This document shows, in pieces, positions 1-64,000 of a stretch of DNA of 64,000 bases (the stretch's first letter is position 1; every line of letters starts with the position of its first letter). The notes under the pieces are model-generated. The model was given only the letters and a program-made list of their open reading frames with translations. It ran no database searches and was not told the origin of the DNA. The stretch spans positions 2,356,001-2,420,000 of the forward strand of contig NZ_CP139035.1 in the NCBI RefSeq assembly GCF_029854705.2, given 5' to 3'. Position numbers and translations under genes: made by a program. This DNA is from Akkermansia sp. N21116 (GTDB taxonomy: Bacteria > Verrucomicrobiota > Verrucomicrobiia > Verrucomicrobiales > Akkermansiaceae).

Positions 1-3000
1 ACGCCCCCTGCTGGACAGTCAGATTGGAAGCACTTACATCCCCGGCGATATCCAGTGAGAATTCACCTGTTTTGACAATTGCGGCCGCCCCACTCATGCT
101 TCCGGCATAATCCGTATCCATCACCGCATTCTTCAACTCAACGGTGACGGCCGAAGATGTCCCCGTATCGATCAAAGCTCCGGTGGCCCAGGTATCGCTC
201 TTCAGTTCCTTGGCAACAAGTCTCTGACCGTCTTCGAGTTCCAGAGTAAGATGACCGTTGACAAAGAGTGAGGGATATGGCGACAACGTATCGGGAGTCC
301 GGATAACTTTGTCATCGTCCTTTCCGACAATATAAGGATAATCAACATCTTTTCCCGAAATGGTAACGGTACCTCTATCAAGTCCCAGAAAGCGGTATCC
401 GAGACTTTCCAGATAGGGATCGAAGGCAATGTCGCTATCCGTCACAGCTCCGGTAATGATACCATTGGTCAGCATAACGTAGTACTGGTCCACCTGGGTT
501 GTCAGGAAGGATTCAATGGAGGAAACATTCAATGTCAACGCCCCCAGATTGAGCTCGCTGGAGGAATTATTGAATTTAACAATGGGAAGAGCCATCGGAT
601 TTCCCTGCGTATACAGGTTGGCTTCTCCAAGCGTCAATGTTGCAGCATCAAGACTGATGCTCCCATCGACACCGGAAATGGAACCTCCGGCTTTCGTATT
701 CAGGGATTTAATATTGGAACCGGCAAGATTGCCCAAATCCGACGCGGTCGAAGTCAGGACATCGACGTTCTTTCCTCCCGAGTAATTCTCCATATGGTGG
801 AGATTCCCTCCATTGACAACGATGGTATTGGAATAAGCGAGAGATGAAAAATCCAACCCTCCGCCTGAAACCGTAATACTTCCCGTGTAGGAAGAAGGAG
901 TATCGTGATTGAGGACAGCTTTTCCGGTTCCCGTTACATGCAGGTTCAGGACACCTGAAACACGGGACAAATCCGTAGCTCCAGCATTGTTCACAACGAG
1001 AGTGCCATCCCCTTCGATCGAACCAAGCCATGTGCTATCCTGCGTTCCGTTGCCAAGACGGACTTCCTTGCCTCCATCGATCGTTAAAGTTCCGAACGAT
1101 GTATTGTTGCCGCTCAGGGTAAGCGTTCCCTCACCGGATTGACGCAAGGAGGAACTCCCCGTTACGGAAGCGCCCAGTTCGGCATCTCCGGCATAATTGA
1201 CGACATACTGGGCTCCTCCCCCCAATTCTACGGCCTGCCCCAGAAGTACGGAGGCCTCGGCGTCGCTGTTCAGGAATGAAACCATCTGCGACGCAGAGAA
1301 CTTCATATCTCCGGCAAATCCGCTGACATTGCCGGAAAATGTCACGTGAATTCCGGAATCATCCAACCCGGAAAGCATGCCGTTCCCGGTCAATATACCC
1401 GACAACACAATGCCATTGGTCGCGCCGCCATTCGCGTGGAATGCCGCCCCATTGTCGCCGATCTCAATATCGACAAGCACATTGGCCAGTCCCGATGCGT
1501 TGCCGAAGAAGACAGCCGCACCGTCAAGAATAAGCTTCGAAGCGTTATCGAACGATGCCCCTCCAACATTGAACAGGTTATTCGATGTCAGGACACCGGG
1601 GGTCGATACGGATGACCGAAGTTCAAGTTCACCCGAGAATCCGGAAAAACTTCCCGTCAGGCTGGTTGCCCCGCTTGTCCCCTTTTTCAGGATCGTACGT
1701 GTTCCGGCATCCGATTTCAGGAGGGAAATGTCCAGAGAATCATTCCCCAAATCCAAGAGAAGGGCGCCGCCTTTCACGGTCAAATTCTTTGTCATGGATC
1801 CTCCCGACATAATCGATAACATGCCCGCCCCCGTCTTCTCCAAAGCAAGTCCCGACTCGGCAAGCCCAGTTGCCCAGACGACGTTATGCGAGACATCGCC
1901 GCCAACGCAGATTTTTACCGCGCTCTTGGAAAGGGTGTCCAGGATCCCGGAAATATCCTGATTGCCGGTAGTTCCATAATCGAGGACTCCTCCATTGAAC
2001 GATATCTTCTGGTTGTTACCCAGCGTCAGCATATGATCACCGGCAGAACCTAGCGTCAATGTCCCATCATTCAGGACAATGGAGCCGGTTCCCAAACCGC
2101 CGGAAGAAACAAGAACGATTTCCCCGCCGCCAAGAGTAACTCCGCCGGAGAAAGTATTGGCAGCCTTCTGATCAATAGTGAGTTTTCCCGTACCGCTCTT
2201 GTCGAGCATGCCTGTTCCGGCAATAGTTCCTTCCCCCGTCCACGTATAATCGGTGGATTCGGCATCCATAATGATTTTTCCTGGGGAGACACTGTCCCCG
2301 GCCCCGGTTCCGATCGTAATCTCGGAGGAAGCCACTCCGGCTATATCCGCAAAATACGCTTCTTTGGAATTGGCGAACTGCTCGGAACCATCCATCCAAC
2401 CTGCAGCATTGGTACTCCATGTCCCATTTCCGGACGCATCTCCCGTCCAGCTCAGCGACGTCAGGCCGCGAACACTCAGATAAAGAGTATCGTTGATACT
2501 GGAAAACGTATAGTACTTCCGGATACTTTCATCCAGAGCAGTCGCCCATGAAGCAGACGCGGCCAACGCATCATATGTTGTACCGTTCAACTGTCCGCTC
2601 AAGAGGATATACTTTCCGTCGGACGAAGGGATCACGGCTCCTTCTCCGGAATTATCCAGCGTCACCGTAAATCCTTCTCCAACGCTCAAGGAACCGTTGA
2701 TCGTCAGAGCGGCGCCGTTGGAGCCGGACATCAGGGACGAGGAGGAAATACTCAAATTGCCTGTCCCCGTCGACAGAGAACCGTCAACAACCTGCAGGGA
2801 TTCCGCCACGACGAAATCCGCATTCCCGGCATTGATACTGCCTCCGAAAGTCCTAGAGCCCACTTGGGATGCAAAGCGCACCTTCTGGACATCGGTCAGA
2901 GTCAGCTGCCCGGTGTATTCCGATGAATCACCGGTAAATGCCAGCACTCGCGTACCCGTTGCCGAAGCATTGAGAGAGATCGCCAATGGACCGTTTCCGG

Positions 3001-6000
3001 CAAGCCCGCCGGCAAAAATCAATTCCCTGGAGCCCTTTAATGTCAGGGAGCCTCCCTCACCGCCAAAATCCGCCGTTACACGCCCACTCAAAGTCATGGA
3101 GGAGGAAGCCCCCGAAAAAATCTGAAGCGTCGTAGCCGAGGCACTGGCTTTCAGGAAAATATCATTGTTGATCACAAAGCCGAAAGTTGTCTGGGCAGCG
3201 GGCAGACCGGAAAAATTGACCGAACAATTCTTCGCATTGTATGTAGAATCCGTACCTCCGATATAGACATTCCCCGTCCCCCAGGGCGTCAACGTCTGCC
3301 CCTCCGTCAAAACAACATTGTTTACATTATATTCGACCAAACTAACCTTGTCGTTTTCGGAGTAGAAACTGGTATCGCCTACATAAGAGTTGGTGATCCA
3401 GCCTCCCCGTTGCCGGAAAGTGTTATTTCCCTGGTCATTGACGATATGGAGATTGCCAGTTCCCGTAATCGTTTTGTCGTAATTGATCGTACCGTATGTC
3501 AATCCGTCAATACGGACGGTTCCGCCGGTTCCGGCATCTAGAACGATCGAAAGATTGTTGCTGCGGGAAGAACCATTGCCATTCACCAGGGAAAGGCGAG
3601 TCTGGTCTCCCATCGTCAACGTTCCCGTTCCGCTAATGTTCGTTGCTGATCCTGTAACGCTCAATCGCGTACCCTCTCCTTTCAGGTGGATATTCAACGT
3701 CCCGGAATAAGTAGCACCCTCTCCCAAGACAACAGTTCCCTTCTCGACGGTCAGCGTGGAACCGGATGAATTACTAAAAGCGGCGGAAGTCAAATTGAGC
3801 GTCTCATCCCCCGTCTTGACGAACGAACCGGCCAACTTGGAAGTAGCCGTCAATGTCGTTGCCGCACTGGTATTGAGAATGATCGATCCGGTACTGCTCG
3901 TCAGAACACCGGAATACGACGTACCGTTCAATGTCAGATTCCCGTCACCGGACTTCGTAATGTTATGTGTATAAAGCGTTTCGTCCGTCGATTCCAAAGT
4001 AACGCTCAATCCGGATCCCACTTCGACGAGGACATCCCCCGTACCTTCCGTCTTACCCAGATATAAATCATTCTTCAATCCGAGAATCCCGCCGGAAAAG
4101 TTGATACTGGCGTGGGTTCCCAACGCATTGGCTGCACCAAGGACAAGTTTACCGTCGGAAAGAACGACGGAACCGGTATAATCGGGATTCGACATATTGA
4201 TCTCAACCGTGCCGGTTCCATTCTTATACATGGTAAAACTCCCGGACAATGCTCCGTTCGTTCCGCTCTTCTGATTGAGCACGTAAGTATCCTGGTTATT
4301 GTCGAAGGTGACGATTCCTGGCGCAATATTCGATGCCACTTCAACCGTATTGGCAGCAGGCAGCGTACCGACATCGCCGAATGTCACGACATTGCCGTTC
4401 TGGAACTGAACGGCCGTTCCCGACGAATCTCGCCAATTGGAAGTTGTCGTATCCCAGATTCCGGTTCCCCCATCGAGATTCCAGAACAGGCTTCCGCTGT
4501 TTTTTTCCACGGTTAGAACCAATTTGTTGGCCTCCGGAGTCACCGAATATGTGTAGTTCTGGGCAATCGACGAATTCAGGAACGCCGTAGACAATGCGCC
4601 GGACGCCCACGATGCAACGTCAAGTGTCCCGGTGGCCAGAACGTAAGTGCCATCCAGATCCGTATGAACCAGCGGGTCAAAATCTCCGCTCAGGCTGAAA
4701 CTGGATACTCCGGAAGAAGTAATGTTGCCCGACACGGCCAGCAAGGCCGTATCGGTTCCTTTCAACCCTGCCAGGGCATCGACATCGACGGTAAGCATGC
4801 TTCCTGTATTCAACGCCAATCCCATCGAGAGATTGGCGCTTCCAGCCGTCCCGGTAATATCAAGCCTCTTACCGGCATCAAGCGATAGAACTGGACTGAC
4901 AAAGCTCTCGGTCGCGGCGAGATTTCCTCCCCGGTAAATCGTCGTCACTCCATTGCCCAAGGCTGCTACGGAGGCTATTTTGAGCGTCCCTCCGGATGTG
5001 ACGATCGTACCGCCGGTATGCTTGTTCTCACCCGTTAAAACAAGGGATCCCGCACCGCTGGTACTCAGCCAGCCCGAACCTGACAAAACTCCGGAAAGAG
5101 TAATTTGTGCAGCTGTCGCCGCGGTTTGCGTACGTTCCTGAGTCTCACTGTTGACATCATATTTCGTCGTGTCGAAATTGACGGGAGCTCCGCTTCCTTC
5201 CACAAGATTGATATTCAAGGCGCATTCCCAATCGGCAGACGCAGCCAGAGTGCCACCTGAAAGATTGAGGGCGTAGGATGATTTTGAATTCTTGGGGGCA
5301 TACCGGATCCCATTAACGCCAAGAACGACCGTTCCTCCGTCCAGATTGAACACGCCATTAGAACCATCTACATCGCGATTGACATAAATACCCTTGGCCC
5401 CCATGAAACCGTCGCCGGATACATGCAACGTTCCGGTACAAGCGCCCTGCGCTAAAATCACCATATCCTCCAGAAGAATACTCCCCGATGCCAAATTCAA
5501 TGTGGAAGTTTTCCCCCAATTGCCCAATTGAATCGAAAACGTCGTACCACTGTTAGTGTGGGAATCATGCCCCAGGACAGTCAGCTTCCCCCCGTTCATA
5601 TTAAGCGTCATCGCTCCTCCCCCATTCTGTCCCAAACCTAAATAAATCTTCAGGGACACATCCGTATTCTCCGAAAAATTCAGAGTTCCGGTGTGCATAA
5701 TCAACGAGCCGTTCACCGTTGCGCTCCCGGTCAGGTCAAACGCCGTCGTCGCATTTGCCGTTTTTACGTAAATCCCCCCGAAAGTTCCATTATTCAATTG
5801 CGCCGAGCCGCCATTCAAATTCAATGTCGTGATCGTAGAACCAGCCGTATTGAGAACGTTGGTTCCCGATGTGAGATTCATTGTCGTAATCGTCGACCCG
5901 GCAAAGAGGGACAACGTCGCCCCTGACATAGTGGCGGTAGCGGCAGTCGTCTTGACATTGTTAAAAATCAATTCTCCTGTGGTCAGGGTGAGCGCCCCCG

Positions 6001-6307
6001 TCAAATTCAGGAGGGTAGTCTCGGACGTTCCCGTCGAATCGACAGTCAGTTTTCCTTCGGACAATGTCAAATTGGTACCGGCAATGGTCGTCTCATCCGT
6101 AATGCTGAGAGTAGAACTGTCCGCAGCCGCCTTGACCGTTGCAGAATCACTATCAGCCCAGGCGGCGCCATCGTTCCAGGCAGTCGTAGTATTCCAAGTA
6201 GCTGTTTTTGTATTACCACTTAAATCCAATGACTTATCAGCTGCATAGGTGACAGATAAGCAGGCGAGAAGAGCCGATAGAAGGTAAACAGGAAGTCTCA
6301 GTTTCAT
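1..6307 (-). CDS. Giant autotransporter-type beta-strand-repeat surface protein (5' part; runs off the left edge)
   Basis: One frame stays open from the ATG at 6307-6305 to the window edge, giving 2102 visible residues with no stop. The protein begins with a typical signal peptide (MKLRLPVYLLSALLACLSVTYA, cleavage predicted after TYA). The rest is Ser/Thr/Gly/Asn-rich and made of passenger-type repeats such as GSLVLTGENKHTGGT (about residues 410-450), and similar units near 696-750, 796-815, 1386-1420, 1726-1745 and 1805-1820. These match the autotransporter-associated beta-strand repeat (PATR) pattern of parallel beta-helix passengers. Cysteine is rare. The C-terminal barrel or anchor, if present, lies beyond the left edge. 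Expected location is the outer surface, as an adhesin-like protein, which is inferred from fold. No Shine-Dalgarno is visible before the start. A good promoter sits 28 bp upstream. Confidence 0.88.
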   Translation of the reverse strand, partial: MKLRLPVYLLSALLACLSVTYAADKSLDLSGNTKTATWNTTTAWNDGAAWADSDSATVKAAADSSTLSITDETTIAGTNLTLSEGKLTVDSTGTSETTLLNLTGALTLTTGELIFNNVKTTAATATMSGATLSLFAGSTITTMNLTSGTNVLNTAGSTITTLNLNGGSAQLNNGTFGGIYVKTANATTAFDLTGSATVNGSLIMHTGTLNFSENTDVSLKIYLGLGQNGGGAMTLNMNGGKLTVLGHDSHTNSGTTFSIQLGNWGKTSTLNLASGSILLEDMVILAQGACTGTLHVSGDGFMGAKGIYVNRDVDGSNGVFNLDGGTVVLGVNGIRYAPKNSKSSYALNLSGGTLAASADWECALNINLVEGSGAPVNFDTTKYDVNSETQERTQTAATAAQITLSGVLSGSGWLSTSGAGSLVLTGENKHTGGTIVTSGGTLKIASVAALGNGVTTIYRGGNLAATESFVSPVLSLDAGKRLDITGTAGSANLSMGLALNTGSMLTVDVDALAGLKGTDTALLAVSGNITSSGVSSFSLSGDFDPLVHTDLDGTYVLATGTLDVASWASGALSTAFLNSSIAQNYTYSVTPEANKLVLTVEKNSGSLFWNLDGGTGIWDTTTSNWRDSSGTAVQFQNGNVVTFGDVGTLPAANTVEVASNIAPGIVTFDNNQDTYVLNQKSGTNGALSGSFTMYKNGTGTVEINMSNPDYTGSVVLSDGKLVLGAANALGTHASINFSGGILGLKNDLYLGKTEGTGDVLVEVGSGLSVTLESTDETLYTHNITKSGDGNLTLNGTSYSGVLTSSTGSIILNTSAATTLTATSKLAGSFVKTGDETLNLTSAAFSNSSGSTLTVEKGTVVLGEGATYSGTLNIHLKGEGTRLSVTGSATNISGTGTLTMGDQTRLSLVNGNGSSRSNNLSIVLDAGTGGTVRIDGLTYGTINYDKTITGTGNLHIVNDQGNNTFRQRGGWITNSYVGDTSFYSENDKVSLVEYNVNNVVLTEGQTLTPWGTGNVYIGGTDSTYNAKNCSVNFSGLPAAQTTFGFVINNDIFLKASASATTLQIFSGASSSMTLSGRVTADFGGEGGSLTLKGSRELIFAGGLAGNGPLAISLNASATGTRVLAFTGDSSEYTGQLTLTDVQKVRFASQVGSRTFGGSINAGNADFVVAESLQVVDGSLSTGTGNLSISSSSLMSGSNGAALTINGSLSVGEGFTVTLDNSGEGAVIPSSDGKYILLSGQLNGTTYDALAASASWATALDESIRKYYTFSSINDTLYLSVRGLTSLSWTGDASGNGTWSTNAAGWMDGSEQFANSKEAYFADIAGVASSEITIGTGAGDSVSPGKIIMDAESTDYTWTGEGTIAGTGMLDKSGTGKLTIDQKAANTFSGGVTLGGGEIVLVSSGGLGTGSIVLNDGTLTLGSAGDHMLTLGNNQKISFNGGVLDYGTTGNQDISGILDTLSKSAVKICVGGDVSHNVVWATGLAESGLALEKTGAGMLSIMSGGSMTKNLTVKGGALLLDLGNDSLDISLLKSDAGTRTILKKGTSGATSLTGSFSGFSGELELRSSVSTPGVLTSNNLFNVGGASFDNASKLILDGAAVFFGNASGLANVLVDIEIGDNGAAFHANGGATNGIVLSGILTGNGMLSGLDDSGIHVTFSGNVSGFAGDMKFSASQMVSFLNSDAEASVLLGQAVELGGGAQYVVNYAGDAELGASVTGSSSLRQSGEGTLTLSGNNTSFGTLTIDGGKEVRLGNGTQDSTWLGSIEGDGTLVVNNAGATDLSRVSGVLNLHVTGTGKAVLNHDTPSSYTGSITVSGGGLDFSSLAYSNTIVVNGGNLHHMENYSGGKNVDVLTSTASDLGNLAGSNIKSLNTKAGGSISGVDGSISLDAATLTLGEANLYTQGNPMALPIVKFNNSSSELNLGALTLNVSSIESFLTTQVDQYYVMLTNGIITGAVTDSDIAFDPYLESLGYRFLGLDRGTVTISGKDVDYPYIVGKDDDKVIRTPDTLSPYPSLFVNGHLTLELEDGQRLVAKELKSDTWATGALIDTGTSSAVTVELKNAVMDTDYAGSMSGAAAIVKTGEFSLDIAGDVSASNLTVQQGA

Positions 6308-6334
6308 AGGAGTAAGAGAAGATGGTAGTATCTC

Positions 6335-6363
6335 AATCTATCGATTTACTCATCCGCTGTCAA
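6335..6363 (-). promoter_or_regulatory. Sigma70-like promoter facing the giant surface gene
   Basis: On the minus strand TTGACA (6363-6358) is followed by a 17-nt spacer and TAGATT (6340-6335). This would start transcription near 6328, about 21 nt ahead of the ATG at 6307. The last base of the -35 box is the inner end of inverted repeat A. The -10 box lies outside the repeat, so inversion of the segment would separate the two boxes. Confidence 0.65.
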
Positions 6364-6516
6364 CTATTCTTCTTACAATGAGACAAAAGTATAATTATAT
6401 GATAATAAGTATTTTACAAAACGGATTGTTTTTACAGACATAAAAAATAAATCTATCATCATTCATTTTACATGATTATTATCAATATGTGGTACTGAAT
6501 TTGAGCGGATGAGTAA
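6346..6516. repeat. Switch A: 13-bp inverted-repeat pair bounding a candidate invertible promoter segment
   Basis: TTACTCATCCGCT (6346-6358) is an exact reverse complement of AGCGGATGAGTAA (6504-6516). The 145 bp between them carry the TTGACA box at the left inner edge. As sequenced, the right edge has no -35 (best hexamer ATTTGA) upstream of TATACA at 6522-6527. Inversion would place TTGACA exactly 17 nt before that TATACA and remove the -35 from the surface gene. AGCGGA, seven bases and TCCGCT at the right end also form a small palindrome. The geometry is read directly; invertibility is inferred. Confidence 0.6.
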
Positions 6517-6525
6517 TCCGCTATA

Positions 6526-6850
6526 CATCTTTCATTTTTTGCATTATCAAAATAATACAAAATTTTATCAAATACGAGAGAAATTTCTCTTCAGCAAATG
6601 TTTTAAACTCCAGGATCTTTCTCGACCTGTAATTCAGATTTGCTGGTAAAAGCAGGATGCTAGTTCCCTTATGCGGCAAATCTCATACCGACCTCCTTCA
6701 TAAATTCGTCTTTCCATAGGATGATGTTATGAGACTGTTCTCCGATATGTTTCGCTTTGTCACAGCCAGAATGTATGCGGAACTCTTCGACATCCCCTAT
6801 CTCTTCCTTAAGCTACGACAGAACTTTCACAGAGAATCTGGTGCAAAACC
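6526..6850. other. Spacer between the two switches, with a decayed gene head
   Basis: No intact gene is visible here. The stretch at 6560-6580 (ATTTTATCAAATACGAGAG) closely resembles the start region of the gene at 7095 (ATTTTATCGAATTTATGAGAG, 7081-7101). It lies at nearly the same distance from its switch, but ACG replaces ATG and the reading frame stops within a few codons. This suggests that the switch plus the head of a neighbouring gene was duplicated and the left copy has decayed. The rest holds only a short minus-strand open fragment, listed separately. Confidence 0.45.
6669..6812 (-). pseudogene. Short open fragment, possible gene remnant
   Basis: The minus strand reads 47 codons without a stop and then TAA at 6671-6669. 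The peptide includes GDVEEFRIHSGCDKAKHIGE and ends in MRFAA. A TAG immediately precedes the open stretch and there is no start codon near its 5' end. The only ATGs lie in its last third. I do not recognise a family. The composition is more protein-like than the AT-rich flanks, so it may be the end of a deleted gene, but chance cannot be excluded. Confidence 0.2.
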
Positions 6851-6856
6851 ATCGAT

Positions 6857-7028
6857 TTGATCATCCGCTGTCAACTGTTCCTCTCATAACGATAAAAAAA
6901 TGGAATTGAATAATAATAAGGGATTTGTAAATCCATTATTATTACCCGCATGAAAAGGAGAAGCTATAATTCACCTATTTTACATCATTATTATCAGCAT
7001 GTAACATAAAATTTAAGCGGATGATCAA
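6857..7028. repeat. Switch B: second candidate invertible promoter segment, currently pointing away from the operon
   Basis: TTGATCATCCGCT (6857-6869) is an exact reverse complement of AGCGGATGATCAA (7016-7028). The two bases that differ from switch A are changed on both arms, so pairing is kept. TTGACA sits at the left inner edge (6874-6869, minus strand). Seventeen nucleotides further, outside the repeat, is only TGGTTT, a poor -10. Outside the right arm is TATTGT (7034-7039). If the segment flipped, TTGACA would lie 17 nt before TATTGT, with a start near 7046 and a leader of about 50 nt to the ATG at 7095. As sequenced, the operon side has no -35 (ATTTAA). Confidence 0.6.
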
Positions 7029-7094
7029 TCCGCTATTGTCTAGTTATGTCCGCATAAAAAACGGAAATGCGGAATTTCCAATTTTATCGAATTT

Positions 7095-8777
7095 ATGAGA
7101 GCCAACACCACCTATTATTTCTTTGTGAGTCTGTTACTCCTATTCATTTTGGGAGAACTTCCTGCTTTTTCCCAGGGAGCTTTTGGAGTTACCCGGGAAG
7201 CACTTGATGCGTCTTTCAAAAGCGCCAAAGATGCCAACGGCAATCCCGTAACAGTTCTTGTGCGCCCCAGTGATCTGTTTGGCAAGGAAATCACTACGGA
7301 CATCCGTTCACTTATCCGATCGGGGGAGTGTCAACTAAGTGCTTCCAGATACCAGCCGATTGTCTCTCTGAATGTACCGGGATCGTCCTGTTCCGGCTCT
7401 TTTCAAATACCTGTCCGAGGGAAGTATAGACTCGAATTGACGATTGGCAATTCTTCCAACATATCATTCCCGTTCGATATCACGGTAGGCAATCAAAAAT
7501 ATACATGGCAATCACATAACGGAAAACTCTTTGGACTGTTCACCTTTATCGTTTTGAGAAACATACCGGTTGAAAAAGGGCCATGCACCGTCACCATCAC
7601 ACGGTCCGAAAACGAACAGGGCCCGGGAGGACCTCTAGTCATTTCCTCGATCAGACTCATCCCGGAACAAATTTCCGAAACATGCGTGACCATACGTCCG
7701 GAAGCTGCCTGGGTAGAATCGAAAGGCCCGCGCCGCCTGTTCCAGGACAATACAGCAAGCCTCGGAAAATTTCAGGAAAAAGGAGCCGGTGCTGACTGGG
7801 AAATCAATATACCGATTTCCTCACTCTACGCGGTTGAAGTCGATTACAAATCGTCCCTCTCCTATGCAAAACCGTTCTCTTTCCGGTTACACAACTGGAA
7901 TCGTCAAGCAGGCTCCGTCCCTTCCTTTCAATGGAATGCCGAACCAACAGGCGGAAAATACATCACAAAAACAATAGGTATCGCTAATCTGATCCAGGCC
8001 CCCAACAAAGCCAGCCTCGTTCCCGAAAGCAGCCCTTCTCCTTCGGAACAGGACGACAACCCAGCTATTCTCGCCATTAAATTACGCCCCATTTCGGAAC
8101 AGGATGCCTCCACGCTCCGGCAGTTGCTTTCCAAAAACATGCCTGCCGGAACATCCCCTTCTCCCGCCAGTAAAAAGGAAGAAGAATTTGGTATAAGCAC
8201 GTTCCCGGAACTCTCCGCTCCACCTGCCATGAATGGGGAAATGCCATTCCTTCAGGAATTTACGAAAAATTATGAAATGCGAACCAAAAACCTGAACGAC
8301 AAATACGTCGCATCTCTTAAAAAACTCCAACAGAAATATGTCCAGAACCAGGACTTTTCCGCTGTTGCCGCTATTCAGGAACTCATTTCCAATCCGGATA
8401 ACTTGATCCCCCCTCCAACCAAAGATATATCCGAGGCTCAAACATCCTCCAATACTTCCGTTCCGACAGATAAACAGGATTCTGCAACCACCGCTACCCC
8501 TAAAAAAGAGGTAGTCTTTGCCATGAGCGATACATCGTTTCTCGGTCGCTGGAAATCAACAACCCAGGATACCGTTTATACATTCTGGACTCGAAAACGC
8601 GTCAAATGTGTCGAAAACGGCAAGCGCAGCAAGAAAGCGAAATCGTATTACCGGTACGGCAATTATTTATCGGTCTTATCTGACGAAGGGAATTTAACCA
8701 CAAGAGTTTATCAAACAGACAAGGATACCCTCAATATCGAAGGGAAAGAATTCAAACGATTGAAAGGAGAAGAATAA
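7095..8777 (+). CDS. Secreted multidomain protein, first gene of the tandem array
   Basis: A 560-residue protein of unknown function. A signal peptide covers about residues 1-27 (cleavage near AFS-QG). Two consecutive beta-rich domains follow, about 70-190 and 200-335. The second opens with an IRPEAAWVES segment that is echoed in the proteins at 9409 and 11285. A proline/serine linker near 345-365 leads to the array's helical module 1 at about 385-435 (core LKKLQQKYVQNQDF). The last 80 residues, from FLGRWKST near 481, look like a small lipocalin-like beta domain. No enzyme motif was found. Its stop lies two bases before the next start, so the two are probably cotranslated. Likely periplasmic or surface-exposed. 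The intergenic sequence upstream holds switch B. Confidence 0.8.
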   Translation: MRANTTYYFFVSLLLLFILGELPAFSQGAFGVTREALDASFKSAKDANGNPVTVLVRPSDLFGKEITTDIRSLIRSGECQLSASRYQPIVSLNVPGSSCSGSFQIPVRGKYRLELTIGNSSNISFPFDITVGNQKYTWQSHNGKLFGLFTFIVLRNIPVEKGPCTVTITRSENEQGPGGPLVISSIRLIPEQISETCVTIRPEAAWVESKGPRRLFQDNTASLGKFQEKGAGADWEINIPISSLYAVEVDYKSSLSYAKPFSFRLHNWNRQAGSVPSFQWNAEPTGGKYITKTIGIANLIQAPNKASLVPESSPSPSEQDDNPAILAIKLRPISEQDASTLRQLLSKNMPAGTSPSPASKKEEEFGISTFPELSAPPAMNGEMPFLQEFTKNYEMRTKNLNDKYVASLKKLQQKYVQNQDFSAVAAIQELISNPDNLIPPPTKDISEAQTSSNTSVPTDKQDSATTATPKKEVVFAMSDTSFLGRWKSTTQDTVYTFWTRKRVKCVENGKRSKKAKSYYRYGNYLSVLSDEGNLTTRVYQTDKDTLNIEGKEFKRLKGEE

Positions 8778-8779
8778 CC

Positions 8780-9373
8780 ATGAAACTCGCACCATCATTT
8801 CTTAACGCCGTTCTTTGGACAACTGTTTCCGTATCGCCTTCACTCCTGTATGCCTCCGACACAGACGACCTGCCGAAAGAAGCCTTGAACATGGCGCGTA
8901 TCTACGCCAGTCAAAAAGCAAAACTGGAGGAACAAATCAAGCAATCCTATCTCCAGCTCCTCCGTCAACGACAAGCCGAATATGCTCAAAAGCAGCAATT
9001 CGATCAAATCGCCGAAATCCAGAAAGTGATCCAGGCTGCGGAAAGCATGCCTCCTTCGGAACTCTTCGCGCCTAAAAAGCAAGAAATACCCATCCGCCAT
9101 CTCGTCGGAACATGGGAATACATTCACAACGGTCAACCAACTATTTCCATTACGATCAATCCTGACGGAACATGCTCCCGATACAACAAAGATCAAAAAG
9201 CCGTACTGGGAGCATGGCAGTGGGCATTCCAGGTCAGAAAAATCGGAGAAAATAAGTTCATTTTCTACTCTCCTAGTACCAACTCCATCTTAGGAAGATT
9301 CCACTTCGTCGATGACGATACGATTGACATGCCATACGGTGGATCTGCCTTCTTCAAAAGAAAAAAGCAATAA
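8780..9373 (+). CDS. Small secreted protein: helical module 2 plus lipocalin-like domain
   Basis: 197 residues with a predicted signal peptide (about 1-25, ending LLYAS). Helical module 2 spans about 35-95 (EEQIKQSYLQLL, then YAQKQQFDQIAEIQKVI, then SELF). A lipocalin-like beta domain follows from LVGTWEYI near 108 to the end, with ITINPDG and GRFHFVDDDT. The closest relative in the window is the C-terminal 150 residues of the protein at 9409. Together with the gene at 7095 it gives the same domain order as that single longer protein. AGGAG in the tail of the previous gene supplies a ribosome binding site about 12 nt upstream. The ligand is unknown. Confidence 0.75.
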   Translation: MKLAPSFLNAVLWTTVSVSPSLLYASDTDDLPKEALNMARIYASQKAKLEEQIKQSYLQLLRQRQAEYAQKQQFDQIAEIQKVIQAAESMPPSELFAPKKQEIPIRHLVGTWEYIHNGQPTISITINPDGTCSRYNKDQKAVLGAWQWAFQVRKIGENKFIFYSPSTNSILGRFHFVDDDTIDMPYGGSAFFKRKKQ

Positions 9374-9408
9374 CATGCGGCACTTAACTCATACCCAGCA
9401 CTACATCC

Positions 9409-11205
9409 ATGAATCAGAAAATCAGATGGACTCTCTTCATATTATGTCTGCTTTTCCTTGGTAGCAGTTTACAAGTAACCTATGCCCAGGGATTTGGCCG
9501 CACTAAAGAAGAACTTGAACAATCCTCTCAAAGGGAGCGAACTCGCCAGCCCCTCAAAAACATATCTCTGTTCCGCCCCAGCGAACGATACAAAGCTGAA
9601 ATTCCCCTGCCTCTCAAATCCCTCACATACGAACAAGGAACCAGGCTGGAATTTTTCCGATTCCTGCAGGTTGCCGGGTACTTTGATTCCAAAGGCTCAA
9701 CCGTCAGAGGAAATTTTAAAATTCCCGCTGACGGCACCTATAATCTGGAACTGCTATACTGCACAAAACCGTCTCCCTCTCCCTTTACCGTTAAAATCGG
9801 GAACCATACCTTCAACTGGGCAACAGAATTCTCGTACTCCTTTCAACCCTATACGATAGGTCCTTTGAAGCTTCCCGCCGGAGAATGCCCTCTGGCTATC
9901 ATCCAGCAAAAGGATCAACTCAGTTCTCTTTACCTCACTTCAATCAGGTTGCTTCCGGCACATATTCCCTCGTCGCCACTCGTGCTGAGAGCCGAAAGCA
10001 TCAACATAGAGGCAGACGGACCGCATTGCAGTTCTCAGGATAACGTCCTTGTCTTGAAAAATTTCAAGGATAAAAAGCGAGGAGGTTTCTGGGTAATCGA
10101 CATTCCGGAAACGGGTTCGTACGCGGTGGAAGTCGACTACCAGTCCCGACTGGAATCTCCCAAGGATTTTGTAGTTTCACTCCCCTCCAATTCCACGAGT
10201 ATTCCTTGGAAAGCGGAACCGACACAAGGACGGTTCATGACGAAAACAGTCGGCGTTCTGCAACTGGACAAGGGTAACTGCAAAATTTATCTCAGCGCGG
10301 AAGAACCTGTCATGGAATCCGATTTCGGGATCCTTCTTCTTACGTTGAGGCCTTTATCCTCCCAGGAAGCCGTCGCCGTGAAGGAAACCCTCAGACAGGA
10401 AGCTCCTGCCTCTACTGTCTCCTCCTCCCCTGCACCGACTCCTCCCCCTCCTGCTAGAAAAAATCTCGATTTCGGAGTAGCTGTTTTCCCGGAACTTGCA
10501 AAACAACCCGAAACTGAAAAAGATCTCCTCTCCCTGGATCGTTTCACAGAAGTTTACAAAACAAAAACAGAAAGCTTAAGAAACAAATACATCGCCACGT
10601 TGAAAAAGCTTCAACAAAAATATGTGCAATATCAGGATTTTGCGGCTGTTGCAGCCATTCAGGAAATTATCAAAAATCCGAATACTCCGCCAAAAGATAC
10701 CGGACTCCCCAACGAGGCAATCCGCTTCGCCAAAGCCTACGAAATTCAAAACAATCAGCTTGAAGAACAAATCAAACAATCCTATCTCCAGGAGTTGAGA
10801 CAGTTGCAGGCCGGTTTTGCCGAAAAACAGCAATTCGACCAAATTGCCGAAATCCAGAAGATCGTCAAAAACGTGGAAGAAAAGTCGCCGAAAGAACTTT
10901 TCACACAACAACGGGAAAAATCATCCATCCGTTATCTCGTCGGAACATGGGAATGTATAGACAAAAACAACATCCGTACATCTATTACGATTAATCCGGA
11001 CGGACAATGCACAAGACTGGATAATGGACAAAAACCAAAGGCTCAATGGGGATGGGCTTTCCAAGTCCGGAAAACAGGTGACAATCAATTCATCTTCTTT
11101 TCTCCATCCATCAAAGAAATCCTGGGAAGATTCCACTTCGTCGATGATGATACGTTCGACATGCCATGGCATGGTTCATGCCTCTACAAAAGAAAAAAGG
11201 AATAG
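9409..11205 (+). CDS. Secreted multidomain protein carrying both helical modules and a lipocalin-like domain
   Basis: 598 residues. A signal peptide of about 26 residues ends VTYAQ. The mature start (QGFGRTKEELEQS) matches that of the 7095 product. Two beta-rich domains occupy about 60-195 and 200-335. After a Pro/Ser/Ala linker come helical module 1 near 389 (LKKLQQKYVQYQDF), helical module 2 near 451 (EEQIKQSYLQEL), and a lipocalin-like domain from LVGTWECI near 509 with GRFHFVDDDTFDMP. It looks like a fused version of the two preceding products, or they are split versions of it. No catalytic residues were recognised. Confidence 0.78.
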   Translation: MNQKIRWTLFILCLLFLGSSLQVTYAQGFGRTKEELEQSSQRERTRQPLKNISLFRPSERYKAEIPLPLKSLTYEQGTRLEFFRFLQVAGYFDSKGSTVRGNFKIPADGTYNLELLYCTKPSPSPFTVKIGNHTFNWATEFSYSFQPYTIGPLKLPAGECPLAIIQQKDQLSSLYLTSIRLLPAHIPSSPLVLRAESINIEADGPHCSSQDNVLVLKNFKDKKRGGFWVIDIPETGSYAVEVDYQSRLESPKDFVVSLPSNSTSIPWKAEPTQGRFMTKTVGVLQLDKGNCKIYLSAEEPVMESDFGILLLTLRPLSSQEAVAVKETLRQEAPASTVSSSPAPTPPPPARKNLDFGVAVFPELAKQPETEKDLLSLDRFTEVYKTKTESLRNKYIATLKKLQQKYVQYQDFAAVAAIQEIIKNPNTPPKDTGLPNEAIRFAKAYEIQNNQLEEQIKQSYLQELRQLQAGFAEKQQFDQIAEIQKIVKNVEEKSPKELFTQQREKSSIRYLVGTWECIDKNNIRTSITINPDGQCTRLDNGQKPKAQWGWAFQVRKTGDNQFIFFSPSIKEILGRFHFVDDDTFDMPWHGSCLYKRKKE

Positions 11206-11284
11206 TTTGTGAAAATCTTTTATTGCGCCTTCTATTCCTTCTTCTTGTCACAAAACCGTCATTATTCATCCCCCATTCATTACC

Positions 11285-12787
11285 ATGGTCAACATGTTCT
11301 CCTCTCCACATTTCCTTCTCTCTGCCTCTAGGAATGTCCTTGTTTGCCTGATGATCATATCACCAGGATTATCACATGATCTCAAAGCAACGGCAACCAG
11401 ACCTGGAGAAGAACATACGGTACAACAATTCATAGAATCGCAAGCCAAGCCATCCTCTCGAATCAAGCGTGAAATCTGCCTTCATCCTCTCAACGTTACA
11501 CTGTCCAAAGGAGCCAAGCAGGAAACTTTCTGTGGTCAGTCCATTACCGGAGGATGGAATTACAAGGGAGCATCAATGAAAGCCAAACTGCCTATTCCTG
11601 CTACAGGAACCTACGTTATTGAAATAACCTATACGAAAGCAGTGCCCGAATCTCTTGCCTTAACCATTACAAGCGGAACTAAAAAGGAAACATGGGAAAT
11701 CCCCTCGGGCAGTACTCCCTACCTCCGCTCTGCTGTACTGGGGTCTGTATTGTTATCACAAGGAACAGCAAGTTTTTCCGTAACAATGGAAAAAGCTCCC
11801 TTAAGCGATACAGTCGGTGCTTTTGGAATTGCAGCTGTTCACTTCATCCCACTTGAGCTTGCCGATGAAAATTCTATTTTCCTTCGTCCCGAGGCAGCTA
11901 GTCTATTCGGGGGAACCCGTATTGAGACTAAACACATCAGTCCAATCATCGGTTACTTTGACAGAAAAGGAGCCGGAGCAAGTTGGAAACTCAATTTACA
12001 GCAAGCAGGTACCTATCTCGCAGAAATTGATTACGATTCCGCCCATAATCCGGGAAAACTCATGTCGATTAAATCGGAAACATCGCCTCCCTTTTACTGG
12101 AGAACTTTGAAAACAATTCCTGGAGCCATATCCATATCCATGCCCATTGGCGTTTTCACGTTGCCCGCAGGTCCCGGTTGGATCGGATTTCGAGTTGAGG
12201 AACCCTTCCAATTGACGGGAATAGGTGGAGTCATGGGATTCAATCTCTTGAAATTAAGACGCCTGACATCAGCCGAGGCTTCTTCTTTCTCTCTAGCTTT
12301 TAAGGGAAATACACAATTGCCATCAGGAAACAATCAACAAACAGATAGACAATCATCTACCAGTATTTCACCTCCACCTCTTACAAATATACCTTTGCAT
12401 TCCGAATTCTCTAAAGTATACGCAAAGAAAAGAGATGTTCTTCAACGTAAATACATATCCTCTCTGAAAAAATTCCAACAAAAATATGCAAAATCCCAGA
12501 ACTTTTCCGTTGTTTCAATTATTCAGGAAATGATCAATGCCCCGGAGTCTTCCTTACAAATCGCCACACTTCCACAAGAAATATCACGTCTTGCCATAGC
12601 CTATAAAAACCAAAGGGAACAGATTGATGAACAAGTAAAACAGGCCTATCTGAAAACCCTCAAACAAAGTCAGGCTCAATACGCTCAAAAGCAACAATTC
12701 GATAAAATAGTTGAAATTCAGGAAGCTGTCAAAATCGTTGAAAAAACATCCCCTTCCGAACTCTTTACGGATACGAACGAGGAATAA
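11285..12787 (+). CDS. Secreted protein with two beta domains and both helical modules
   Basis: 500 residues. The N-terminus holds a hydrophobic stretch (VLVCLMIISPGLS) read as a signal peptide. Beta-rich domains span about 70-195 and 200-335; the second opens with FLRPEAASLFGG, as in the relatives at 7095 and 9409. Helical module 1 lies near 384 (LKKFQQKYAKSQNF) and module 2 near 448 (EQVKQAYLKTLKQSQ). The protein ends just after the SELF motif, so the lipocalin-like tail of its neighbour is absent. A second ATG three codons downstream is an alternative start. Function unknown; same secreted family by architecture. Confidence 0.72.
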   Translation: MVNMFSSPHFLLSASRNVLVCLMIISPGLSHDLKATATRPGEEHTVQQFIESQAKPSSRIKREICLHPLNVTLSKGAKQETFCGQSITGGWNYKGASMKAKLPIPATGTYVIEITYTKAVPESLALTITSGTKKETWEIPSGSTPYLRSAVLGSVLLSQGTASFSVTMEKAPLSDTVGAFGIAAVHFIPLELADENSIFLRPEAASLFGGTRIETKHISPIIGYFDRKGAGASWKLNLQQAGTYLAEIDYDSAHNPGKLMSIKSETSPPFYWRTLKTIPGAISISMPIGVFTLPAGPGWIGFRVEEPFQLTGIGGVMGFNLLKLRRLTSAEASSFSLAFKGNTQLPSGNNQQTDRQSSTSISPPPLTNIPLHSEFSKVYAKKRDVLQRKYISSLKKFQQKYAKSQNFSVVSIIQEMINAPESSLQIATLPQEISRLAIAYKNQREQIDEQVKQAYLKTLKQSQAQYAQKQQFDKIVEIQEAVKIVEKTSPSELFTDTNEE

Positions 12788-12831
12788 GAATTTTCTTAAG
12801 GCAAGTTAAAATATGAACACATGTTTATCCT

Positions 12832-13929
12832 ATGATTGATTTAGCGAAACGATTTTTCATCATCTTTATTTTACTCTTTGCCATAGCGATATCCGATGCT
12901 GCGGTAACCGTTTATTCATGGAAATACACACCGGACGGGGCCCAGATCAACGCTCCAGGATGGCTTAGTGCATTCAAGTATACAAAAGGTGATGAATTTG
13001 CCATTTTGGGATTCGGGAATACTCCCTTTAAGGGGGAAATGACCGAATTCCCTGCCGGTTTTACTGTCAGCTTTGATATAAAAAGCCTCTCCAATATCAA
13101 TATTCAAGGGCAAACACTCTTGAGTTTATATCTCAATCATGACGATAATAACTATCCTCTAGAATTGAAATTCAATGAAAAAGGAAAACTGTATCTCTAT
13201 AATAGGTTATATGGAGCCGTTTCCTTTGGCGGAGAAGAAACCGGAAATGCCAAATTCATCGATACTGGTTTGACTTGCAAGACTCTTCGAGCGAACAAAT
13301 GGACTAATATCTGCATCGTTTCCAATTTGTCCGCACATACCCTCTCCGTCTACGTCAACAAGTCCTTAATTGCTTCTATCACAGATTGGAATCCAAAACA
13401 TCCGGCACTTACGGGCGCTCAATTCGGAAAATCTTTCGGAAACACCCCCTCTCTAAACGGTACGATAGAAATTAACAACGTCAATTTCTATAACGATGCC
13501 GTTCCGCCTGGATCATCACTTTTCTCAAACATGCCGCACATATCGGAGTTCTCAAAAATGTTCAATTCGCGTGCGAGAAATTTAAAAAACAAATACATAG
13601 TTGCCCTCAAAAAACTTCAGCAAAAATATATCAAAAAACAAGACTTTGCCTCAGTCTCTCTCATTCTGGATATCCTCAAGGATCCTGATTCACCGGTCGC
13701 GGAAGAACAATTGCCCCAGGAAATACTCAACCTTGCCACAGCCTACAAGATTCATAAAGATCAAATGGGAGAACAAATCAAACAGGCCTATCTAAAGACC
13801 CTTCTCCAGCAACAAGTCCAATATGCTCAAAAACAACAATTCAACAAGCTCATTGAGATTCGAGAAATAATCCGAACCGTTGAACAAAAATCTCCTTCCG
13901 AACTTTTTATGATCATGAACAATGAATAA
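12832..13929 (+). CDS. Secreted LamG-like protein with paired helical modules, copy 1
   Basis: 365 residues. A signal peptide (FFIIFILLFAIAISDA) is followed by a concanavalin/LamG-like beta-sandwich at about 25-225, with VYSWKYTPDGAQINAPGW at its start and EINNVNFYNDAVPPGS at its end. Helical module 1 (LKKLQQKYIKKQDF, near 251) and module 2 (EQIKQAYLKTLLQQQ, near 313) follow, ending SPSELF. LamG folds usually bind glycans or peptides, so a ligand-binding role at the cell surface is plausible but unproven. It is the most divergent of four tandem copies. The gap to the previous gene is 44 bp, consistent with one operon. Confidence 0.78.
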   Translation: MIDLAKRFFIIFILLFAIAISDAAVTVYSWKYTPDGAQINAPGWLSAFKYTKGDEFAILGFGNTPFKGEMTEFPAGFTVSFDIKSLSNINIQGQTLLSLYLNHDDNNYPLELKFNEKGKLYLYNRLYGAVSFGGEETGNAKFIDTGLTCKTLRANKWTNICIVSNLSAHTLSVYVNKSLIASITDWNPKHPALTGAQFGKSFGNTPSLNGTIEINNVNFYNDAVPPGSSLFSNMPHISEFSKMFNSRARNLKNKYIVALKKLQQKYIKKQDFASVSLILDILKDPDSPVAEEQLPQEILNLATAYKIHKDQMGEQIKQAYLKTLLQQQVQYAQKQQFNKLIEIREIIRTVEQKSPSELFMIMNNE

Positions 13930-14010
13930 CAGCAAGGAATTCATAAAGAATATCTAAAAAATGAGGAAAACCGTGACCAGATAAACACATTTTATTCTAT
14001 AAGCTATTTA

Positions 14011-15102
14011 ATGAATCGACTTTCCATCTTTTTTATTCTCATCTTTGCCATTGCAATATCCGAGGCCGCCACTCCCGTTTATTCGTGGAAATACACACCG
14101 GAAGGAGCACACATTAACGCAACTGGATGGGATATGACCTTCACATACAAACCCGGTGACGACTATGCTAGTTTTGGCGCCGGAACTATACCGTTTCATA
14201 CAAAATTGACCGACTTTCCCGCTAGTTTTACTGTCAGCTTCGACGTAAAAAGTCTCTCCTGTGCCAACTTGAATGGGAAAACGCTTCTGAGCTTGTATTC
14301 CAATAATAATTACTACAGTTCCGATACTCATTCTCTCCAATTGCAATTCAACGACCAAGGGAAACTTTATTTCTACAATATGATCAATGGCGCCGTGTCC
14401 TTTGGAGGAGAGGAAACCGGAAATGTCAAATCCATCGATACTGGTTTGACCAGCCATGATCTTCAGTCGGACAAATGGATCAAATTCTGCATCGTTTCCG
14501 ATTTGTCCGCACATACTCTTTCCATCTACGTCAACGGTTCCATGGCTGGTTCCATCACAAACTGGAACCCGAAACATCCGGCCCTTACGGGCGCCCAGTT
14601 CGGTCAAGCATTCGGAAAAGTCCATACCATGAGCGGCACGATAAAAATCAACAACGTCAATTTCTACAACGATGCCGTTCCGCCAGGTTCTCTCTTCGCC
14701 GACATGCCGCTCATGCCGGAGTTCTCAAAAATGTTCCATTCGCGCAGTGACATCCTGAGAAACAAATACATCGCTTCTCTCCAGAAAATCCAGCAAAAGT
14801 ACGTCAAGAAACAGGACTTCGCCACCGTTACACTGATCCAGAATATCGTCAAATCTCCCGATTCTCCGGTCAAGGAAGAAAAGCTTCCCCGGGAAGTACT
14901 CCGCCTTGCCACGGCCTACACAATTCAGAAAGAGCAGCTGGGAGAACAAATCAAGCAGGCTTATTTGAAAACAATTCTCCAGCAACAAGCCCAATATGCT
15001 CAGAAGAAACAATTCGATAAAATCGCTGAAATCCAAAAAATAATAAAAACAATCGAACAAACATATCCATCCGAACTTTTTATGAAAACAGACAAGAAAT
15101 GA
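14011..15102 (+). CDS. Secreted LamG-like protein with paired helical modules, copy 2
   Basis: 363 residues with the same layout as copy 1: signal peptide ending IAISEA, LamG-like domain to about 225, helical module 1 near 248 (LQKIQQKYVKKQDF) and module 2 near 311. The loop around residues 42-50 (YKPGDDYASFGAG) differs from copies 1 and 3 but matches copy 4, which suggests two alternative binding-surface types. From about 14735 the nucleotide sequence is nearly identical to copies 3 and 4. No catalytic signature is present. Confidence 0.78.
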   Translation: MNRLSIFFILIFAIAISEAATPVYSWKYTPEGAHINATGWDMTFTYKPGDDYASFGAGTIPFHTKLTDFPASFTVSFDVKSLSCANLNGKTLLSLYSNNNYYSSDTHSLQLQFNDQGKLYFYNMINGAVSFGGEETGNVKSIDTGLTSHDLQSDKWIKFCIVSDLSAHTLSIYVNGSMAGSITNWNPKHPALTGAQFGQAFGKVHTMSGTIKINNVNFYNDAVPPGSLFADMPLMPEFSKMFHSRSDILRNKYIASLQKIQQKYVKKQDFATVTLIQNIVKSPDSPVKEEKLPREVLRLATAYTIQKEQLGEQIKQAYLKTILQQQAQYAQKKQFDKIAEIQKIIKTIEQTYPSELFMKTDKK

Positions 15103-15162
15103 CTGTTAAATGTTCATGAGACGTATTCTTAAGAAAGAAATAAACCATAACATAGTCTATCC

Positions 15163-16248
15163 ATGAATCGACTCCCCTTCCTCTTGATTTTCCTCTTTGC
15201 CATAGCGATATCCGAAGCAGCCACACCCGTTTATTCATGGAAATACACACCGGATGGGACACAGATCAACGCCCCCGGATGGCTTAGTTCATTCAAGTAT
15301 ACAAAAGGTGATGAATTTGCCATTTTCGGATTCGGGAATACTCCGTTTAAAACGGAAATTACCGAGATCCCTGCCAGTTTTACTGTCAGATTCGATATAA
15401 AATGCCTTTCCAATATCAATAGCCAAGGAAAAACACTCTTGAGTCTGTATCTCAATAACGATACTACCGATTATCCTCTAGAATTAAAATTCAACGAAAA
15501 AGGAAAACTGTATTTCTATAATAGGTTACATGGAGCCGTTTCTTTTGGCGGAGACAAGACCGGAAATGCCAAATTCATCGATACCGGTTTAACGACCAAG
15601 AATCTTCAGTCGGACGAATGGATCAAATTTTGCATCGTTTCCGATTTGTCCGCACACACTCTTTCCATCTACATCAAAGATTTACTGACTGGTTCCATCA
15701 CAAACTGGGATCCAAAACATCCGGCACTTACGGGCGCCCAATTCGGAAAAGTGTTCGGAATCACCTCATCTCTGAACGGCACGATGGAAATCAACAACGT
15801 CAATTTCTACAACGATGCCGTTCCGCCGGCGGCCTCACTCTTCTCAAAGATGCCGCGCATGCCGGAATTCTCAAAAATGTTTCATTCGCGCAGTGATATC
15901 CTGAGAAACAAATACATCGCTTCTCTCAAGAAACTCCAGCAGAAATATGTCAAGAAACAGGACTTCGCTACCGTTACACTGATCCAGAATATCGTCAAAT
16001 CTCCCGATTCTCCGGTCAAGGAAGAAAAGCTTCCCCGGGAAGTACTCCACCTTGCCACGGCCTACACAATTCAGAAAGAGCAGCTGGGAGAACAAATCAA
16101 GCAGGCTTATTTGAAAACAATTCTCCAGCAACAAGCCCAATATGCTCAGAAGAAGCAATTCGATAAAATCGTCGAAATCCAAAAAATAATAAAAACAATC
16201 GAGGAAACATCTCCCACTGAACTCTTTATGACAATAAAGAAAAAATGA
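15163..16248 (+). CDS. Secreted LamG-like protein with paired helical modules, copy 3
   Basis: 361 residues. It has a signal peptide, a LamG-like domain whose N-terminal half resembles copy 1 (YTKGDEFAIFGFGNTPF), and a C-terminal half (helical modules near 246 and 309) nearly identical to copies 2 and 4. The mixture of a copy-1-like front and a copy-2-like back is what recombination between neighbours would give. It ends SPTELF plus a few lysines. The 60-bp gap upstream has no obvious terminator. Function unknown. Confidence 0.78.
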   Translation: MNRLPFLLIFLFAIAISEAATPVYSWKYTPDGTQINAPGWLSSFKYTKGDEFAIFGFGNTPFKTEITEIPASFTVRFDIKCLSNINSQGKTLLSLYLNNDTTDYPLELKFNEKGKLYFYNRLHGAVSFGGDKTGNAKFIDTGLTTKNLQSDEWIKFCIVSDLSAHTLSIYIKDLLTGSITNWDPKHPALTGAQFGKVFGITSSLNGTMEINNVNFYNDAVPPAASLFSKMPRMPEFSKMFHSRSDILRNKYIASLKKLQQKYVKKQDFATVTLIQNIVKSPDSPVKEEKLPREVLHLATAYTIQKEQLGEQIKQAYLKTILQQQAQYAQKKQFDKIVEIQKIIKTIEETSPTELFMTIKKK

Positions 16249-16307
16249 CTATTGGTCGTCCATAAAACGTTTTCTTCAAAAATAGATCAACCATAAATCG
16301 TTTATCC

Positions 16308-17435
16308 ATGAATCGACTCCCCCTCCTATTTATTTTCCTCTTTGCCATAGCAATATCCGAGGCAGCCACACCCGTTTATTCATGGAAATACACACCGGAC
16401 GGGGCTCAAATTAAAGCTACCAAATGGTATGCGCTATTCAGATACAATCCCGGTGACGACTATGCCTCTTTTGGTGCTGGCAGGGTACCGTTTGCCGAAA
16501 AAATTACCGATTTCCCCTCCAATTTCACAGTCAGTTTCGACGTGAAAAACCTCTCCTGCGATAACAATAACGGAAAAACAATTCTGAGCTTGTATTCGAA
16601 TAATCACCATTATTTCAATAGTCAAAACTACAACGCTAATTTCTATTCTCTTCAATTACAATTTGACAATAAAGGAAAGCTTTACCTTTATAACATGATC
16701 AACGGAGCCGTTTCCTTTGGTGGAGAGGAAACCGGAAATGTCAAATCCATCGATACCGGTTTAACAATCAAGGATCTTCAGTCGGACGAATGGATCAAAT
16801 TTTGCATCGTTTCCGATTTGTCCGCACATACCCTTTCCATCTACATCAACGATTTACTGACTGGTTCCATCACAAACTGGGATCCAAAACATCCGGCTCT
16901 CACTGGAGCCCAGTTCGGTCAAGCATTCGGAAACTTTCATATCATGAAAGGTACGATGAAAATCAACAACGTCAATTTCTACAACGATGCCGTTCCACCG
17001 GCGGCCTCACTCCCGCTCATGCCGGAGTTCTCAAAAATGTTCCATTCTCGCAGTGATATCCTGAGAAACAAATACATCGCCTCTCTCAAGAAACTCCAGC
17101 AGAAATATGTCAAGAAACAGGACTTCGCCACCGTTACACTGATCCAGGATATCGTCAAATCTCCCGATTCTCCGGTCAAGGAAGAAAAGCTTCCCCGGGA
17201 AGTTCTCCGCCTTGCCACGGCCTACACAATTCAGAAAGAGCAGCTGGGAGAACAAATCAAGCAGGCTTATTTGAAAACAATTCTCCAGCAACAAGCCCAA
17301 TATGCTCAGAAGAAGCAATTCGATAAAATCGTCGAAATCCAAAAAATAATAAAAACGATTGAGGACACGGAGCCTTCCCTTCTCTTTTTCAAGACGCCAT
17401 CGAAAGAGGACTCTGCTGTACCGAACAGGCGTTGA
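16308..17435 (+). CDS. Secreted LamG-like protein with paired helical modules, copy 4 (last of the array)
   Basis: 375 residues. The LamG-like domain is of the copy-2 type (YNPGDDYASFGAG), with an extra Asn/Tyr-rich loop near 105-120 (HHYFNSQNYNANFY). Helical modules lie near 251 and 314. The usual SELF ending is replaced by a divergent tail (EPSLLFFKTPSKEDSAVPNR). This points to a recombination or truncation point at the end of the array. No terminator hairpin is evident directly after the stop. Confidence 0.77.
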   Translation: MNRLPLLFIFLFAIAISEAATPVYSWKYTPDGAQIKATKWYALFRYNPGDDYASFGAGRVPFAEKITDFPSNFTVSFDVKNLSCDNNNGKTILSLYSNNHHYFNSQNYNANFYSLQLQFDNKGKLYLYNMINGAVSFGGEETGNVKSIDTGLTIKDLQSDEWIKFCIVSDLSAHTLSIYINDLLTGSITNWDPKHPALTGAQFGQAFGNFHIMKGTMKINNVNFYNDAVPPAASLPLMPEFSKMFHSRSDILRNKYIASLKKLQQKYVKKQDFATVTLIQDIVKSPDSPVKEEKLPREVLRLATAYTIQKEQLGEQIKQAYLKTILQQQAQYAQKKQFDKIVEIQKIIKTIEDTEPSLLFFKTPSKEDSAVPNRR

Positions 17436-17550
17436 CCCATTTGGAGCGGATTTTCATCCCTATCCTACGCCCGAATATCCGGTTGTTCATACTTCGATAA
17501 AACCGCCAAATGCGCCTCACACAATTCAAGTCAGGTTTTCTCTATAGACT

Positions 17551-17584
17551 ACAATATATTGTATGTATGATAATATTTACATAC
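17551..17584. promoter_or_regulatory. Candidate NrdR-like box and adjoining inverted repeat
   Basis: ACAATATATTGT (17551-17562) is a perfect palindrome resembling the NrdR box that controls many ribonucleotide reductase operons. A second inverted repeat, GTATGTA (17561-17567) and TACATAC (17578-17584), directly follows. NrdR usually binds two spaced boxes; a clear second box is not visible, so the NrdR assignment is tentative. The location upstream of the riboswitch and nrdD supports a regulatory role. The remainder of 17436-17625 shows no gene. Confidence 0.4.
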
Positions 17585-17625
17585 AAAATGAGAAAATTCT
17601 CTTGCATCCTCGCGCTTGATTGATG

Positions 17626-17792
17626 TAGAAACCGTTCCAGCACAGGTAACGGAAGACGGTGAAAATCCGTCGCGGACGCGCCGCTGTAACCGGTTGATCC
17701 CGGAGTGGACACTGCTCCCGAGAGGAAGTGGGAAGTTCATCCCGAAAAATATGGTCAAGAACCGGAAGCCAGAAGACGACCTGGGCAACCAT
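17626..17792 (+). ncRNA. Cobalamin (B12) riboswitch
   Basis: The conserved core is visible in order: GGTGAAAATCCGT (17658-17670), GCGGACGCGCCGCTGTAACC (17672-17691), and a B12-box-like GCCAGAAGACGACCTGGGC (17768-17786). The spacing and order match the cobalamin riboswitch aptamer. It lies 216 nt upstream of the nrdD start, in the sense orientation. The stretch 17793-18007 must hold the expression platform; I see no classical terminator there, so control may act on translation. Binding of adenosylcobalamin would be expected to lower expression of this B12-independent reductase. Confidence 0.85.
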
Positions 17793-18007
17793 AGTATCAC
17801 CATCTCGCGAAAGGATGCGCGTACGAATCGGAATTCCGGCAACCGGTCGGCAAAGGCAATCTGAATGGATCCTCCAAGCTATCCCCACCTCCGCAATTCT
17901 TTTTTGTATTTGTTTTCTTTTGTACCCGCCCCATCCCCTTCCCGGGGATGTCGTGTGTACATGCCGCGCGATGCGTCTTTTACGCCACCTTCAAATATCT
18001 GCGCCGC

Positions 18008-20122
18008 ATGGTCTCCACAATCATCAAAAGAAACGGTAAATCCGAGAGCTTCCAAGGATACAAGATCGAGGAAGCAATCCGGAAAGCCTTCCACAGTTCC
18101 GGGACAAAATATGACGATTTCGTCTATGTCCGAGTCCTCGCATCGCTGGGTTCCCGTGAATCCGTAACCGTAGAAGAAGTCCAGGATCTGATCGAACGAA
18201 CCTTGTTCAAGTGCGGATGTTTCGAGACGGCTCGTTCTTTTATCACCTACCGCTTCCTGCACAAGATGCAGCGGGAACAAATAGGAGGCATTTACCACGG
18301 CAATACTTATGTCGATTGCAAACAAACCGTTGAAGAATACATCGGACGGACGGACTGGCGCATCGCGGCCAACTCCAACACGACCTATTCCAATGCCGGC
18401 CTGATCAACAATACCGCCGGCAAGGTCATTGCCAATTACTGGCTCGACCAAGTGTACTCGGAAGAGGAAGGAGCAGCCCATCGCAACGGTGACTACCACA
18501 TCCACGATCTGGACTGTCTGACAGGCTATTGTGCCGGCTGGAGCCTGCGGAATCTTCTCAACGAAGGGTTCAACGGCGTCCGTTCACGAGTGAACAGCCG
18601 CCCCCCGAAACATCTGAAGGAAGCTCTCGGACAAATGGCAAACTTCCTGGGAATCCTCCAAAGCGAATGGGCGGGAGCCCAGGCTTTCAGCTCCTTCGAT
18701 ACCTTCCTGGCTCCCTATGTCTTCAAAGATCAACCCTCGTTCCAGGTCTTGAAAAAAGCCATACGGGGATTCGTTTACAACCTGAACGTGCCATCTCGCT
18801 GGGGACAGTCTCCCTTCACCAATGTAACCATCGACTGGACGGTACCCCGTGACTTGCGCGAACAAGTCCCCTTCAGCGGAGGTAAACACCTGCTTGAAGG
18901 AATCAACGATCCCCGGCTTGACGCTCTTGCCCGGGAACGAGGGGCTGAATCTCCGGAGAAGATGACGTTCAAACATTTCCAGCCGGAAATGGACCTGATT
19001 AACAAGGCTTTCTACGAAGTCCTCACGGAAGGGGACAGCACCGGACAACCGTTCACCTTTCCCATCCCTACCGTCAACATCACGGAAGATTTCGACTGGG
19101 ACAACCCCAATGTCCCCCTACTCTTCGAAAATGCCGCCAAGATAGGTTCTTCCTATTTCCAGAACTTCATCGGCAGTCAATATACCCGTGACGAAAACGG
19201 CAATAAAATTCCCGATGAACGCGCCTACAAACCCGATGCCGTAAGATCCATGTGCTGCCGCCTGCAGCTCGACCTGAGAGAACTGCTCAAGCGCGGAGGA
19301 GGCCTGTTCGGCTCTGCGGAAATGACGGGCTCCATCGGCGTCGTCACTATCAACCTGGCCCGCCTCGGCTACCTCTACAAGCAAAACAGGGAAAACCTCT
19401 TCAAACACCTTTCCCTGCTCATGGAACTGGCCAAATCCACTCTGGAAAAAAAACGCACATTCATTCAGGAACTCTATGACCGCGGACTCTATCCCTATAC
19501 CCGGCGCTATCTGCCCGGATTCCGCAACCATTTCTCCACCATCGGCGTCAACGGAATGAATGAACTCCTGAGGAATTTCTCCAACGATACCATGGACATC
19601 AGCACCGACCAAGGCATCGCCATGGCCCGGGAAATCCTGGAATTCATGCGGGATAAAATACGCCTCTTCCAAGAGGAAACCGGCAACCTCTACAACCTGG
19701 AAGCAACCCCGGCCGAAGGCACCACGCACCGCTTCGCCCGCGAAGATGCCAAGCGCTATCCGGATATTATCCAGCAAGGCCCCGTCGGGAAACGGTACTA
19801 CTCGAACAGTTCCCAACTTCCCGCCAATTTCACGTCCGACCTTTTCCAGGCCCTCACCCTCCAGGATGACCTCCAATGCTGCTACACGGGAGGCACCGTC
19901 TTTCATATGTACATGAACGAAGGAATCAGCTCCCCCGAAGCCTGCCGAGACCTCGTTCGCAAAGTACTCACCAACTTCCGCCTCCCCTACCTGACAGTTA
20001 CCCCCCTCTTCTCGGTATGCTCCCGCCACGGATACCTGCAAGGGGAACACGAATACTGCCCCTACTGCGACGAAGAAATCCTGGTCAGGCATGCATCGGA
20101 CACTGCCGATACCTTGGACTGA
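18008..20122 (+). CDS. nrdD: Anaerobic (class III) ribonucleoside-triphosphate reductase, large part lacking the glycyl-radical loop
   Basis: 704 residues. It reduces ribonucleotides to deoxyribonucleotides under anaerobic conditions. The ATG at 18008 is chosen because the ATP-cone (STIIKRNGKSESFQGYKIEE) begins right after it. The upstream ATG at 17948 would add an unlikely 20-residue tail. Family signatures are clear: DLDCLTGYCAGWSLRNLL, NVPSRWGQSPFTN and SMCCRLQLDLRELLKRGGG, with catalytic cysteines, then a C-terminal zinc-type segment (CSRHGYLQGEHEYCPYC). The protein then stops after DTADTLD. The RVxGY glycyl-radical motif that normally follows the zinc region is absent and appears in the next small ORF. 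Overall it resembles the NrdD subgroup paired with NrdG2-type activases. Confidence 0.92.
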   Translation: MVSTIIKRNGKSESFQGYKIEEAIRKAFHSSGTKYDDFVYVRVLASLGSRESVTVEEVQDLIERTLFKCGCFETARSFITYRFLHKMQREQIGGIYHGNTYVDCKQTVEEYIGRTDWRIAANSNTTYSNAGLINNTAGKVIANYWLDQVYSEEEGAAHRNGDYHIHDLDCLTGYCAGWSLRNLLNEGFNGVRSRVNSRPPKHLKEALGQMANFLGILQSEWAGAQAFSSFDTFLAPYVFKDQPSFQVLKKAIRGFVYNLNVPSRWGQSPFTNVTIDWTVPRDLREQVPFSGGKHLLEGINDPRLDALARERGAESPEKMTFKHFQPEMDLINKAFYEVLTEGDSTGQPFTFPIPTVNITEDFDWDNPNVPLLFENAAKIGSSYFQNFIGSQYTRDENGNKIPDERAYKPDAVRSMCCRLQLDLRELLKRGGGLFGSAEMTGSIGVVTINLARLGYLYKQNRENLFKHLSLLMELAKSTLEKKRTFIQELYDRGLYPYTRRYLPGFRNHFSTIGVNGMNELLRNFSNDTMDISTDQGIAMAREILEFMRDKIRLFQEETGNLYNLEATPAEGTTHRFAREDAKRYPDIIQQGPVGKRYYSNSSQLPANFTSDLFQALTLQDDLQCCYTGGTVFHMYMNEGISSPEACRDLVRKVLTNFRLPYLTVTPLFSVCSRHGYLQGEHEYCPYCDEEILVRHASDTADTLD

Positions 20123-20176
20123 ATCCCTCCTCCGATCCAATTCCCCCTTACCCCTAACCCAAAAACAATCACCATC

Positions 20177-20383
20177 ATGAAACAAGAAGAAATACTAGCC
20201 CTCCACACGGAAGAACGCACCCGCTGCACAGTTTACACCCGAGTCATGGGCTATCACCGCCCCGTGGAAACATTCAATGCCGGCAAACAGGGAGAATTCC
20301 ACGACAGAAAGCACTTCCTGGAACCCATCCCACAACCGGATACCTGTTCCTGCCAATCTACCAGGAACGCCCAAAGCGCCTAA
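20177..20383 (+). CDS. Detached glycyl-radical segment of the anaerobic ribonucleotide reductase
   Basis: 68 residues. It contains TRVMGYHRPVETFNAGKQGE, the loop that ends class III reductases, with Gly25 (codon 20249-20251) as the predicted radical site. It lies in the same frame as nrdD, 54 nt after its TGA. Those 18 intervening codons contain no further stop but are C-rich and read like spacer. The simplest reading is a split enzyme in which this peptide docks onto the large part and is charged by the activase encoded next. Read-through of the TGA is a less likely alternative. The last 20 residues, with a CSC motif, are not conserved in the usual loop. Confidence 0.82.
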   Translation: MKQEEILALHTEERTRCTVYTRVMGYHRPVETFNAGKQGEFHDRKHFLEPIPQPDTCSCQSTRNAQSA

Positions 20384-20435
20384 TTCCCACCAATCATCCC
20401 TTTTCCCGCACATAACCGTATCGTTATTGGGAGGC

Positions 20436-21161
20436 ATGCATCAGGGCATTGAGGACATTACTCCGCTCACCCTTCTGGACTACCCGGGGAAGGCGGCCTG
20501 CATCCTGTGGTTCGGCGGCTGCAACATGCGCTGCCGGTACTGCTACAACGCAGACCTGGCGAAAGGCTGTAAGGCGAAGGCAGCCTTTCCCAGCCATCTC
20601 CGGGAAAAATCTCTGGAAGAATTCCTGAAGACACGTGCAGGATTCCTCGACGGAGTCGTCCTATCGGGCGGAGAATGTTCTCTCTGCCCTGATCTTCCGG
20701 AAATATGCCGGCTTGCTCAATCCCTCGGATACGAGGTGAAAATGGATACAAACGGTACCCGCCCCGACACCGTTCGATTCCTTGTCGAACAGGGCCTTGT
20801 CAACTACATTGCCCTGGATTACAAAGCTCCGTCCGACGAGTTTGCCAACATCACCGGCGGATGTTCCGCAAACTTGTTCGCCGCTTTCGGCAAAACGTTG
20901 CAGTATTTAATCGGCAGCGAATTCCCCTTTGAAGTCCGAACGACAGTCCATCCCGACCTCCTTGATGAAAAGGCCGTCGGCAGAATTATCAAGGATCTGG
21001 CGGCACGCGGTTACCGCGGTACATATTATCTCCAGCATTACTTCCATACGGATCATAATATGGATCAGCTGGAACGTCCTGTCAGGGCATTCGATCCCGG
21101 AAAGCTTCCCGGAAACATTCCAGTCGTATTACGCCATTTCAAGACAGAGCCGGACAAATAG
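20436..21161 (+). CDS. nrdG: Anaerobic ribonucleotide reductase activating protein (radical SAM)
   Basis: 241 residues from the ATG at 20436. Its function is to generate the glycyl radical with S-adenosylmethionine and a 4Fe-4S cluster. The cluster motif CNMRCRYC follows TLLDYPGKAACILWFGG, and GVVLSGGE is the radical-SAM GGE motif; these fit the NrdG2-type activases. A longer open frame starts at 20277, but it overlaps the glycyl-radical ORF and adds low-complexity sequence. GGGAGG lies one base before the 20436 ATG, closer than usual. The order reductase, radical peptide, activase supports a single functional unit. Confidence 0.9.
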   Translation: MHQGIEDITPLTLLDYPGKAACILWFGGCNMRCRYCYNADLAKGCKAKAAFPSHLREKSLEEFLKTRAGFLDGVVLSGGECSLCPDLPEICRLAQSLGYEVKMDTNGTRPDTVRFLVEQGLVNYIALDYKAPSDEFANITGGCSANLFAAFGKTLQYLIGSEFPFEVRTTVHPDLLDEKAVGRIIKDLAARGYRGTYYLQHYFHTDHNMDQLERPVRAFDPGKLPGNIPVVLRHFKTEPDK

Positions 21162-21242
21162 TCTTGAAAATACAATTCAAGTATCATTTCTTGTCCCCCC
21201 TCCACTTCTCTCCATCATTCCTATCTTTCCTAATCACTTCCT

Positions 21243-22847
21243 ATGGACCAAATCCTCCACCAACCACTCATCGTCCTGTTCGGAATCATCTTTCTGGGGA
21301 TTGCCTTGGGCAGCATCCAAATCAAAGGGCTTTCCCTGGGGCTCTCAGGAGTTCTGTTTGCTGCGCTGCTGGCTGGTCACCATGGTTTGAAAATCCCCGG
21401 AGGAGTCGGTTCCCTCGGTCTGGCCCTCTTTGTGTATTGCGTCGGGTTGAGTGCAGGCAACCGCTTCTTCTCATCCCTGGCCAAACAGGGAAGCAAACTG
21501 GCTATTCTCTCCGCTATTATCGTTGGCGCAGGAGCCATCGTCACCTGCCTTTTCGGTAAATTGCTCGGTGTTCCCGGCGGCATATCATCCGGTATTTTTG
21601 CCGGAGCCTGTACCAGCACGCCAGCCTTGGCGGCCGCTTCGGAAGTCATGTCGACGGTAACCGGACAATCGTCCGGCGTCAGTATCGGCTACGGCATTGC
21701 ATATCCCTTCGGCGTAGTCGGAGTCGTCCTGTTCGTACAACTCATTCCCCGTTTGTTCAAATTCAACCTTACGGAAGAAGCCCGCAACTTCAAAGGAGGC
21801 TCCAATGGCGGCATTGCCACCAAGCTCATCCGCGTTACGCGTGAAGATCTGAACGGCACCAATATCTCCACTTGCCGGATCATGGACAAAATCCACTGCC
21901 GCATTACTCGCATTGTTAAAGACAACCGCCTCTTCCCCCTGACACCCCGGGACGAATTCCACCCCGGTGTGGAAATCCTGGTCGTCGGTACAAAAAAAGA
22001 CCTTCGCATGGCTGCCGATTACCTCGGTGAAATGTGCGACAACCCCTACGCGATCGATGCCGACCACGAACGCCGGGAACTCATCCTGACCTCGCCGTCC
22101 TATGCCGGGAAAACCATCAAGGAACTGGATCTCCTCAGCAACGATAGCATCATCATTTCCCGCATCTCCCGGCTCGGCTTCACTTTTATCCCGACGGGAA
22201 GTACCATTCTCCAAAGAAACGACGTACTGACTGTCGTCGGAACTTCTGAAAAAATCGATCAATACGCCCAGAAGATCGGTCACCGCAGCAGTGCCATCAA
22301 TGCCACCGACATCATGTCCCTCGCATTCGGACTTTGTGCCGGCATCATCCTCGGAATGGTCGAAGTCGGCTTGCCCGGCGGGGCCTCTATTTCCTTGGGT
22401 ACGGCAGGAGGTCCCCTCATCGTTGCCCTGATCATGGGGCACTTCGGCAAATTCGGGCCGTTCGTCGGATACATCCCCCGCCCGTCCCGGGTGCTCCTGC
22501 AGGACCTGGGGCTCGTCTTCTTCCTGGCGGACGCCGGAATCAAAGGCGGCGCCGACCTCGTTGTCACCGTCCAGCAATACGGGATAACGGTCTTCCTGAT
22601 GGGCATGCTCGTCACCTGCATCCCCATGTTCCTGGCCTACGTCATCGGCATGCGGTACTTCAAGATGAACATTCTGGAATGCCTGGGCGGCATCTGCGGC
22701 GGTATGACGTCAACTCCCGCTCTGGGAGCCATCGCCAGCAAGACGGATTCCCAGGCCCCGGTCGTCAGCTATGCCACGGCCTACCCCGTCGCTCTGATTC
22801 TGATGACGCTGGGAGCCAAGACTATCATCAGCGTGCTGGGCGCCTAA
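21243..22847 (+). CDS. AspT/YidE-type membrane transporter with two RCK_C (TrkA-C) domains
   Basis: 534 residues. It is built as a membrane half (about 1-175, with GISSGIFAGACTSTPALAAA), a cytosolic middle with two TrkA-C-like domains (about 190-340), and a second membrane half (about 345-534, with GGICGGMTSTPALGAI). The repeated TSTPAL motif marks the internal duplication of the aspartate:alanine exchanger family. Substrate could be aspartate/alanine or another organic acid; sequence alone does not decide. It follows nrdG by 81 bp and ends in a strong terminator. Confidence 0.85.
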   Translation: MDQILHQPLIVLFGIIFLGIALGSIQIKGLSLGLSGVLFAALLAGHHGLKIPGGVGSLGLALFVYCVGLSAGNRFFSSLAKQGSKLAILSAIIVGAGAIVTCLFGKLLGVPGGISSGIFAGACTSTPALAAASEVMSTVTGQSSGVSIGYGIAYPFGVVGVVLFVQLIPRLFKFNLTEEARNFKGGSNGGIATKLIRVTREDLNGTNISTCRIMDKIHCRITRIVKDNRLFPLTPRDEFHPGVEILVVGTKKDLRMAADYLGEMCDNPYAIDADHERRELILTSPSYAGKTIKELDLLSNDSIIISRISRLGFTFIPTGSTILQRNDVLTVVGTSEKIDQYAQKIGHRSSAINATDIMSLAFGLCAGIILGMVEVGLPGGASISLGTAGGPLIVALIMGHFGKFGPFVGYIPRPSRVLLQDLGLVFFLADAGIKGGADLVVTVQQYGITVFLMGMLVTCIPMFLAYVIGMRYFKMNILECLGGICGGMTSTPALGAIASKTDSQAPVVSYATAYPVALILMTLGAKTIISVLGA

Positions 22848-22869
22848 ATCCGTTACACCTCTTTTCCCT

Positions 22870-22918
22870 CTCCGATGCTTTTTCACCTGTTTCAGGGAAA
22901 AGCATCGGAGCGTTTTTT
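22870..22918 (+). terminator. Rho-independent terminator after the AspT-type transporter gene
   Basis: CTCCGATGCTTTT on the left arm pairs with AAAAGCATCGGAG on the right arm (ending 22910) around a short loop, followed by CGTTTTTT. The hairpin is 23 bp past the transporter stop and should isolate menB from that operon. Confidence 0.85.
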
Positions 22919-23064
22919 CCTGGTGCGCTTTTCATGAATCGTTGTGACAAAAAGCGAACGTCTATGGACGTATTCCGTATCGGGGAAAACATCCTGCTCC
23001 CGCCATGATATCCTGATTTTATGCTTCACTTTGGAAAGCGTAACTTTACAATCCCACCACAGGT

Positions 23065-23889
23065 ATGAGTACAGAATGGATCAAGGTTAAAGATTACACG
23101 GATATCAAATACGAGACGACCGATCACGGCGCCATTGCCAAAATCACCATCAACAGACCGGAAGTCCGCAACGCATTCCGCCCCCAGACTGTCAAGGAAC
23201 TGCTCAATGCTTTCAACCTGGCTCATGAAGATCCCAAAGTCGGCGTCATCATCCTGACCGGAGAAGGCCCGCTCGCCTTCTGTTCCGGAGGAGACCAAAA
23301 GGTACGAGGCGATGCCGGCTACGTCGGTGATGATGGAGTTCCCCGTTTGAACATCCTTGATGTCCAGCGCACCATCCGCACCATCCCCAAACCCGTAGTT
23401 GCCATGGTAGCCGGCTATGCCGTCGGAGGCGGACACGTCCTGCATGTCGTCTGTGACTTGACGATTGCCGCGGACAACGCCCAATTCGGTCAGACCGGCC
23501 CCCGTGTCGGTTCATTTGACGGAGGATTGGGTTCCTCATACCTCGCCCGCATTGTCGGGCAAAAAAAAGCCCGTGAAATCTGGTATCTCTGTCGCATGTA
23601 CAATGCTCAGCAGGCATTGGACATGGGGCTGGTCAATACGGTTGTCCCGTTGGATCGACTGGAAGAAGAAACCCTCTCCTGGTGCCGTCAGATGCTTCAG
23701 CACAGCCCAATGTCCCTTCGTTGCCTGAAGGCCTGCATGAATGCCGACTGCGACGGGCAAATGGGCTTGCTTGACCTTGCCGGCAACGCCACACTCCTCT
23801 ACTATATGAGCGAAGAAGCCCAGGAAGGCCGTGACGCCTACGTCCAGAAACGGAAACCCGACTTCAGCAAATTCCCCCGCCTGCCCTGA
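23065..23889 (+). CDS. menB: 1,4-dihydroxy-2-naphthoyl-CoA synthase
   Basis: 274 residues. It closes the naphthoquinone ring from o-succinylbenzoyl-CoA in menaquinone synthesis. The crotonase fold is evident from [12 protein letters not shown] (oxyanion region), [19 protein letters not shown], and [20 protein letters not shown], the last being characteristic of MenB rather than fatty-acid enoyl-CoA hydratases. Length fits the family. No other men genes lie in the window, so the pathway would be encoded elsewhere. Confidence 0.93.
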
Positions 23890-23921
23890 CCGGCAGTTGT
23901 ATCGATTCAGGAGCTCTCCAT

Positions 23922-24689
23922 ATGGGACTATTCCGCAACAAGAAAGACAAAAACAAGCAGCATCCGCGCCGCAACGGTGTGGAAGAAGGCTTGTACGGTA
24001 AAGACGACGACGATGAAGAAATGGAAGAAGAACGTCCTGTACGGACTCCTTTTTCCCTTCTGGGCAATCTGATCTTCATCTTCACACTGTCCATCATTCT
24101 CGGTATCGGCTGGGTCGTGTACCAAACGTGGCTCCCCCAGGACCTCTCCGACTTGCCGGGCTACCGCCAGGCAGACGTCGCCCCCAATATCCCGGAGCTC
24201 CTCCGCCAGGCTAACAAAAAAAATGCAGCCCTGACCCTGACGGAAAGCGACGTAAACCGGTACCTTGCCTCAACGTTGAAGGCATCGCAAAACGGTATCC
24301 TCTCCCCCTTGGCCCGTCCTAACGGCGTCGGCATCCGTTTCCATGACAACTACATGGAAATCATCATCGAACGCCGTATCGGCATCAGCACCTTGCAAAC
24401 CGTCTCCATGTACATCACCATCGTGCAGGAAGTTGCAGGCAATTCCTCTCTGCCCGTCACTCGGCTGGAATTCTGCGACTCGGCTGAAAAAAACAACGTT
24501 GTCAGCCGTGGAGGCACCCTGGGACGCCTCGTCGTTCCACAAGGCTACATGATCTTCCTGCGCCCCGCTTTTGAAAACCTGGCACATGCCTACAAGGATA
24601 TTCTGGATTCCATTGTCGATAGCGGCAAAATCATCCGCATTTCCGAAGGCCGTGTAGATTTACTCCCCCTACCCCAGCAAACATTCTGA
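23922..24689 (+). CDS. Single-pass membrane protein of unknown function
   Basis: 255 residues. A charged N-terminus (KKDKNKQHPRRNGVEEGL, then an Asp/Glu run DDDDEEMEEE) precedes one transmembrane helix near 46-67 (LGNLIFIFTLSIILGIGWVV). The remaining 185 residues would be periplasmic, with a mixed alpha/beta look and no motif I recognise. It begins 33 bp after menB and 52 bp before the lipoprotein gene, so the three may be cotranscribed. No function assigned. Confidence 0.65.
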   Translation: MGLFRNKKDKNKQHPRRNGVEEGLYGKDDDDEEMEEERPVRTPFSLLGNLIFIFTLSIILGIGWVVYQTWLPQDLSDLPGYRQADVAPNIPELLRQANKKNAALTLTESDVNRYLASTLKASQNGILSPLARPNGVGIRFHDNYMEIIIERRIGISTLQTVSMYITIVQEVAGNSSLPVTRLEFCDSAEKNNVVSRGGTLGRLVVPQGYMIFLRPAFENLAHAYKDILDSIVDSGKIIRISEGRVDLLPLPQQTF

Positions 24690-24740
24690 TTTTCCCGGTC
24701 TGCATTTGAACGTTACACTCTCTCCAAGACTCATTCTACC

Positions 24741-25136
24741 ATGAACCTGCGGTTTTTTTCTTTTCTGCTTCTTCCGCTCTGTGCCGGACTGTCGTCATGC
24801 GTCAGCTACTGGTATGACCACCTGAGCCCCAAACCGGAATACGTCGGTGACAAACCGGCCACAGTCATCCCTTATGAAGGAACCCAGCAACACGTCAAAC
24901 TACTGCCTGTCGATCCCTATGAACTGCCCGCTTCTTCCGAACTTTCTACTCGAAAAATTGATTACGCAGGAGACCAAATTCCCTATGGCCTGGAATCCGG
25001 GTACCGCAATTGCGTCCATTCCCCCTATCAGCCCTACCGCAGACTGGATACGACCGGTATGAAACCCGGACAAAAAGTAATCGATCCCTACGACGGCAAA
25101 GTCTTCTATCTCCCGAACGACATAAATATCTTTTAA
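24741..25136 (+). CDS. Small predicted lipoprotein
   Basis: 131 residues. The N-terminus (MNLRFFSFLLLPLCAGLSSC) has a lipobox-like LSSC, with Cys20 as the predicted lipidated residue. The mature part is Pro/Tyr-rich and has no recognised domain. It probably sits in the envelope. It is followed by a strong bidirectional terminator shared with the convergent recombinase gene. Confidence 0.65.
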   Translation: MNLRFFSFLLLPLCAGLSSCVSYWYDHLSPKPEYVGDKPATVIPYEGTQQHVKLLPVDPYELPASSELSTRKIDYAGDQIPYGLESGYRNCVHSPYQPYRRLDTTGMKPGQKVIDPYDGKVFYLPNDINIF

Positions 25137-25186
25137 CAAATCCGAGAGGTATCCCCCGGGACAGCCCTTCTCCCTTTAAAAAGTAA

Positions 25187-25228
25187 AAAATGACCGGTAA
25201 CGCTTCCTGCAGCGTTACCGGTCATTTT
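25187..25228. terminator. Bidirectional rho-independent terminator
   Basis: An 18-bp perfect stem, AAAATGACCGGTAACGCT and its complement, surrounds a 6-nt loop. The A and T runs at the two ends make it work in both directions, between the lipoprotein gene and the convergent recombinase gene. Confidence 0.9.
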
Positions 25229-25292
25229 ATGGCCAATTCCCGCTCAGGTATCAGCCATGGAGGAGCCTACACATAGTCGGCAACCTTTCAAT

Positions 25293-26363
25293 TTATTCCA
25301 TATTCCAAAATTCCTCTGCGTTTTTTGCACTGATTCCGCTCATATTGAGATAGCGGGTTCTCAGCAACAGTGAGGAATGATGACCCATCTCCATCTGGAG
25401 GGAGTCAAGGCTCTTGAAATGCTTGGCATGGTAAGATGCGAACGTATGCCTCAGGCAATCCTGAAGCCAGGGACGCTGCCCCTTTTCCGTTCCCCATCCG
25501 GCCAATGCACGCATCCTCTTCCATCGTTTAGGCCAAAGGACGGGACAGATCTTCTGATCGGGGTTGCCGGTCGGGAATTTGGCAAGCCAGCGCCTCAGTA
25601 CAGGATAGAGAGTCACATGACGCATCCCTCCGGTCTTACTGTGATTGGGCATGATATGCACCACGCCGTCCTTCAAGTCCAGTTCCTTCCAACGGAGGCG
25701 CTCCACTTCCCGGGGGCGGATCCCGGCATAGAGCATCAATCCGAAAGCCGGCGCACATAAGCCGGATTCCTCATCAGCAAGGGCTACATTCCTCAATTGA
25801 AGAATCTCATCGATCGAAAGAGCCCGTATCTGCCGCTCATATACGACAGGCACGTCCACCCGGTCGATCGGATTGTCCGCGCACCAACCTCTTTTCTGGG
25901 ACAATGTAAAAATCCCATTCATAATCACGCGGGCCTTGAACTTCTGGCGCGTTGTGGTAAACGCCTTGTCCAAATATTCCTGGCATTCCTCCGGGGTCAT
26001 GGCACTGATATGTCTCCTTTTAATTTCAGGACACGAACGCATCAGCGTCTCCATCACGTAGCGGATATCCCGCACCGTTCGCGAACGCCGGTGGCTTTTA
26101 GCTTCTATTGTCGCTTGAAGAGCCTTGTCAAACGTAACTGTTTTTTCAAGTCGCCTAAGGGCATCCGCCCCCATGGCTATACCTTTTCTTGCTCGACGTA
26201 GTTTATTGCCTCGTCCACCGCATTCCCGCAGCAGATCCAAGGCAAGTAATACTGCATCCAGAAGCTTGACGCCGCTTCCGTCCAACAGGGCGGCTGCGAT
26301 GTCCTTTTCACTGTATCTCATTTCTGTGTTTTGTTGCATGTATCGGTTAAGTTGGAGAGGCAT
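25293..26363 (-). CDS. Tyrosine recombinase / phage-type integrase
   Basis: 356 residues. A SAM-like N-terminal domain (about 75-170) precedes the catalytic domain. The active-site pattern is Arg216 (AGIRPREV), Lys243 (HSKTGGMR), Arg305 (LRHTFAS), His328 (MGHHS) and Tyr338 (RTRYLNMSG). The position usually held by the first His, three residues before Arg305, is Asp302. Family members cut and rejoin DNA through a 3'-phosphotyrosine. No phage genes, excisionase or tRNA attachment site are nearby, so it is either a relic or a stand-alone recombinase. Start could also be Met9 or Met15. It is a possible but unproven partner for the inverted-repeat switches near 6.4-7.0 kb. Confidence 0.88.
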   Translation of the reverse strand: MPLQLNRYMQQNTEMRYSEKDIAAALLDGSGVKLLDAVLLALDLLRECGGRGNKLRRARKGIAMGADALRRLEKTVTFDKALQATIEAKSHRRSRTVRDIRYVMETLMRSCPEIKRRHISAMTPEECQEYLDKAFTTTRQKFKARVIMNGIFTLSQKRGWCADNPIDRVDVPVVYERQIRALSIDEILQLRNVALADEESGLCAPAFGLMLYAGIRPREVERLRWKELDLKDGVVHIMPNHSKTGGMRHVTLYPVLRRWLAKFPTGNPDQKICPVLWPKRWKRMRALAGWGTEKGQRPWLQDCLRHTFASYHAKHFKSLDSLQMEMGHHSSLLLRTRYLNMSGISAKNAEEFWNME

Positions 26364-26703
26364 GTATTCTCATATGTGACAATTCAAATTTCAATTTTCA
26401 AAGCTTCAAGACAAGAATGGTTATTATAAATTCTGACATCGAGTCTTTCTGTGAGACTGCAAAATCCAAAATCATTCACTAATTTGCAAATATAATCTTG
26501 AATTGGAATAATTATATAAATATATTTCCCGTTTTATCGAATATTTTTCCTATAATAAGGAAATATTCAAATAAGCCACATGTCCGATACGAACTTCTCC
26601 CCGGAAACAACCTCCGGGAAAATACCCTGACTCCGTTCTTGCCAGAATGCCCCAATCGTGGAATAACTCATCCAGACCCCATCCACTCAACCTTATTTGT
26701 ACA
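26364..26703. other. AT-rich intergenic region between the recombinase gene and purE
   Basis: This 340-bp stretch is far more AT-rich than its neighbours. It contains an imperfect inverted repeat at about 26538-26570 (GAATATTTTTCC paired with GGAAATATTC) that could be an operator or a weak terminator. No intact gene is visible. Promoters for purE (plus) and the recombinase (minus) must lie here, but no hexamer pair stands out. Confidence 0.4.
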
Positions 26704-27114
26704 ATGAAAGTCATCGTGATCTACGGAAGCGCCAACGACAAACCCTTCATGGAACCCGCACGCGTCTACTTCGACGAGCAACATGTCTCTTACGAGGAAA
26801 CGGTTCTTTCCGCGCACAGAGATCTTCCCGAACTCATGCAGTACCTTCAAGATCTTGAAAACAGCGGAGAAAAAGCTGTTATTCTAGCCGTAGCCGGCCT
26901 TTCCGCAGCCCTTCCGGGAGTCGTCGTCATGAGTTGTTCCCTACCCGTTATCGGCGTACCGGTTCCCGGCGGCCCCCTGAACGGCATCGACGCTCTGCTG
27001 GCTATTTCACAAGTGCCCGGCGGAGTTCCCTGCACGACGGTCGGACTTCACAAGAAGGCTCCCGTCAACGCTGCCATGGCTGCACACCGCATCCTCAAAC
27101 TGGCCGCCAAATAA
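26704..27114 (+). CDS. purE: N5-carboxyaminoimidazole ribonucleotide mutase
   Basis: 136 residues from the ATG at 26704, chosen because the family's N-terminal strand (MKVIVIYGSANDKPFM) begins there. It converts N5-CAIR to CAIR in purine synthesis. The signatures SAHRDLPELMQYL and LPVIGVPVPGGPLNGIDALL are present. The usual GSxSDxP motif is GSANDKP. Length is slightly below the usual 160, with a short C-terminus. It is followed by pyrimidine genes rather than purK. Confidence 0.9.
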   Translation: MKVIVIYGSANDKPFMEPARVYFDEQHVSYEETVLSAHRDLPELMQYLQDLENSGEKAVILAVAGLSAALPGVVVMSCSLPVIGVPVPGGPLNGIDALLAISQVPGGVPCTTVGLHKKAPVNAAMAAHRILKLAAK

Positions 27115-27170
27115 AGGCCTTTCAATCTCCCCACCCCGGCATTGGCCGGGATCATCCATCCACTCCAGCC

Positions 27171-27704
27171 ATGAAACACATCACTGAACCGATTCTGGAC
27201 GAGGAAGGCATACGGCTGGCTCTCACCCGAATAGCCATGGGCATTGCCGCCCGCAACAACGGGGAGCCGTTGGGCATCGTCGGCCTTCTCAGCCGGGGAG
27301 ACGTCCTGGCCATGCGCCTGGCGACCATGATCCGTGAACTCGGCGTCGACACCATGTGCGGCGCCATTGACATTTCACTCTACCGGGACGACATCTACAA
27401 GCTCGAAGCAAAACCTGCTTTGCGTTCGTCCAACCTGTCCTTTTCGACTGACGACATGCGCATCGTCCTGGTCGATGATGTCTTGAACACGGGCCGGACC
27501 ATTCGTGCAGCTCTCAACGCCATCTTCGACTATGGCCGTCCGGCCCGCATCGAACTGGCCTGCCTGATTGATCGAAGCGGACGGGAAGTCCCCATCCAGC
27601 CTGACTACGTCGGTCACCAAATGGACAACACGGACGATAAAGTCATCGTCAAACTCCAGGAAATCGACGACATCGACGTTGTCTTTCTTCAATCCAGGGC
27701 CTAA
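27171..27704 (+). CDS. pyrR: PyrR-type uracil phosphoribosyltransferase / pyrimidine regulator
   Basis: 177 residues from the ATG at 27171. It has the PRPP-binding loop VLVDDVLNTGRTIRAAL and the PyrR-like MDNTDDKV segment near the C-terminus. PyrR binds pyr mRNA in response to UMP and has weak uracil phosphoribosyltransferase activity. Its position directly before pyrB and pyrC fits a regulator of that operon. A terminator hairpin overlaps its stop codon, which offers a possible site of control. Confidence 0.9.
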   Translation: MKHITEPILDEEGIRLALTRIAMGIAARNNGEPLGIVGLLSRGDVLAMRLATMIRELGVDTMCGAIDISLYRDDIYKLEAKPALRSSNLSFSTDDMRIVLVDDVLNTGRTIRAALNAIFDYGRPARIELACLIDRSGREVPIQPDYVGHQMDNTDDKVIVKLQEIDDIDVVFLQSRA

Positions 27705-27719
27705 TCATAGGCCCTTTTT
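27696..27719 (+). terminator. Terminator-like hairpin between pyrR and pyrB
   Basis: AGGGCCTA (27696-27703) pairs with TAGGCCCT (27708-27715) around ATCA, followed by TTTTT. It overlaps the pyrR stop codon and lies 52 bp before pyrB. It may attenuate read-through into pyrBC. An antiterminator partner was not identified. Confidence 0.7.
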
Positions 27720-27770
27720 CATATCCGCATCCCAAGGTTTTCCCAGAAATACATTCTTCCTCTACCGACA

Positions 27771-28697
27771 ATGAATCCACGCAAGGATCTACTAAACATA
27801 TCCTCCCTGAGCGACGAAGAAATTGCGACTCTCCTTGAATCGGCCATGCCGATGAAAGAACTGTTCACCAAAAGCGTCAAAAAAGTACCCGCCCTCAAAG
27901 GGAAATCCGTGCTCACCCTGTTCTACGAACCGAGCACTCGCACGCACTCCTCATTTGAAGTCGCCGCGGAACGCCTCTCGGCCGATGTCACAAGCTTCAC
28001 AGTATCCACCTCATCCGTCGTCAAGGGAGAATCCGTCCACGACACGATCGCAACCCTCCAGTCCATGAAAATGGACTATATCATCGTGCGCCACTACAAC
28101 AGCGGCCTCCCCGCCGTGATCGCCCGTGCTACCAACGCCAGTGTCATCAATGCCGGGGACGGCGCCCACGCCCATCCCACCCAGGCTCTGCTGGACGCCT
28201 TCACCATCCGCGAGGCCTCCGGCAGCATCGCCGGAAGGAAAATCGTCATCATCGGAGACATCCTCCACTCCCGCGTAGCACGTTCCACCTCCCTCATCTT
28301 GAAAAGGCTGGGCGCCCAGGTCGCCTATCTGGGGCCGGGTTCGCTCGTACCTCCGACAGCCCATTCCGGCATACCGATCTTCAAAACATTCGACGAGGCC
28401 TTTGCCTGGAAACCTGATTTCATCTACCTCCTCCGCGTCCAGAAGGAACGCCAGGACGCTCCCTTCTTCCCCAGCTCGCGCGAGTACAACAAAATCTACG
28501 GCGTCACGGAAGAACGCCTGGAACGCATCGCCGGCGAAGGCATGTACATCATGCACCCCGGTCCCGTCAACCGCGGCGTGGAAATCTGCGATGCCGCGAT
28601 GGAGTACGAACGCTGCCTCATCAACACGCAGGTAGAAAACGGCATCGCCTGCCGCATGTCCGTCCTCTACCACCTTTGCCCCCAAACCCAACACTGA
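27771..28697 (+). CDS. pyrB: Aspartate carbamoyltransferase catalytic chain
   Basis: 308 residues. It condenses carbamoyl phosphate with aspartate in UMP synthesis. The carbamoyl-phosphate loop STRTHSSFE and the HPTQALLDAF motif are present, and the length is standard. No pyrI regulatory chain is visible nearby, as expected for PyrR-controlled operons. The stop lies 13 bp before pyrC. Confidence 0.95.
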   Translation: MNPRKDLLNISSLSDEEIATLLESAMPMKELFTKSVKKVPALKGKSVLTLFYEPSTRTHSSFEVAAERLSADVTSFTVSTSSVVKGESVHDTIATLQSMKMDYIIVRHYNSGLPAVIARATNASVINAGDGAHAHPTQALLDAFTIREASGSIAGRKIVIIGDILHSRVARSTSLILKRLGAQVAYLGPGSLVPPTAHSGIPIFKTFDEAFAWKPDFIYLLRVQKERQDAPFFPSSREYNKIYGVTEERLERIAGEGMYIMHPGPVNRGVEICDAAMEYERCLINTQVENGIACRMSVLYHLCPQTQH

Positions 28698-28710
28698 GCC
28701 CTTTCTTTCC

Positions 28711-29982
28711 ATGAGCACCTATTTCATTCGCAATGCTTGCGTCGCAACGACAGGAGACAAAATCGACATGACGGTTGCCGGAGGCATGATCGAAAGCATC
28801 TCTCCCGCCGGTTCCCAGACCGCCCCTTCAGGAGCCTCGCTCGTTGATGCCGGCGGGTCCCTCGTTCTTCCCGGCCTCTTTGACTTGCACGCCCATCTCG
28901 GACAGCCCGGCTACGAAAACCGCGAACGTATCGCCACCGCTACCGCCGCAGCCCTGCACGGCGGAGTCACCGGTCTCCAGGCCATGCCGGATACTTCCCC
29001 CGTCATGGACAATTCCGCACAAATCCAATCCTTGCTGGAATTGTGCCAGGAACAATCCCCCGTAACAGTCATCCCGACCGGATGCATCACCAAAGGAGCT
29101 GAAGGAGAAGAACAGGTCTCTTACGATTCCCTGAGAGCCAAAGGCGTCCAGTTCATCACCGATGCGGACCATGTTCCGTCCAACATACTCCTTCTCTACC
29201 GAGCCATGCAGTATGCAGCCCCCCTGGGCATCACCTTCGCCCTACGCGGAGACGTACCGGCTCTGACCGCCAAAGGAGTCATGCACCCCTCTCCCACTTC
29301 ATACCGCCTCGGCCTGGCCGGTTCTCCCGTCTGTGCAGAAGAAATCGGCATCGACACGATCATCCGCCTGGCCGCCGCTACGGAGGCCTCCCTCCATGTC
29401 CAGACCGTCTCGACCGCCGGAGGAGCCGAAGCCATCCGCCAATGGAAAAAAGAACGTCCGAACCTGAGCGCGGAAGTCGCTCTCCATCATCTTCTTTTTA
29501 CCCATGAAAACGTTGGAGACTACGACACGACCTACAAAACTCTTCCTCCCCTCCGCGACCAAAAGGACAAAGACGCCCTGATCGCCGCTCTTCAGGACGG
29601 CACCATCGACTGCATCGTCTCCGACCATACCCCGGCTACCCCGTTCGAGAAAAAGCAGGACTTCTGCGTCGCTCCCCACGGAATGGCCCTTCTGGATACC
29701 TTCCTGCCCGCATTATATGCCCATCTGGTCAAACCCGGTTTCCTCACCTGGCATCAGATCGTCACACTCTGTTGTGACAACCCCCGGAAGCTCATGCACC
29801 TCCCCAACGCCACTCTGGAAGCAGGCGTCAGCGCGGGTTTCGTTCTCTTCAATCCCGACGAAAACACCGTCGTTACGGAAGACTTTCTCAAGAGTCGTTC
29901 CCGCAACACCCCCTTCCTCGGGCAAACCATTCCCGGTAAAGTCCAGGCTGTCTTCGTCAACGGCAAAGCGCACCTGTTCTAA
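28711..29982 (+). CDS. pyrC: Dihydroorotase
   Basis: 423 residues. It cyclises N-carbamoyl-aspartate to dihydroorotate. The metal motif DLHAHLGQPG, an LQAMPDTSPV segment and the late DHTPATPFEKK motif identify a type I dihydroorotase. The start directly follows pyrB. Residue lysine/carboxylysine placement could not be confirmed by eye. Confidence 0.92.
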   Translation: MSTYFIRNACVATTGDKIDMTVAGGMIESISPAGSQTAPSGASLVDAGGSLVLPGLFDLHAHLGQPGYENRERIATATAAALHGGVTGLQAMPDTSPVMDNSAQIQSLLELCQEQSPVTVIPTGCITKGAEGEEQVSYDSLRAKGVQFITDADHVPSNILLLYRAMQYAAPLGITFALRGDVPALTAKGVMHPSPTSYRLGLAGSPVCAEEIGIDTIIRLAAATEASLHVQTVSTAGGAEAIRQWKKERPNLSAEVALHHLLFTHENVGDYDTTYKTLPPLRDQKDKDALIAALQDGTIDCIVSDHTPATPFEKKQDFCVAPHGMALLDTFLPALYAHLVKPGFLTWHQIVTLCCDNPRKLMHLPNATLEAGVSAGFVLFNPDENTVVTEDFLKSRSRNTPFLGQTIPGKVQAVFVNGKAHLF

Positions 29983-30059
29983 AACCGGATCACATTTCCC
30001 GTCTGAGGGTGTTTCCGGAACACAACCGTCCCCCCTCCATTTCCTCCTCGCCGCAGACC

Positions 30060-30731
30060 ATGCGCCCGATTGCGACCATCCGTACATGTTACCCGGGAAA
30101 ATTCGGAATTCCCCGGCAAAGCGGATTGATCCCCGATGATCCGGGAACCATCCGCTTCGAGCCGGAATTCCGCAATCCCGATGCCATTCGCGGCCTGCAA
30201 GGCTTCTCCCATCTGTGGCTCATCTGGCTGTTCAGTGAAAACATACGCGACACTTGGAGCCCCACCGTCCGTCCGCCGCGTCTTGGAGGCAACACGCGCA
30301 TGGGTGTCTTTGCAACGCGCTCCCCGTTTCGCCCCAATCCCATAGGCTTGTCTGCCGTCAAACTGGACCGGCTGGAGGTACACCCCGAACTCGGTCCCTT
30401 GCTCCATGTCCTCGGAGCAGACCTGATGGACGGAACCCCCATTCTGGACATCAAACCCTACCTTCCGTTTGCCGACTGTATCCCGGATGCATCAGACGGC
30501 TTCGCTGGCCAGGTCTTCGACCACAACCTTGATGTCTTGATACCTCCCGAATGGGAAGCTGTTCTTCCTCCAAGTTATCTTTCCCCTCTACGCCAAACAC
30601 TCTCCCAGGATCCCCGCCCCTCCTACCAGGACGACCCCGACCGTATCTACGGCCTCACCTACGGCGGGTTTGACATCAAATTCCGAGTCAAAATCAACGT
30701 TCTGACCGTTTGCAGCATCCAACCCGTATAA
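30060..30731 (+). CDS. trmO: tRNA (N6-threonylcarbamoyladenosine37) methyltransferase, TrmO/YaeB family
   Basis: 223 residues from the ATG at 30060; a longer frame from 30009 adds nothing conserved. Motifs GLQGFSHLWLIWLF, ATRSPFRPNPIGLSAV and DLMDGTPILDIKPYLP match the TrmO family, which methylates t6A37 of certain tRNAs with SAM. The C-terminal extension (PEWEAVLPP onward, with YGGFDIKFRV) is also seen in family members. Four bases separate it from the next gene. Confidence 0.88.
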   Translation: MRPIATIRTCYPGKFGIPRQSGLIPDDPGTIRFEPEFRNPDAIRGLQGFSHLWLIWLFSENIRDTWSPTVRPPRLGGNTRMGVFATRSPFRPNPIGLSAVKLDRLEVHPELGPLLHVLGADLMDGTPILDIKPYLPFADCIPDASDGFAGQVFDHNLDVLIPPEWEAVLPPSYLSPLRQTLSQDPRPSYQDDPDRIYGLTYGGFDIKFRVKINVLTVCSIQPV

Positions 30732-30735
30732 AAAA

Positions 30736-31911
30736 ATGGTTTCCTCCCTATCCAATCGCCCCTCAAGGCTGCATATCGCTTTTGACGACAACTTCAACTT
30801 TCGGGGCGAAATCGGAGCTTCAGTATCCGTTTGGAAGGATGGCCGGGAAATATTATCCCTCCACCGAGGTTACACGACGCACGCCCGTACAACGCCCTGG
30901 TCAAACCGGACACTCGTCCCCGTTTACTCCGCTACCAAAGGACCCGCCGCCGCTTGTATCCTGCTGGCCTTGCACTCCCAGGGTGCCGATCCTTCGCTCG
31001 TCATCGGAGACATCTGGCCGTCTTTCCCCATGCCCGGAGCCACAGTCCGCCAGCTCATGTCTCACCAGTGCGGCCTGGCAGCCTTCGACAGACCCGTAGA
31101 CCTGTTCGACCATGAAGCCTGCGTGGCTGCTATCGAAAGAACCGACCCCGCCTGGTACCCTCCCGATCACGGCTATCACCCGCATACCTACGGTCCCATC
31201 ATGGACGAACTCATGATCCGTCTCACGGGAGAACGCATCGGTACCTGGTGGGAGCGCAATATCCGTACCATTTTCGGGCTGGACCTTTTCATCGGGCTAC
31301 CGGAAGAGCATTTTGACCGGGTTGCGACACTCTACCCCGGCAAAGCAGACAAGGAAAGCCTCTCTACCCCCTTCTACAAGGAATACCTCCAGCCCGGCAC
31401 GCCCATCTTCCGCGCCTTTCATTCCCTCGTCGGCATCAACACCGTCCGCCAGATGAATACCCCAGCCGGCTGGACATGCGCCTCCCCCGCATTCGGTGCC
31501 GTTGCATCCGCACAAGGACTGGCCTCCTTCTATCAGATTTGCCTCGGCAGCCTGAATCCGCCTGGTACATCTTCTCCCTTCATTCCGGATGAAGTCCGTT
31601 CCTGGATGACGACGATCGTTACAGACGGAGAAGACAAAACCATGCTCACACCCACAGCCTATTCCTGCGGTTTCATGCTGGATCCCCGTGATCCAGCTAC
31701 CGGCATACCCCTCCGCCACCTTTTCGGCTACGAGGGTTTCGGTCATGCAGGGGCTGGAGGCTCCCACGCCTTTGCAGATCCCATCAATGGACTCTCCTTC
31801 GCCTACACCATGAACCACATGGATCTCAATGTCCTGCCCGGCACCAAAACCCAAGCCCTAGTCAACGCCCTCACCAGGGTCAACCACTCCCCCCCCTCCC
31901 TTCTCCGATGA
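30736..31911 (+). CDS. Serine hydrolase of the beta-lactamase/esterase (class C-like) family
   Basis: 391 residues with no clear signal peptide, so probably cytosolic. The SxxK motif is SATK (in VYSATKGPAAA), and HPHTYGPIMDEL supplies the tyrosine region. The length and the C-terminal GAGGSHAFADP box fit the EstB / beta-lactamase-related group, which includes esterases and peptidases. Substrate unknown. The stop overlaps the next start by four bases (ATGA), indicating translational coupling. A run of eight C residues lies just before the stop. Confidence 0.82.
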   Translation: MVSSLSNRPSRLHIAFDDNFNFRGEIGASVSVWKDGREILSLHRGYTTHARTTPWSNRTLVPVYSATKGPAAACILLALHSQGADPSLVIGDIWPSFPMPGATVRQLMSHQCGLAAFDRPVDLFDHEACVAAIERTDPAWYPPDHGYHPHTYGPIMDELMIRLTGERIGTWWERNIRTIFGLDLFIGLPEEHFDRVATLYPGKADKESLSTPFYKEYLQPGTPIFRAFHSLVGINTVRQMNTPAGWTCASPAFGAVASAQGLASFYQICLGSLNPPGTSSPFIPDEVRSWMTTIVTDGEDKTMLTPTAYSCGFMLDPRDPATGIPLRHLFGYEGFGHAGAGGSHAFADPINGLSFAYTMNHMDLNVLPGTKTQALVNALTRVNHSPPSLLR

Positions 31912-32651
31912 AAGTCACCAAAACCAGGGCCACAGCAGGACTCATCATCAGCGCCAGTCTGTTGGTGTCCCTTGTCTTCCTCTTTATGAGGATCATCGAC
32001 AACAGCAAGATTACTTGGGAATCCGGGCTTTCGCTAGGTTGTGCCATACTCTGGTCGGGACATGGAGTTTATCGTTCGATCATTCGCCTCAAAGAGGTAG
32101 GTTCCTGTCCCAAAAACTGGTCGGATGTTCCTCAAATGGCTCTTTACAACAATCCCGATCACATCGGATATTTCCTATGGAACCTCGTCTTTTCTCCTTG
32201 GGGAATGCCCATTAGTTCTTCTTTGAACCTTCTCCTCCTCGTCTGGATCGGCGTCTATGCATACCTTACCTCCCACCTCATTTTATTCATCATAGCCGTG
32301 TGTTGTCTGGCCGGTTTGAGAATATGGCTTTTCAAAAACTATAAACGACTGTATTTGAACATGAAAGAGGGAAACATGATTTCCCTCGTCGACCACCGGG
32401 GAGTACGTTGGATTATCCCGGGTAAAGACGATAACAACTGGCTGACCACAGGCAACTACTGCACCGTAGAAAGTGCAGACTGGAAAGACATCACCGATGT
32501 CCTTTTCTTCCCGCATTACTTTCAACTGAAATGCCGGAACATTGACTTTTTCGCCTTCACAGACAACATGGACGAAGCTCGCATGCTCGTTGCCCGCTAT
32601 TACAGGAACGGCAGTCCTGCCCTCTCCGTTCCGAACTCTTCATGTGGATAG
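31908..32651 (+). CDS. Membrane protein of unknown function
   Basis: 247 residues. Two hydrophobic segments at the N-terminus (about 9-28 and 40-55) and two in the middle (about 103-135) are followed by a soluble C-terminal domain of roughly 100 residues that includes a WKDITDVLFF segment. No domain was recognised. It is coupled to the preceding serine hydrolase by a 4-bp overlap and precedes another membrane protein by about 100 bp. Confidence 0.6.
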   Translation: MKVTKTRATAGLIISASLLVSLVFLFMRIIDNSKITWESGLSLGCAILWSGHGVYRSIIRLKEVGSCPKNWSDVPQMALYNNPDHIGYFLWNLVFSPWGMPISSSLNLLLLVWIGVYAYLTSHLILFIIAVCCLAGLRIWLFKNYKRLYLNMKEGNMISLVDHRGVRWIIPGKDDNNWLTTGNYCTVESADWKDITDVLFFPHYFQLKCRNIDFFAFTDNMDEARMLVARYYRNGSPALSVPNSSCG

Positions 32652-32754
32652 AGAAACTGCCGTCCCAAAATAAGGACGATTTCTTTCCGGGAGAATCTAT
32701 CCCTTACCTTTACCTCTTTACTTCCAGACAAATAGGACTAAAAGTAGTTCTATC

Positions 32755-34062
32755 ATGCAAGAAATCGGAAATTCTTCCCGGATTTTACTGCCCATCCCCA
32801 TTTCGCCGTCTTTACTCAAATGGGCTGGTTTACTCATGCTCCTTCTGGGACTGTCTCTTACCCCTTATTGGAACTGGCCCTCCCTGCCAACCCTTTATGG
32901 AGACAGAATCTCTCTTCGCGGTCCGTCAGGTATCTTTGACAACCTGATGTATATTCTGCATATTTTATTCTACATCAGCATCTACAGATTGATGGTCATC
33001 AGGAGAATGGAAGACCGATCCACAAGTCGCATATCCAACCCATGGATCATCACCGGAATAGTCATCGGTCTCAACATTCTGGCGACCTCACTTCCTTTCT
33101 CCTGCTACCAGTTACGCTCCCCCATACGTCTTGCCGCCCTCCTTGTGCCGGCCATTACGATGACATACGGCAAATGGAAAAGATATAAACAGGTCAAAAC
33201 ATGTGGATCCCTGTTGATTCTCCTGGCGCTCATGCAAACTGCCAATATGTTTGAGAATGACAAATGGTACAACTTCAAGGGCTTTCTGAGCTTCTACCAG
33301 GAGAACTCTCATTGGATCTCATCCGTGAGTACCTTCATCGTGCAAGGAGGAGTCGTCTATCTTACCAACAAACTCCTTATCATCTATCGACAGGACAAAG
33401 GAGAACCAGCCTTCCGGGAATGGCCTCCGTTCATCATTCCCAAATGGCTTATCCTGACATTGTTATGTTTTGTGGCAGCCGGTATAATTATAGGAGTAAT
33501 TCTATTAAAATCATCGATTCCCTTCTTTTCTACTTATGATAATTTCGCATTTCTGACTGTCGTCAACTGGAATTGGTTTCTACAATTACTGTTCTTTCTC
33601 TCCTTGAGTTTTACCTTGGCAATTCGCCTGAAATTATCCGACGGAACTGAAATCTTCCCCAGTCTGTCTCCCATGACCTGTTTAGTCGTATTACTTGCAG
33701 CCAATTCCCTGACAGCAGGTTTTCCTTTCTTTCCCGGCATGCTGACCCAATCCTTCTGGACACCTGATTATTATATCATCAACGTCATAGTCCTCATCGT
33801 TTCATTCCTGCCTTCCTTGCTCATCCTCGTTGTTTATTCAACAGGCAAATGGGCCGACATCCCCATGATACGTAACACCAGAAACTTTTTCATCGTCTGC
33901 GTCATCATGCAAATATTTATGATTTGTAGTACGGAAATGATGCTTCCAACTTATCTATGGTACATTTCTCTGGTCATTTTCACACTTTGCGTCATCCTCA
34001 TTCTTTTCTCCAACAACAAAGCCATCCGGACGCTCAAGGGATCATATAATAGACAACCGTAA
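32755..34062 (+). CDS. Polytopic membrane protein of unknown function
   Basis: 435 residues with about twelve predicted membrane helices (for example KWAGLLMLLLGLSL and YIINVIVLIVSFLPSLLILV). The loops are short and I recognise no transporter signature. AT content is higher than in the genes upstream, and the region 34063-34253 behind it is AT-rich without a gene. The start ATG at 32755 is followed by a short hydrophilic N-terminus. Function unknown. Confidence 0.6.
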   Translation: MQEIGNSSRILLPIPISPSLLKWAGLLMLLLGLSLTPYWNWPSLPTLYGDRISLRGPSGIFDNLMYILHILFYISIYRLMVIRRMEDRSTSRISNPWIITGIVIGLNILATSLPFSCYQLRSPIRLAALLVPAITMTYGKWKRYKQVKTCGSLLILLALMQTANMFENDKWYNFKGFLSFYQENSHWISSVSTFIVQGGVVYLTNKLLIIYRQDKGEPAFREWPPFIIPKWLILTLLCFVAAGIIIGVILLKSSIPFFSTYDNFAFLTVVNWNWFLQLLFFLSLSFTLAIRLKLSDGTEIFPSLSPMTCLVVLLAANSLTAGFPFFPGMLTQSFWTPDYYIINVIVLIVSFLPSLLILVVYSTGKWADIPMIRNTRNFFIVCVIMQIFMICSTEMMLPTYLWYISLVIFTLCVILILFSNNKAIRTLKGSYNRQP

Positions 34063-34253
34063 TACAAAAAGGGTAATTATCTCACTCATTGCCGAATAGT
34101 TTGAAGAAACTATTTGAGCATTACGGACAGTTCAAACTCCAAGAATGTTACCGCTTCAACACTCTTGATCATCATCTAATCCGAATGTTAATTTTTTTAA
34201 TTATTGATGTTTTATTGACTTACTCATCTCCATGCATACGATATGAAAAACTG

Positions 34254-35849
34254 ATGAAAATACGATCCTATCTCTATAATTCCTGTTGGATGCTTCGTCC
34301 AAAATTATGGTTTGCCGCAGCCATGGTGTCCATTTCACTCATACCGGGAAAGGCAGAACCATTACCCGGTCAATTGCCTCCTTCCGCCAATCAGGAAATA
34401 GGACAGCCATTGCCGAAAGCCCCCAAAGCAATCATTTACTTCTACACGGATGATCTGGGATATGGAGATACGGGATGTTATGGGGCGACGAAGATACCGA
34501 CTCCGAATATTGACAAGCTGGCCGATCAGGGATTGCGGTTTACCAACGCACACAGTACGACATCGGTCTGCACCCCGTCCCGTTATGCCGTCATGACCGG
34601 AGAATATCCGTGGAGAAAGAAAGGAGTCCATATCCTGCCGGGGGACGCAGCCATGGTTGTTCCCACAGCCGATCAAAGAATGACTCTTCCTTCCATGCTC
34701 AAACAGGCCGGATACAAAACATGCGCCATCGGCAAATGGCATCTGGGTTTGGGCAAGGGTAACATCGACTGGAACAAACCCATAACACCCGGCCTCAAAG
34801 AAGTCGGATTTGACGAAAGTTTTATTATGGCTGCCACCGCCGACCGGGTGCCCTGCGTCTATCTCAGGGACGGCAAAGTCGTCAATCTCGATCCCAACGA
34901 TCCGATTGAAGTCAGCTATAAGAAGAATTTCCCGGGAGAACCTACCGGCAAGGATCATCCGGAACTCTTGCGTTTCCATCCCAGCATGGGGCATAACGGA
35001 ACCATCGTTGATGGCATCAGCCGAATCGGATTTATGAAAGGCGGGAAAGCCGCATTATGGAAAGACGGCGATCTGGCCGATACATTGACCGACGAGGCGG
35101 TCAAATTCATTCGGGCCAACAGTGAAAAACCTTTCTTCATGTACTTTGCCACCAATGATATTCATGTTCCCCGGGATCCCCATAAGAGGTTTCTGGGTAA
35201 AAGCCAATGCGGTATCAGAGGAGATGCAACCGTTCAGATGGACGATTGCCTGAGACGGATCATGGAAGTACTGGAACAACAGGGAATCAAAGACGATACG
35301 CTCATTATTTTTTCGAGTGACAATGGCCCTGTAGTCGACGACGGATATGCCGATGGAGCCGAACGGGATTTAAACAACCACCGGCCTGCCGGAAACCTAC
35401 GGGGAGGCAAATGCTCAGTCTTCGAAGGAGGTACCCGGATCCCTTTCATCGTTTGGTGGCCCGGCAAAGTAGATCCAGGAACAAGTGATGCCCTGGTCTG
35501 CCAAATGGATTTGGGAGCATCTCTTGCCTCTCTGACTAAACAAAACATACCTGCCGGAGCTTTTCCCGACAGTCAGAATCTTCTGCCAGCCTTGCTAGGA
35601 CACAGCAAGAAAGGACGTCAGGAACTTGTCGAACACGGGTTCGGAGATAAAAATCTGGCTTTCCTCAAAGGAGATTGGAAGTACATCCCCCCGGAAAGCC
35701 TCTCATCGGAAGAAAGAAAAAATGCTCCCGATGGACTTTTATTCAACCTCAAGGATGACTTGGGGGAAAGTCGCAATATTATTTCCCGGCATCCCGATGT
35801 TGCCAAAATGATGGACCGGGAATTACAACAACAACAACACGCTAAATAG
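34254..35849 (+). CDS. Secreted formylglycine-dependent sulfatase
   Basis: 531 residues from the ATG at 34254, chosen because a signal peptide (LWFAAAMVSISLIPGKAE) lies about 15 residues on. An upstream TTG at 34089 would add an unlikely 55-residue front. The active-site motif CTPSR has Cys106 as the residue converted to formylglycine. YTDDLGYGDTGCYG and IIFSSDNGP supply calcium ligands, and AIGKWHLG is the second sulfatase signature. It would remove sulfate from glycans, plausibly mucin or glycosaminoglycan sugars, in the periplasm or outside. A maturase is not encoded nearby. Confidence 0.92.
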   Translation: MKIRSYLYNSCWMLRPKLWFAAAMVSISLIPGKAEPLPGQLPPSANQEIGQPLPKAPKAIIYFYTDDLGYGDTGCYGATKIPTPNIDKLADQGLRFTNAHSTTSVCTPSRYAVMTGEYPWRKKGVHILPGDAAMVVPTADQRMTLPSMLKQAGYKTCAIGKWHLGLGKGNIDWNKPITPGLKEVGFDESFIMAATADRVPCVYLRDGKVVNLDPNDPIEVSYKKNFPGEPTGKDHPELLRFHPSMGHNGTIVDGISRIGFMKGGKAALWKDGDLADTLTDEAVKFIRANSEKPFFMYFATNDIHVPRDPHKRFLGKSQCGIRGDATVQMDDCLRRIMEVLEQQGIKDDTLIIFSSDNGPVVDDGYADGAERDLNNHRPAGNLRGGKCSVFEGGTRIPFIVWWPGKVDPGTSDALVCQMDLGASLASLTKQNIPAGAFPDSQNLLPALLGHSKKGRQELVEHGFGDKNLAFLKGDWKYIPPESLSSEERKNAPDGLLFNLKDDLGESRNIISRHPDVAKMMDRELQQQQHAK

Positions 35850-35879
35850 TAATAAATTATACTGTTTCATAGTAAAAAA

Positions 35880-38684
35880 ATGAGGATTTCAAAGAATATT
35901 TTTAATGTTTTCTGTGTGATTGGCTGCATATTGTTTTCCGCCTCTTCCGGAGCGGAATCCCTTCGGCTTGACTTGGGCCGTTATGCAGGCCGCACGGAGA
36001 AAGAAGGATGGCATCAGCTTGCCTTGGAGAATCAAAACAAATCCGCACAGGAAAAGATTCCTTTGTTTTTAGACAGTCCCGTCACAGGAGCTCCCCGGAA
36101 GAATGTCGTGTTTATTACTTCTTCTCTGAGTGTTGATTCTGTTGCTGCCCCCCTTTCCCTGACCGTAACAGGAAAAGGAGGTATTTATGGCACACCCGGA
36201 CTGGATCAAAAAAAGTATGAACCACTGAAGGAAGACGTTCCTGAGATGGCCTTGGGGGGAACCGCTGTAGGAAAATGGCCGGCCTCCGCTGCGATGGATG
36301 GGGTTTTCCTGAAAGACGGCTCCCAGACCTGGACCTTTTCCAACCTGAAACCGGGAACCTACAGACTGGAAATTTTTGCAGGGCGCTCCGTTGAAAAAGC
36401 CGCCCACATGACCATTGCCGTGAATGGAACTCCGGGACTCTCCGTGGGCGGAAATTGTGCCGTAGGAACGCAAGAAAATGAACGTGGCCTTTATTTCAAC
36501 AAAGTAGTTACGGTATCCTCTGATTCCCGCACCTTGGCTTTCACGGTAAAAGCAGAAGGTGGTTTCGGCTCCTTAAACGGCATAGTACTGACCCCGGAGA
36601 CGGGGATGGAGAAAGGTACAAGCCCTTCACTAGACATCCGGGGAACGGAAAAGGCGCCAGCCCTTCTGGAAGTTTCCTCCGCCGGAAAAATCCATCCTGC
36701 CCAGGAAGGCGAGGAATATTCCTTGCGAATCAATCTTCCTCCATATGAAAGCGTCACATGGTTTGCAGCAGAGACCGGTCGTTGGCCGTCAGGATGCAAC
36801 AGGGTATTGCCCTGGTGTGCGGCTTCATTGGAAGAGGCATTGAATTTGCGGAATCCGGCAGCTGGCGGCAGTCCGGATTCCCACGGCATGCTGGCCCTGT
36901 TCCGTTTGAAAAACGGCAACTATCTTGTCATGTTGCCATTGTGTGGCAACGGGTCAGTCTCCTGGCTTGAGGTGGAAGGAAACGCTCTACAGGTTAAAAG
37001 CGGAACTCTGGGCTCCGAATCCATCACGAATGAAAAGGAGCCCATGCTTTGCTTCGGTGTTTCCGGTAACCTGTACGAAGCTATGCGTGCGACATGGAAA
37101 AAAGCCGTCTCACATCCGCAGTTGAAAGGACATTCTAATTGGAGATGGACCAAGGACTCCCATTATCCCGAGCCTTTCCGTTACCTGGGATGGTGCAGCT
37201 GGGAACAATACCGCCATGGCATCAATTCGAATCTACTGCTACGCACTGCCCAGTCCATCAATGAATCCCCTCTGCCCGTACGTTGGATGCTGGTGGACGC
37301 GGGATTTCAGAATACCAGCAATCAGTTTCAACTACGGTCATTCCTTCCGGACAAGAAAAAATTTCCTCAGGGATGGGAGCCTCTCCTGAAACAGCGTAAT
37401 TCTTCCCGTCCCGATAAAATTCGGTGGATGGGACTCTGGCACTGTTTTTATGGGGACACGGGCGGCATTGACGTAAACAACGATCTGGGACTGAACTCCA
37501 GATTCATCAGGAAAAACAATACGTATTTTCCAGGAAAAAGCATGAAAGACACGCGGGATTTCTACCGGGATTTCATGAATTCCGTCCGCAACCGGAAGGG
37601 AGAAGGCTTTGATTTCATCAAAGTGGACTACCAAACGGAATATCTCAAGAAAGTGGCGGGTACCGGAAATCCCTCCAGGCAGTCCGTCTGGTGTTCCCGG
37701 TCACTCAATCGGGCGGTTGATGCTTCCGGTCTGCTGGGCATGATCAATTGCATGGCACAGGGAACACTCCACATATTCAACACCGGAACCAGCCCGGTCA
37801 CCCGATGCAGCATAGACTACTCCCTGAATAACCTGAATGCCTCGCGCAGTCATCTTTTTCAGTCTTATACCAATACGCTCCTGCTAGGACAAACGGTATG
37901 GCCGGACCACGACATGTTCCATTCCTCCGATCCCGTCTGCGGGGATGTAATGGCCCTATCCAAAGCTCTTTCCGGGGCTCCCGTCTATTTGTCTGACAAA
38001 CCCGAGGACTTCCAACCGGACAGGATTTGGCCCCTGATCAACAAGAAGGGAAAAATCCTGCGCCCTCTGGCACCGGCCACGGCTCTCCCGGAATCCTGCT
38101 TCATCCATCCGCTGGAAAGCGACAGCCTGTATGGAGTCATTGCTCCGCTCAACAATAAATGTGCGGCCGTAGTATATTATAATCTGAACACGGAACCTTC
38201 CACTCGTTCCGGAAAGTTGTTGCCTTCCGTGTATAAATGGGCTCCTTCTATGATACAGGGTAAAAAAGCAACTTCTTCATGGGACATTCCTGAGGAAGGT
38301 CTTGTCGCCTATGATTGGAGAAACCGGAAGGGAGTCAAACTGCCGGACAAAGGGATCTCCCTGAGCTTGCCGAACCTCCGGGGCGGCGTCATGCAGGACA
38401 TTTTTTACCTTCTTGCCCCCATTGAAAAAGGATGGGCAGTTCTGGGAAATCCGGACAAGTATCTTTCTCCCTCCTGCATTGAAGAGGGAATCGTCCGAAC
38501 AGACGAGAAAATAATCTTTACGTTGAAGGATTCGGCCTGTGTCCTGATATACCGGGAAGGCGGTAGCCCCGTTGTGAAAGGAGCCTCTGTCCGTAAACTG
38601 CCTGGGAGTTCGGATTTTTATCTGGTTGAATTTCCCGAGGAACTGCCTGTCCGCCGGGTAACCATCCTGAACGAAAGGCAATGA
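35880..38684 (+). CDS. Secreted GH36-type glycosidase, raffinose synthase/Sip1-like
   Basis: 934 residues. A signal peptide (about 1-25, FSASSGAE) is followed by a carbohydrate-binding-like beta domain around 130-240. The catalytic barrel then begins near 435 (PFRYLGWCSWEQYRHGIN). DFIKVDYQ contains the predicted nucleophile Asp583, and PDHDMFHS the acid/base region (Asp676/Asp678), both typical of the raffinose-synthase clade of GH36. A bacterial secreted member is more likely an alpha-galactosidase or related hydrolase than a synthase. It follows the sulfatase by 30 bp and probably forms an operon with it for glycan breakdown. Confidence 0.85.
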   Translation: MRISKNIFNVFCVIGCILFSASSGAESLRLDLGRYAGRTEKEGWHQLALENQNKSAQEKIPLFLDSPVTGAPRKNVVFITSSLSVDSVAAPLSLTVTGKGGIYGTPGLDQKKYEPLKEDVPEMALGGTAVGKWPASAAMDGVFLKDGSQTWTFSNLKPGTYRLEIFAGRSVEKAAHMTIAVNGTPGLSVGGNCAVGTQENERGLYFNKVVTVSSDSRTLAFTVKAEGGFGSLNGIVLTPETGMEKGTSPSLDIRGTEKAPALLEVSSAGKIHPAQEGEEYSLRINLPPYESVTWFAAETGRWPSGCNRVLPWCAASLEEALNLRNPAAGGSPDSHGMLALFRLKNGNYLVMLPLCGNGSVSWLEVEGNALQVKSGTLGSESITNEKEPMLCFGVSGNLYEAMRATWKKAVSHPQLKGHSNWRWTKDSHYPEPFRYLGWCSWEQYRHGINSNLLLRTAQSINESPLPVRWMLVDAGFQNTSNQFQLRSFLPDKKKFPQGWEPLLKQRNSSRPDKIRWMGLWHCFYGDTGGIDVNNDLGLNSRFIRKNNTYFPGKSMKDTRDFYRDFMNSVRNRKGEGFDFIKVDYQTEYLKKVAGTGNPSRQSVWCSRSLNRAVDASGLLGMINCMAQGTLHIFNTGTSPVTRCSIDYSLNNLNASRSHLFQSYTNTLLLGQTVWPDHDMFHSSDPVCGDVMALSKALSGAPVYLSDKPEDFQPDRIWPLINKKGKILRPLAPATALPESCFIHPLESDSLYGVIAPLNNKCAAVVYYNLNTEPSTRSGKLLPSVYKWAPSMIQGKKATSSWDIPEEGLVAYDWRNRKGVKLPDKGISLSLPNLRGGVMQDIFYLLAPIEKGWAVLGNPDKYLSPSCIEEGIVRTDEKIIFTLKDSACVLIYREGGSPVVKGASVRKLPGSSDFYLVEFPEELPVRRVTILNERQ

Positions 38685-38766
38685 AATACGATTGAAACAG
38701 CATTACCAACATCCCGGTGATCCCTAAAAAAGAGTCAACTATAATTCAGAAATAGACAAATGGGGG

Positions 38767-39774
38767 CTACTCGCCCCCAATCCCCCCGGCAGCGTGCGAC
38801 GCTGCATCCGGGGGAATTATTTTTTTCGTTAAGCTATTGAGATAAATGATTAGAGAATGACAGCAGGCAATAAGTGCACACTTTCGTGTTTTTCCCACAG
38901 AGAGAAAATGTTTGTACTTCGCCTGCAAGATTTCATTGCACCTCAAGGCACTAACCGTTGCCAAATAGAGAAGATGGCGCAGTTCCTTTCTGCCCCCATG
39001 TATTTTGCGTGTTCCTTTCATCGTTCCGCTTTCCCAGGAATAAGGCACTACTCCGAGTAGGGCTGACGCCTGCTTTCTATTAATGCTTCCCAATTCGGGC
39101 ATGAGGCTAATCAACGCCATGGCATTGCGTTTCCCTATTCCTTTAACATTCAAATAGGTTTCATACTTTTCTTTTAGCTCTTGATGAGTATTGATGAGTT
39201 TTTCCATTTGAACCTGCAACGCCTCTATGCGTTTTTCTTCCTGCTTCAGGGCTTGATCCAATTGCTGTTTCAGAAACGGCTGATTGGTTGCTTTTTGCTC
39301 GTTTTTCAACTGTGCCCGTCTTTTGACATAAAAAGTAAGGACACTTTCGTATTCTTTGAGCTGAAGAATTTCTCGGGTAAGTGGATAGTCTTGCTCAAGT
39401 TGTTTGTCTTTTCCCAATTGGCAGAGCACCTGAGCGTCCAAACGGTCGGTCTTGGCCTGTAGTCCTTCACTTCTGGCATAGTTTCTTACTCGTACCGGAT
39501 TAAGGCATGTTTGGGAGATATTGGCGTCCATGAAAACGGGGATAAGCCGACGGCTTAAATAGCCGGTGGACTCATACACGACATGAACTGGTTGTTCCTG
39601 TTTTTCAAAAAGACGGAACATGTTCTTATGTCCTGTCTTGTTGTTGGTGAATCGGTAGGTTTTATGCTGAAGGCAGATATCCAAATAGTCTTTGGATATA
39701 TCTACTCCGGCATAGTTCTTTTGAGGTATGTTTTCTCCTACTTCACGATTGATTTTTGTTTTGTTGGGCTTCAT
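38767..39774 (-). CDS. IS110-family transposase (DEDD recombinase)
   Basis: 335 residues from the ATG at 39774, which has GAGGAGG nine bases upstream; an in-frame TTG at 39825 is less likely. The RuvC-like DEDD domain shows YAGVDISKDY, VVYESTGYLSR and KTDRLDAQ. A coiled-coil region leads to the Tnp domain with GIGKRNAMALI and PYSWESGTMKG, where the conserved serine lies. It appears intact. The last residues (PPDAASHAAGGIGGE) are encoded by a strongly self-complementary GC-rich stretch that may belong to the element's end. Confidence 0.93.
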   Translation of the reverse strand: MKPNKTKINREVGENIPQKNYAGVDISKDYLDICLQHKTYRFTNNKTGHKNMFRLFEKQEQPVHVVYESTGYLSRRLIPVFMDANISQTCLNPVRVRNYARSEGLQAKTDRLDAQVLCQLGKDKQLEQDYPLTREILQLKEYESVLTFYVKRRAQLKNEQKATNQPFLKQQLDQALKQEEKRIEALQVQMEKLINTHQELKEKYETYLNVKGIGKRNAMALISLMPELGSINRKQASALLGVVPYSWESGTMKGTRKIHGGRKELRHLLYLATVSALRCNEILQAKYKHFLSVGKTRKCALIACCHSLIIYLNSLTKKIIPPDAASHAAGGIGGE

Positions 39775-39825
39775 TCTGATCTCCTCCTCAAATGCGGACT
39801 CATCTCGGGGAGACGGTCCTTTCAA

Positions 39826-40030
39826 CTATTCGAGATTTGGAATGATCGGATCCCCGGATGGGGCTTGTATCGGCACTGACTCTTTGACATTCTCCGCCCT
39901 AGGGCGGGAATCTGGCTGTCTCTCGTGCTCAATACAAGCCAGGGCTTCGTGGTTGCGATCCTCGAAGCCCTGCTCCGATTCCACGAAGCATTTTACCCTC
40001 CGTGGTAATCAAATATTAGCTCTTTTTATT
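39826..40030 (-). ncRNA. Candidate bridge RNA region of the IS110 element
   Basis: Several stems fall in about 200 nt upstream of the transposase: CAGGGCTTCG (39940-39949) with CGAAGCCCTG (39963-39972); GGCTTGTAT (39862-39870) with ATACAAGCC (39932-39940) enclosing the palindrome CCGCCCTAGGGCGG (39894-39907); and CCACG (39981-39985) with CGTGG (40001-40005). IS110 elements are known to encode a structured RNA in this non-coding end that specifies donor and target. The exact RNA ends and guide loops are not determined here. Confidence 0.5.
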
Positions 40031-40032
40031 AT

Positions 40033-40078
40033 TTGGGGCTGTCTCACGAAGGATTGAAAAATCCGACTGAGACAGCCC
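40033..40078. repeat. Palindrome with 12-bp arms beside the IS110 element
   Basis: GGGGCTGTCTCA (40033-40044) is a perfect reverse complement of TGAGACAGCCCC (40067-40078), with 22 bp between. It could terminate the ferritin transcript, though no T run follows on the minus strand. It could also be a solo palindromic repeat or the fused ends of a lost insertion sequence. Confidence 0.6.
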
Positions 40079-40107
40079 CTCCGATAAATTATTGACGAAG
40101 GAATCAA

Positions 40108-40626
40108 TCAATTATTCCCATTGGCAGGAGGAGCCACGAAGGTACGAGTGGCGAATTCCTTGTCCAGCATCAGGATGCCTTGACCGTCTCCGCCGATGAG
40201 CTTGAGCTGCCCGAGAATTTCCTTCACATTTTCTTCTTCCTCGATTTGTTCCGTCACAAACCACTGGAGGAAAATTTCCGAAGCATAATCGTTTTCATCA
40301 CGGCTAAGCTTCGTGAGGGCATTGATACGGCGGGTAACTTCGGCTTCATGCTTGGCTGTTGCCTCGTACACATCCAGAATATTCTTCCATTTGTGGTCGG
40401 GAGCTTCGATAGAACTCATCTTAACCTTTCCTCCACGACTCAGGACAAAATCGTAGAATTTAAGAGCATGGGCCGTTTCTTCCTGATACTGCACGCGCAT
40501 CCAGTTGGCAAACCCCGGAAGGCCTTCATTCTGAAACCATGCAGACATGGAAAGGTAAAGGTTGGCAGAGTAAAGTTCCCACTTCAACTGTTCATTGAGT
40601 GCTTCGACAATCTTATCGCTAATCAT
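40108..40626 (-). CDS. ftnA: Bacterial non-haem ferritin
   Basis: 172 residues from the ATG at 40626, which has AGGAG a few bases upstream; a longer frame reaches 40680 without support. Ferroxidase ligands are visible in KWELYSANLYLSMS, YQEETAHALKFYDF and WFVTEQIEEEEN. It stores iron as a 24-subunit shell, supporting iron balance and oxidative protection. Gene symbol by family; Ftn is preferred over bacterioferritin because the haem methionine region is not apparent. Confidence 0.92.
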   Translation of the reverse strand: MISDKIVEALNEQLKWELYSANLYLSMSAWFQNEGLPGFANWMRVQYQEETAHALKFYDFVLSRGGKVKMSSIEAPDHKWKNILDVYEATAKHEAEVTRRINALTKLSRDENDYASEIFLQWFVTEQIEEEENVKEILGQLKLIGGDGQGILMLDKEFATRTFVAPPANGNN

Positions 40627-40700
40627 ATTAATTCTCCTAGGTGTTGACACCGATATACTATTCATTCCCTTCTCCCGCAAGGAATTTACGGGGAAGAGTG

Positions 40701-41663
40701 TTAACGTCCGGATTTCCGGGCTTTATAGGAAAGACTCTCCAACTCGCCGGTTCGTTCATTATCCATGAGAACAACCCGCATCTTGTCTCTGCCAGCACGG
40801 TTCAACTGCCAGGCATTCCACAAATTGTGCCACAGGACGTAAAAAGTCGGCCCCAGGGAGGCAATGGGAGATGGTGCGTATATCATAGCCAGAAAGATAG
40901 TCAGCGTCGTATTCTTCTGACCCAGGGACTGGCTGCATTCCCTCCTCCTATCCGGCCCTCCCAATAAATAACCAATGCCGAAATTCAGCGCACAAATTGC
41001 CAAAGACAAAATCCCGATCCACAAGAGAATGGAATGGGAAAGCTCGGGGCGGTTATGAATATCGTCCGAAGCATGCGCCGCAATCAGGACAAGACAGGCT
41101 ACCCAGGCTCCAAAAGACACATCTTTCAACTTGCGGGGCCACAAGACAGATCTGTGTTTCCACCTCCGCACAATCATAGCCAGAACGAAGGGAACGATCA
41201 TCACAAAACCGACGCTCCCAGCTACTTGTCCGTAAATTTCAATCCCTCCCCGCCCGACCACCAAGGGCATTATCAGAGGCATCAATGCACAAATGAATGC
41301 ATTCACGACAATCAGGGAAGTCAGGACAAACTCCACATTCCCCTTCAAAAAACCCATGATGACGGGAGCCGCCGTCGCAGTCGGGGTAATACCGACAAAA
41401 AATGCGGCAATAGCAATATCCTCATACCCGAGCCATTTCAAAAGAAAAAAGGGGCCAAGCCCCATTGCCAGAGTCACGACGACAATGAACCAGTGCCGGC
41501 GTTCCGGTTTCAACTTGCCGAACCTTACCCCAAGAAACGTAATAAACAGCATGCCGACAATCAACCACCGGATCATCCAGCTCAGGCCACTGAGGGAAGG
41601 AAGAAAATAGCCTGCGATGAAGGCCAGGATGATCGCCAATGTTCGGATCAGAGCTGCTGCCAT
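40701..41663 (-). CDS. Bile acid:sodium symporter (BASS) family transporter
   Basis: 320 residues with nine or ten predicted membrane helices. GITPTATAAPVIMGFL and ECSQSLGQKNTTLTIF match the two crossing-helix sodium-site motifs of the BASS family. Substrates in bacteria include bile acids, pantoate and other organic anions, and cannot be told from sequence. The C-terminus has a short charged tail. It diverges from fucP; the 276-bp gap between them contains a run of ten C residues. Confidence 0.85.
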   Translation of the reverse strand: MAAALIRTLAIILAFIAGYFLPSLSGLSWMIRWLIVGMLFITFLGVRFGKLKPERRHWFIVVVTLAMGLGPFFLLKWLGYEDIAIAAFFVGITPTATAAPVIMGFLKGNVEFVLTSLIVVNAFICALMPLIMPLVVGRGGIEIYGQVAGSVGFVMIVPFVLAMIVRRWKHRSVLWPRKLKDVSFGAWVACLVLIAAHASDDIHNRPELSHSILLWIGILSLAICALNFGIGYLLGGPDRRRECSQSLGQKNTTLTIFLAMIYAPSPIASLGPTFYVLWHNLWNAWQLNRAGRDKMRVVLMDNERTGELESLSYKARKSGR

Positions 41664-41767
41664 AACTTTGAGGAAGGTACGTCACGCCGGAGGGGAAAAA
41701 ACAGGCGTGCTTGCCGGAAACTAGCACCCTTCTCCCTCCAGGACAAGAGCCGACTCTTTCAAATCGG

Positions 41768-41777
41768 CCCCCCCCCC
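41768..41777. repeat. Ten-base poly-C tract in the divergent region between the BASS transporter and fucP
   Basis: Ten consecutive C residues lie 104 bp from the transporter start and 162 bp from the fucP start. Such tracts can change length by slippage, altering promoter spacing. No gene lies in 41664-41939. Confidence 0.6.
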
Positions 41778-41939
41778 GGATTTTTCATGCCGGACAGCCT
41801 CCAAAAATGCGAATCCCGTCAAAAACACACCACTGGAAATGCCCTATGTTGTTGTAAATAGGACATTATACATGAAAAGCGCCGTCAGCTTACTTCCAAA
41901 TTGACGTGACATGAAGAATATGAGAGCATCAAATGAAAT

Positions 41940-43874
41940 ATGGATAAGCCAATTCCTACCAACTCTCCTGTTGTACCCAAGAAATATCTTGTGCCTTTCG
42001 CCATGCTTGTCTCCTGCTTCGCGCTATGGGGGCTTTTGAACAACATGACGGACAACCTCGTTCCCGCTTTCAGTAAGATCTTCATGATCAATGCCGGTGA
42101 ATCGGCTGCCGTTCAAATCTCCTTTTACGGAGCTTACGCGGTACTCGCCATCTTCGCCTCGATCCTGATTGAGGAGTTCTCCTACAAAACAGGTGTTCTC
42201 ATCGGCCTCGGATTCTACATCATCGGAGCATTGGGTTACATCGTCGCCGCCGGGTGCCAGAGTTTCGACTTCTTCCTGTACGCCATCTTTATCCTTGCCG
42301 GCGGCCTGTCCGTGCTGGAAACGACATGCAACCCGTTCGTCCTCTCCATGGGCCCGGACGACACGGCCGTACGCCGACTTAATTTTGCCCAGGCATTTAA
42401 TCCGATCGGTTCCCTGACGGGCATTTTCCTGGCTCAGTATTTCATCCTTTCCCACCTGAGCGACGCAGACATCGACACCCGCAAGGCAATGGATCCTGCC
42501 ATCCGTAACGAGATCGTCAACAACGAGCTCTTCTGGGTCTGCGTTCCCTATGTCGGCCTCGTCCTCATTGCCGCCGTTATCTGGTTCTTCTTCATGCGCT
42601 ACAAGCCAACGGACGAAACGTCACTGTCCCGAAAAGATAACCTCGGACGCAAATTCGGACGTATCGGGCTGTGCATCGTCTGCATCATCATCCCCCTCAT
42701 CTTCCAAATCGTTTGCAATTACCAGTTCGGTATCGTCTTTGGTCGTATCAACCAAATCCTGATCATGATGATCGGACCCTTCGCGTGCCTTTTGCTCATG
42801 CGCGATTACCGGGAGCTTCTGTTCAAGCTTCTCCGCCTTCCCCGTTACAGCTTCGGCGTCATAGCCCAGTTCTTCTATGTCGGACTCCAAATCACCGTCT
42901 GGACATGGACGGTAAAATATGTCATGGCCGTCTTCCCGGGTACCCAGGAAGCCGCCGCCGCCAACTACTACCTTTGTTCCATCGTTCTCTTCATTATCTG
43001 CCGAGCCACAGCCACCGCACTGATGAAGAAATTCAATCCGGCCAATATGATGGCCCTCTTCGCCATAGCAGGTATCCTCTGCTGCCTGGGAACCATGTGG
43101 CTTCCTTCCTCTCTGTCCGTCTGGGCCCTCGTTGCCATTTCCGGTTGCATGTCCCTGATGTTCCCCACCATTTACGGTATTGCCCTGAGAGGATTGGGCA
43201 ATGAAGTCAAACTAGGAGCCGCCGGCTTGATCATGGCTATTCTCGGGGGAGCCATCATCACCCCGTTCATGGGCGATTTCATCGACCAGCAAACCGTCTC
43301 CAACCAGGTACAGTACTTCGACTCCATCAACAGACCCGTCATTGCCCGTGCTGAAGAGGCAGACGCCAAAAAGTCCATTACCAGCTCCATGCTGGCTATT
43401 TACAAAATGTCCGAAATCCCTGCCGATGCTACGGGACAGGACAAGCAGACACGCGATAAATTTGAAAAAAATCTAGCCACCTTCAACACCCTCCCGACCC
43501 TGTCCGGCGATCAATTCAAGGTAGCAGTCAAAACTCTGCCCGGTTGCGCTCTGATCTCCGATGCCGAAATCGAGAATCTCCAAGGCAACCTGGCCAAACT
43601 GCCCTCCCCCTCTGACCGGACGGAACAAATCCGAAACTTCACACTTCTTCCCGCTCTCGTCTCAACAAGCCCCAGTCAGTCGTCCCTAATTTCGGATCTT
43701 GTCGCCAAGCCTCTGGAGATGAATGCATTCCAGTCTCAGCAGCAGCAAATTGTAGAATCTTCCGTTCGCGAATCCTTCTTCATTCCCGTCATTTGCTTCG
43801 CTATCGTCCTTCTCTATGCCTTTTTCTTCCGCAATGCTCACATCAAAGAAGAAAATGAAGATGGTGCCGCATAA
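41940..43874 (+). CDS. fucP: L-fucose:proton symporter (MFS) with a long extra domain
   Basis: 644 residues, against about 430 for E. coli FucP. It imports L-fucose with protons across the inner membrane. Family motifs [20 protein letters not shown] and [19 protein letters not shown] are clear in the N-terminal half. After about residue 450 (GDFIDQQ) comes a hydrophilic stretch of roughly 160 residues, then one last membrane helix ([18 protein letters not shown], near 612). The extra domain has no recognised motif. It is the first gene of the fuc operon; fucI follows after 47 bp. Confidence 0.9.
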
Positions 43875-43921
43875 AAATCACTTGCTGTATATTATACATA
43901 ATGATACATCTTTCTCATCAT

Positions 43922-45694
43922 ATGAAAACAAATCCCACGGTAGGTATTCGTCCAGTCATTGACGGACGTCGTCGCGGAGTCCGCGAATCATTGGAAGAAC
44001 AGACCATGAACATGGCTCGCAGTGCGGCCAAACTCATCGAATCAACTCTTCGCCACGCTGACGGTTCCCCCGTCAAATGCGTCATTGCCGACACAACCAT
44101 CGGCGGTACGGCGGAAGCCTGCATGTGCGCAGATAAATTCAAGGCCAACAATGTCGGCATGACGCTCACGGTAACGCCCTGCTGGTGCTACGGCAGTGAA
44201 ACGATGGATATGGATCCCCTGCTCCCCAAGGCCATTTGGGGATTCAACGGCACGGAACGGCCGGGAGCCGTCTATCTGGCTGCCGCCCTCGCCGGGCACA
44301 CTCAAAAAGGTCTGCCCGCATTCTCCATTTACGGTCATGACGTCCAGGACGCTCAGGACGATACCATCCCTGCCGATGTCGAAGAAAAAATCCTCCGCTT
44401 CGTCCGCGCAGGCCTTGTCGTCGCCGACATCCGCGGCAAGAGCTACATGTCTCTCGGAGGTTGCTCCATGGGCATTGCCGGCTCCATCGTGGACCAGAGT
44501 CTTTTCGAAAACTACCTCGGCATGCGTGTTCAAGCCGTTGACATGACGGAACTTCGACGCCGCATGGAACTGGGCATCTACGATGTTCAGGAACTCCAGC
44601 TCGCCATGTCCTGGGTAAATGATAATTTCATCATGGGCGAGGATCGCAACTCGGAAAAGAGCCGCAAGACTCCGGAAGAAAACAAAAAGGTCCTCAAAGA
44701 ATGCGTCATGATGACCATGATCGTCCGCGACATGATGCAGGGCAACAAAGCCGTCCGCGACAAAGGGTTCATCGAAGAAGGCATGGGTTACAACGCCATC
44801 CTTGGCGGGTTCCAAGGCCAGCGCCACTGGACGGACTTTTACCCGAACGGCGACACGATGGAAGCCCTCCTTAACAGCACCTTCGACTGGAACGGTCCCC
44901 GTGCGCCCATGCCCGTCGCCACGGAAAACGACTCACTCAACGGCATCTGCCTCCTGTTGGGTTATCAGTTGACCGGCAAGGCCTCCATATTCGCCGATGT
45001 CCGAACCTATTGGTCTCCGGATGCCGTCAAGCGCGTTACCGGACACACTCTGGAAGGTACCGCTTCCAACGGGTTCATCCACCTGATCAACTCCGGTGCT
45101 GCCGCCCTCGACGGTTCCTGCGCCATGACGGATGCCGAAGGCAAGCCGACCATGAAGCCCCACTGGGAAGTGACCTGTGAAGACGCCAAACTCTGCATGC
45201 AAGCCACTAAATGGTGTCCGGCCATCTCGGAATATTTCCGTGGAGGTGGTTACTCTTCCTGCTTCCTGACGAAAGGAGGCGTACCATTCACCATGCTGCG
45301 CGTCAACATGGTCAAGGGACTCGGCCCCGTCCTGCAGCTTGCCGAAGGATGGAGCGTCGACCTCCCGGCAGACGTGCACAATACGCTCAACCTGCGTACC
45401 GACCCCTCTTGGCCAACCACTTGGTTTGCTCCCCGCCTGACCGGCAAGGGAGCCTTCACGGACGTTTACTCCGTCATGGCCAACTGGGGAGCCAACCACG
45501 GTGTTCTCGTTCATGGTCATATCGGTGCCGACGTTATTACACTGGCTTCGATGCTTCGCATCCCCGTTTGCATGCACAACATCGAAGACAGCCAAATCTT
45601 CCGTCCGTCCGCCTGGGCTTCCTTCGGAATGGACAAGGAAGGTTCCGACTACCGTGCCTGTGCAGCCTACGGCCCAATCTACGGCAAGTATTAA
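43922..45694 (+). CDS. fucI: L-fucose isomerase
   Basis: 590 residues from the ATG at 43922; an ATG at 43901 is possible. It isomerises L-fucose to L-fuculose with Mn2+. Conserved blocks include [53 protein letters not shown] and ATENDSLNG, the last holding a metal ligand. Length is close to the E. coli enzyme (591). A terminator-like hairpin follows its stop. Confidence 0.96.
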
Positions 45695-45715
45695 TTAATT
45701 CCGTACCGCGTGTGG

Positions 45716-45748
45716 GCGGGGGAGGTATTGCCTCCCCCGCTTCTTTTT
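45716..45748 (+). terminator. Terminator-like hairpin between fucI and fucK
   Basis: GCGGGGGAGG (45716-45725) pairs with CCTCCCCCGC (45731-45740) around TATTG, followed by TTCTTTTT. It lies inside the fuc gene cluster and would lower or separate expression of fucK and fucU relative to fucPI. Confidence 0.8.
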
Positions 45749-45809
45749 CATATCCTATCCTCAGCCGGGGTCTGTCATTCCGAATATATAATTTCCATAC
45801 TCATTCATC

Positions 45810-47234
45810 ATGTTTGTCTTATGTCTTGATTGCGGAGCAACCAACGTGCGAGCCATGGTCGTCGACGACAAGGGAACCATCGTTGCCAAAGCCTCCCAGC
45901 CCAACAGTACCACCCCTGGAAGCGAAAATCCCGATTTCCATGTCTGGGATGCGGATCGCATCCTGGAACAGCTTGCCGCCTGTGCCCGCAAAACTCTGGA
46001 GGGACTGGATCCAACACGAATCAAGGCGGTTACAATCACAACATTCGGAGTCGACGGAACCCTCGTTGACCGGGAAGGAAAACTCCTCTATCCCGTCATT
46101 TCCTGGAAATGTCCCCGGACGGCAGACGTGATGGAACAAGTAGGTTCCTATATGCCCCAAGAGGAACTGAACCGTATTTCCGGCGTCGGAGCCTTCGCTT
46201 TCAACACGATCTACAAACTGATCTGGCTCAAGGAAAATCGCCCGGAACTCATCGGGCAAGCCCATGCTTGGCTCTTCATCTCAAACATCCTGGCCTACCG
46301 TCTCACAGGAATCATGGCTACGGACCGCACCATGGCCGGTACCTCTCAAATGACGGATCTCTCCACAGGAGATTTTTCCCCGGAAATACTCTCCGCTCTC
46401 GGATTGGAACGCAGCCTCTTCCCTGCCATGGTCAATGCTGGAGAAACCATCGGAACAATCACCTCGAAAGCCGCAGAAGCCCTGGGACTTCCCCTGGCTG
46501 GCGTCCCCGTCATCTCCACCGGCCACGATACTCAGTTTGCCGTCTTTGGCTCGGGAGCGGAAAAAGACCAGCCAGTCCTCTCCTCCGGAACTTGGGAAAT
46601 TCTCATGGTTCGCTCCGCTCAGGCCAGTCTTTCTCCCGAGGATTACCATGACGGAGCCACTGCCGAACTTGATGCCGACCCCGCCCTGCGCAATCCCGGT
46701 CTCCAGTGGATCGGTTCCGGCATCATCGAATGGGTCAAGAGCACCTGCTTCAATGGCGAATCCTACGACACGATGGATGCCGAAGCCGCAGCCATCCCGC
46801 CCGGCAGCAACGGAGTTACGCTTGTCCCCGACTTCCTACCCTCCGATCCACATAAAGGCTCCATCAACGGCCTTGTCCTCGGAAGGACGCGCGCTCATAT
46901 CTACCGGGCAGCCATGGAAGCTCTCACGCTCAGGCTCAAATCCCGCCTAGAACGCCTGGAATCCGTCGGAGGCTTCCAAAGCAAATGCCTCGTTCTCGTC
47001 GGAGGGGGAGCCCGCAACAAAGTATGGACGCAAATCCGTGCCGACATCCTCAATATCCCTGTCAAAGTCTCCAAAGTTTCTGAAAGTACTGTTTTGGGTG
47101 CTTCCATGTTCGCCTTTGCCGGTGCAGGAATCTATCCCACTCCGGAAGCAGCCCGGGATGCCTTCGGCATCGCCTACGAAACCTACGAACCCGGTCCGGA
47201 TGCCGCTCTGTACCGGAACATCTTTTCGCGCTAA
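45810..47234 (+). CDS. fucK: L-fuculokinase (FGGY family)
   Basis: 474 residues. It phosphorylates L-fuculose with ATP to L-fuculose-1-phosphate. The FGGY kinase pattern is present: N-terminal phosphate loop [22 protein letters not shown] with the predicted catalytic Asp, [12 protein letters not shown], and late [16 protein letters not shown]. Rhamnulokinase is the main alternative; the position after fucI decides for FucK. Fuculose-1-phosphate aldolase (fucA) is not in the window. Confidence 0.93.
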
Positions 47235-47268
47235 TACCCCCCTTTCAACCAATTCACAACCAAATCAT

Positions 47269-47688
47269 ATGCTTAAAGGAATTTCTCCGGCCATCAGCCC
47301 TGAACTACTCAAGATCCTCGCCGAAATGGGTCATGGAGACGAAATCGTCATCTCCGACGCCCACTTCCCCGCCCACACCTTCAATGCCAATGTCGTCCGC
47401 GCGGACGGGATCGGTGCAACCACTCTGCTCTCCGGCATCATTCCCCTGTTCGAACTGGATGCCTATGCCACGCCCGTCGTCATGATGGACGCCGTTCCCG
47501 GAGATACGCTCGACCCGACAGTCGAAGCCAAATACCGGGAAGCCCTCGGATACGAAGGAGAAATCGAACGTATGGAACGTTTCGCTTTCTACGAACGCGC
47601 CATGTCTGCCTATGCCGTTGTTCTTTCCGGAGAAACAGCCAAATACGGCAACATCATCTTGAAAAAGGGAGTAACGCCTCTTTCTTGA
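47269..47688 (+). CDS. fucU: L-fucose mutarotase
   Basis: 139 residues from the ATG at 47269; the open frame extends upstream to 47038 but overlaps fucK. It interconverts alpha- and beta-L-fucose, supplying the anomer used by the isomerase. The RbsD/FucU signature with catalytic histidine ([11 protein letters not shown]) and the C-terminal [18 protein letters not shown] are present. It closes the fuc cluster and is followed by a terminator. Confidence 0.93.
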
Positions 47689-47718
47689 ATTTCTCTTTGG
47701 AAACATTTCCATATATCG

Positions 47719-47758
47719 AAGCTGTGATCTGCATCATCAAGGCAGGCACAGCTTTTTT
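47719..47758 (+). terminator. Rho-independent terminator after fucU
   Basis: AAGCTGTG (47719-47726) pairs with CACAGCTT (47747-47754), with a further CTGC/GCAG pairing inside, followed by TTTT. It lies 31 bp after fucU, between fucU and the convergent ptsI. Confidence 0.75.
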
Positions 47759-47773
47759 CATGTCCTCGTCCGA

Positions 47774-49564
47774 TTATTCAAAAAGAATCGGGTACGACTT
47801 TCTTGCCAGTTCCGAACTCAGTTTGAAAACGGTGTGGCTATCCGGAGCCATCAGGGCTTCCTGAGCAATGCGTTTGCACTCTTCATAATTCAAGCTCCGA
47901 ATGGCATAACGCAAAATAGGCACTAAATGCCCCCCAACGGAAAGTTCCCTGGCTCCCAAACCTACAATCAGGGGAAGCAACAGGATATCCCCCGCTACCT
48001 CGCCGCAAATCGTGGTCGGAATCCCATGCTTTTTACCGGCCCGAATCGTCATATCCATCATGCGTACGACTCCGGGATGAGTCGGACGGAACATATGGGC
48101 AACACGGCTGTTAATGCGATCCACGGCAATGGCGTACTGAGTCAAATCATTGGTACCGATGGAGAAAAAGTCCACTTCTTGTGCCAGGACATCCGCCAGC
48201 ATGGCGGCACTCGGCACTTCCACCATGATCCCCACTTTCAAATCCTTGCCATAAGGAATGCCCGTAGCATCCAATTCATCCCGGCATTCCTGCAAAATCG
48301 TCTTAGCCAGAATTACCTCGGTGCGACCTGACACCATTGGAAACATCACGGAAGCAGCCCCTTTGGCGCTAGCCCGCAAAATCGCTTTCAGCTGGGTCTT
48401 GAACATTTCCCGGCAACTCAAAGAAACACGGATCCCCCTCCATCCCAGGAATGGATTGGGTTCGGGATCGGATTTTTCCATCGGCAATTTATCGCCTCCC
48501 GCATCAAGCGTCCTGAAAACGACTTCGTAGGGGGCACATCCCGTCACGAGTTCTTCATAACGGCGCGTTTGTTCATCCTCTCCGGGCATCGGGTGTTCCC
48601 CGTCCCCTAGAAGGAAAAACTCCGTTCTGAACAATCCGATTCCTTCGGCCCCGACTTCGCGCATCCCTTCATGTTCGTGCGGGAATTCCACATTGAGAGC
48701 CAGGCAGACATGATGGCCGTCAAGCGTCACGGTTGGAAGATTCTTCATCTTCTCCAACGCACGGTATGCGCGTTTCTTCTCCATCTGGATCCGCTTGTAT
48801 TTCGAAATCGTCTCCTGGGACGGATTAATAATCAGCACCCCTTCATAGCCATCAAGAATGGCGCAACGGGCGTGCATGTCAGTAATCCTCTGCATGGCAT
48901 CCTCCATACCGACAATAGCCGGAATACCCATTGAACGAGCAAGAATAGCGGTATGGGACATGGCAGACCCCTGCTCGGTAACGAATCCCAGCACCTGGTC
49001 CACATCCATAGCCGCCGTGTCGGATGGATTCAAGTCGTTGGCGACTAGAATATGGCTGCTGGCATAGTAAGCTTTTGCCAGTTCGTCCTCCTGTTGCAAG
49101 TGCATGTTGTGCAGGACGCGGGAACGGACATCTTCCAGATCGATACCACGGTTCCTCAAATAATCGTCCCCGAGACTTTGCATAACCAGCAAGTATCTCT
49201 GCACCGTATTGTAGAACACATACTCCACATTCAATAGCGATTCCTCGACTCCCTTCCTGACCTGGGAAAGCATCATGCTATCCTTCAGAAACAGAATGTG
49301 GGCATCGAAAATCGAAGCGTTCTTCTCACCGGAAACAGTCCGGGTTCTTTCCTGAAGAGCTTCAATTTGCTGTTCAGTAATTTCCAAAGCCTTCTGGAAA
49401 CGTTCCAATTCCTGCTCCACGGCATCTTTCGTAATCGGAAACTTTTCCGGACACAAATGGGAGGAAAACCGGAGAAGGAGTTCGCCGATGGCAATACCGG
49501 AAGATACAGCTACCCCCTTCAAACACAATTCTTCAGAGGTAAGCCCAATCGTCTGGGATGGCAT
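47774..49564 (-). CDS. ptsI: Phosphoenolpyruvate-protein phosphotransferase (enzyme I)
   Basis: 596 residues. It takes phosphate from PEP on a histidine and passes it to HPr. The phospho-histidine motif GSAMSHTAILARSMGIPAI, the PEP-site segments GTNDLTQYAIAVDR and ICGEVAGD, and the FRTEFFLLGDGEHP region are intact. It is the last gene of the hprK, ptsH, ptsI set on this strand, 102 bp after ptsH. No enzyme II is visible in the window. Confidence 0.95.
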   Translation of the reverse strand: MPSQTIGLTSEELCLKGVAVSSGIAIGELLLRFSSHLCPEKFPITKDAVEQELERFQKALEITEQQIEALQERTRTVSGEKNASIFDAHILFLKDSMMLSQVRKGVEESLLNVEYVFYNTVQRYLLVMQSLGDDYLRNRGIDLEDVRSRVLHNMHLQQEDELAKAYYASSHILVANDLNPSDTAAMDVDQVLGFVTEQGSAMSHTAILARSMGIPAIVGMEDAMQRITDMHARCAILDGYEGVLIINPSQETISKYKRIQMEKKRAYRALEKMKNLPTVTLDGHHVCLALNVEFPHEHEGMREVGAEGIGLFRTEFFLLGDGEHPMPGEDEQTRRYEELVTGCAPYEVVFRTLDAGGDKLPMEKSDPEPNPFLGWRGIRVSLSCREMFKTQLKAILRASAKGAASVMFPMVSGRTEVILAKTILQECRDELDATGIPYGKDLKVGIMVEVPSAAMLADVLAQEVDFFSIGTNDLTQYAIAVDRINSRVAHMFRPTHPGVVRMMDMTIRAGKKHGIPTTICGEVAGDILLLPLIVGLGARELSVGGHLVPILRYAIRSLNYEECKRIAQEALMAPDSHTVFKLSSELARKSYPILFE

Positions 49565-49666
49565 CGTTTTTCGTCTTCCCTTCGTTAGTAATGATGAGGT
49601 TTCCCGGAATTCTCCCGGAAGAATATAGCCCCGATCCGGAGAACCGGAACAATCATGTGGAAAATT

Positions 49667-49936
49667 TTATTCGTCTTCTTCGAACTTGCGTTCGATCAAA
49701 GATTCCAATGCATTGAGCGCTTCCTCTTCATCCTCCCCGGTCGCAGAAACCGTAATCTTGGAGCCATGTCCTACCGCCAGCATCATCAGTCCCATAATGC
49801 TCTTCCCGTCAACTTCTTCTCCATCTTTTTCAACAATAATATCGGAAACGAACTTACTGGCCGCTTTCACGAATTGAGCAGCGGGACGAGCGTGAATACC
49901 GAGTTTATTGATGATGGTAAGTTCCTTGGTGACCAT
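49667..49936 (-). CDS. ptsH: Phosphocarrier protein HPr
   Basis: 89 residues from the ATG at 49936. His15 in GIHARPAAQF is the site phosphorylated by enzyme I, and Ser46 in GKSIMGLMML the site used by HPr kinase. Both are present, so this HPr can be both carrier and regulator. It sits 66 bp after hprK and 102 bp before ptsI. Confidence 0.95.
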   Translation of the reverse strand: MVTKELTIINKLGIHARPAAQFVKAASKFVSDIIVEKDGEEVDGKSIMGLMMLAVGHGSKITVSATGEDEEEALNALESLIERKFEEDE

Positions 49937-50002
49937 GGAGAGTTCGAGGGATTGCTTCAGGGGGGTTCTACACGAAATGACGAAAGACTCCAAGCTTCTT
50001 TT

Positions 50003-50977
50003 TTAATTTCTTTCCTCGACACTGCCCTCGGAGAGTTTGTCCAAAAGTCGTTTATTAAACTCGCCGGCCATGTCATATCCATTGCTTTTCAACTGCTGGT
50101 CAATGGCAGCCACTTCAATCAAACGCGCCGTATCACGGCCGGGAGCCACGGGAAGTTCAACGTGATAAATCTGTTCTCCCATGACAGTAATTTTTTTCCG
50201 TTCCAGTCCCAGACGATCGACATCAGACATATCGGCAGCCGCTTTCAGAGTAATAATCAGATCCAGTCTCTTGTGATTGCGGGAAGCCTTCAATCCGAAC
50301 AGGTTTGTCACATTGACGATGCCAAGGCCCCGCACTTCCAAAAAGCCGCGGCTCATCTCCGGAGCGCTCGTCACCAGTTCTCCGCCAATGTTGCGGATCT
50401 GAACAACATCATCGGCGACAAGAGCCCCTCCGCGTTCGATCAATCCCAAGGCTGCTTCACTCTTCCCTACGCCGCTCTTGCCGCAAATCAGAATGCCGAT
50501 TCCACGCAAATCCAACATGCAGCCATGCACGGTGGTACTTTCGGCAAACTCGTTTTCCAGAATAATCGTTGCCGCATTGACAAATTTCATTGTAACCAAG
50601 CTCGTCCGGAACACACAGACATTCGCTTCATCGGCCAATTCCAAAACTTCGGCCGGCGGTTCCTGGTCGCGGGAAAAGACAATGCAAGGCACTTCGCACT
50701 TGTACATCCTAAGCACGCGCGAACGACGCATTCCTGCCGGAAGGCGGAACAGATAGGCCACTTCCGCCGCGCCAAACACCTGGATGCGCTTGTGGGCGAA
50801 ATAGGTATAAAATCCAGCAATAGCCAGACCGGGACGATTAATAGCCGGTTCGCTAATCTTCCGGGTCAACCCGGCAGGGCTGTTGATCAGTTCAAGCTGC
50901 AAGGAATCCTTGTACTTCGTGTAAAACTGGTGAACCGTAACAAAATCGACTTTCTTGATGCGGGATGTTCTCAACAT
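50003..50977 (-). CDS. hprK: HPr kinase/phosphorylase
   Basis: 324 residues. It phosphorylates and dephosphorylates Ser46 of HPr. The Walker A motif CGKSGVGKSEAALGL, the following GGALVADDVVQI, and the signature EVRGLGIVNVTNLFG are present, as is the N-terminal domain typical of the family. First gene of the hprK, ptsH, ptsI set. In Gram-negative bacteria without sugar permeases such sets are usually regulatory. Confidence 0.94.
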   Translation of the reverse strand: MLRTSRIKKVDFVTVHQFYTKYKDSLQLELINSPAGLTRKISEPAINRPGLAIAGFYTYFAHKRIQVFGAAEVAYLFRLPAGMRRSRVLRMYKCEVPCIVFSRDQEPPAEVLELADEANVCVFRTSLVTMKFVNAATIILENEFAESTTVHGCMLDLRGIGILICGKSGVGKSEAALGLIERGGALVADDVVQIRNIGGELVTSAPEMSRGFLEVRGLGIVNVTNLFGLKASRNHKRLDLIITLKAAADMSDVDRLGLERKKITVMGEQIYHVELPVAPGRDTARLIEVAAIDQQLKSNGYDMAGEFNKRLLDKLSEGSVEERN

Positions 50978-51036
50978 AATTCAAAGATATCGAAGTAACC
51001 GAATGGACAGGGGAAGTCTCTCGCAGAGGGGGGGAT

Positions 51037-51825
51037 TCATCCCTTTCTCACCCGTCCGCCACTACGAGAAATTTTTGCCAATTCATTTCCGGCCCGGCGA
51101 GAGGATCGGCTCTTTTTCGCCTTGCCGGACTTTCTGCTCGAAGCAATGGCCTTGGAAGAAGAGGATCGGGATGAACGGCGCTGCGCATTCATATTCGCCG
51201 ACTGTATGGCCTGGGCCTGCATATTGCGATCCACCATGAGTTTGCCTGCCATCTGTTCAGAAGCAGCCAGAGAACAACGGTCAATCACGACAGGTTCCCC
51301 CCTCTGTACATACTGGTACACGTCCAGAATATCGCTGCTCTTCATCCGGATGCAACCGTAGGACGAAGGCCTGCCTATCGAACGTTCCTCGGCCGTGCCA
51401 TGAATGTAAATATTGCGGGCAAAGGCATTTTTGTTACGGTTTTCCTCGCCTTTCAACCAGAGAATGCGCGTCACGATGGGATCGCGGCCGGGAGAATTGG
51501 GAACTACAACTTCGCCTGTCGGCCTCCGGCTCTTAAAAACCATGCCACGAGGCTGGTTATCTCCGATCTTGGCGGCAACGCTGTGAACGCCCAAAGGAGT
51601 GCGGCAACTGCCTCGCTGGTCGCCCAAACCGAATTTGGAAGTGCTAACGGGATAGGTACGAACAATTTTTCCCTTACGCATCAAGGCAAGTTTCTGATCC
51701 TTGACACTAATAACAACCCCATCCGTAACAACAGCCGAAGGGGAAGGCTCCGAATGGCGGCAGGACACCATGGAACATACAGCCATGCCTGATATAACAG
51801 CCCATGAAAAGAGACGGCTAAACAT
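51037..51825 (-). CDS. L,D-transpeptidase (YkuD) lipoprotein
   Basis: 262 residues. The N-terminus has a signal with a possible lipobox (SMVSC, Cys22). The YkuD catalytic motif has His142 (IYIHGT) and Cys158 (SSYGCIRM). These enzymes form 3-3 cross-links in peptidoglycan or attach proteins to it. The last 60 residues are a Ser/Arg/Lys-rich basic tail (RRSSRSSSSK, KAKKSRSSRRAG) that could bind the wall or polyanions. It follows the glycosyltransferase gene on the same strand. Confidence 0.9.
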   Translation of the reverse strand: MFSRLFSWAVISGMAVCSMVSCRHSEPSPSAVVTDGVVISVKDQKLALMRKGKIVRTYPVSTSKFGLGDQRGSCRTPLGVHSVAAKIGDNQPRGMVFKSRRPTGEVVVPNSPGRDPIVTRILWLKGEENRNKNAFARNIYIHGTAEERSIGRPSSYGCIRMKSSDILDVYQYVQRGEPVVIDRCSLAASEQMAGKLMVDRNMQAQAIQSANMNAQRRSSRSSSSKAIASSRKSGKAKKSRSSRRAGNELAKISRSGGRVRKG

Positions 51826-51902
51826 AGATAAACCTAATAAAAGTAGTAAAACGGATTAATTAGGAAATATAAAGCAAAAAAAATCACTCTTGCCTAGGAC
51901 AA

Positions 51903-53411
51903 TTATGCCTGGACCTCATCTTTTTTCGAGGACAGACAGAACAACATCTGTCCAAAGGAACACAAAGACGTATAGAAAAAACCAAGGAACGGGCTCATCA
52001 GCACGGCGGAAATGATATTGCCTCTGATCAATAACTCAATAATCATCCACAGGAAAAAGCAACCAAACGCCAGTTCAAGAACAGGCACAATCACCGACTT
52101 GATCGCCTTGTATCCGCGCTTCTTCAAGAGCGATCCTTCCTTGCGTCCGTCTTCGCCTCCGATACCATATTTGGGAGTACGCACAAAACTGGACTGGTGT
52201 CCCACAATAGCCTCCAGTACTGCCTTGGCATTGTTGACGGCCATACCGATACCCAGTGCCAGGAGCACGGGGAGGTAAGGCAGTTCCTTCCACCAACTAC
52301 GAGGACGGATGGCAATCTGGGCGCTCACATAAAAGATGCAAACAGCAATCGAAGCAAAGAAAAAAAGAAGCAGATTAATCAAAATAATATAAATCGAATG
52401 CTGAAAATTAAAATTCCCCATGGCAACTGGGTAAATCAGGCAACACAAAAGGATGAGCAGAAGATAGGAATAATTGGCTGTCAGGTGCGTCGTCGCTTCC
52501 AGTTTGGCTTTCAGAGGGGCGGATGAACGAAGAATATCGAAGAGCATTTTCTGGCACACTTGGATGGAGCCTTTCGTCCAACGATGCTGCTGAGCCTTGA
52601 AGCCGTTCATATCCACGGGAAGCTCCGCCGGAGTCACCACATCGTTCAGGAAGATGAAATGCCACCCCTTCATCTGGGCACGGTAGGAAAGATCCATATC
52701 CTCCGTCAGCGTGTCGTGTTCCCAGCCGCCGGCATCGGTAATGGCTGTTTTGCGCCAAATGCCGGCCGTTCCGTTGAAGGTGAAAAACCGTCCGGAACGG
52801 TTGCGGGCAGTTTGCTCCATCATGAAGTGACCGTCCAGAAACAACGCCTGCACGCGGGTCAACAGATTGTAATTGCGGTTAATATGTTCCCAGCGTGTTT
52901 GAACCAGTCCCACCTTGTCATCGGTAAAATAATGGATCTGTTTCATCAGAACGTCGGAATGAGGCTGAAAATCCGCATCAAGAATAAACAGAAAATCCCC
53001 CTTGGCCACCTGCGTGGCCTCTTCAAGGGCTCCGGCCTTAAAACCTGTCCGGTCCGTACGATGCAGGCAAACTGCATCATAGCCACGGGAACGCAATTCT
53101 TCTGCTTTCTTCATGCACAGTTCCGTTGTCCCGTCAGTAGAATCGTCTAGAATCTGTATCTCCAACTTCTCTTTGGGATAATCCAGCGCAGCCACGGATT
53201 CAAGAAGACGATCCACCACAAACATTTCATTATACATCGGAAGTTGAACAGTCACAACCGGCAATTCGTCAAAATGAGCTCGTGGTTCGGGCCGGTTGCG
53301 TACGTTTTTCCAATAGAGGTACACAATAATCAAACGGTGTAAGCCATAACCTGACATTCCAATGAGGACGAGAATATAAGCAGAATACCAGATGATATCT
53401 TGAGTAGGCAT
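51903..53411 (-). CDS. Processive family 2 glycosyltransferase (cellulose synthase/CslA-like)
   Basis: 502 residues. An N-terminal membrane helix (8-34) precedes the GT2 domain, and several helices follow from about 310. All catalytic motifs are visible: DDS (89-91), DAD (145-147), TED (236-238) and QQHRW (274-278), typical of processive beta-glycan synthases. The product could be a beta-glucan or mannan-type polysaccharide, or a glycolipid. No PilZ domain or partner cellulose genes are present. Confidence 0.88.
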   Translation of the reverse strand: MPTQDIIWYSAYILVLIGMSGYGLHRLIIVYLYWKNVRNRPEPRAHFDELPVVTVQLPMYNEMFVVDRLLESVAALDYPKEKLEIQILDDSTDGTTELCMKKAEELRSRGYDAVCLHRTDRTGFKAGALEEATQVAKGDFLFILDADFQPHSDVLMKQIHYFTDDKVGLVQTRWEHINRNYNLLTRVQALFLDGHFMMEQTARNRSGRFFTFNGTAGIWRKTAITDAGGWEHDTLTEDMDLSYRAQMKGWHFIFLNDVVTPAELPVDMNGFKAQQHRWTKGSIQVCQKMLFDILRSSAPLKAKLEATTHLTANYSYLLLILLCCLIYPVAMGNFNFQHSIYIILINLLLFFFASIAVCIFYVSAQIAIRPRSWWKELPYLPVLLALGIGMAVNNAKAVLEAIVGHQSSFVRTPKYGIGGEDGRKEGSLLKKRGYKAIKSVIVPVLELAFGCFFLWMIIELLIRGNIISAVLMSPFLGFFYTSLCSFGQMLFCLSSKKDEVQA

Positions 53412-53541
53412 GGCGTGGAGAGGGATTCTTTGTCACATCTGCGTCAATTTTGGCAGATTTTCTTGACGAACGGCTTGCATAAGCCACCATGAGGGCGGAG
53501 TCAAGTACATTGATACATCACACCTTTTCTCACCAGCTTCC

Positions 53542-54390
53542 ATGAATAAACTTTCTATGCTGACATTGGCAGGCGCTGCTTCTCTGACGTATGCCTGGGC
53601 CCAGGAAAAACCTGTAGTTGAAGAAAAGAGTCAACCGGCCATTCCTGAACGCCTGCTTGACGAATCACATATGAAAGAAGAGCTGGGCGTCAATGAATTC
53701 ACGGCGCCATCTATCAAAAAGATCTTTGAAGACCTGGAAGGCCTTCCCCCGATCCCGGAAGAAACAGCCATCCGAAAACGCCCGGACAAATTGCCAGTTG
53801 ACCGTTCCTCCCTCGCTCTGGAAATGGGGTTCCTGATGGCGGACGGATTCATCATTGTCCAGTGCGGTAAAATGAACGAAGTGCGTCCCATCGCTCTTGA
53901 TCTCTCTCGTTACGCCAAAGCCATGGGCGCCGGCGAACGCGTCAACCGCCATGCGGCCAGCCTGTTGAAAAACGCGGAAGACGGAGATCTCACCAACTTT
54001 AAAAACAATCTGGCCCTGACCCAGAACGACGTCGAACAGGAACTCGCTTCCCTTCGCGATCCCGATATGGCCCATCTGATTGCACTCGGAGGATGGATCC
54101 GCGCCCTTGACGCCGCCACTGCCGCGCTTGACAAAAAATTCTCGCCGGATCAGGCAAAAGTCGTCTTCCAACCCGACGTCCCCGAATATTTTGTGGAAAT
54201 CCTTGGCGGACTGGAACCGGAAATGCAGCAACGCCGCGACATTCAGGGTATCCGAAAACTCCTTGAGCGCATCCAGGCACAAATGACGCTCTCCCCGGAA
54301 ACTCCGGAACCAACCGAAGAAACCATCAAAAAGTTGCGCGAGACCGCCGTCAGCCTCGTCAAAACGGCTCTCGGGGGCTTCTCCGCCTGA
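53542..54390 (+). CDS. Secreted protein of unknown function
   Basis: 282 residues. A signal peptide (LTLAGAASLTYAWA, cleavage near AWA-QE) is followed by a mainly helical, acidic mature protein with no recognised domain. LALEMGFLMADGFIIVQC and LIALGGWIRALDAATAALD resemble helical repeats. It begins 130 bp from the divergent glycosyltransferase and ends 11 bp before the ApaG-domain gene. Confidence 0.65.
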   Translation: MNKLSMLTLAGAASLTYAWAQEKPVVEEKSQPAIPERLLDESHMKEELGVNEFTAPSIKKIFEDLEGLPPIPEETAIRKRPDKLPVDRSSLALEMGFLMADGFIIVQCGKMNEVRPIALDLSRYAKAMGAGERVNRHAASLLKNAEDGDLTNFKNNLALTQNDVEQELASLRDPDMAHLIALGGWIRALDAATAALDKKFSPDQAKVVFQPDVPEYFVEILGGLEPEMQQRRDIQGIRKLLERIQAQMTLSPETPEPTEETIKKLRETAVSLVKTALGGFSA

Positions 54391-54401
54391 CAGACCCCGT
54401 C

Positions 54402-54782
54402 ATGAAGCAACTGCCCGTATCCGAATGTCTGGAATTCCGCATCGCGGCCTCCGTGATGGTGTCGGAGCAGCCTTCTTCACTGCCTGATGGCTATGACTCT
54501 ATCATGCTGAACATCAGCATGCGCAATATTTCCAAGGAACCAGTCAGACTCATCGGCCGCAAGTGGATTATCAACTCGGCAGAAGACCAGTCGGATGTGG
54601 TAGAGGGAGATACCGTGTTCAACACCCATCCCTTGCTATGCCCCGGTCAGATATTCAGCATCTCCGGTTTCCATATCGTCCGTCAACCGGCATCTCTCAG
54701 TCTTACTCTCCTTGGAAAAGACAATCACGGAGAAAATTTCATTACTCCTCCTTTGGTTATCAGGATCGATAAATCCTCCTAG
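54402..54782 (+). CDS. apaG: ApaG-domain protein
   Basis: 126 residues. The beta-sandwich ApaG fold is indicated by IMLNISMRNISKEPVRLIGR, KWIINSAEDQ, and the late PGQIF and ITPPL segments. ApaG proteins in other bacteria are linked to Co2+/Mg2+ tolerance and diadenosine tetraphosphate; the molecular role is not settled. The usual GGY-type glycine motif is weak, so this is a divergent member. Confidence 0.7.
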   Translation: MKQLPVSECLEFRIAASVMVSEQPSSLPDGYDSIMLNISMRNISKEPVRLIGRKWIINSAEDQSDVVEGDTVFNTHPLLCPGQIFSISGFHIVRQPASLSLTLLGKDNHGENFITPPLVIRIDKSS

Positions 54783-54862
54783 AAGCCATCCGATCTCGAT
54801 TTTTTAGTTGAGTTACACCGGAAAATTTGTATGTATTCCGGGCAATAATCTTCTCTTTCTGC

Positions 54863-55876
54863 ATGCGGTACCTTTTGTTCATGGTTCTTATTCTTGTCTG
54901 CTGTTCAGGCTTCTACTACTACTCCGTCCAGGAAAAAAAGCTCTCCCCTTCCCTTGTTCAGGCGGAAATCAACCGTCTCCATGAAGAATGCAAGGAACTT
55001 GAACAATCGCTGGAACACGCCCAAATCTATCTGACTGTCACCCAGGAGGAAATCCGACAGACGGAGACAACCTTCGCCAGCCAATACCGCACCGTCAAAA
55101 CCAGCATCCGCAAGGAGGAAGAACTGAACAAATCCAAAACCAAGGTTCGCTCGCAAACCGTCCAAAACGAATTGAACCGTCTGCGAGCCCAGCGCAGATC
55201 CATCGAAGAAGCTCTGGAAAAAAAGCAAATTCAATTTGAAGAAACCCTCCAGAACCTTGAAACCAGGATGTCCGACCATTCCGCCAAAATCGACCATATC
55301 ATTTCACGGGATTGGCAACTGTTGGAAAACCTCAAAAAAGAGCACCGCATCTTCCGCGGCAGACAATCCGACACAGTCCCCAGCGTCGTCGCCCAGGCCA
55401 GAAACAACATGAATAAAAAACACAGGGCACTCAAACAGGAAGATTATAAAAATCGCCTCTCGCAAGAGCTTCAAATCAAGGAAGGAGAATTGAAATACGC
55501 CCAGGAACGAAAAGAACTCATCACCCTCCTCAGAAAAATAGACCATCGTTCCGATGCCGTCAAAAACATCAGGCAAAACCATTCCAGAACCATGGTCTCT
55601 ATCAACCTTCTGGAGCAACTGGAAGAAGAATACAAGATGGAACGCAACATTCTGACAGGAATTCTTCACTCCGCCCAGATCGAATGCTCGCGCATCAGCG
55701 ACGAACTGGAAAGCAAACGCTTCGAAGCCGGCACCATCCTCAGCAAACGCATGGAAGAAAACCGCATCCGGCTCTCCGACATTAAGAAAGCGTCCCTAAC
55801 CATTTGCGGAATTATCGCGGCACTGACGCTTTTCGCCTTCTTCAAGTCGTCCCGCAGGATTTCCAGTTTTTCCTAA
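54863..55876 (+). CDS. Coiled-coil membrane protein of unknown function
   Basis: 337 residues from the ATG at 54863; an in-frame TTG at 54827 is an alternative. An N-terminal membrane helix (YLLFMVLILVCCSGFYYYS) is followed by about 260 residues of continuous heptad-rich coiled coil, and a second helix near the C-terminus (LTICGIIAALTLFAFF). This dumbbell layout suggests a periplasmic or cytoplasmic spacer anchored at both ends. No named family recognised. Confidence 0.62.
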   Translation: MRYLLFMVLILVCCSGFYYYSVQEKKLSPSLVQAEINRLHEECKELEQSLEHAQIYLTVTQEEIRQTETTFASQYRTVKTSIRKEEELNKSKTKVRSQTVQNELNRLRAQRRSIEEALEKKQIQFEETLQNLETRMSDHSAKIDHIISRDWQLLENLKKEHRIFRGRQSDTVPSVVAQARNNMNKKHRALKQEDYKNRLSQELQIKEGELKYAQERKELITLLRKIDHRSDAVKNIRQNHSRTMVSINLLEQLEEEYKMERNILTGILHSAQIECSRISDELESKRFEAGTILSKRMEENRIRLSDIKKASLTICGIIAALTLFAFFKSSRRISSFS

Positions 55877-55948
55877 TGAATCGTCTCATGGAAGAATAAA
55901 CGCGATGAATTGTTGATTTCCCGCGAATATTCTGCATGATATTCATTT

Positions 55949-57571
55949 ATGGAACAATCTACTTTCTCAGACTGTCTGGAACGCATCGGTGCAGAACCGG
56001 AATATATTCTGCCCATGGGCCGCAACAAAGCCAAAGTCTCCATTAAAGCACTGGATGGCAATCATAAGCAGGGAAAGCTCATCCTGGTTTCCGCCATCAC
56101 CCCCACCCCATCGGGAGAAGGGAAAACCACCATTTCCGTAGGCCTTGCACAGGGATTGCAGGTTCTGGGGAAAAAAGTTTGCCTGGCTCTGCGCCAGCCA
56201 TCCATGGGTCCCGTTTTCGGACGTAAGGGCGGCGCTACCGGCGGAGGAAAGAGTACGATTATCCCGACGGAAGAAATCAACATGCATTTCACCGGCGACT
56301 TCCACGCCATCACTTCCGCCCATAACCTCATCAGCGCCGTCATCGACAACGCCCTTTTCTACCGTACCATCAACCTTGATGAGCGCAAAGTCACATGGAA
56401 GCGGGTCATGGACATGAACGACCGTTGCCTGCGTTCCATCATCGTCGGTCTCAACAAACAAGGATTTCCTCGCGAAAGCTCGTTCGACATTACGCCCGCC
56501 TCGGAAATCATGGCCTGTCTCTGCCTAGCCACTTCCTATGCCGACATGAGAAGCCGCATCGACCGTATCGTCATCGGCTTCACCGTAGACGACAAACCCG
56601 TATTCGCCAAAGAACTCGGTATCACGGGAGCCGTCATGGCTCTCCTTAAAGACGCCATGATGCCCAACCTCGTTCGTTCCATGGAAGGAGTCCCTTGTTT
56701 TCTCCACGGAGGCCCGTTTGCCAACATCGCCCACGGTTGCAACTCCGTCCTGGCCACCAGGATGGCTCTCCGATATGGGGACTACGCCGTCACGGAAGCC
56801 GGATTCGCATTCGACCTCGGCGCTGAAAAATTCCTCGACATCAAATGCCGTCAGACTGGCCTCGCTCCAGACGCCATCGTGATCGTCACCACGGCCCGCG
56901 CCCTCAAAATGCACGGAGGTACGGCCCTGGCCGACCTCAAAGTCCCCAATGTCGATGCCGTCCGCGCCGGCCTTCCCAATCTGGCAGCCCACCTGGATGC
57001 CGCAGCCAATTTCCAGCGGCCCGTTGTCGTCGCCATTAACAAATTTGCAGATGACAACGAAGAAGAACTCCTGGCGATCCGCGAATTCTGCAAAGACCGC
57101 GGAGTCGACTGCGCCGTGGCGGACATTTTCGCCAATGGAGGAGAAGGAGGCAGGGAACTCGCGGAAAAAGTCATCGCCGCCGCCGACCGCCCCAGCCCCA
57201 ACTTCAAACCTCTGTATGAAGTCAACATTCCCGTCGAAGAAAAAATCCGCACGATCGCTACGAAAATCTACGGTGCCGATGGAGTGGAACTAACCCCTGC
57301 TGCACGCAAAAAACTCGCACTCTTCGAGTCCTGCGGTTTGACCAATCTTCCCGTCTGCATGGCCAAAACGCAGAATTCCCTCTCCGACAATGCCAAACTC
57401 CGCGGCCGCCCCAAAGGATTCACCATTACCGTACGAGACTTCGAAATTGCCAACGGAGCAGGCTTCCTCGTCGCCCTCTGCGGGGAAATCATGCGCATGC
57501 CCGCCCTGCCCCGCATTCCCAATGCCACGAGCATTGAACTGGACGACGACGGCACCATCCACGGCGTCTGA
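55949..57571 (+). CDS. fhs: Formate-tetrahydrofolate ligase
   Basis: 540 residues. It makes 10-formyl-THF from formate, THF and ATP for one-carbon metabolism. The nucleotide loop TPTPSGEGKTTISVGLAQGL and the downstream GPVFGRKGGATGGGKS and NMHFTGDFHAITSAHN blocks are diagnostic. Length is close to the usual 555. It may supply formyl groups for purine synthesis. Confidence 0.95.
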   Translation: MEQSTFSDCLERIGAEPEYILPMGRNKAKVSIKALDGNHKQGKLILVSAITPTPSGEGKTTISVGLAQGLQVLGKKVCLALRQPSMGPVFGRKGGATGGGKSTIIPTEEINMHFTGDFHAITSAHNLISAVIDNALFYRTINLDERKVTWKRVMDMNDRCLRSIIVGLNKQGFPRESSFDITPASEIMACLCLATSYADMRSRIDRIVIGFTVDDKPVFAKELGITGAVMALLKDAMMPNLVRSMEGVPCFLHGGPFANIAHGCNSVLATRMALRYGDYAVTEAGFAFDLGAEKFLDIKCRQTGLAPDAIVIVTTARALKMHGGTALADLKVPNVDAVRAGLPNLAAHLDAAANFQRPVVVAINKFADDNEEELLAIREFCKDRGVDCAVADIFANGGEGGRELAEKVIAAADRPSPNFKPLYEVNIPVEEKIRTIATKIYGADGVELTPAARKKLALFESCGLTNLPVCMAKTQNSLSDNAKLRGRPKGFTITVRDFEIANGAGFLVALCGEIMRMPALPRIPNATSIELDDDGTIHGV

Positions 57572-57658
57572 CGTTTTGCCGCCTCCTCCACAGCATTATT
57601 TCCCTCATTGTCGTCAAAAACTACTCTGACGATACGATTCAAGCCATTGCCATCAATT

Positions 57659-58582
57659 ATGAAAATAGCCGTTCTCGGAGCAGGAGCCCTTGGATGTTAC
57701 TACGGCTCCCGCCTCGTCGAAACCGGAAACGACGTCCGCTTCATCATGCGGTCGGAATACGACTACGTTAAAACACATGGACTTCAAGTCCGCAGCCTCC
57801 ATGGGGACATCAGTCTCCCTAACGTACAAGTATACCGAAGCCCGGAAGAAGTCGGCCCGGTCGACCTGGTCATCGTAGCCTGGAAAACAACAGCCAATTC
57901 CCATCTCAAGGAAGCCCTGCCTCCCCTGATGGGTCCCGGCACCATCGTCCTCACGCTCCAGAACGGCATGGGCAATGCAGAAGCCATCGCACAAGTCATC
58001 CCTGCGAAAAAAATATTCGTCGGACTCTGCTTCATCTGTACCATGAGGACTGATCCTGGCGTCATTTCCCATCTGGAAGGAGGCAACATCCAGTTCGCCC
58101 CCTTCATCCCAACCCCGGAAGGCACAGCCAAAGCGGAAGAGCTGGCCGAACTGTTCGGTAAAGCCCCCATCCCGACCCGAGCCTTTGCCGAAGCGGAAAA
58201 AATCCAGTGGTTCAAACTCGTCTGGAACATCCCCTTCAACGGCATGTGCCTGGCCAAGGGCGGCATCTCTGTCGGTGAACTCTACAAAGACCCATCCAAT
58301 GTCGAGCGTGCACGCCGTATCATGGAAGAAGTAGTTTCTGCGGCCAAAGCCCGGGGCTATACCCTCCGCGACGATCTCGTCGACTACCACATGCAGAGGA
58401 CGGAAACCATGGGAGGCTTCACCCCGTCCAGCGCTATCGACTACAACATGGGCCGCCCCATTGAGTACGAAGCCATCTGGGGGGCTCCTATAGCCAAAGC
58501 TCGCGAAGCCGGAGCCAGCATCCCGGAATGGGAACAACTCGACCGTGAGATCCGCGAACGTCTTGGCATGCAACCCTCTTGA
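57659..58582 (+). CDS. panE: 2-dehydropantoate 2-reductase family protein
   Basis: 307 residues from the ATG at 57659; a longer frame from 57608 is not supported. It has an N-terminal Rossmann motif GAGALGCYYGSRL, the QNGMGNAEAIAQVIP block and a C-terminal helical domain with KLVWNIPFNG. PanE reduces ketopantoate to pantoate with NADPH in CoA synthesis; several paralogues act on other keto acids, so the assignment is by family. Confidence 0.85.
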   Translation: MKIAVLGAGALGCYYGSRLVETGNDVRFIMRSEYDYVKTHGLQVRSLHGDISLPNVQVYRSPEEVGPVDLVIVAWKTTANSHLKEALPPLMGPGTIVLTLQNGMGNAEAIAQVIPAKKIFVGLCFICTMRTDPGVISHLEGGNIQFAPFIPTPEGTAKAEELAELFGKAPIPTRAFAEAEKIQWFKLVWNIPFNGMCLAKGGISVGELYKDPSNVERARRIMEEVVSAAKARGYTLRDDLVDYHMQRTETMGGFTPSSAIDYNMGRPIEYEAIWGAPIAKAREAGASIPEWEQLDREIRERLGMQPS

Positions 58583-58603
58583 TTTTCCCCTGCCTTCCCT
58601 CCC

Positions 58604-59488
58604 ATGTTGAAAAACATTCTCGTCCTTCTGATCTCCTGCGGCTTATTCGGTACAGCTCTCATGCCTTGGGAAAACTCCATCCTCAGGAGGGAAAATCAAG
58701 CAGGACTTCTCCCCGAGGAGACGCTTGCCGGCGGCGATGCCCTCAACCAGCAAATGGCCATGATCTCCCTTGGAGGACTACGTTCCCTCGTTGCCGCATT
58801 CCTAAGTCTGGAAGCCTTCGAAAGCTTTCGCCAGGGAGACTGGCACGGAGTCGAACGCCGTTACAAACAAATTGTTACCCTGGCCCCCCATACAGCCTTT
58901 TACTGGGACACGGGAGCCTGGCATCTGGCCTACAACGCCGCATCCTCATTTCTGCGTGACGACCACGATCACCTCCCGATGTCGGAAAAAAGACGCCTTT
59001 ACAGAGAATACATCGACAAAGGCAAGAACTTCCTCCGCAAAGGAGCTGCAACCAACCCCGACGACTGGTTAGTCCAGTCCCGCCTCGGCAACATCCTCAG
59101 CGACACCAAACGCTATCCCGACTTCCAGCAAGCCGCCGATGCCTATGCCCGCGCCAAAGAACTGGGCGCCCCTTCTATTGTTTCCCGTCAGCAATTCTAT
59201 TCCCTCGCGCGCATCCCCGGCAAGGCGAAAGAAGCCTGGGAACTCGGAAAAGAACTCTACAAAAACCCCGATAACCGCCTCCCCAGCATGGCAACAACTC
59301 TCTTTGCCTTGCAAAACAGATTGAACATACCGGAAAAGGACAGAATCCCTTTCCGGGAACTCTTCCCCTCCGACAAACTAGCCAGGGTCTCCTTCATCAA
59401 CCAGCTCTCCAACGGCCTCGGCTACCCGACGGACGGAATCAGGGAAGCTCTGGATGCCCTCCCTCCCGCACCGGAGAAGAAAAAATAA
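58604..59488 (+). CDS. Membrane-anchored TPR-like protein of unknown function
   Basis: 294 residues. A hydrophobic N-terminus (NILVLLISCGLFGTALM) serves as signal or anchor. The rest is helical, with TPR-like repeats such as RKGAATNPDDWLVQSRLGNI and QQAADAYARAKELG. It starts 21 bp after panE. It resembles small envelope scaffold proteins, but no specific family is recognised. Confidence 0.6.
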   Translation: MLKNILVLLISCGLFGTALMPWENSILRRENQAGLLPEETLAGGDALNQQMAMISLGGLRSLVAAFLSLEAFESFRQGDWHGVERRYKQIVTLAPHTAFYWDTGAWHLAYNAASSFLRDDHDHLPMSEKRRLYREYIDKGKNFLRKGAATNPDDWLVQSRLGNILSDTKRYPDFQQAADAYARAKELGAPSIVSRQQFYSLARIPGKAKEAWELGKELYKNPDNRLPSMATTLFALQNRLNIPEKDRIPFRELFPSDKLARVSFINQLSNGLGYPTDGIREALDALPPAPEKKK

Positions 59489-59540
59489 GCATTCCCGGCT
59501 TGGCAAAGCCTCTCTTCACCTTCATATTGTCCCAAGTACC

Positions 59541-60269
59541 ATGAGCAGATTTGCAATCATCAGCGACATTCATGCTAATCAGGAAGCCCTGGAAGCCGTC
59601 CAGCAAGACATCCAGGCCATGGGGTGTACCTCCATCGCCTGCCTGGGAGACATCGTCGGTTACAATGCATCGCCATCCGAATGCCTGGAAATCATCCGAA
59701 CCCTCGATTGCCCAGTCGTCAAAGGCAACCATGACGAAGCCGCCTCCAGCGACAACAACCCGGAAAAAATGAATCCCGTGGCTTACAACGCCCTGATGTG
59801 GACGCGCAGCCAGCTCTCGGAAGAACAAAAGGAATGGCTGAGACGGCTCCGCATGGTACGTAACGTCCCCCCCTTCACCATCGTCCACTCCACACTGGAC
59901 CAGCCCTCCCTCTGGCATTACATCGTCAATAAATTCGACGCAGTTTCCAACTTCAACTTCCAGTTTACCAACATCTGCTTCCACGGGCATACCCACGTGC
60001 CCAAAATCTTCGTCTTCGAAAACGGAGGAGCCACCGAATACGCGGCCAACGACTTCTGCCCGGAACCCGGTAAGAAATACTTCATCAACGTCGGTTCCGT
60101 CGGTCAGCCGCGCGACAACGACTGGCGCGCCAGCTACTGTGTGTTCGACACCGATACCAATGCCGTGTACTTCCGCCGCGTCGAATACGACATTGCCAAA
60201 ACCCAGCAAAAAATTCTGGATGCCGGCCTTCCACCCATGCTGGCCGAACGTCTTGGGAAGGGCGTCTGA
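59541..60269 (+). CDS. Calcineurin-like metallophosphoesterase
   Basis: 242 residues from the ATG at 59541; the frame extends upstream to 59454 over the previous gene's end. The metal-binding pattern is complete: SDIHAN, GDIVGYN, GNHDE, and CFHGHTHVP. This is the YfcE/serine-threonine phosphoesterase-like branch with one or two metals. Substrate unknown. It lies 18 bp before dusB. Confidence 0.88.
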   Translation: MSRFAIISDIHANQEALEAVQQDIQAMGCTSIACLGDIVGYNASPSECLEIIRTLDCPVVKGNHDEAASSDNNPEKMNPVAYNALMWTRSQLSEEQKEWLRRLRMVRNVPPFTIVHSTLDQPSLWHYIVNKFDAVSNFNFQFTNICFHGHTHVPKIFVFENGGATEYAANDFCPEPGKKYFINVGSVGQPRDNDWRASYCVFDTDTNAVYFRRVEYDIAKTQQKILDAGLPPMLAERLGKGV

Positions 60270-60287
60270 CCCCGCCAATCAATACCC

Positions 60288-61259
60288 ATGCATCAGCCTT
60301 GGTTCGACAACGGAGCATTCCCATTGTTCCTGGCTCCCATGGCCGGAGTCACCGATCCAGTCTTCCGTTCCTTGTGCAAAGAAATGGGGGCCGATGTCGT
60401 CGTCACAGAATTCGTCTCTGCTGAAGGCGTTCTTGCCTGCTGGGAACGCAACAGGCGTTACACAGAATTCGAAGAAGTCCACCGCCCCATTGGTATCCAG
60501 CTCTTCGGGGCGGACGGTCGCAACATGGGCGAAGCCGCTAAAATCATTGTCAACGAACTCCGCCCGGACTTCATTGATATCAACTGCGGCTGCCCCGTCT
60601 CCAAAGTCGTCGGTAAAAACGGAGGTTCCTCCCTTCTCAAAAACCTTCCCCTCCTTGCCTCCGTCGCACGGGGAGTTATCCTGGCCGTCGGAGACCTCGT
60701 CCCCGTCACCGCCAAAATCAGAACCGGTTGGGACGCCGACTCCATTTGTGCTCCGGAAACCTGCAGGATCCTCACGGATGAAGGTATCTCCATGATCACC
60801 ATCCATGGCAGAACGCGCGCCCAGCAATACTCCGGCAAAGCTGACTGGGATATGATCGATTTCTGCGCACGCGCCGCTTCCGTTCCCATCATCGGAAACG
60901 GCGACGTCAATTCCGCTCAAATGGTAGAACATATCCGGAACACCTCCGCCGTCCGTGGAATCATGATTGGCCGTGCCGCCATGGAAAATCCTTGGATATT
61001 CTCCGAAGCCAAACACTACCTCACTCACGGCGAACACCTCCCCCGCAAAAGTATCCGCGACAAATGGGATCTCATCATACGGCACGCCAGGCTTTCTCTG
61101 GAATCCGGCAGATACGGAGACGAACTTCACACCATGAAATTCATGCGCGCCCGCTTCGTCGCCTACACCAAAGGATTCCCGGGAGCAAAAGACCTCCGAT
61201 CCCGGCTCGTTCACATCAAAACAATGGACGAACTCATAGATTTAGCCCAGTCTGTATAG
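60288..61259 (+). CDS. dusB: tRNA-dihydrouridine synthase
   Basis: 323 residues. It reduces uridines in the D-loop of tRNA with FMN and NADPH. APMAGVTDPVFRSLCKEMGA, the catalytic-cysteine motif DINCGCPVSKVV, and the FMN-binding IHGRTRAQQY and IIGNGDVNS segments are present. DusB is chosen over DusA/C by general likeness; the subtype is not certain. Confidence 0.92.
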   Translation: MHQPWFDNGAFPLFLAPMAGVTDPVFRSLCKEMGADVVVTEFVSAEGVLACWERNRRYTEFEEVHRPIGIQLFGADGRNMGEAAKIIVNELRPDFIDINCGCPVSKVVGKNGGSSLLKNLPLLASVARGVILAVGDLVPVTAKIRTGWDADSICAPETCRILTDEGISMITIHGRTRAQQYSGKADWDMIDFCARAASVPIIGNGDVNSAQMVEHIRNTSAVRGIMIGRAAMENPWIFSEAKHYLTHGEHLPRKSIRDKWDLIIRHARLSLESGRYGDELHTMKFMRARFVAYTKGFPGAKDLRSRLVHIKTMDELIDLAQSV

Positions 61260-61388
61260 CCAATGTACATACCAAAGTGCCTATCCTACAAAAAAATAGC
61301 ACTTTTAACGACTTCCCGGGCTTCCTTCGGTTGACTTTCCCCCTCCCATCTGTCATAGAATAAGGGATATTGAATACGGTGCGGAAAC

Positions 61389-63074
61389 GTGCTGTCTCTC
61401 TCGAAAATCAATCCTCATCCCGACGTGTATTCTAACGAATCCTATCTCATTGAGCTTCTAACGGAGGCGGGCTACCTGTCTCCGGAAATCATTCAGTACG
61501 CGCAGAGCCAGATCTCTCCGCCCGAATCACTGATTGATGCCCTGATCAGACTTCAGTACCTGACGGAAGACATCATTGCCGCCGTATGCGCCAACAACGC
61601 AGCAATGGCTGTCATCGACCTGGCTTCCATGTCTGTCCCTCCGGAAATCATCGCCATGATTCCAGCTGATACGGCCCGCCGTTTCAAAGCTATTCCCTTT
61701 GCAGACGACGGTTTTTCGCTCAACATCGCCATTGCCGATCCGCTCAATTTTGAAACGCTCGACAGCCTTCCCGCCATCCTGAAGCGTGACGTCATCTTCC
61801 ATGTCGCCACGGCATCGGCTATCAAAAAAGCCCTCGAAGAATACTATCCAGAACAAATCATGCCGGCTGCCGGTATGTCCTTCGGCGACGAAGACGGAGA
61901 CGCTCCTATCATTCGCCTCGTCCAGCAAATGCTCGTCGACGCCCACAAGATGCGGGCATCCGACATCCATATCGAACCGATGGAAGACCGCCTTCGCATT
62001 CGTTTCCGTGTGGACGGCAAACTCATCGAAACCGCCACGCACCCCAAAAAGCTCCTCGGCCCTATCATCGCCCGTATCAAGGTTATGAGCTCTACCATGA
62101 GCATCGCCGAAAAACGAATGCCTCAGGACGGACGAATCCAAGCCAATGTTGGAGAAGACAAGCAAATCGACCTCCGTGTCTCCTCCGTCCCCAGTAACCA
62201 CGGCGAAAGTATCGTCATGCGTATTCTGGATAAATCCGCTCTTGTCCTCGGTCTCCCTCAGCTCGGTTTCTTCTCGGACGATGAAGCTACTTTTGACCGT
62301 CTCATCACTCTGCCCGACGGCATCATTCTGGTAACGGGTCCCACCGGTTCCGGTAAGACAACGACGCTCTACGCCTGTTTGAACTACATTAACCGTCCGG
62401 ACAAGAAGATCATCACCGTGGAAGACCCTGTCGAATACGAACTTTCCGGGATCAATCAGGTTATGGTCAAGGCCGACATCGGCATGACATTCGCCGCAGC
62501 CCTCCGAGCCATGCTCCGACAAGCTCCCAACATCATCATGATCGGGGAAATTCGAGATGCCGAGACTGCCAATATCGCCATCAACGCATCCCTGACGGGT
62601 CACCTTGTCCTCTCGACCCTCCACACCAATGACGCTCCAAGCTCCGTTGCCCGTCTCGCAGACATGGGCATCAAGCGATTCCTTATCGCTTCCGCCGTCC
62701 GTGCCGTCATGGCCCAGCGACTCGTCCGCAAACTTTGCGACAACTGCAAACGGGACGGTTCCCTCACCGAACGCCAGGCACAGACACTCAATATCGACGT
62801 TTCCCGCCTCGTCCCCGGTCAGATCAAGGGGCCGCGCGGTTGCGACAAATGCCGCAACAAGGGTTACAAAGGCCGTATGGGACTTTTTGAAATCTTCGAA
62901 ATCGACGACGAAGTGCGCAACATGATCAATGACAACCTCACCACGCCCCAATTGAGACACCGGGCGCGGGAACTCGGCATGAGAACCCTCCGCGAAGACG
63001 GCGTCCGTAAAATCCTGGCCGGGCTCACCTCCGCCGATGAAGTATTCCATGTCACCATGGGCGACTCCAACTAA
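61389..63074 (+). CDS. PilB/GspE-type secretion or pilus assembly ATPase, first of a pair
   Basis: 561 residues from a GTG start at 61389. An N-terminal MshEN-like domain (about 1-140) leads to the ATPase with Walker A GPTGSGKTT (near 317), Asp box EDPVEYELSGINQ, Walker B IMIGEIRDAET (near 383) and His box STLHTNDAPSSVARL. The four-cysteine zinc motif (CDNC near 450 and CDKC near 485) is intact. It powers type IV pilus extension or type II secretion from the inner membrane. The next gene encodes a second such ATPase. Confidence 0.92.
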   Translation: MLSLSKINPHPDVYSNESYLIELLTEAGYLSPEIIQYAQSQISPPESLIDALIRLQYLTEDIIAAVCANNAAMAVIDLASMSVPPEIIAMIPADTARRFKAIPFADDGFSLNIAIADPLNFETLDSLPAILKRDVIFHVATASAIKKALEEYYPEQIMPAAGMSFGDEDGDAPIIRLVQQMLVDAHKMRASDIHIEPMEDRLRIRFRVDGKLIETATHPKKLLGPIIARIKVMSSTMSIAEKRMPQDGRIQANVGEDKQIDLRVSSVPSNHGESIVMRILDKSALVLGLPQLGFFSDDEATFDRLITLPDGIILVTGPTGSGKTTTLYACLNYINRPDKKIITVEDPVEYELSGINQVMVKADIGMTFAAALRAMLRQAPNIIMIGEIRDAETANIAINASLTGHLVLSTLHTNDAPSSVARLADMGIKRFLIASAVRAVMAQRLVRKLCDNCKRDGSLTERQAQTLNIDVSRLVPGQIKGPRGCDKCRNKGYKGRMGLFEIFEIDDEVRNMINDNLTTPQLRHRARELGMRTLREDGVRKILAGLTSADEVFHVTMGDSN

Positions 63075-63104
63075 TCCTATTGCCACTCACAACAGCTATT
63101 TTCC

Positions 63105-64000
63105 ATGGACACCAATCTTACACTGGAACTTTTCATCGGCAGAGGAATGATTGACCGTTCCCTTGCCCGCGACATCAAAGAAGAAATGATGAACAGCGGC
63201 AAGGAACTCCCGGAAGTCCTCTCCAACTTCGGCATCATCGGAAACAAGGACGACATCTGGCAAGTCATCGCCAGCGACCTCGGCGTCGAATGCATCAATC
63301 TGGATAATTTCACGCCCGATCCTGTCATCCTCAATCAATTGCCCGCTTCCCTCGTCCGCCTGCACGGAGCCCTTCCCGTCCGTGTCGGTCCGGAAGGCAT
63401 CTACGTCTGCCTCGTCGATCCCCTCAATCCGCAAACGGTTGAAGATCTCCGTTTTGCCGCCGGTAAAGACATCTTCCTGCTCGTTGCCCCGGACTATCAG
63501 GTCCAGGCCCGCATTAACGAATACTACGGAGGTGCGGAAGCCGCCATGAACGACCTCATGAGCGAGTTGGACAAAATGCAGACAGCAGATAACGGTGACG
63601 GAACTGACGAAGCCAACGCCGCCCCCATCATCAAATTTGTGGATCTCGTCCTCCTTCAGGCCATCAAGGAACGCGCATCCGACATTCACTTCGAGCCCTT
63701 CGAAAAGGAATTCAAGATCCGTTACCGCGTCGATGGGGCCTTGCTGGAAATGCAGCCTCCGCCTATTCACCTTGCCGTGCCCGTTATCTCCCGCGTCAAA
63801 GTCATGTCCAACATGAACATTGCCGAACGCCGCGTCCCGCAGGACGGTCGTATCGTCAAACAGGTTGGAGACCACTCGGTGGATATGCGTGTATCGACTC
63901 TGCCCACTCAATATGGTGAGTCCGTCGTGCTTCGTATTCTTGACCGCTCCTCCGTCAACCTCAATCTGGATAACCTCGGGCTTCCACGACACATCCATGA
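63105..64000 (+). CDS. Second PilB/GspE-type ATPase (3' end beyond the window)
   Basis: 298 residues are visible, open to the right edge. The MshEN-like N-terminal domain (MIDRSLARDIKEEMMNSG) and the start of the ATPase domain (IKERASDIHFEPFEKEFKIR, then MNIAERRVPQDGRI) match the first ATPase, while an acidic linker near 155-170 differs. Walker A lies beyond the window. Spacing of 30 bp to the previous gene indicates one operon. The pair could serve distinct assembly steps or be a heteromeric motor. Confidence 0.88.
   Translation, partial: MDTNLTLELFIGRGMIDRSLARDIKEEMMNSGKELPEVLSNFGIIGNKDDIWQVIASDLGVECINLDNFTPDPVILNQLPASLVRLHGALPVRVGPEGIYVCLVDPLNPQTVEDLRFAAGKDIFLLVAPDYQVQARINEYYGGAEAAMNDLMSELDKMQTADNGDGTDEANAAPIIKFVDLVLLQAIKERASDIHFEPFEKEFKIRYRVDGALLEMQPPPIHLAVPVISRVKVMSNMNIAERRVPQDGRIVKQVGDHSVDMRVSTLPTQYGESVVLRILDRSSVNLNLDNLGLPRHIH

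Follow-up and report, generated by a model that had tools for sequence, protein, structure and literature searches.

A probable split-promoter inverton ahead of an autotransporter gene in Akkermansia sp. N21116

Introduction

In Akkermansia sp. N21116, a short intergenic segment of 169-171 bp bounded by inverted repeats lies ahead of the gene for a giant autotransporter, which raises the question of whether inversion of this segment could turn the gene on and off and, if so, which part of the promoter would move. The segment, here called switch A, is known from one assembly and lies near the left end of the stretch of DNA that was analyzed (the window: 64,000 nucleotides of contig NZ_CP139035.1, positions 2,356,001 to 2,420,000). 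The features of A and of the gene to its left are as follows, in window positions.

1..6307, minus strand: autotransporter gene, N-terminal part in the window (ATG at 6307; the gene runs past the window start to -2278)
6335..6340, minus strand: predicted left -10 of A, TAGATT, outside the segment, 17 nt from the -35 and serving the autotransporter gene
6340..6358, minus strand: putative recombination site at the left of A, with AGCGGAT as inner half, GAGTA as spacer, and AATCGAT as outer half
6347..6515, no strand: switch A, predicted to invert by crossover in its 5-bp spacers (TACTC/GAGTA)
6358..6363, minus strand: predicted -35 of A, TTGACA, inside the segment and now aimed left
6504..6522, plus strand: putative right recombination site of A, AGCGGAT-GAGTA-ATCCGCT
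6522..6527, plus strand: right -10-like hexamer of A, TATACA, outside the segment and 17 nt from the -35 only once inverted

Anatomy of switch A and its flanking genes

The first-pass annotation had described perfect 13-bp inverted repeats around 145 bp with TTGACA at the inner left edge, and this anatomy holds: the arms are TTACTCATCCGCT (6346-6358) and AGCGGATGAGTAA (6504-6516), and TTGACA occupies 6363-6358 of the minus strand, with 17 nt between it and TAGATT (6340-6335). Inversion in silico yields TTGACA-GCGGATGAGTAATCCGC-TATACA, reproducing the 17-nt spacing that had been claimed for the flipped state. The putative left recombination site doubles as the 17-bp spacer region of the promoter, and both outer -10 hexamers are weak, TAGATT and TATACA each matching at 4/6 positions. 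The repeats are of the CGGATT..AATCCG type, AGCGGATGAGTAATCCGCT on the right and AGCGGATGAGTAAATCGAT on the left, where one half-site is degenerate, and those of the neighboring switch B are alike.

The gene to the left of A encodes a protein of 2,861 amino acids with a signal peptide (MKLRLPVYLLSALLACLSVTYA), passenger repeats, and a C-terminal autotransporter beta-domain. On the other side, TATACA has no gene of its own, the nearest gene starting at 7095 with switch B in between, so that the right-hand output of A would be either a read-through supply to the cluster beginning at 7095 or a leftover from the duplication behind A and B. A search for a terminator between the right-hand promoter of A and this cluster found none. 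The features of switch B and the gene behind it are listed here.

6851..7034, no strand: switch B, a paralogue of A (spacer GATCA/TGATC; sites at 6851-6869 and 7016-7034)
6869..6874, minus strand: predicted -35 of B, TTGACA, aimed left at TGGTTT (no -10), predicted OFF
7034..7039, plus strand: predicted right -10 of B, TATTGT, outside the segment; only inversion would bring the -35 to 17 nt from it
7095..8777, plus strand: gene for a 560-aa secreted protein of unplaced family, heading a co-directed cluster to about 17435

The region 7095-17435 encodes seven related, co-directed secreted proteins, some of them LamG-like, and the first ones carry no Pfam or NCBIfam names. Across the 75 other Akkermansia genomes these proteins have no clear relative, and a search for true relatives of the 7095 protein found none. 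The 7095 gene is the predicted target of B and perhaps also of inverted A.

Switch B lies 511 bp to the right of A and is 74-80% identical to it. The two switches share the inner half-site AGCGGAT and the left outer half ATCGATT, and they differ in their 5-bp spacers (GAGTA in A, GATCA in B), each of which is identical in both arms of its own switch. The homology extends through the right flanks as far as the point where the 7095 gene begins, the flank of A having ACG in place of the ATG in that of B, and this suggests a tandem duplication after which A kept an orphan right -10 and gained a left one. In the computed flipped form, B presents TTGACA-17-TATTGT before the 7095 gene. Because A and B have the same orientation, the pair gives no evidence of inversion of its own. 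A conserved 25-bp inner element (TTTTACATSATTATTATCARYATGT) is common to A and B and did not turn up in the other switches.

A family of switches in the genome and the genus

Switch A is an inverton of the CGGATT..AATCCG type, a known family at a new locus. The family was reportedly first described in Akkermansia by Jiang et al. in 2019. The inverted-repeat motif is the published Akkermansia inverton motif as quoted in PMC13343947, and it was rediscovered as group 138, comprising 32 invertons, in A. muciniphila ATCC BAA-835 (PMC11892184). One published BAA-835 inverton (2092093-2092283) was not found at that coordinate in genome G005, perhaps because the reference was rotated.

A degenerate scan for AGCGGATN5ATCCGCT across the 3.5-Mb genome of N21116 returned 256 matches versus 139 for the reversed control, and the matches include many inverted pairs 112-380 bp apart. 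With a stricter half-site pattern the count was 16 versus 0 in this genome, and the control remained at 0 across all 76 genomes of the genus. At least 20 switches were verified in the genome of N21116, a lower bound drawn from pattern matches and inspected genome stretches. The motif is present in most of the 76 Akkermansia genomes, where a single tRNA gene resembling it accounts for some of the matches; outside the genus, nearly all among the matches listed are this same tRNA gene.

Two further arrangements of the motif were seen in the genus. Genome G046 (loci L176-L185) has 79 sites, which amount to some 40 scattered copies of a 199-bp inverton; the copies share the spacer TCAAA, differ in their flanks, and have TTGACA at an inner edge, as if an inverton had turned into a MITE-like repeat. 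Loci of the G070 type (L120, L135, and L070) have three same-spacer sites in a row (CCGGATTCCAAATCCGGATTCCAAATCCGC), an arrangement that gives one switch two alternative right-hand arms 13 bp apart.

Split-promoter geometry

The position of the -35 is the most constant feature of these switches. In 19/20 switches of N21116 and 39/43 pairs elsewhere in the genus (58/63 overall), its TTG lies at -14 from the spacer centre at one inner edge and not at the other, and at any other offset TTG occurs in at most 3 of the 20 own switches. A hexamer matching TTGACA at 5/6 positions or better occupies this place in 38/57 pairs, where base composition predicts 0.7, and no other offset has one in more than 2 pairs in either set; together with the 16 versus 0 count of the strict half-site pattern, this places the layout beyond chance. 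The same annotation had called the layout unusual, a view that does not survive, as the same split in 19/20 and 39/43 switches makes it, as far as sequence can tell, the rule for Akkermansia invertons of the CGGATT..AATCCG family.

The reverse arrangements are rare or absent: a -35 outside the segment and pointing inwards was seen in none of 14 own pairs and in 3/43 genus pairs, and none of the 57 pairs has a -10 within the segment. On the outer side, TA of a -10 stands at +9/+10 on 14/17 gene-bearing sides versus 10/23 others (p = 0.014), a comparison that is partly confounded, since T at +9 mirrors the conserved A at -9 of the recombinase half-site; the sole independent evidence for the -10 is A at +10 (57% vs 35% at the mirror position). 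Most adjacent surface genes start 37-47 nt from the spacer centre, as do those with a signal of the MKLRLPL type, and the gene of A starts at 42. Two switches do not fit: at 1912447-1912708 (L190) and 2498559-2498954 (L191) the surface gene lies beside the edge that lacks TA, and the -35 faces the other side. The switch at the capsule locus, 3464917-3465261 (L038), has a wza-like gene to its left, an autotransporter gene to its right, and -10-like hexamers on both sides; it is possibly a capsule-or-autotransporter toggle.

These positions bear directly on the chief alternative, in which A is invertible and contains a complete internal promoter, the half-promoter being secondary; the full promoter would at present fire to the right and would serve the surface gene only once flipped. 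A does contain TTTACA-17-TATCAT on the plus strand (6431-6459, a 10/12 match pointing right), B has TATAAT at the corresponding position, and TTGTTA-17-TATAAT occurs in two other switches. The best internal matches are, however, within about 2 sd of those in shuffled AT-rich segments, and whole promoters inside the segments are not above shuffles. The site in B homologous to the internal promoter of A has a poor -35, and across the family the position and direction of the internal match differ, whereas the edge -35 keeps its place in the 58/63 pairs. We therefore regard an internal promoter as the working element of A as improbable. The preferred reading, that the segment shuttles only the -35 between two fixed -10 sites on its outer sides, had been put forward in the first-pass annotation and gains support from the genus-wide fixed -35 and from homologous members that are found in opposite orientations.

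Whether the entire family splits its promoter in this way, with the recombinase core as the 17-bp spacer, only the -35 mobile, and the -10 supplied by each locus, is a generalization to which we give even chances. If it is true, a single outer -10 would make an ON/OFF switch and two outer -10s a left/right toggle (A and probably L038), recombinase and RNA polymerase would be in competition for one stretch of 30 bp, and switches in tandem would act independently where their spacers differ. Published searches for Akkermansia inverton motifs used the inverted segment, so a promoter half outside it would be missed. No report of a split -35/-10 inversion switch was found in the literature covered, outside which Jiang et al. 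2019 lies, and the split-promoter rule may be undescribed so far.

Inversion at homologous switches

Opposite orientations of the same inner DNA were found at several homologous loci. In the orthologous switches of genomes G005 and G006 the flanks align on the same strand at 87% and 91% identity, and the inner DNA aligns on the opposite strand at 82%; the switches of G008 and G010 are likewise in opposite orientations. Two paralogous switches within G010 have flanks that are 97% and 91% identical around inner DNA that is 95% identical and inverted. In the genome of N21116 itself, switches 616864 and 881975 share inner DNA that is 95% identical and opposite in orientation relative to the gene-side flank, and their paralogous autotransporter genes are accordingly predicted to be ON and OFF.

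An inverton of the same family geometry has also been followed experimentally. The cps1 inverton of A. muciniphila flips, and its orientation follows capsule state (PMC13343947). The wza gene of G005 at 2,526,716 has the coordinate given in that study, and the inverton there has the geometry of the family; in the reference its TTGACA is at the same place and faces away from wza, with only TAATTA on the wza side.

A second alternative, slightly less probable than an internal promoter, is that A no longer inverts and is a fixed promoter with arms left over from an inactive inverton. In its favor, the one assembly shows A in a single orientation; a search for the locus turned up no more than short stretches of matching DNA in the 75 same-genus genomes and nothing in the named genome collection, and none of the 75 contains the cluster that follows B, which leaves no orthologue to compare. 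Decaying arms would, however, lose their identity, and the arms and spacers of A and B are perfect despite the 74-80% identity of the two switches. The oppositely oriented paralogous switches of this genome, with 95% identical inner DNA, and the four recombinases of the candidate family, all present and intact, also argue against an inactive remnant. From these neighbors and relatives, we infer that A itself flips.

Spacer identity and the logic of recombination

Half-sites 100-420 bp apart gave 110 pairs, assembled here without the spacer-identity filter that was used in the other pairing of switches. In 56 of these the 5-bp spacers match at 5/5 positions when inverted, none match at 4/5, and the rest match at 3 or fewer; in random cross pairs the spacer is identical in 2%. 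Such a division into two classes is the signature of a strand-exchange core. The feature that marks switches of tyrosine recombinases, an identical crossover spacer in both sites between inverted half-sites, is thus found here. The idea that the repeats are instead the site of a dimeric regulator or a hairpin (AGCGGAT-N5-ATCCGCT) has next to no credit left: each right site is palindromic and could bind a dimer or fold a 7-bp stem, the copy in B being terminator-like, yet a regulator site needs no spacer that is matched within pairs and varies between them, the intervening DNA does occur in inverted form, and the motif matches that of the published invertons.

Under the rule of spacer identity, the arms of A would recombine with arms of A and those of B with arms of B. 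Switches 291736, 616864, and 881975 (L044, L040, and L042) are paralogous, precede paralogous autotransporter genes, and have the spacer TGCCA in common; cross-recombination among them could lead to inversion or deletion of hundreds of kilobases.

Candidate invertase

The enzyme that flips these switches is almost certainly a tyrosine recombinase, and one candidate is encoded in the window.

25293..26363, minus strand: tyrosine recombinase of 356 aa, candidate invertase from a family with four members in this genome

The genome of N21116 has about eleven tyrosine recombinase genes. The family of the 25293-26363 gene has four intact members here, at 2381, 1354, 164, and 964 kb, and a single member in the complete genome G010. 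In the five genomes compared, it is the only clade besides XerC/XerD that is present in all five, and by co-occurrence and exclusion the invertase probably belongs to it. As G010 also has one serine recombinase and one other integrase, this assignment is one of co-occurrence rather than proof.

Serine recombinases, which flip switches of the Hin/Mpi type, were considered as well and are excluded for the genome of N21116, which has no PF00239 match; no Pfam serine resolvase was found in G000, G005, G006, or G008. XerC and XerD are not favored, being universal and having a dif site of their own.

Proposed mechanism

Set against the alternatives above, it is highly probable that A is an invertible half-promoter flipped by a tyrosine recombinase, with the autotransporter gene ON as assembled. 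A tyrosine recombinase would pair the two inverted 19-bp sites of A, and strand exchange within the identical 5-bp spacers would invert a stretch of about 169 bp. Of the promoter, the TTGACA at one inner edge would be the sole part to move, the -10 staying outside, and the recombination site would serve as the 17-bp promoter spacer. In the present orientation the hybrid TTGACA-17-TAGATT is predicted to drive the giant autotransporter gene. Inversion would part the two halves, turning the autotransporter OFF, and would at the same time build TTGACA-17-TATACA in the rightward direction, toward B and perhaps by read-through toward the 7095 cluster. Switch B, predicted to be OFF for the 7095 gene at present, should flip independently, as its spacer differs from that of A.

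With such a fixed geometry, sequence alone would predict which gene is ON in which orientation. It would also explain how genes are captured by these switches, since only a TAnnnT-like hexamer need arise beside an arm. In this one gut symbiont, some 20 surface genes or clusters of genes would be toggled singly, with the crossover spacer setting which arms are permitted to pair.

Comparison with known systems

Switch A resembles the published Akkermansia invertons in its half-site motif, its size range, its intergenic position before surface genes, and its genus. The published examples are reported to precede autotransporter, PEP-CTERM, and capsule genes (PMC11892184, PMC13343947). It differs from them in its locus and spacer, in having a -10-like hexamer on both sides, and in its tandem paralogous switch.

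The invertible promoters of Bacteroides, which act on capsule and SusC/D loci and comprise Mpi and tyrosine-recombinase systems, are similar in that many small surface-gene switches are scattered over the genome and flipped by site-specific recombinases. In Bacteroides the whole promoter lies inside the segment; the Akkermansia switches are predicted to move the -35 only, use the recombination site as the promoter spacer, and have an unrelated repeat motif. The fimS switch of E. coli, inverted by FimB and FimE, is likewise a short segment that sets a surface structure ON or OFF by means of tyrosine recombinases. It carries a complete promoter inside, and its invertases are encoded next door, whereas A would probably have no complete inner promoter and has no adjacent invertase gene. 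A parallel to the promoter itself is the hybrid promoter at the ends of insertion sequences, in which a -35 in the terminal repeat and a -10 in the flank are brought together by transposition or at a circle junction. There, too, a -35 that moves comes to lie 17 bp from a -10 that is resident, but switch A would join the two halves by reversible inversion.
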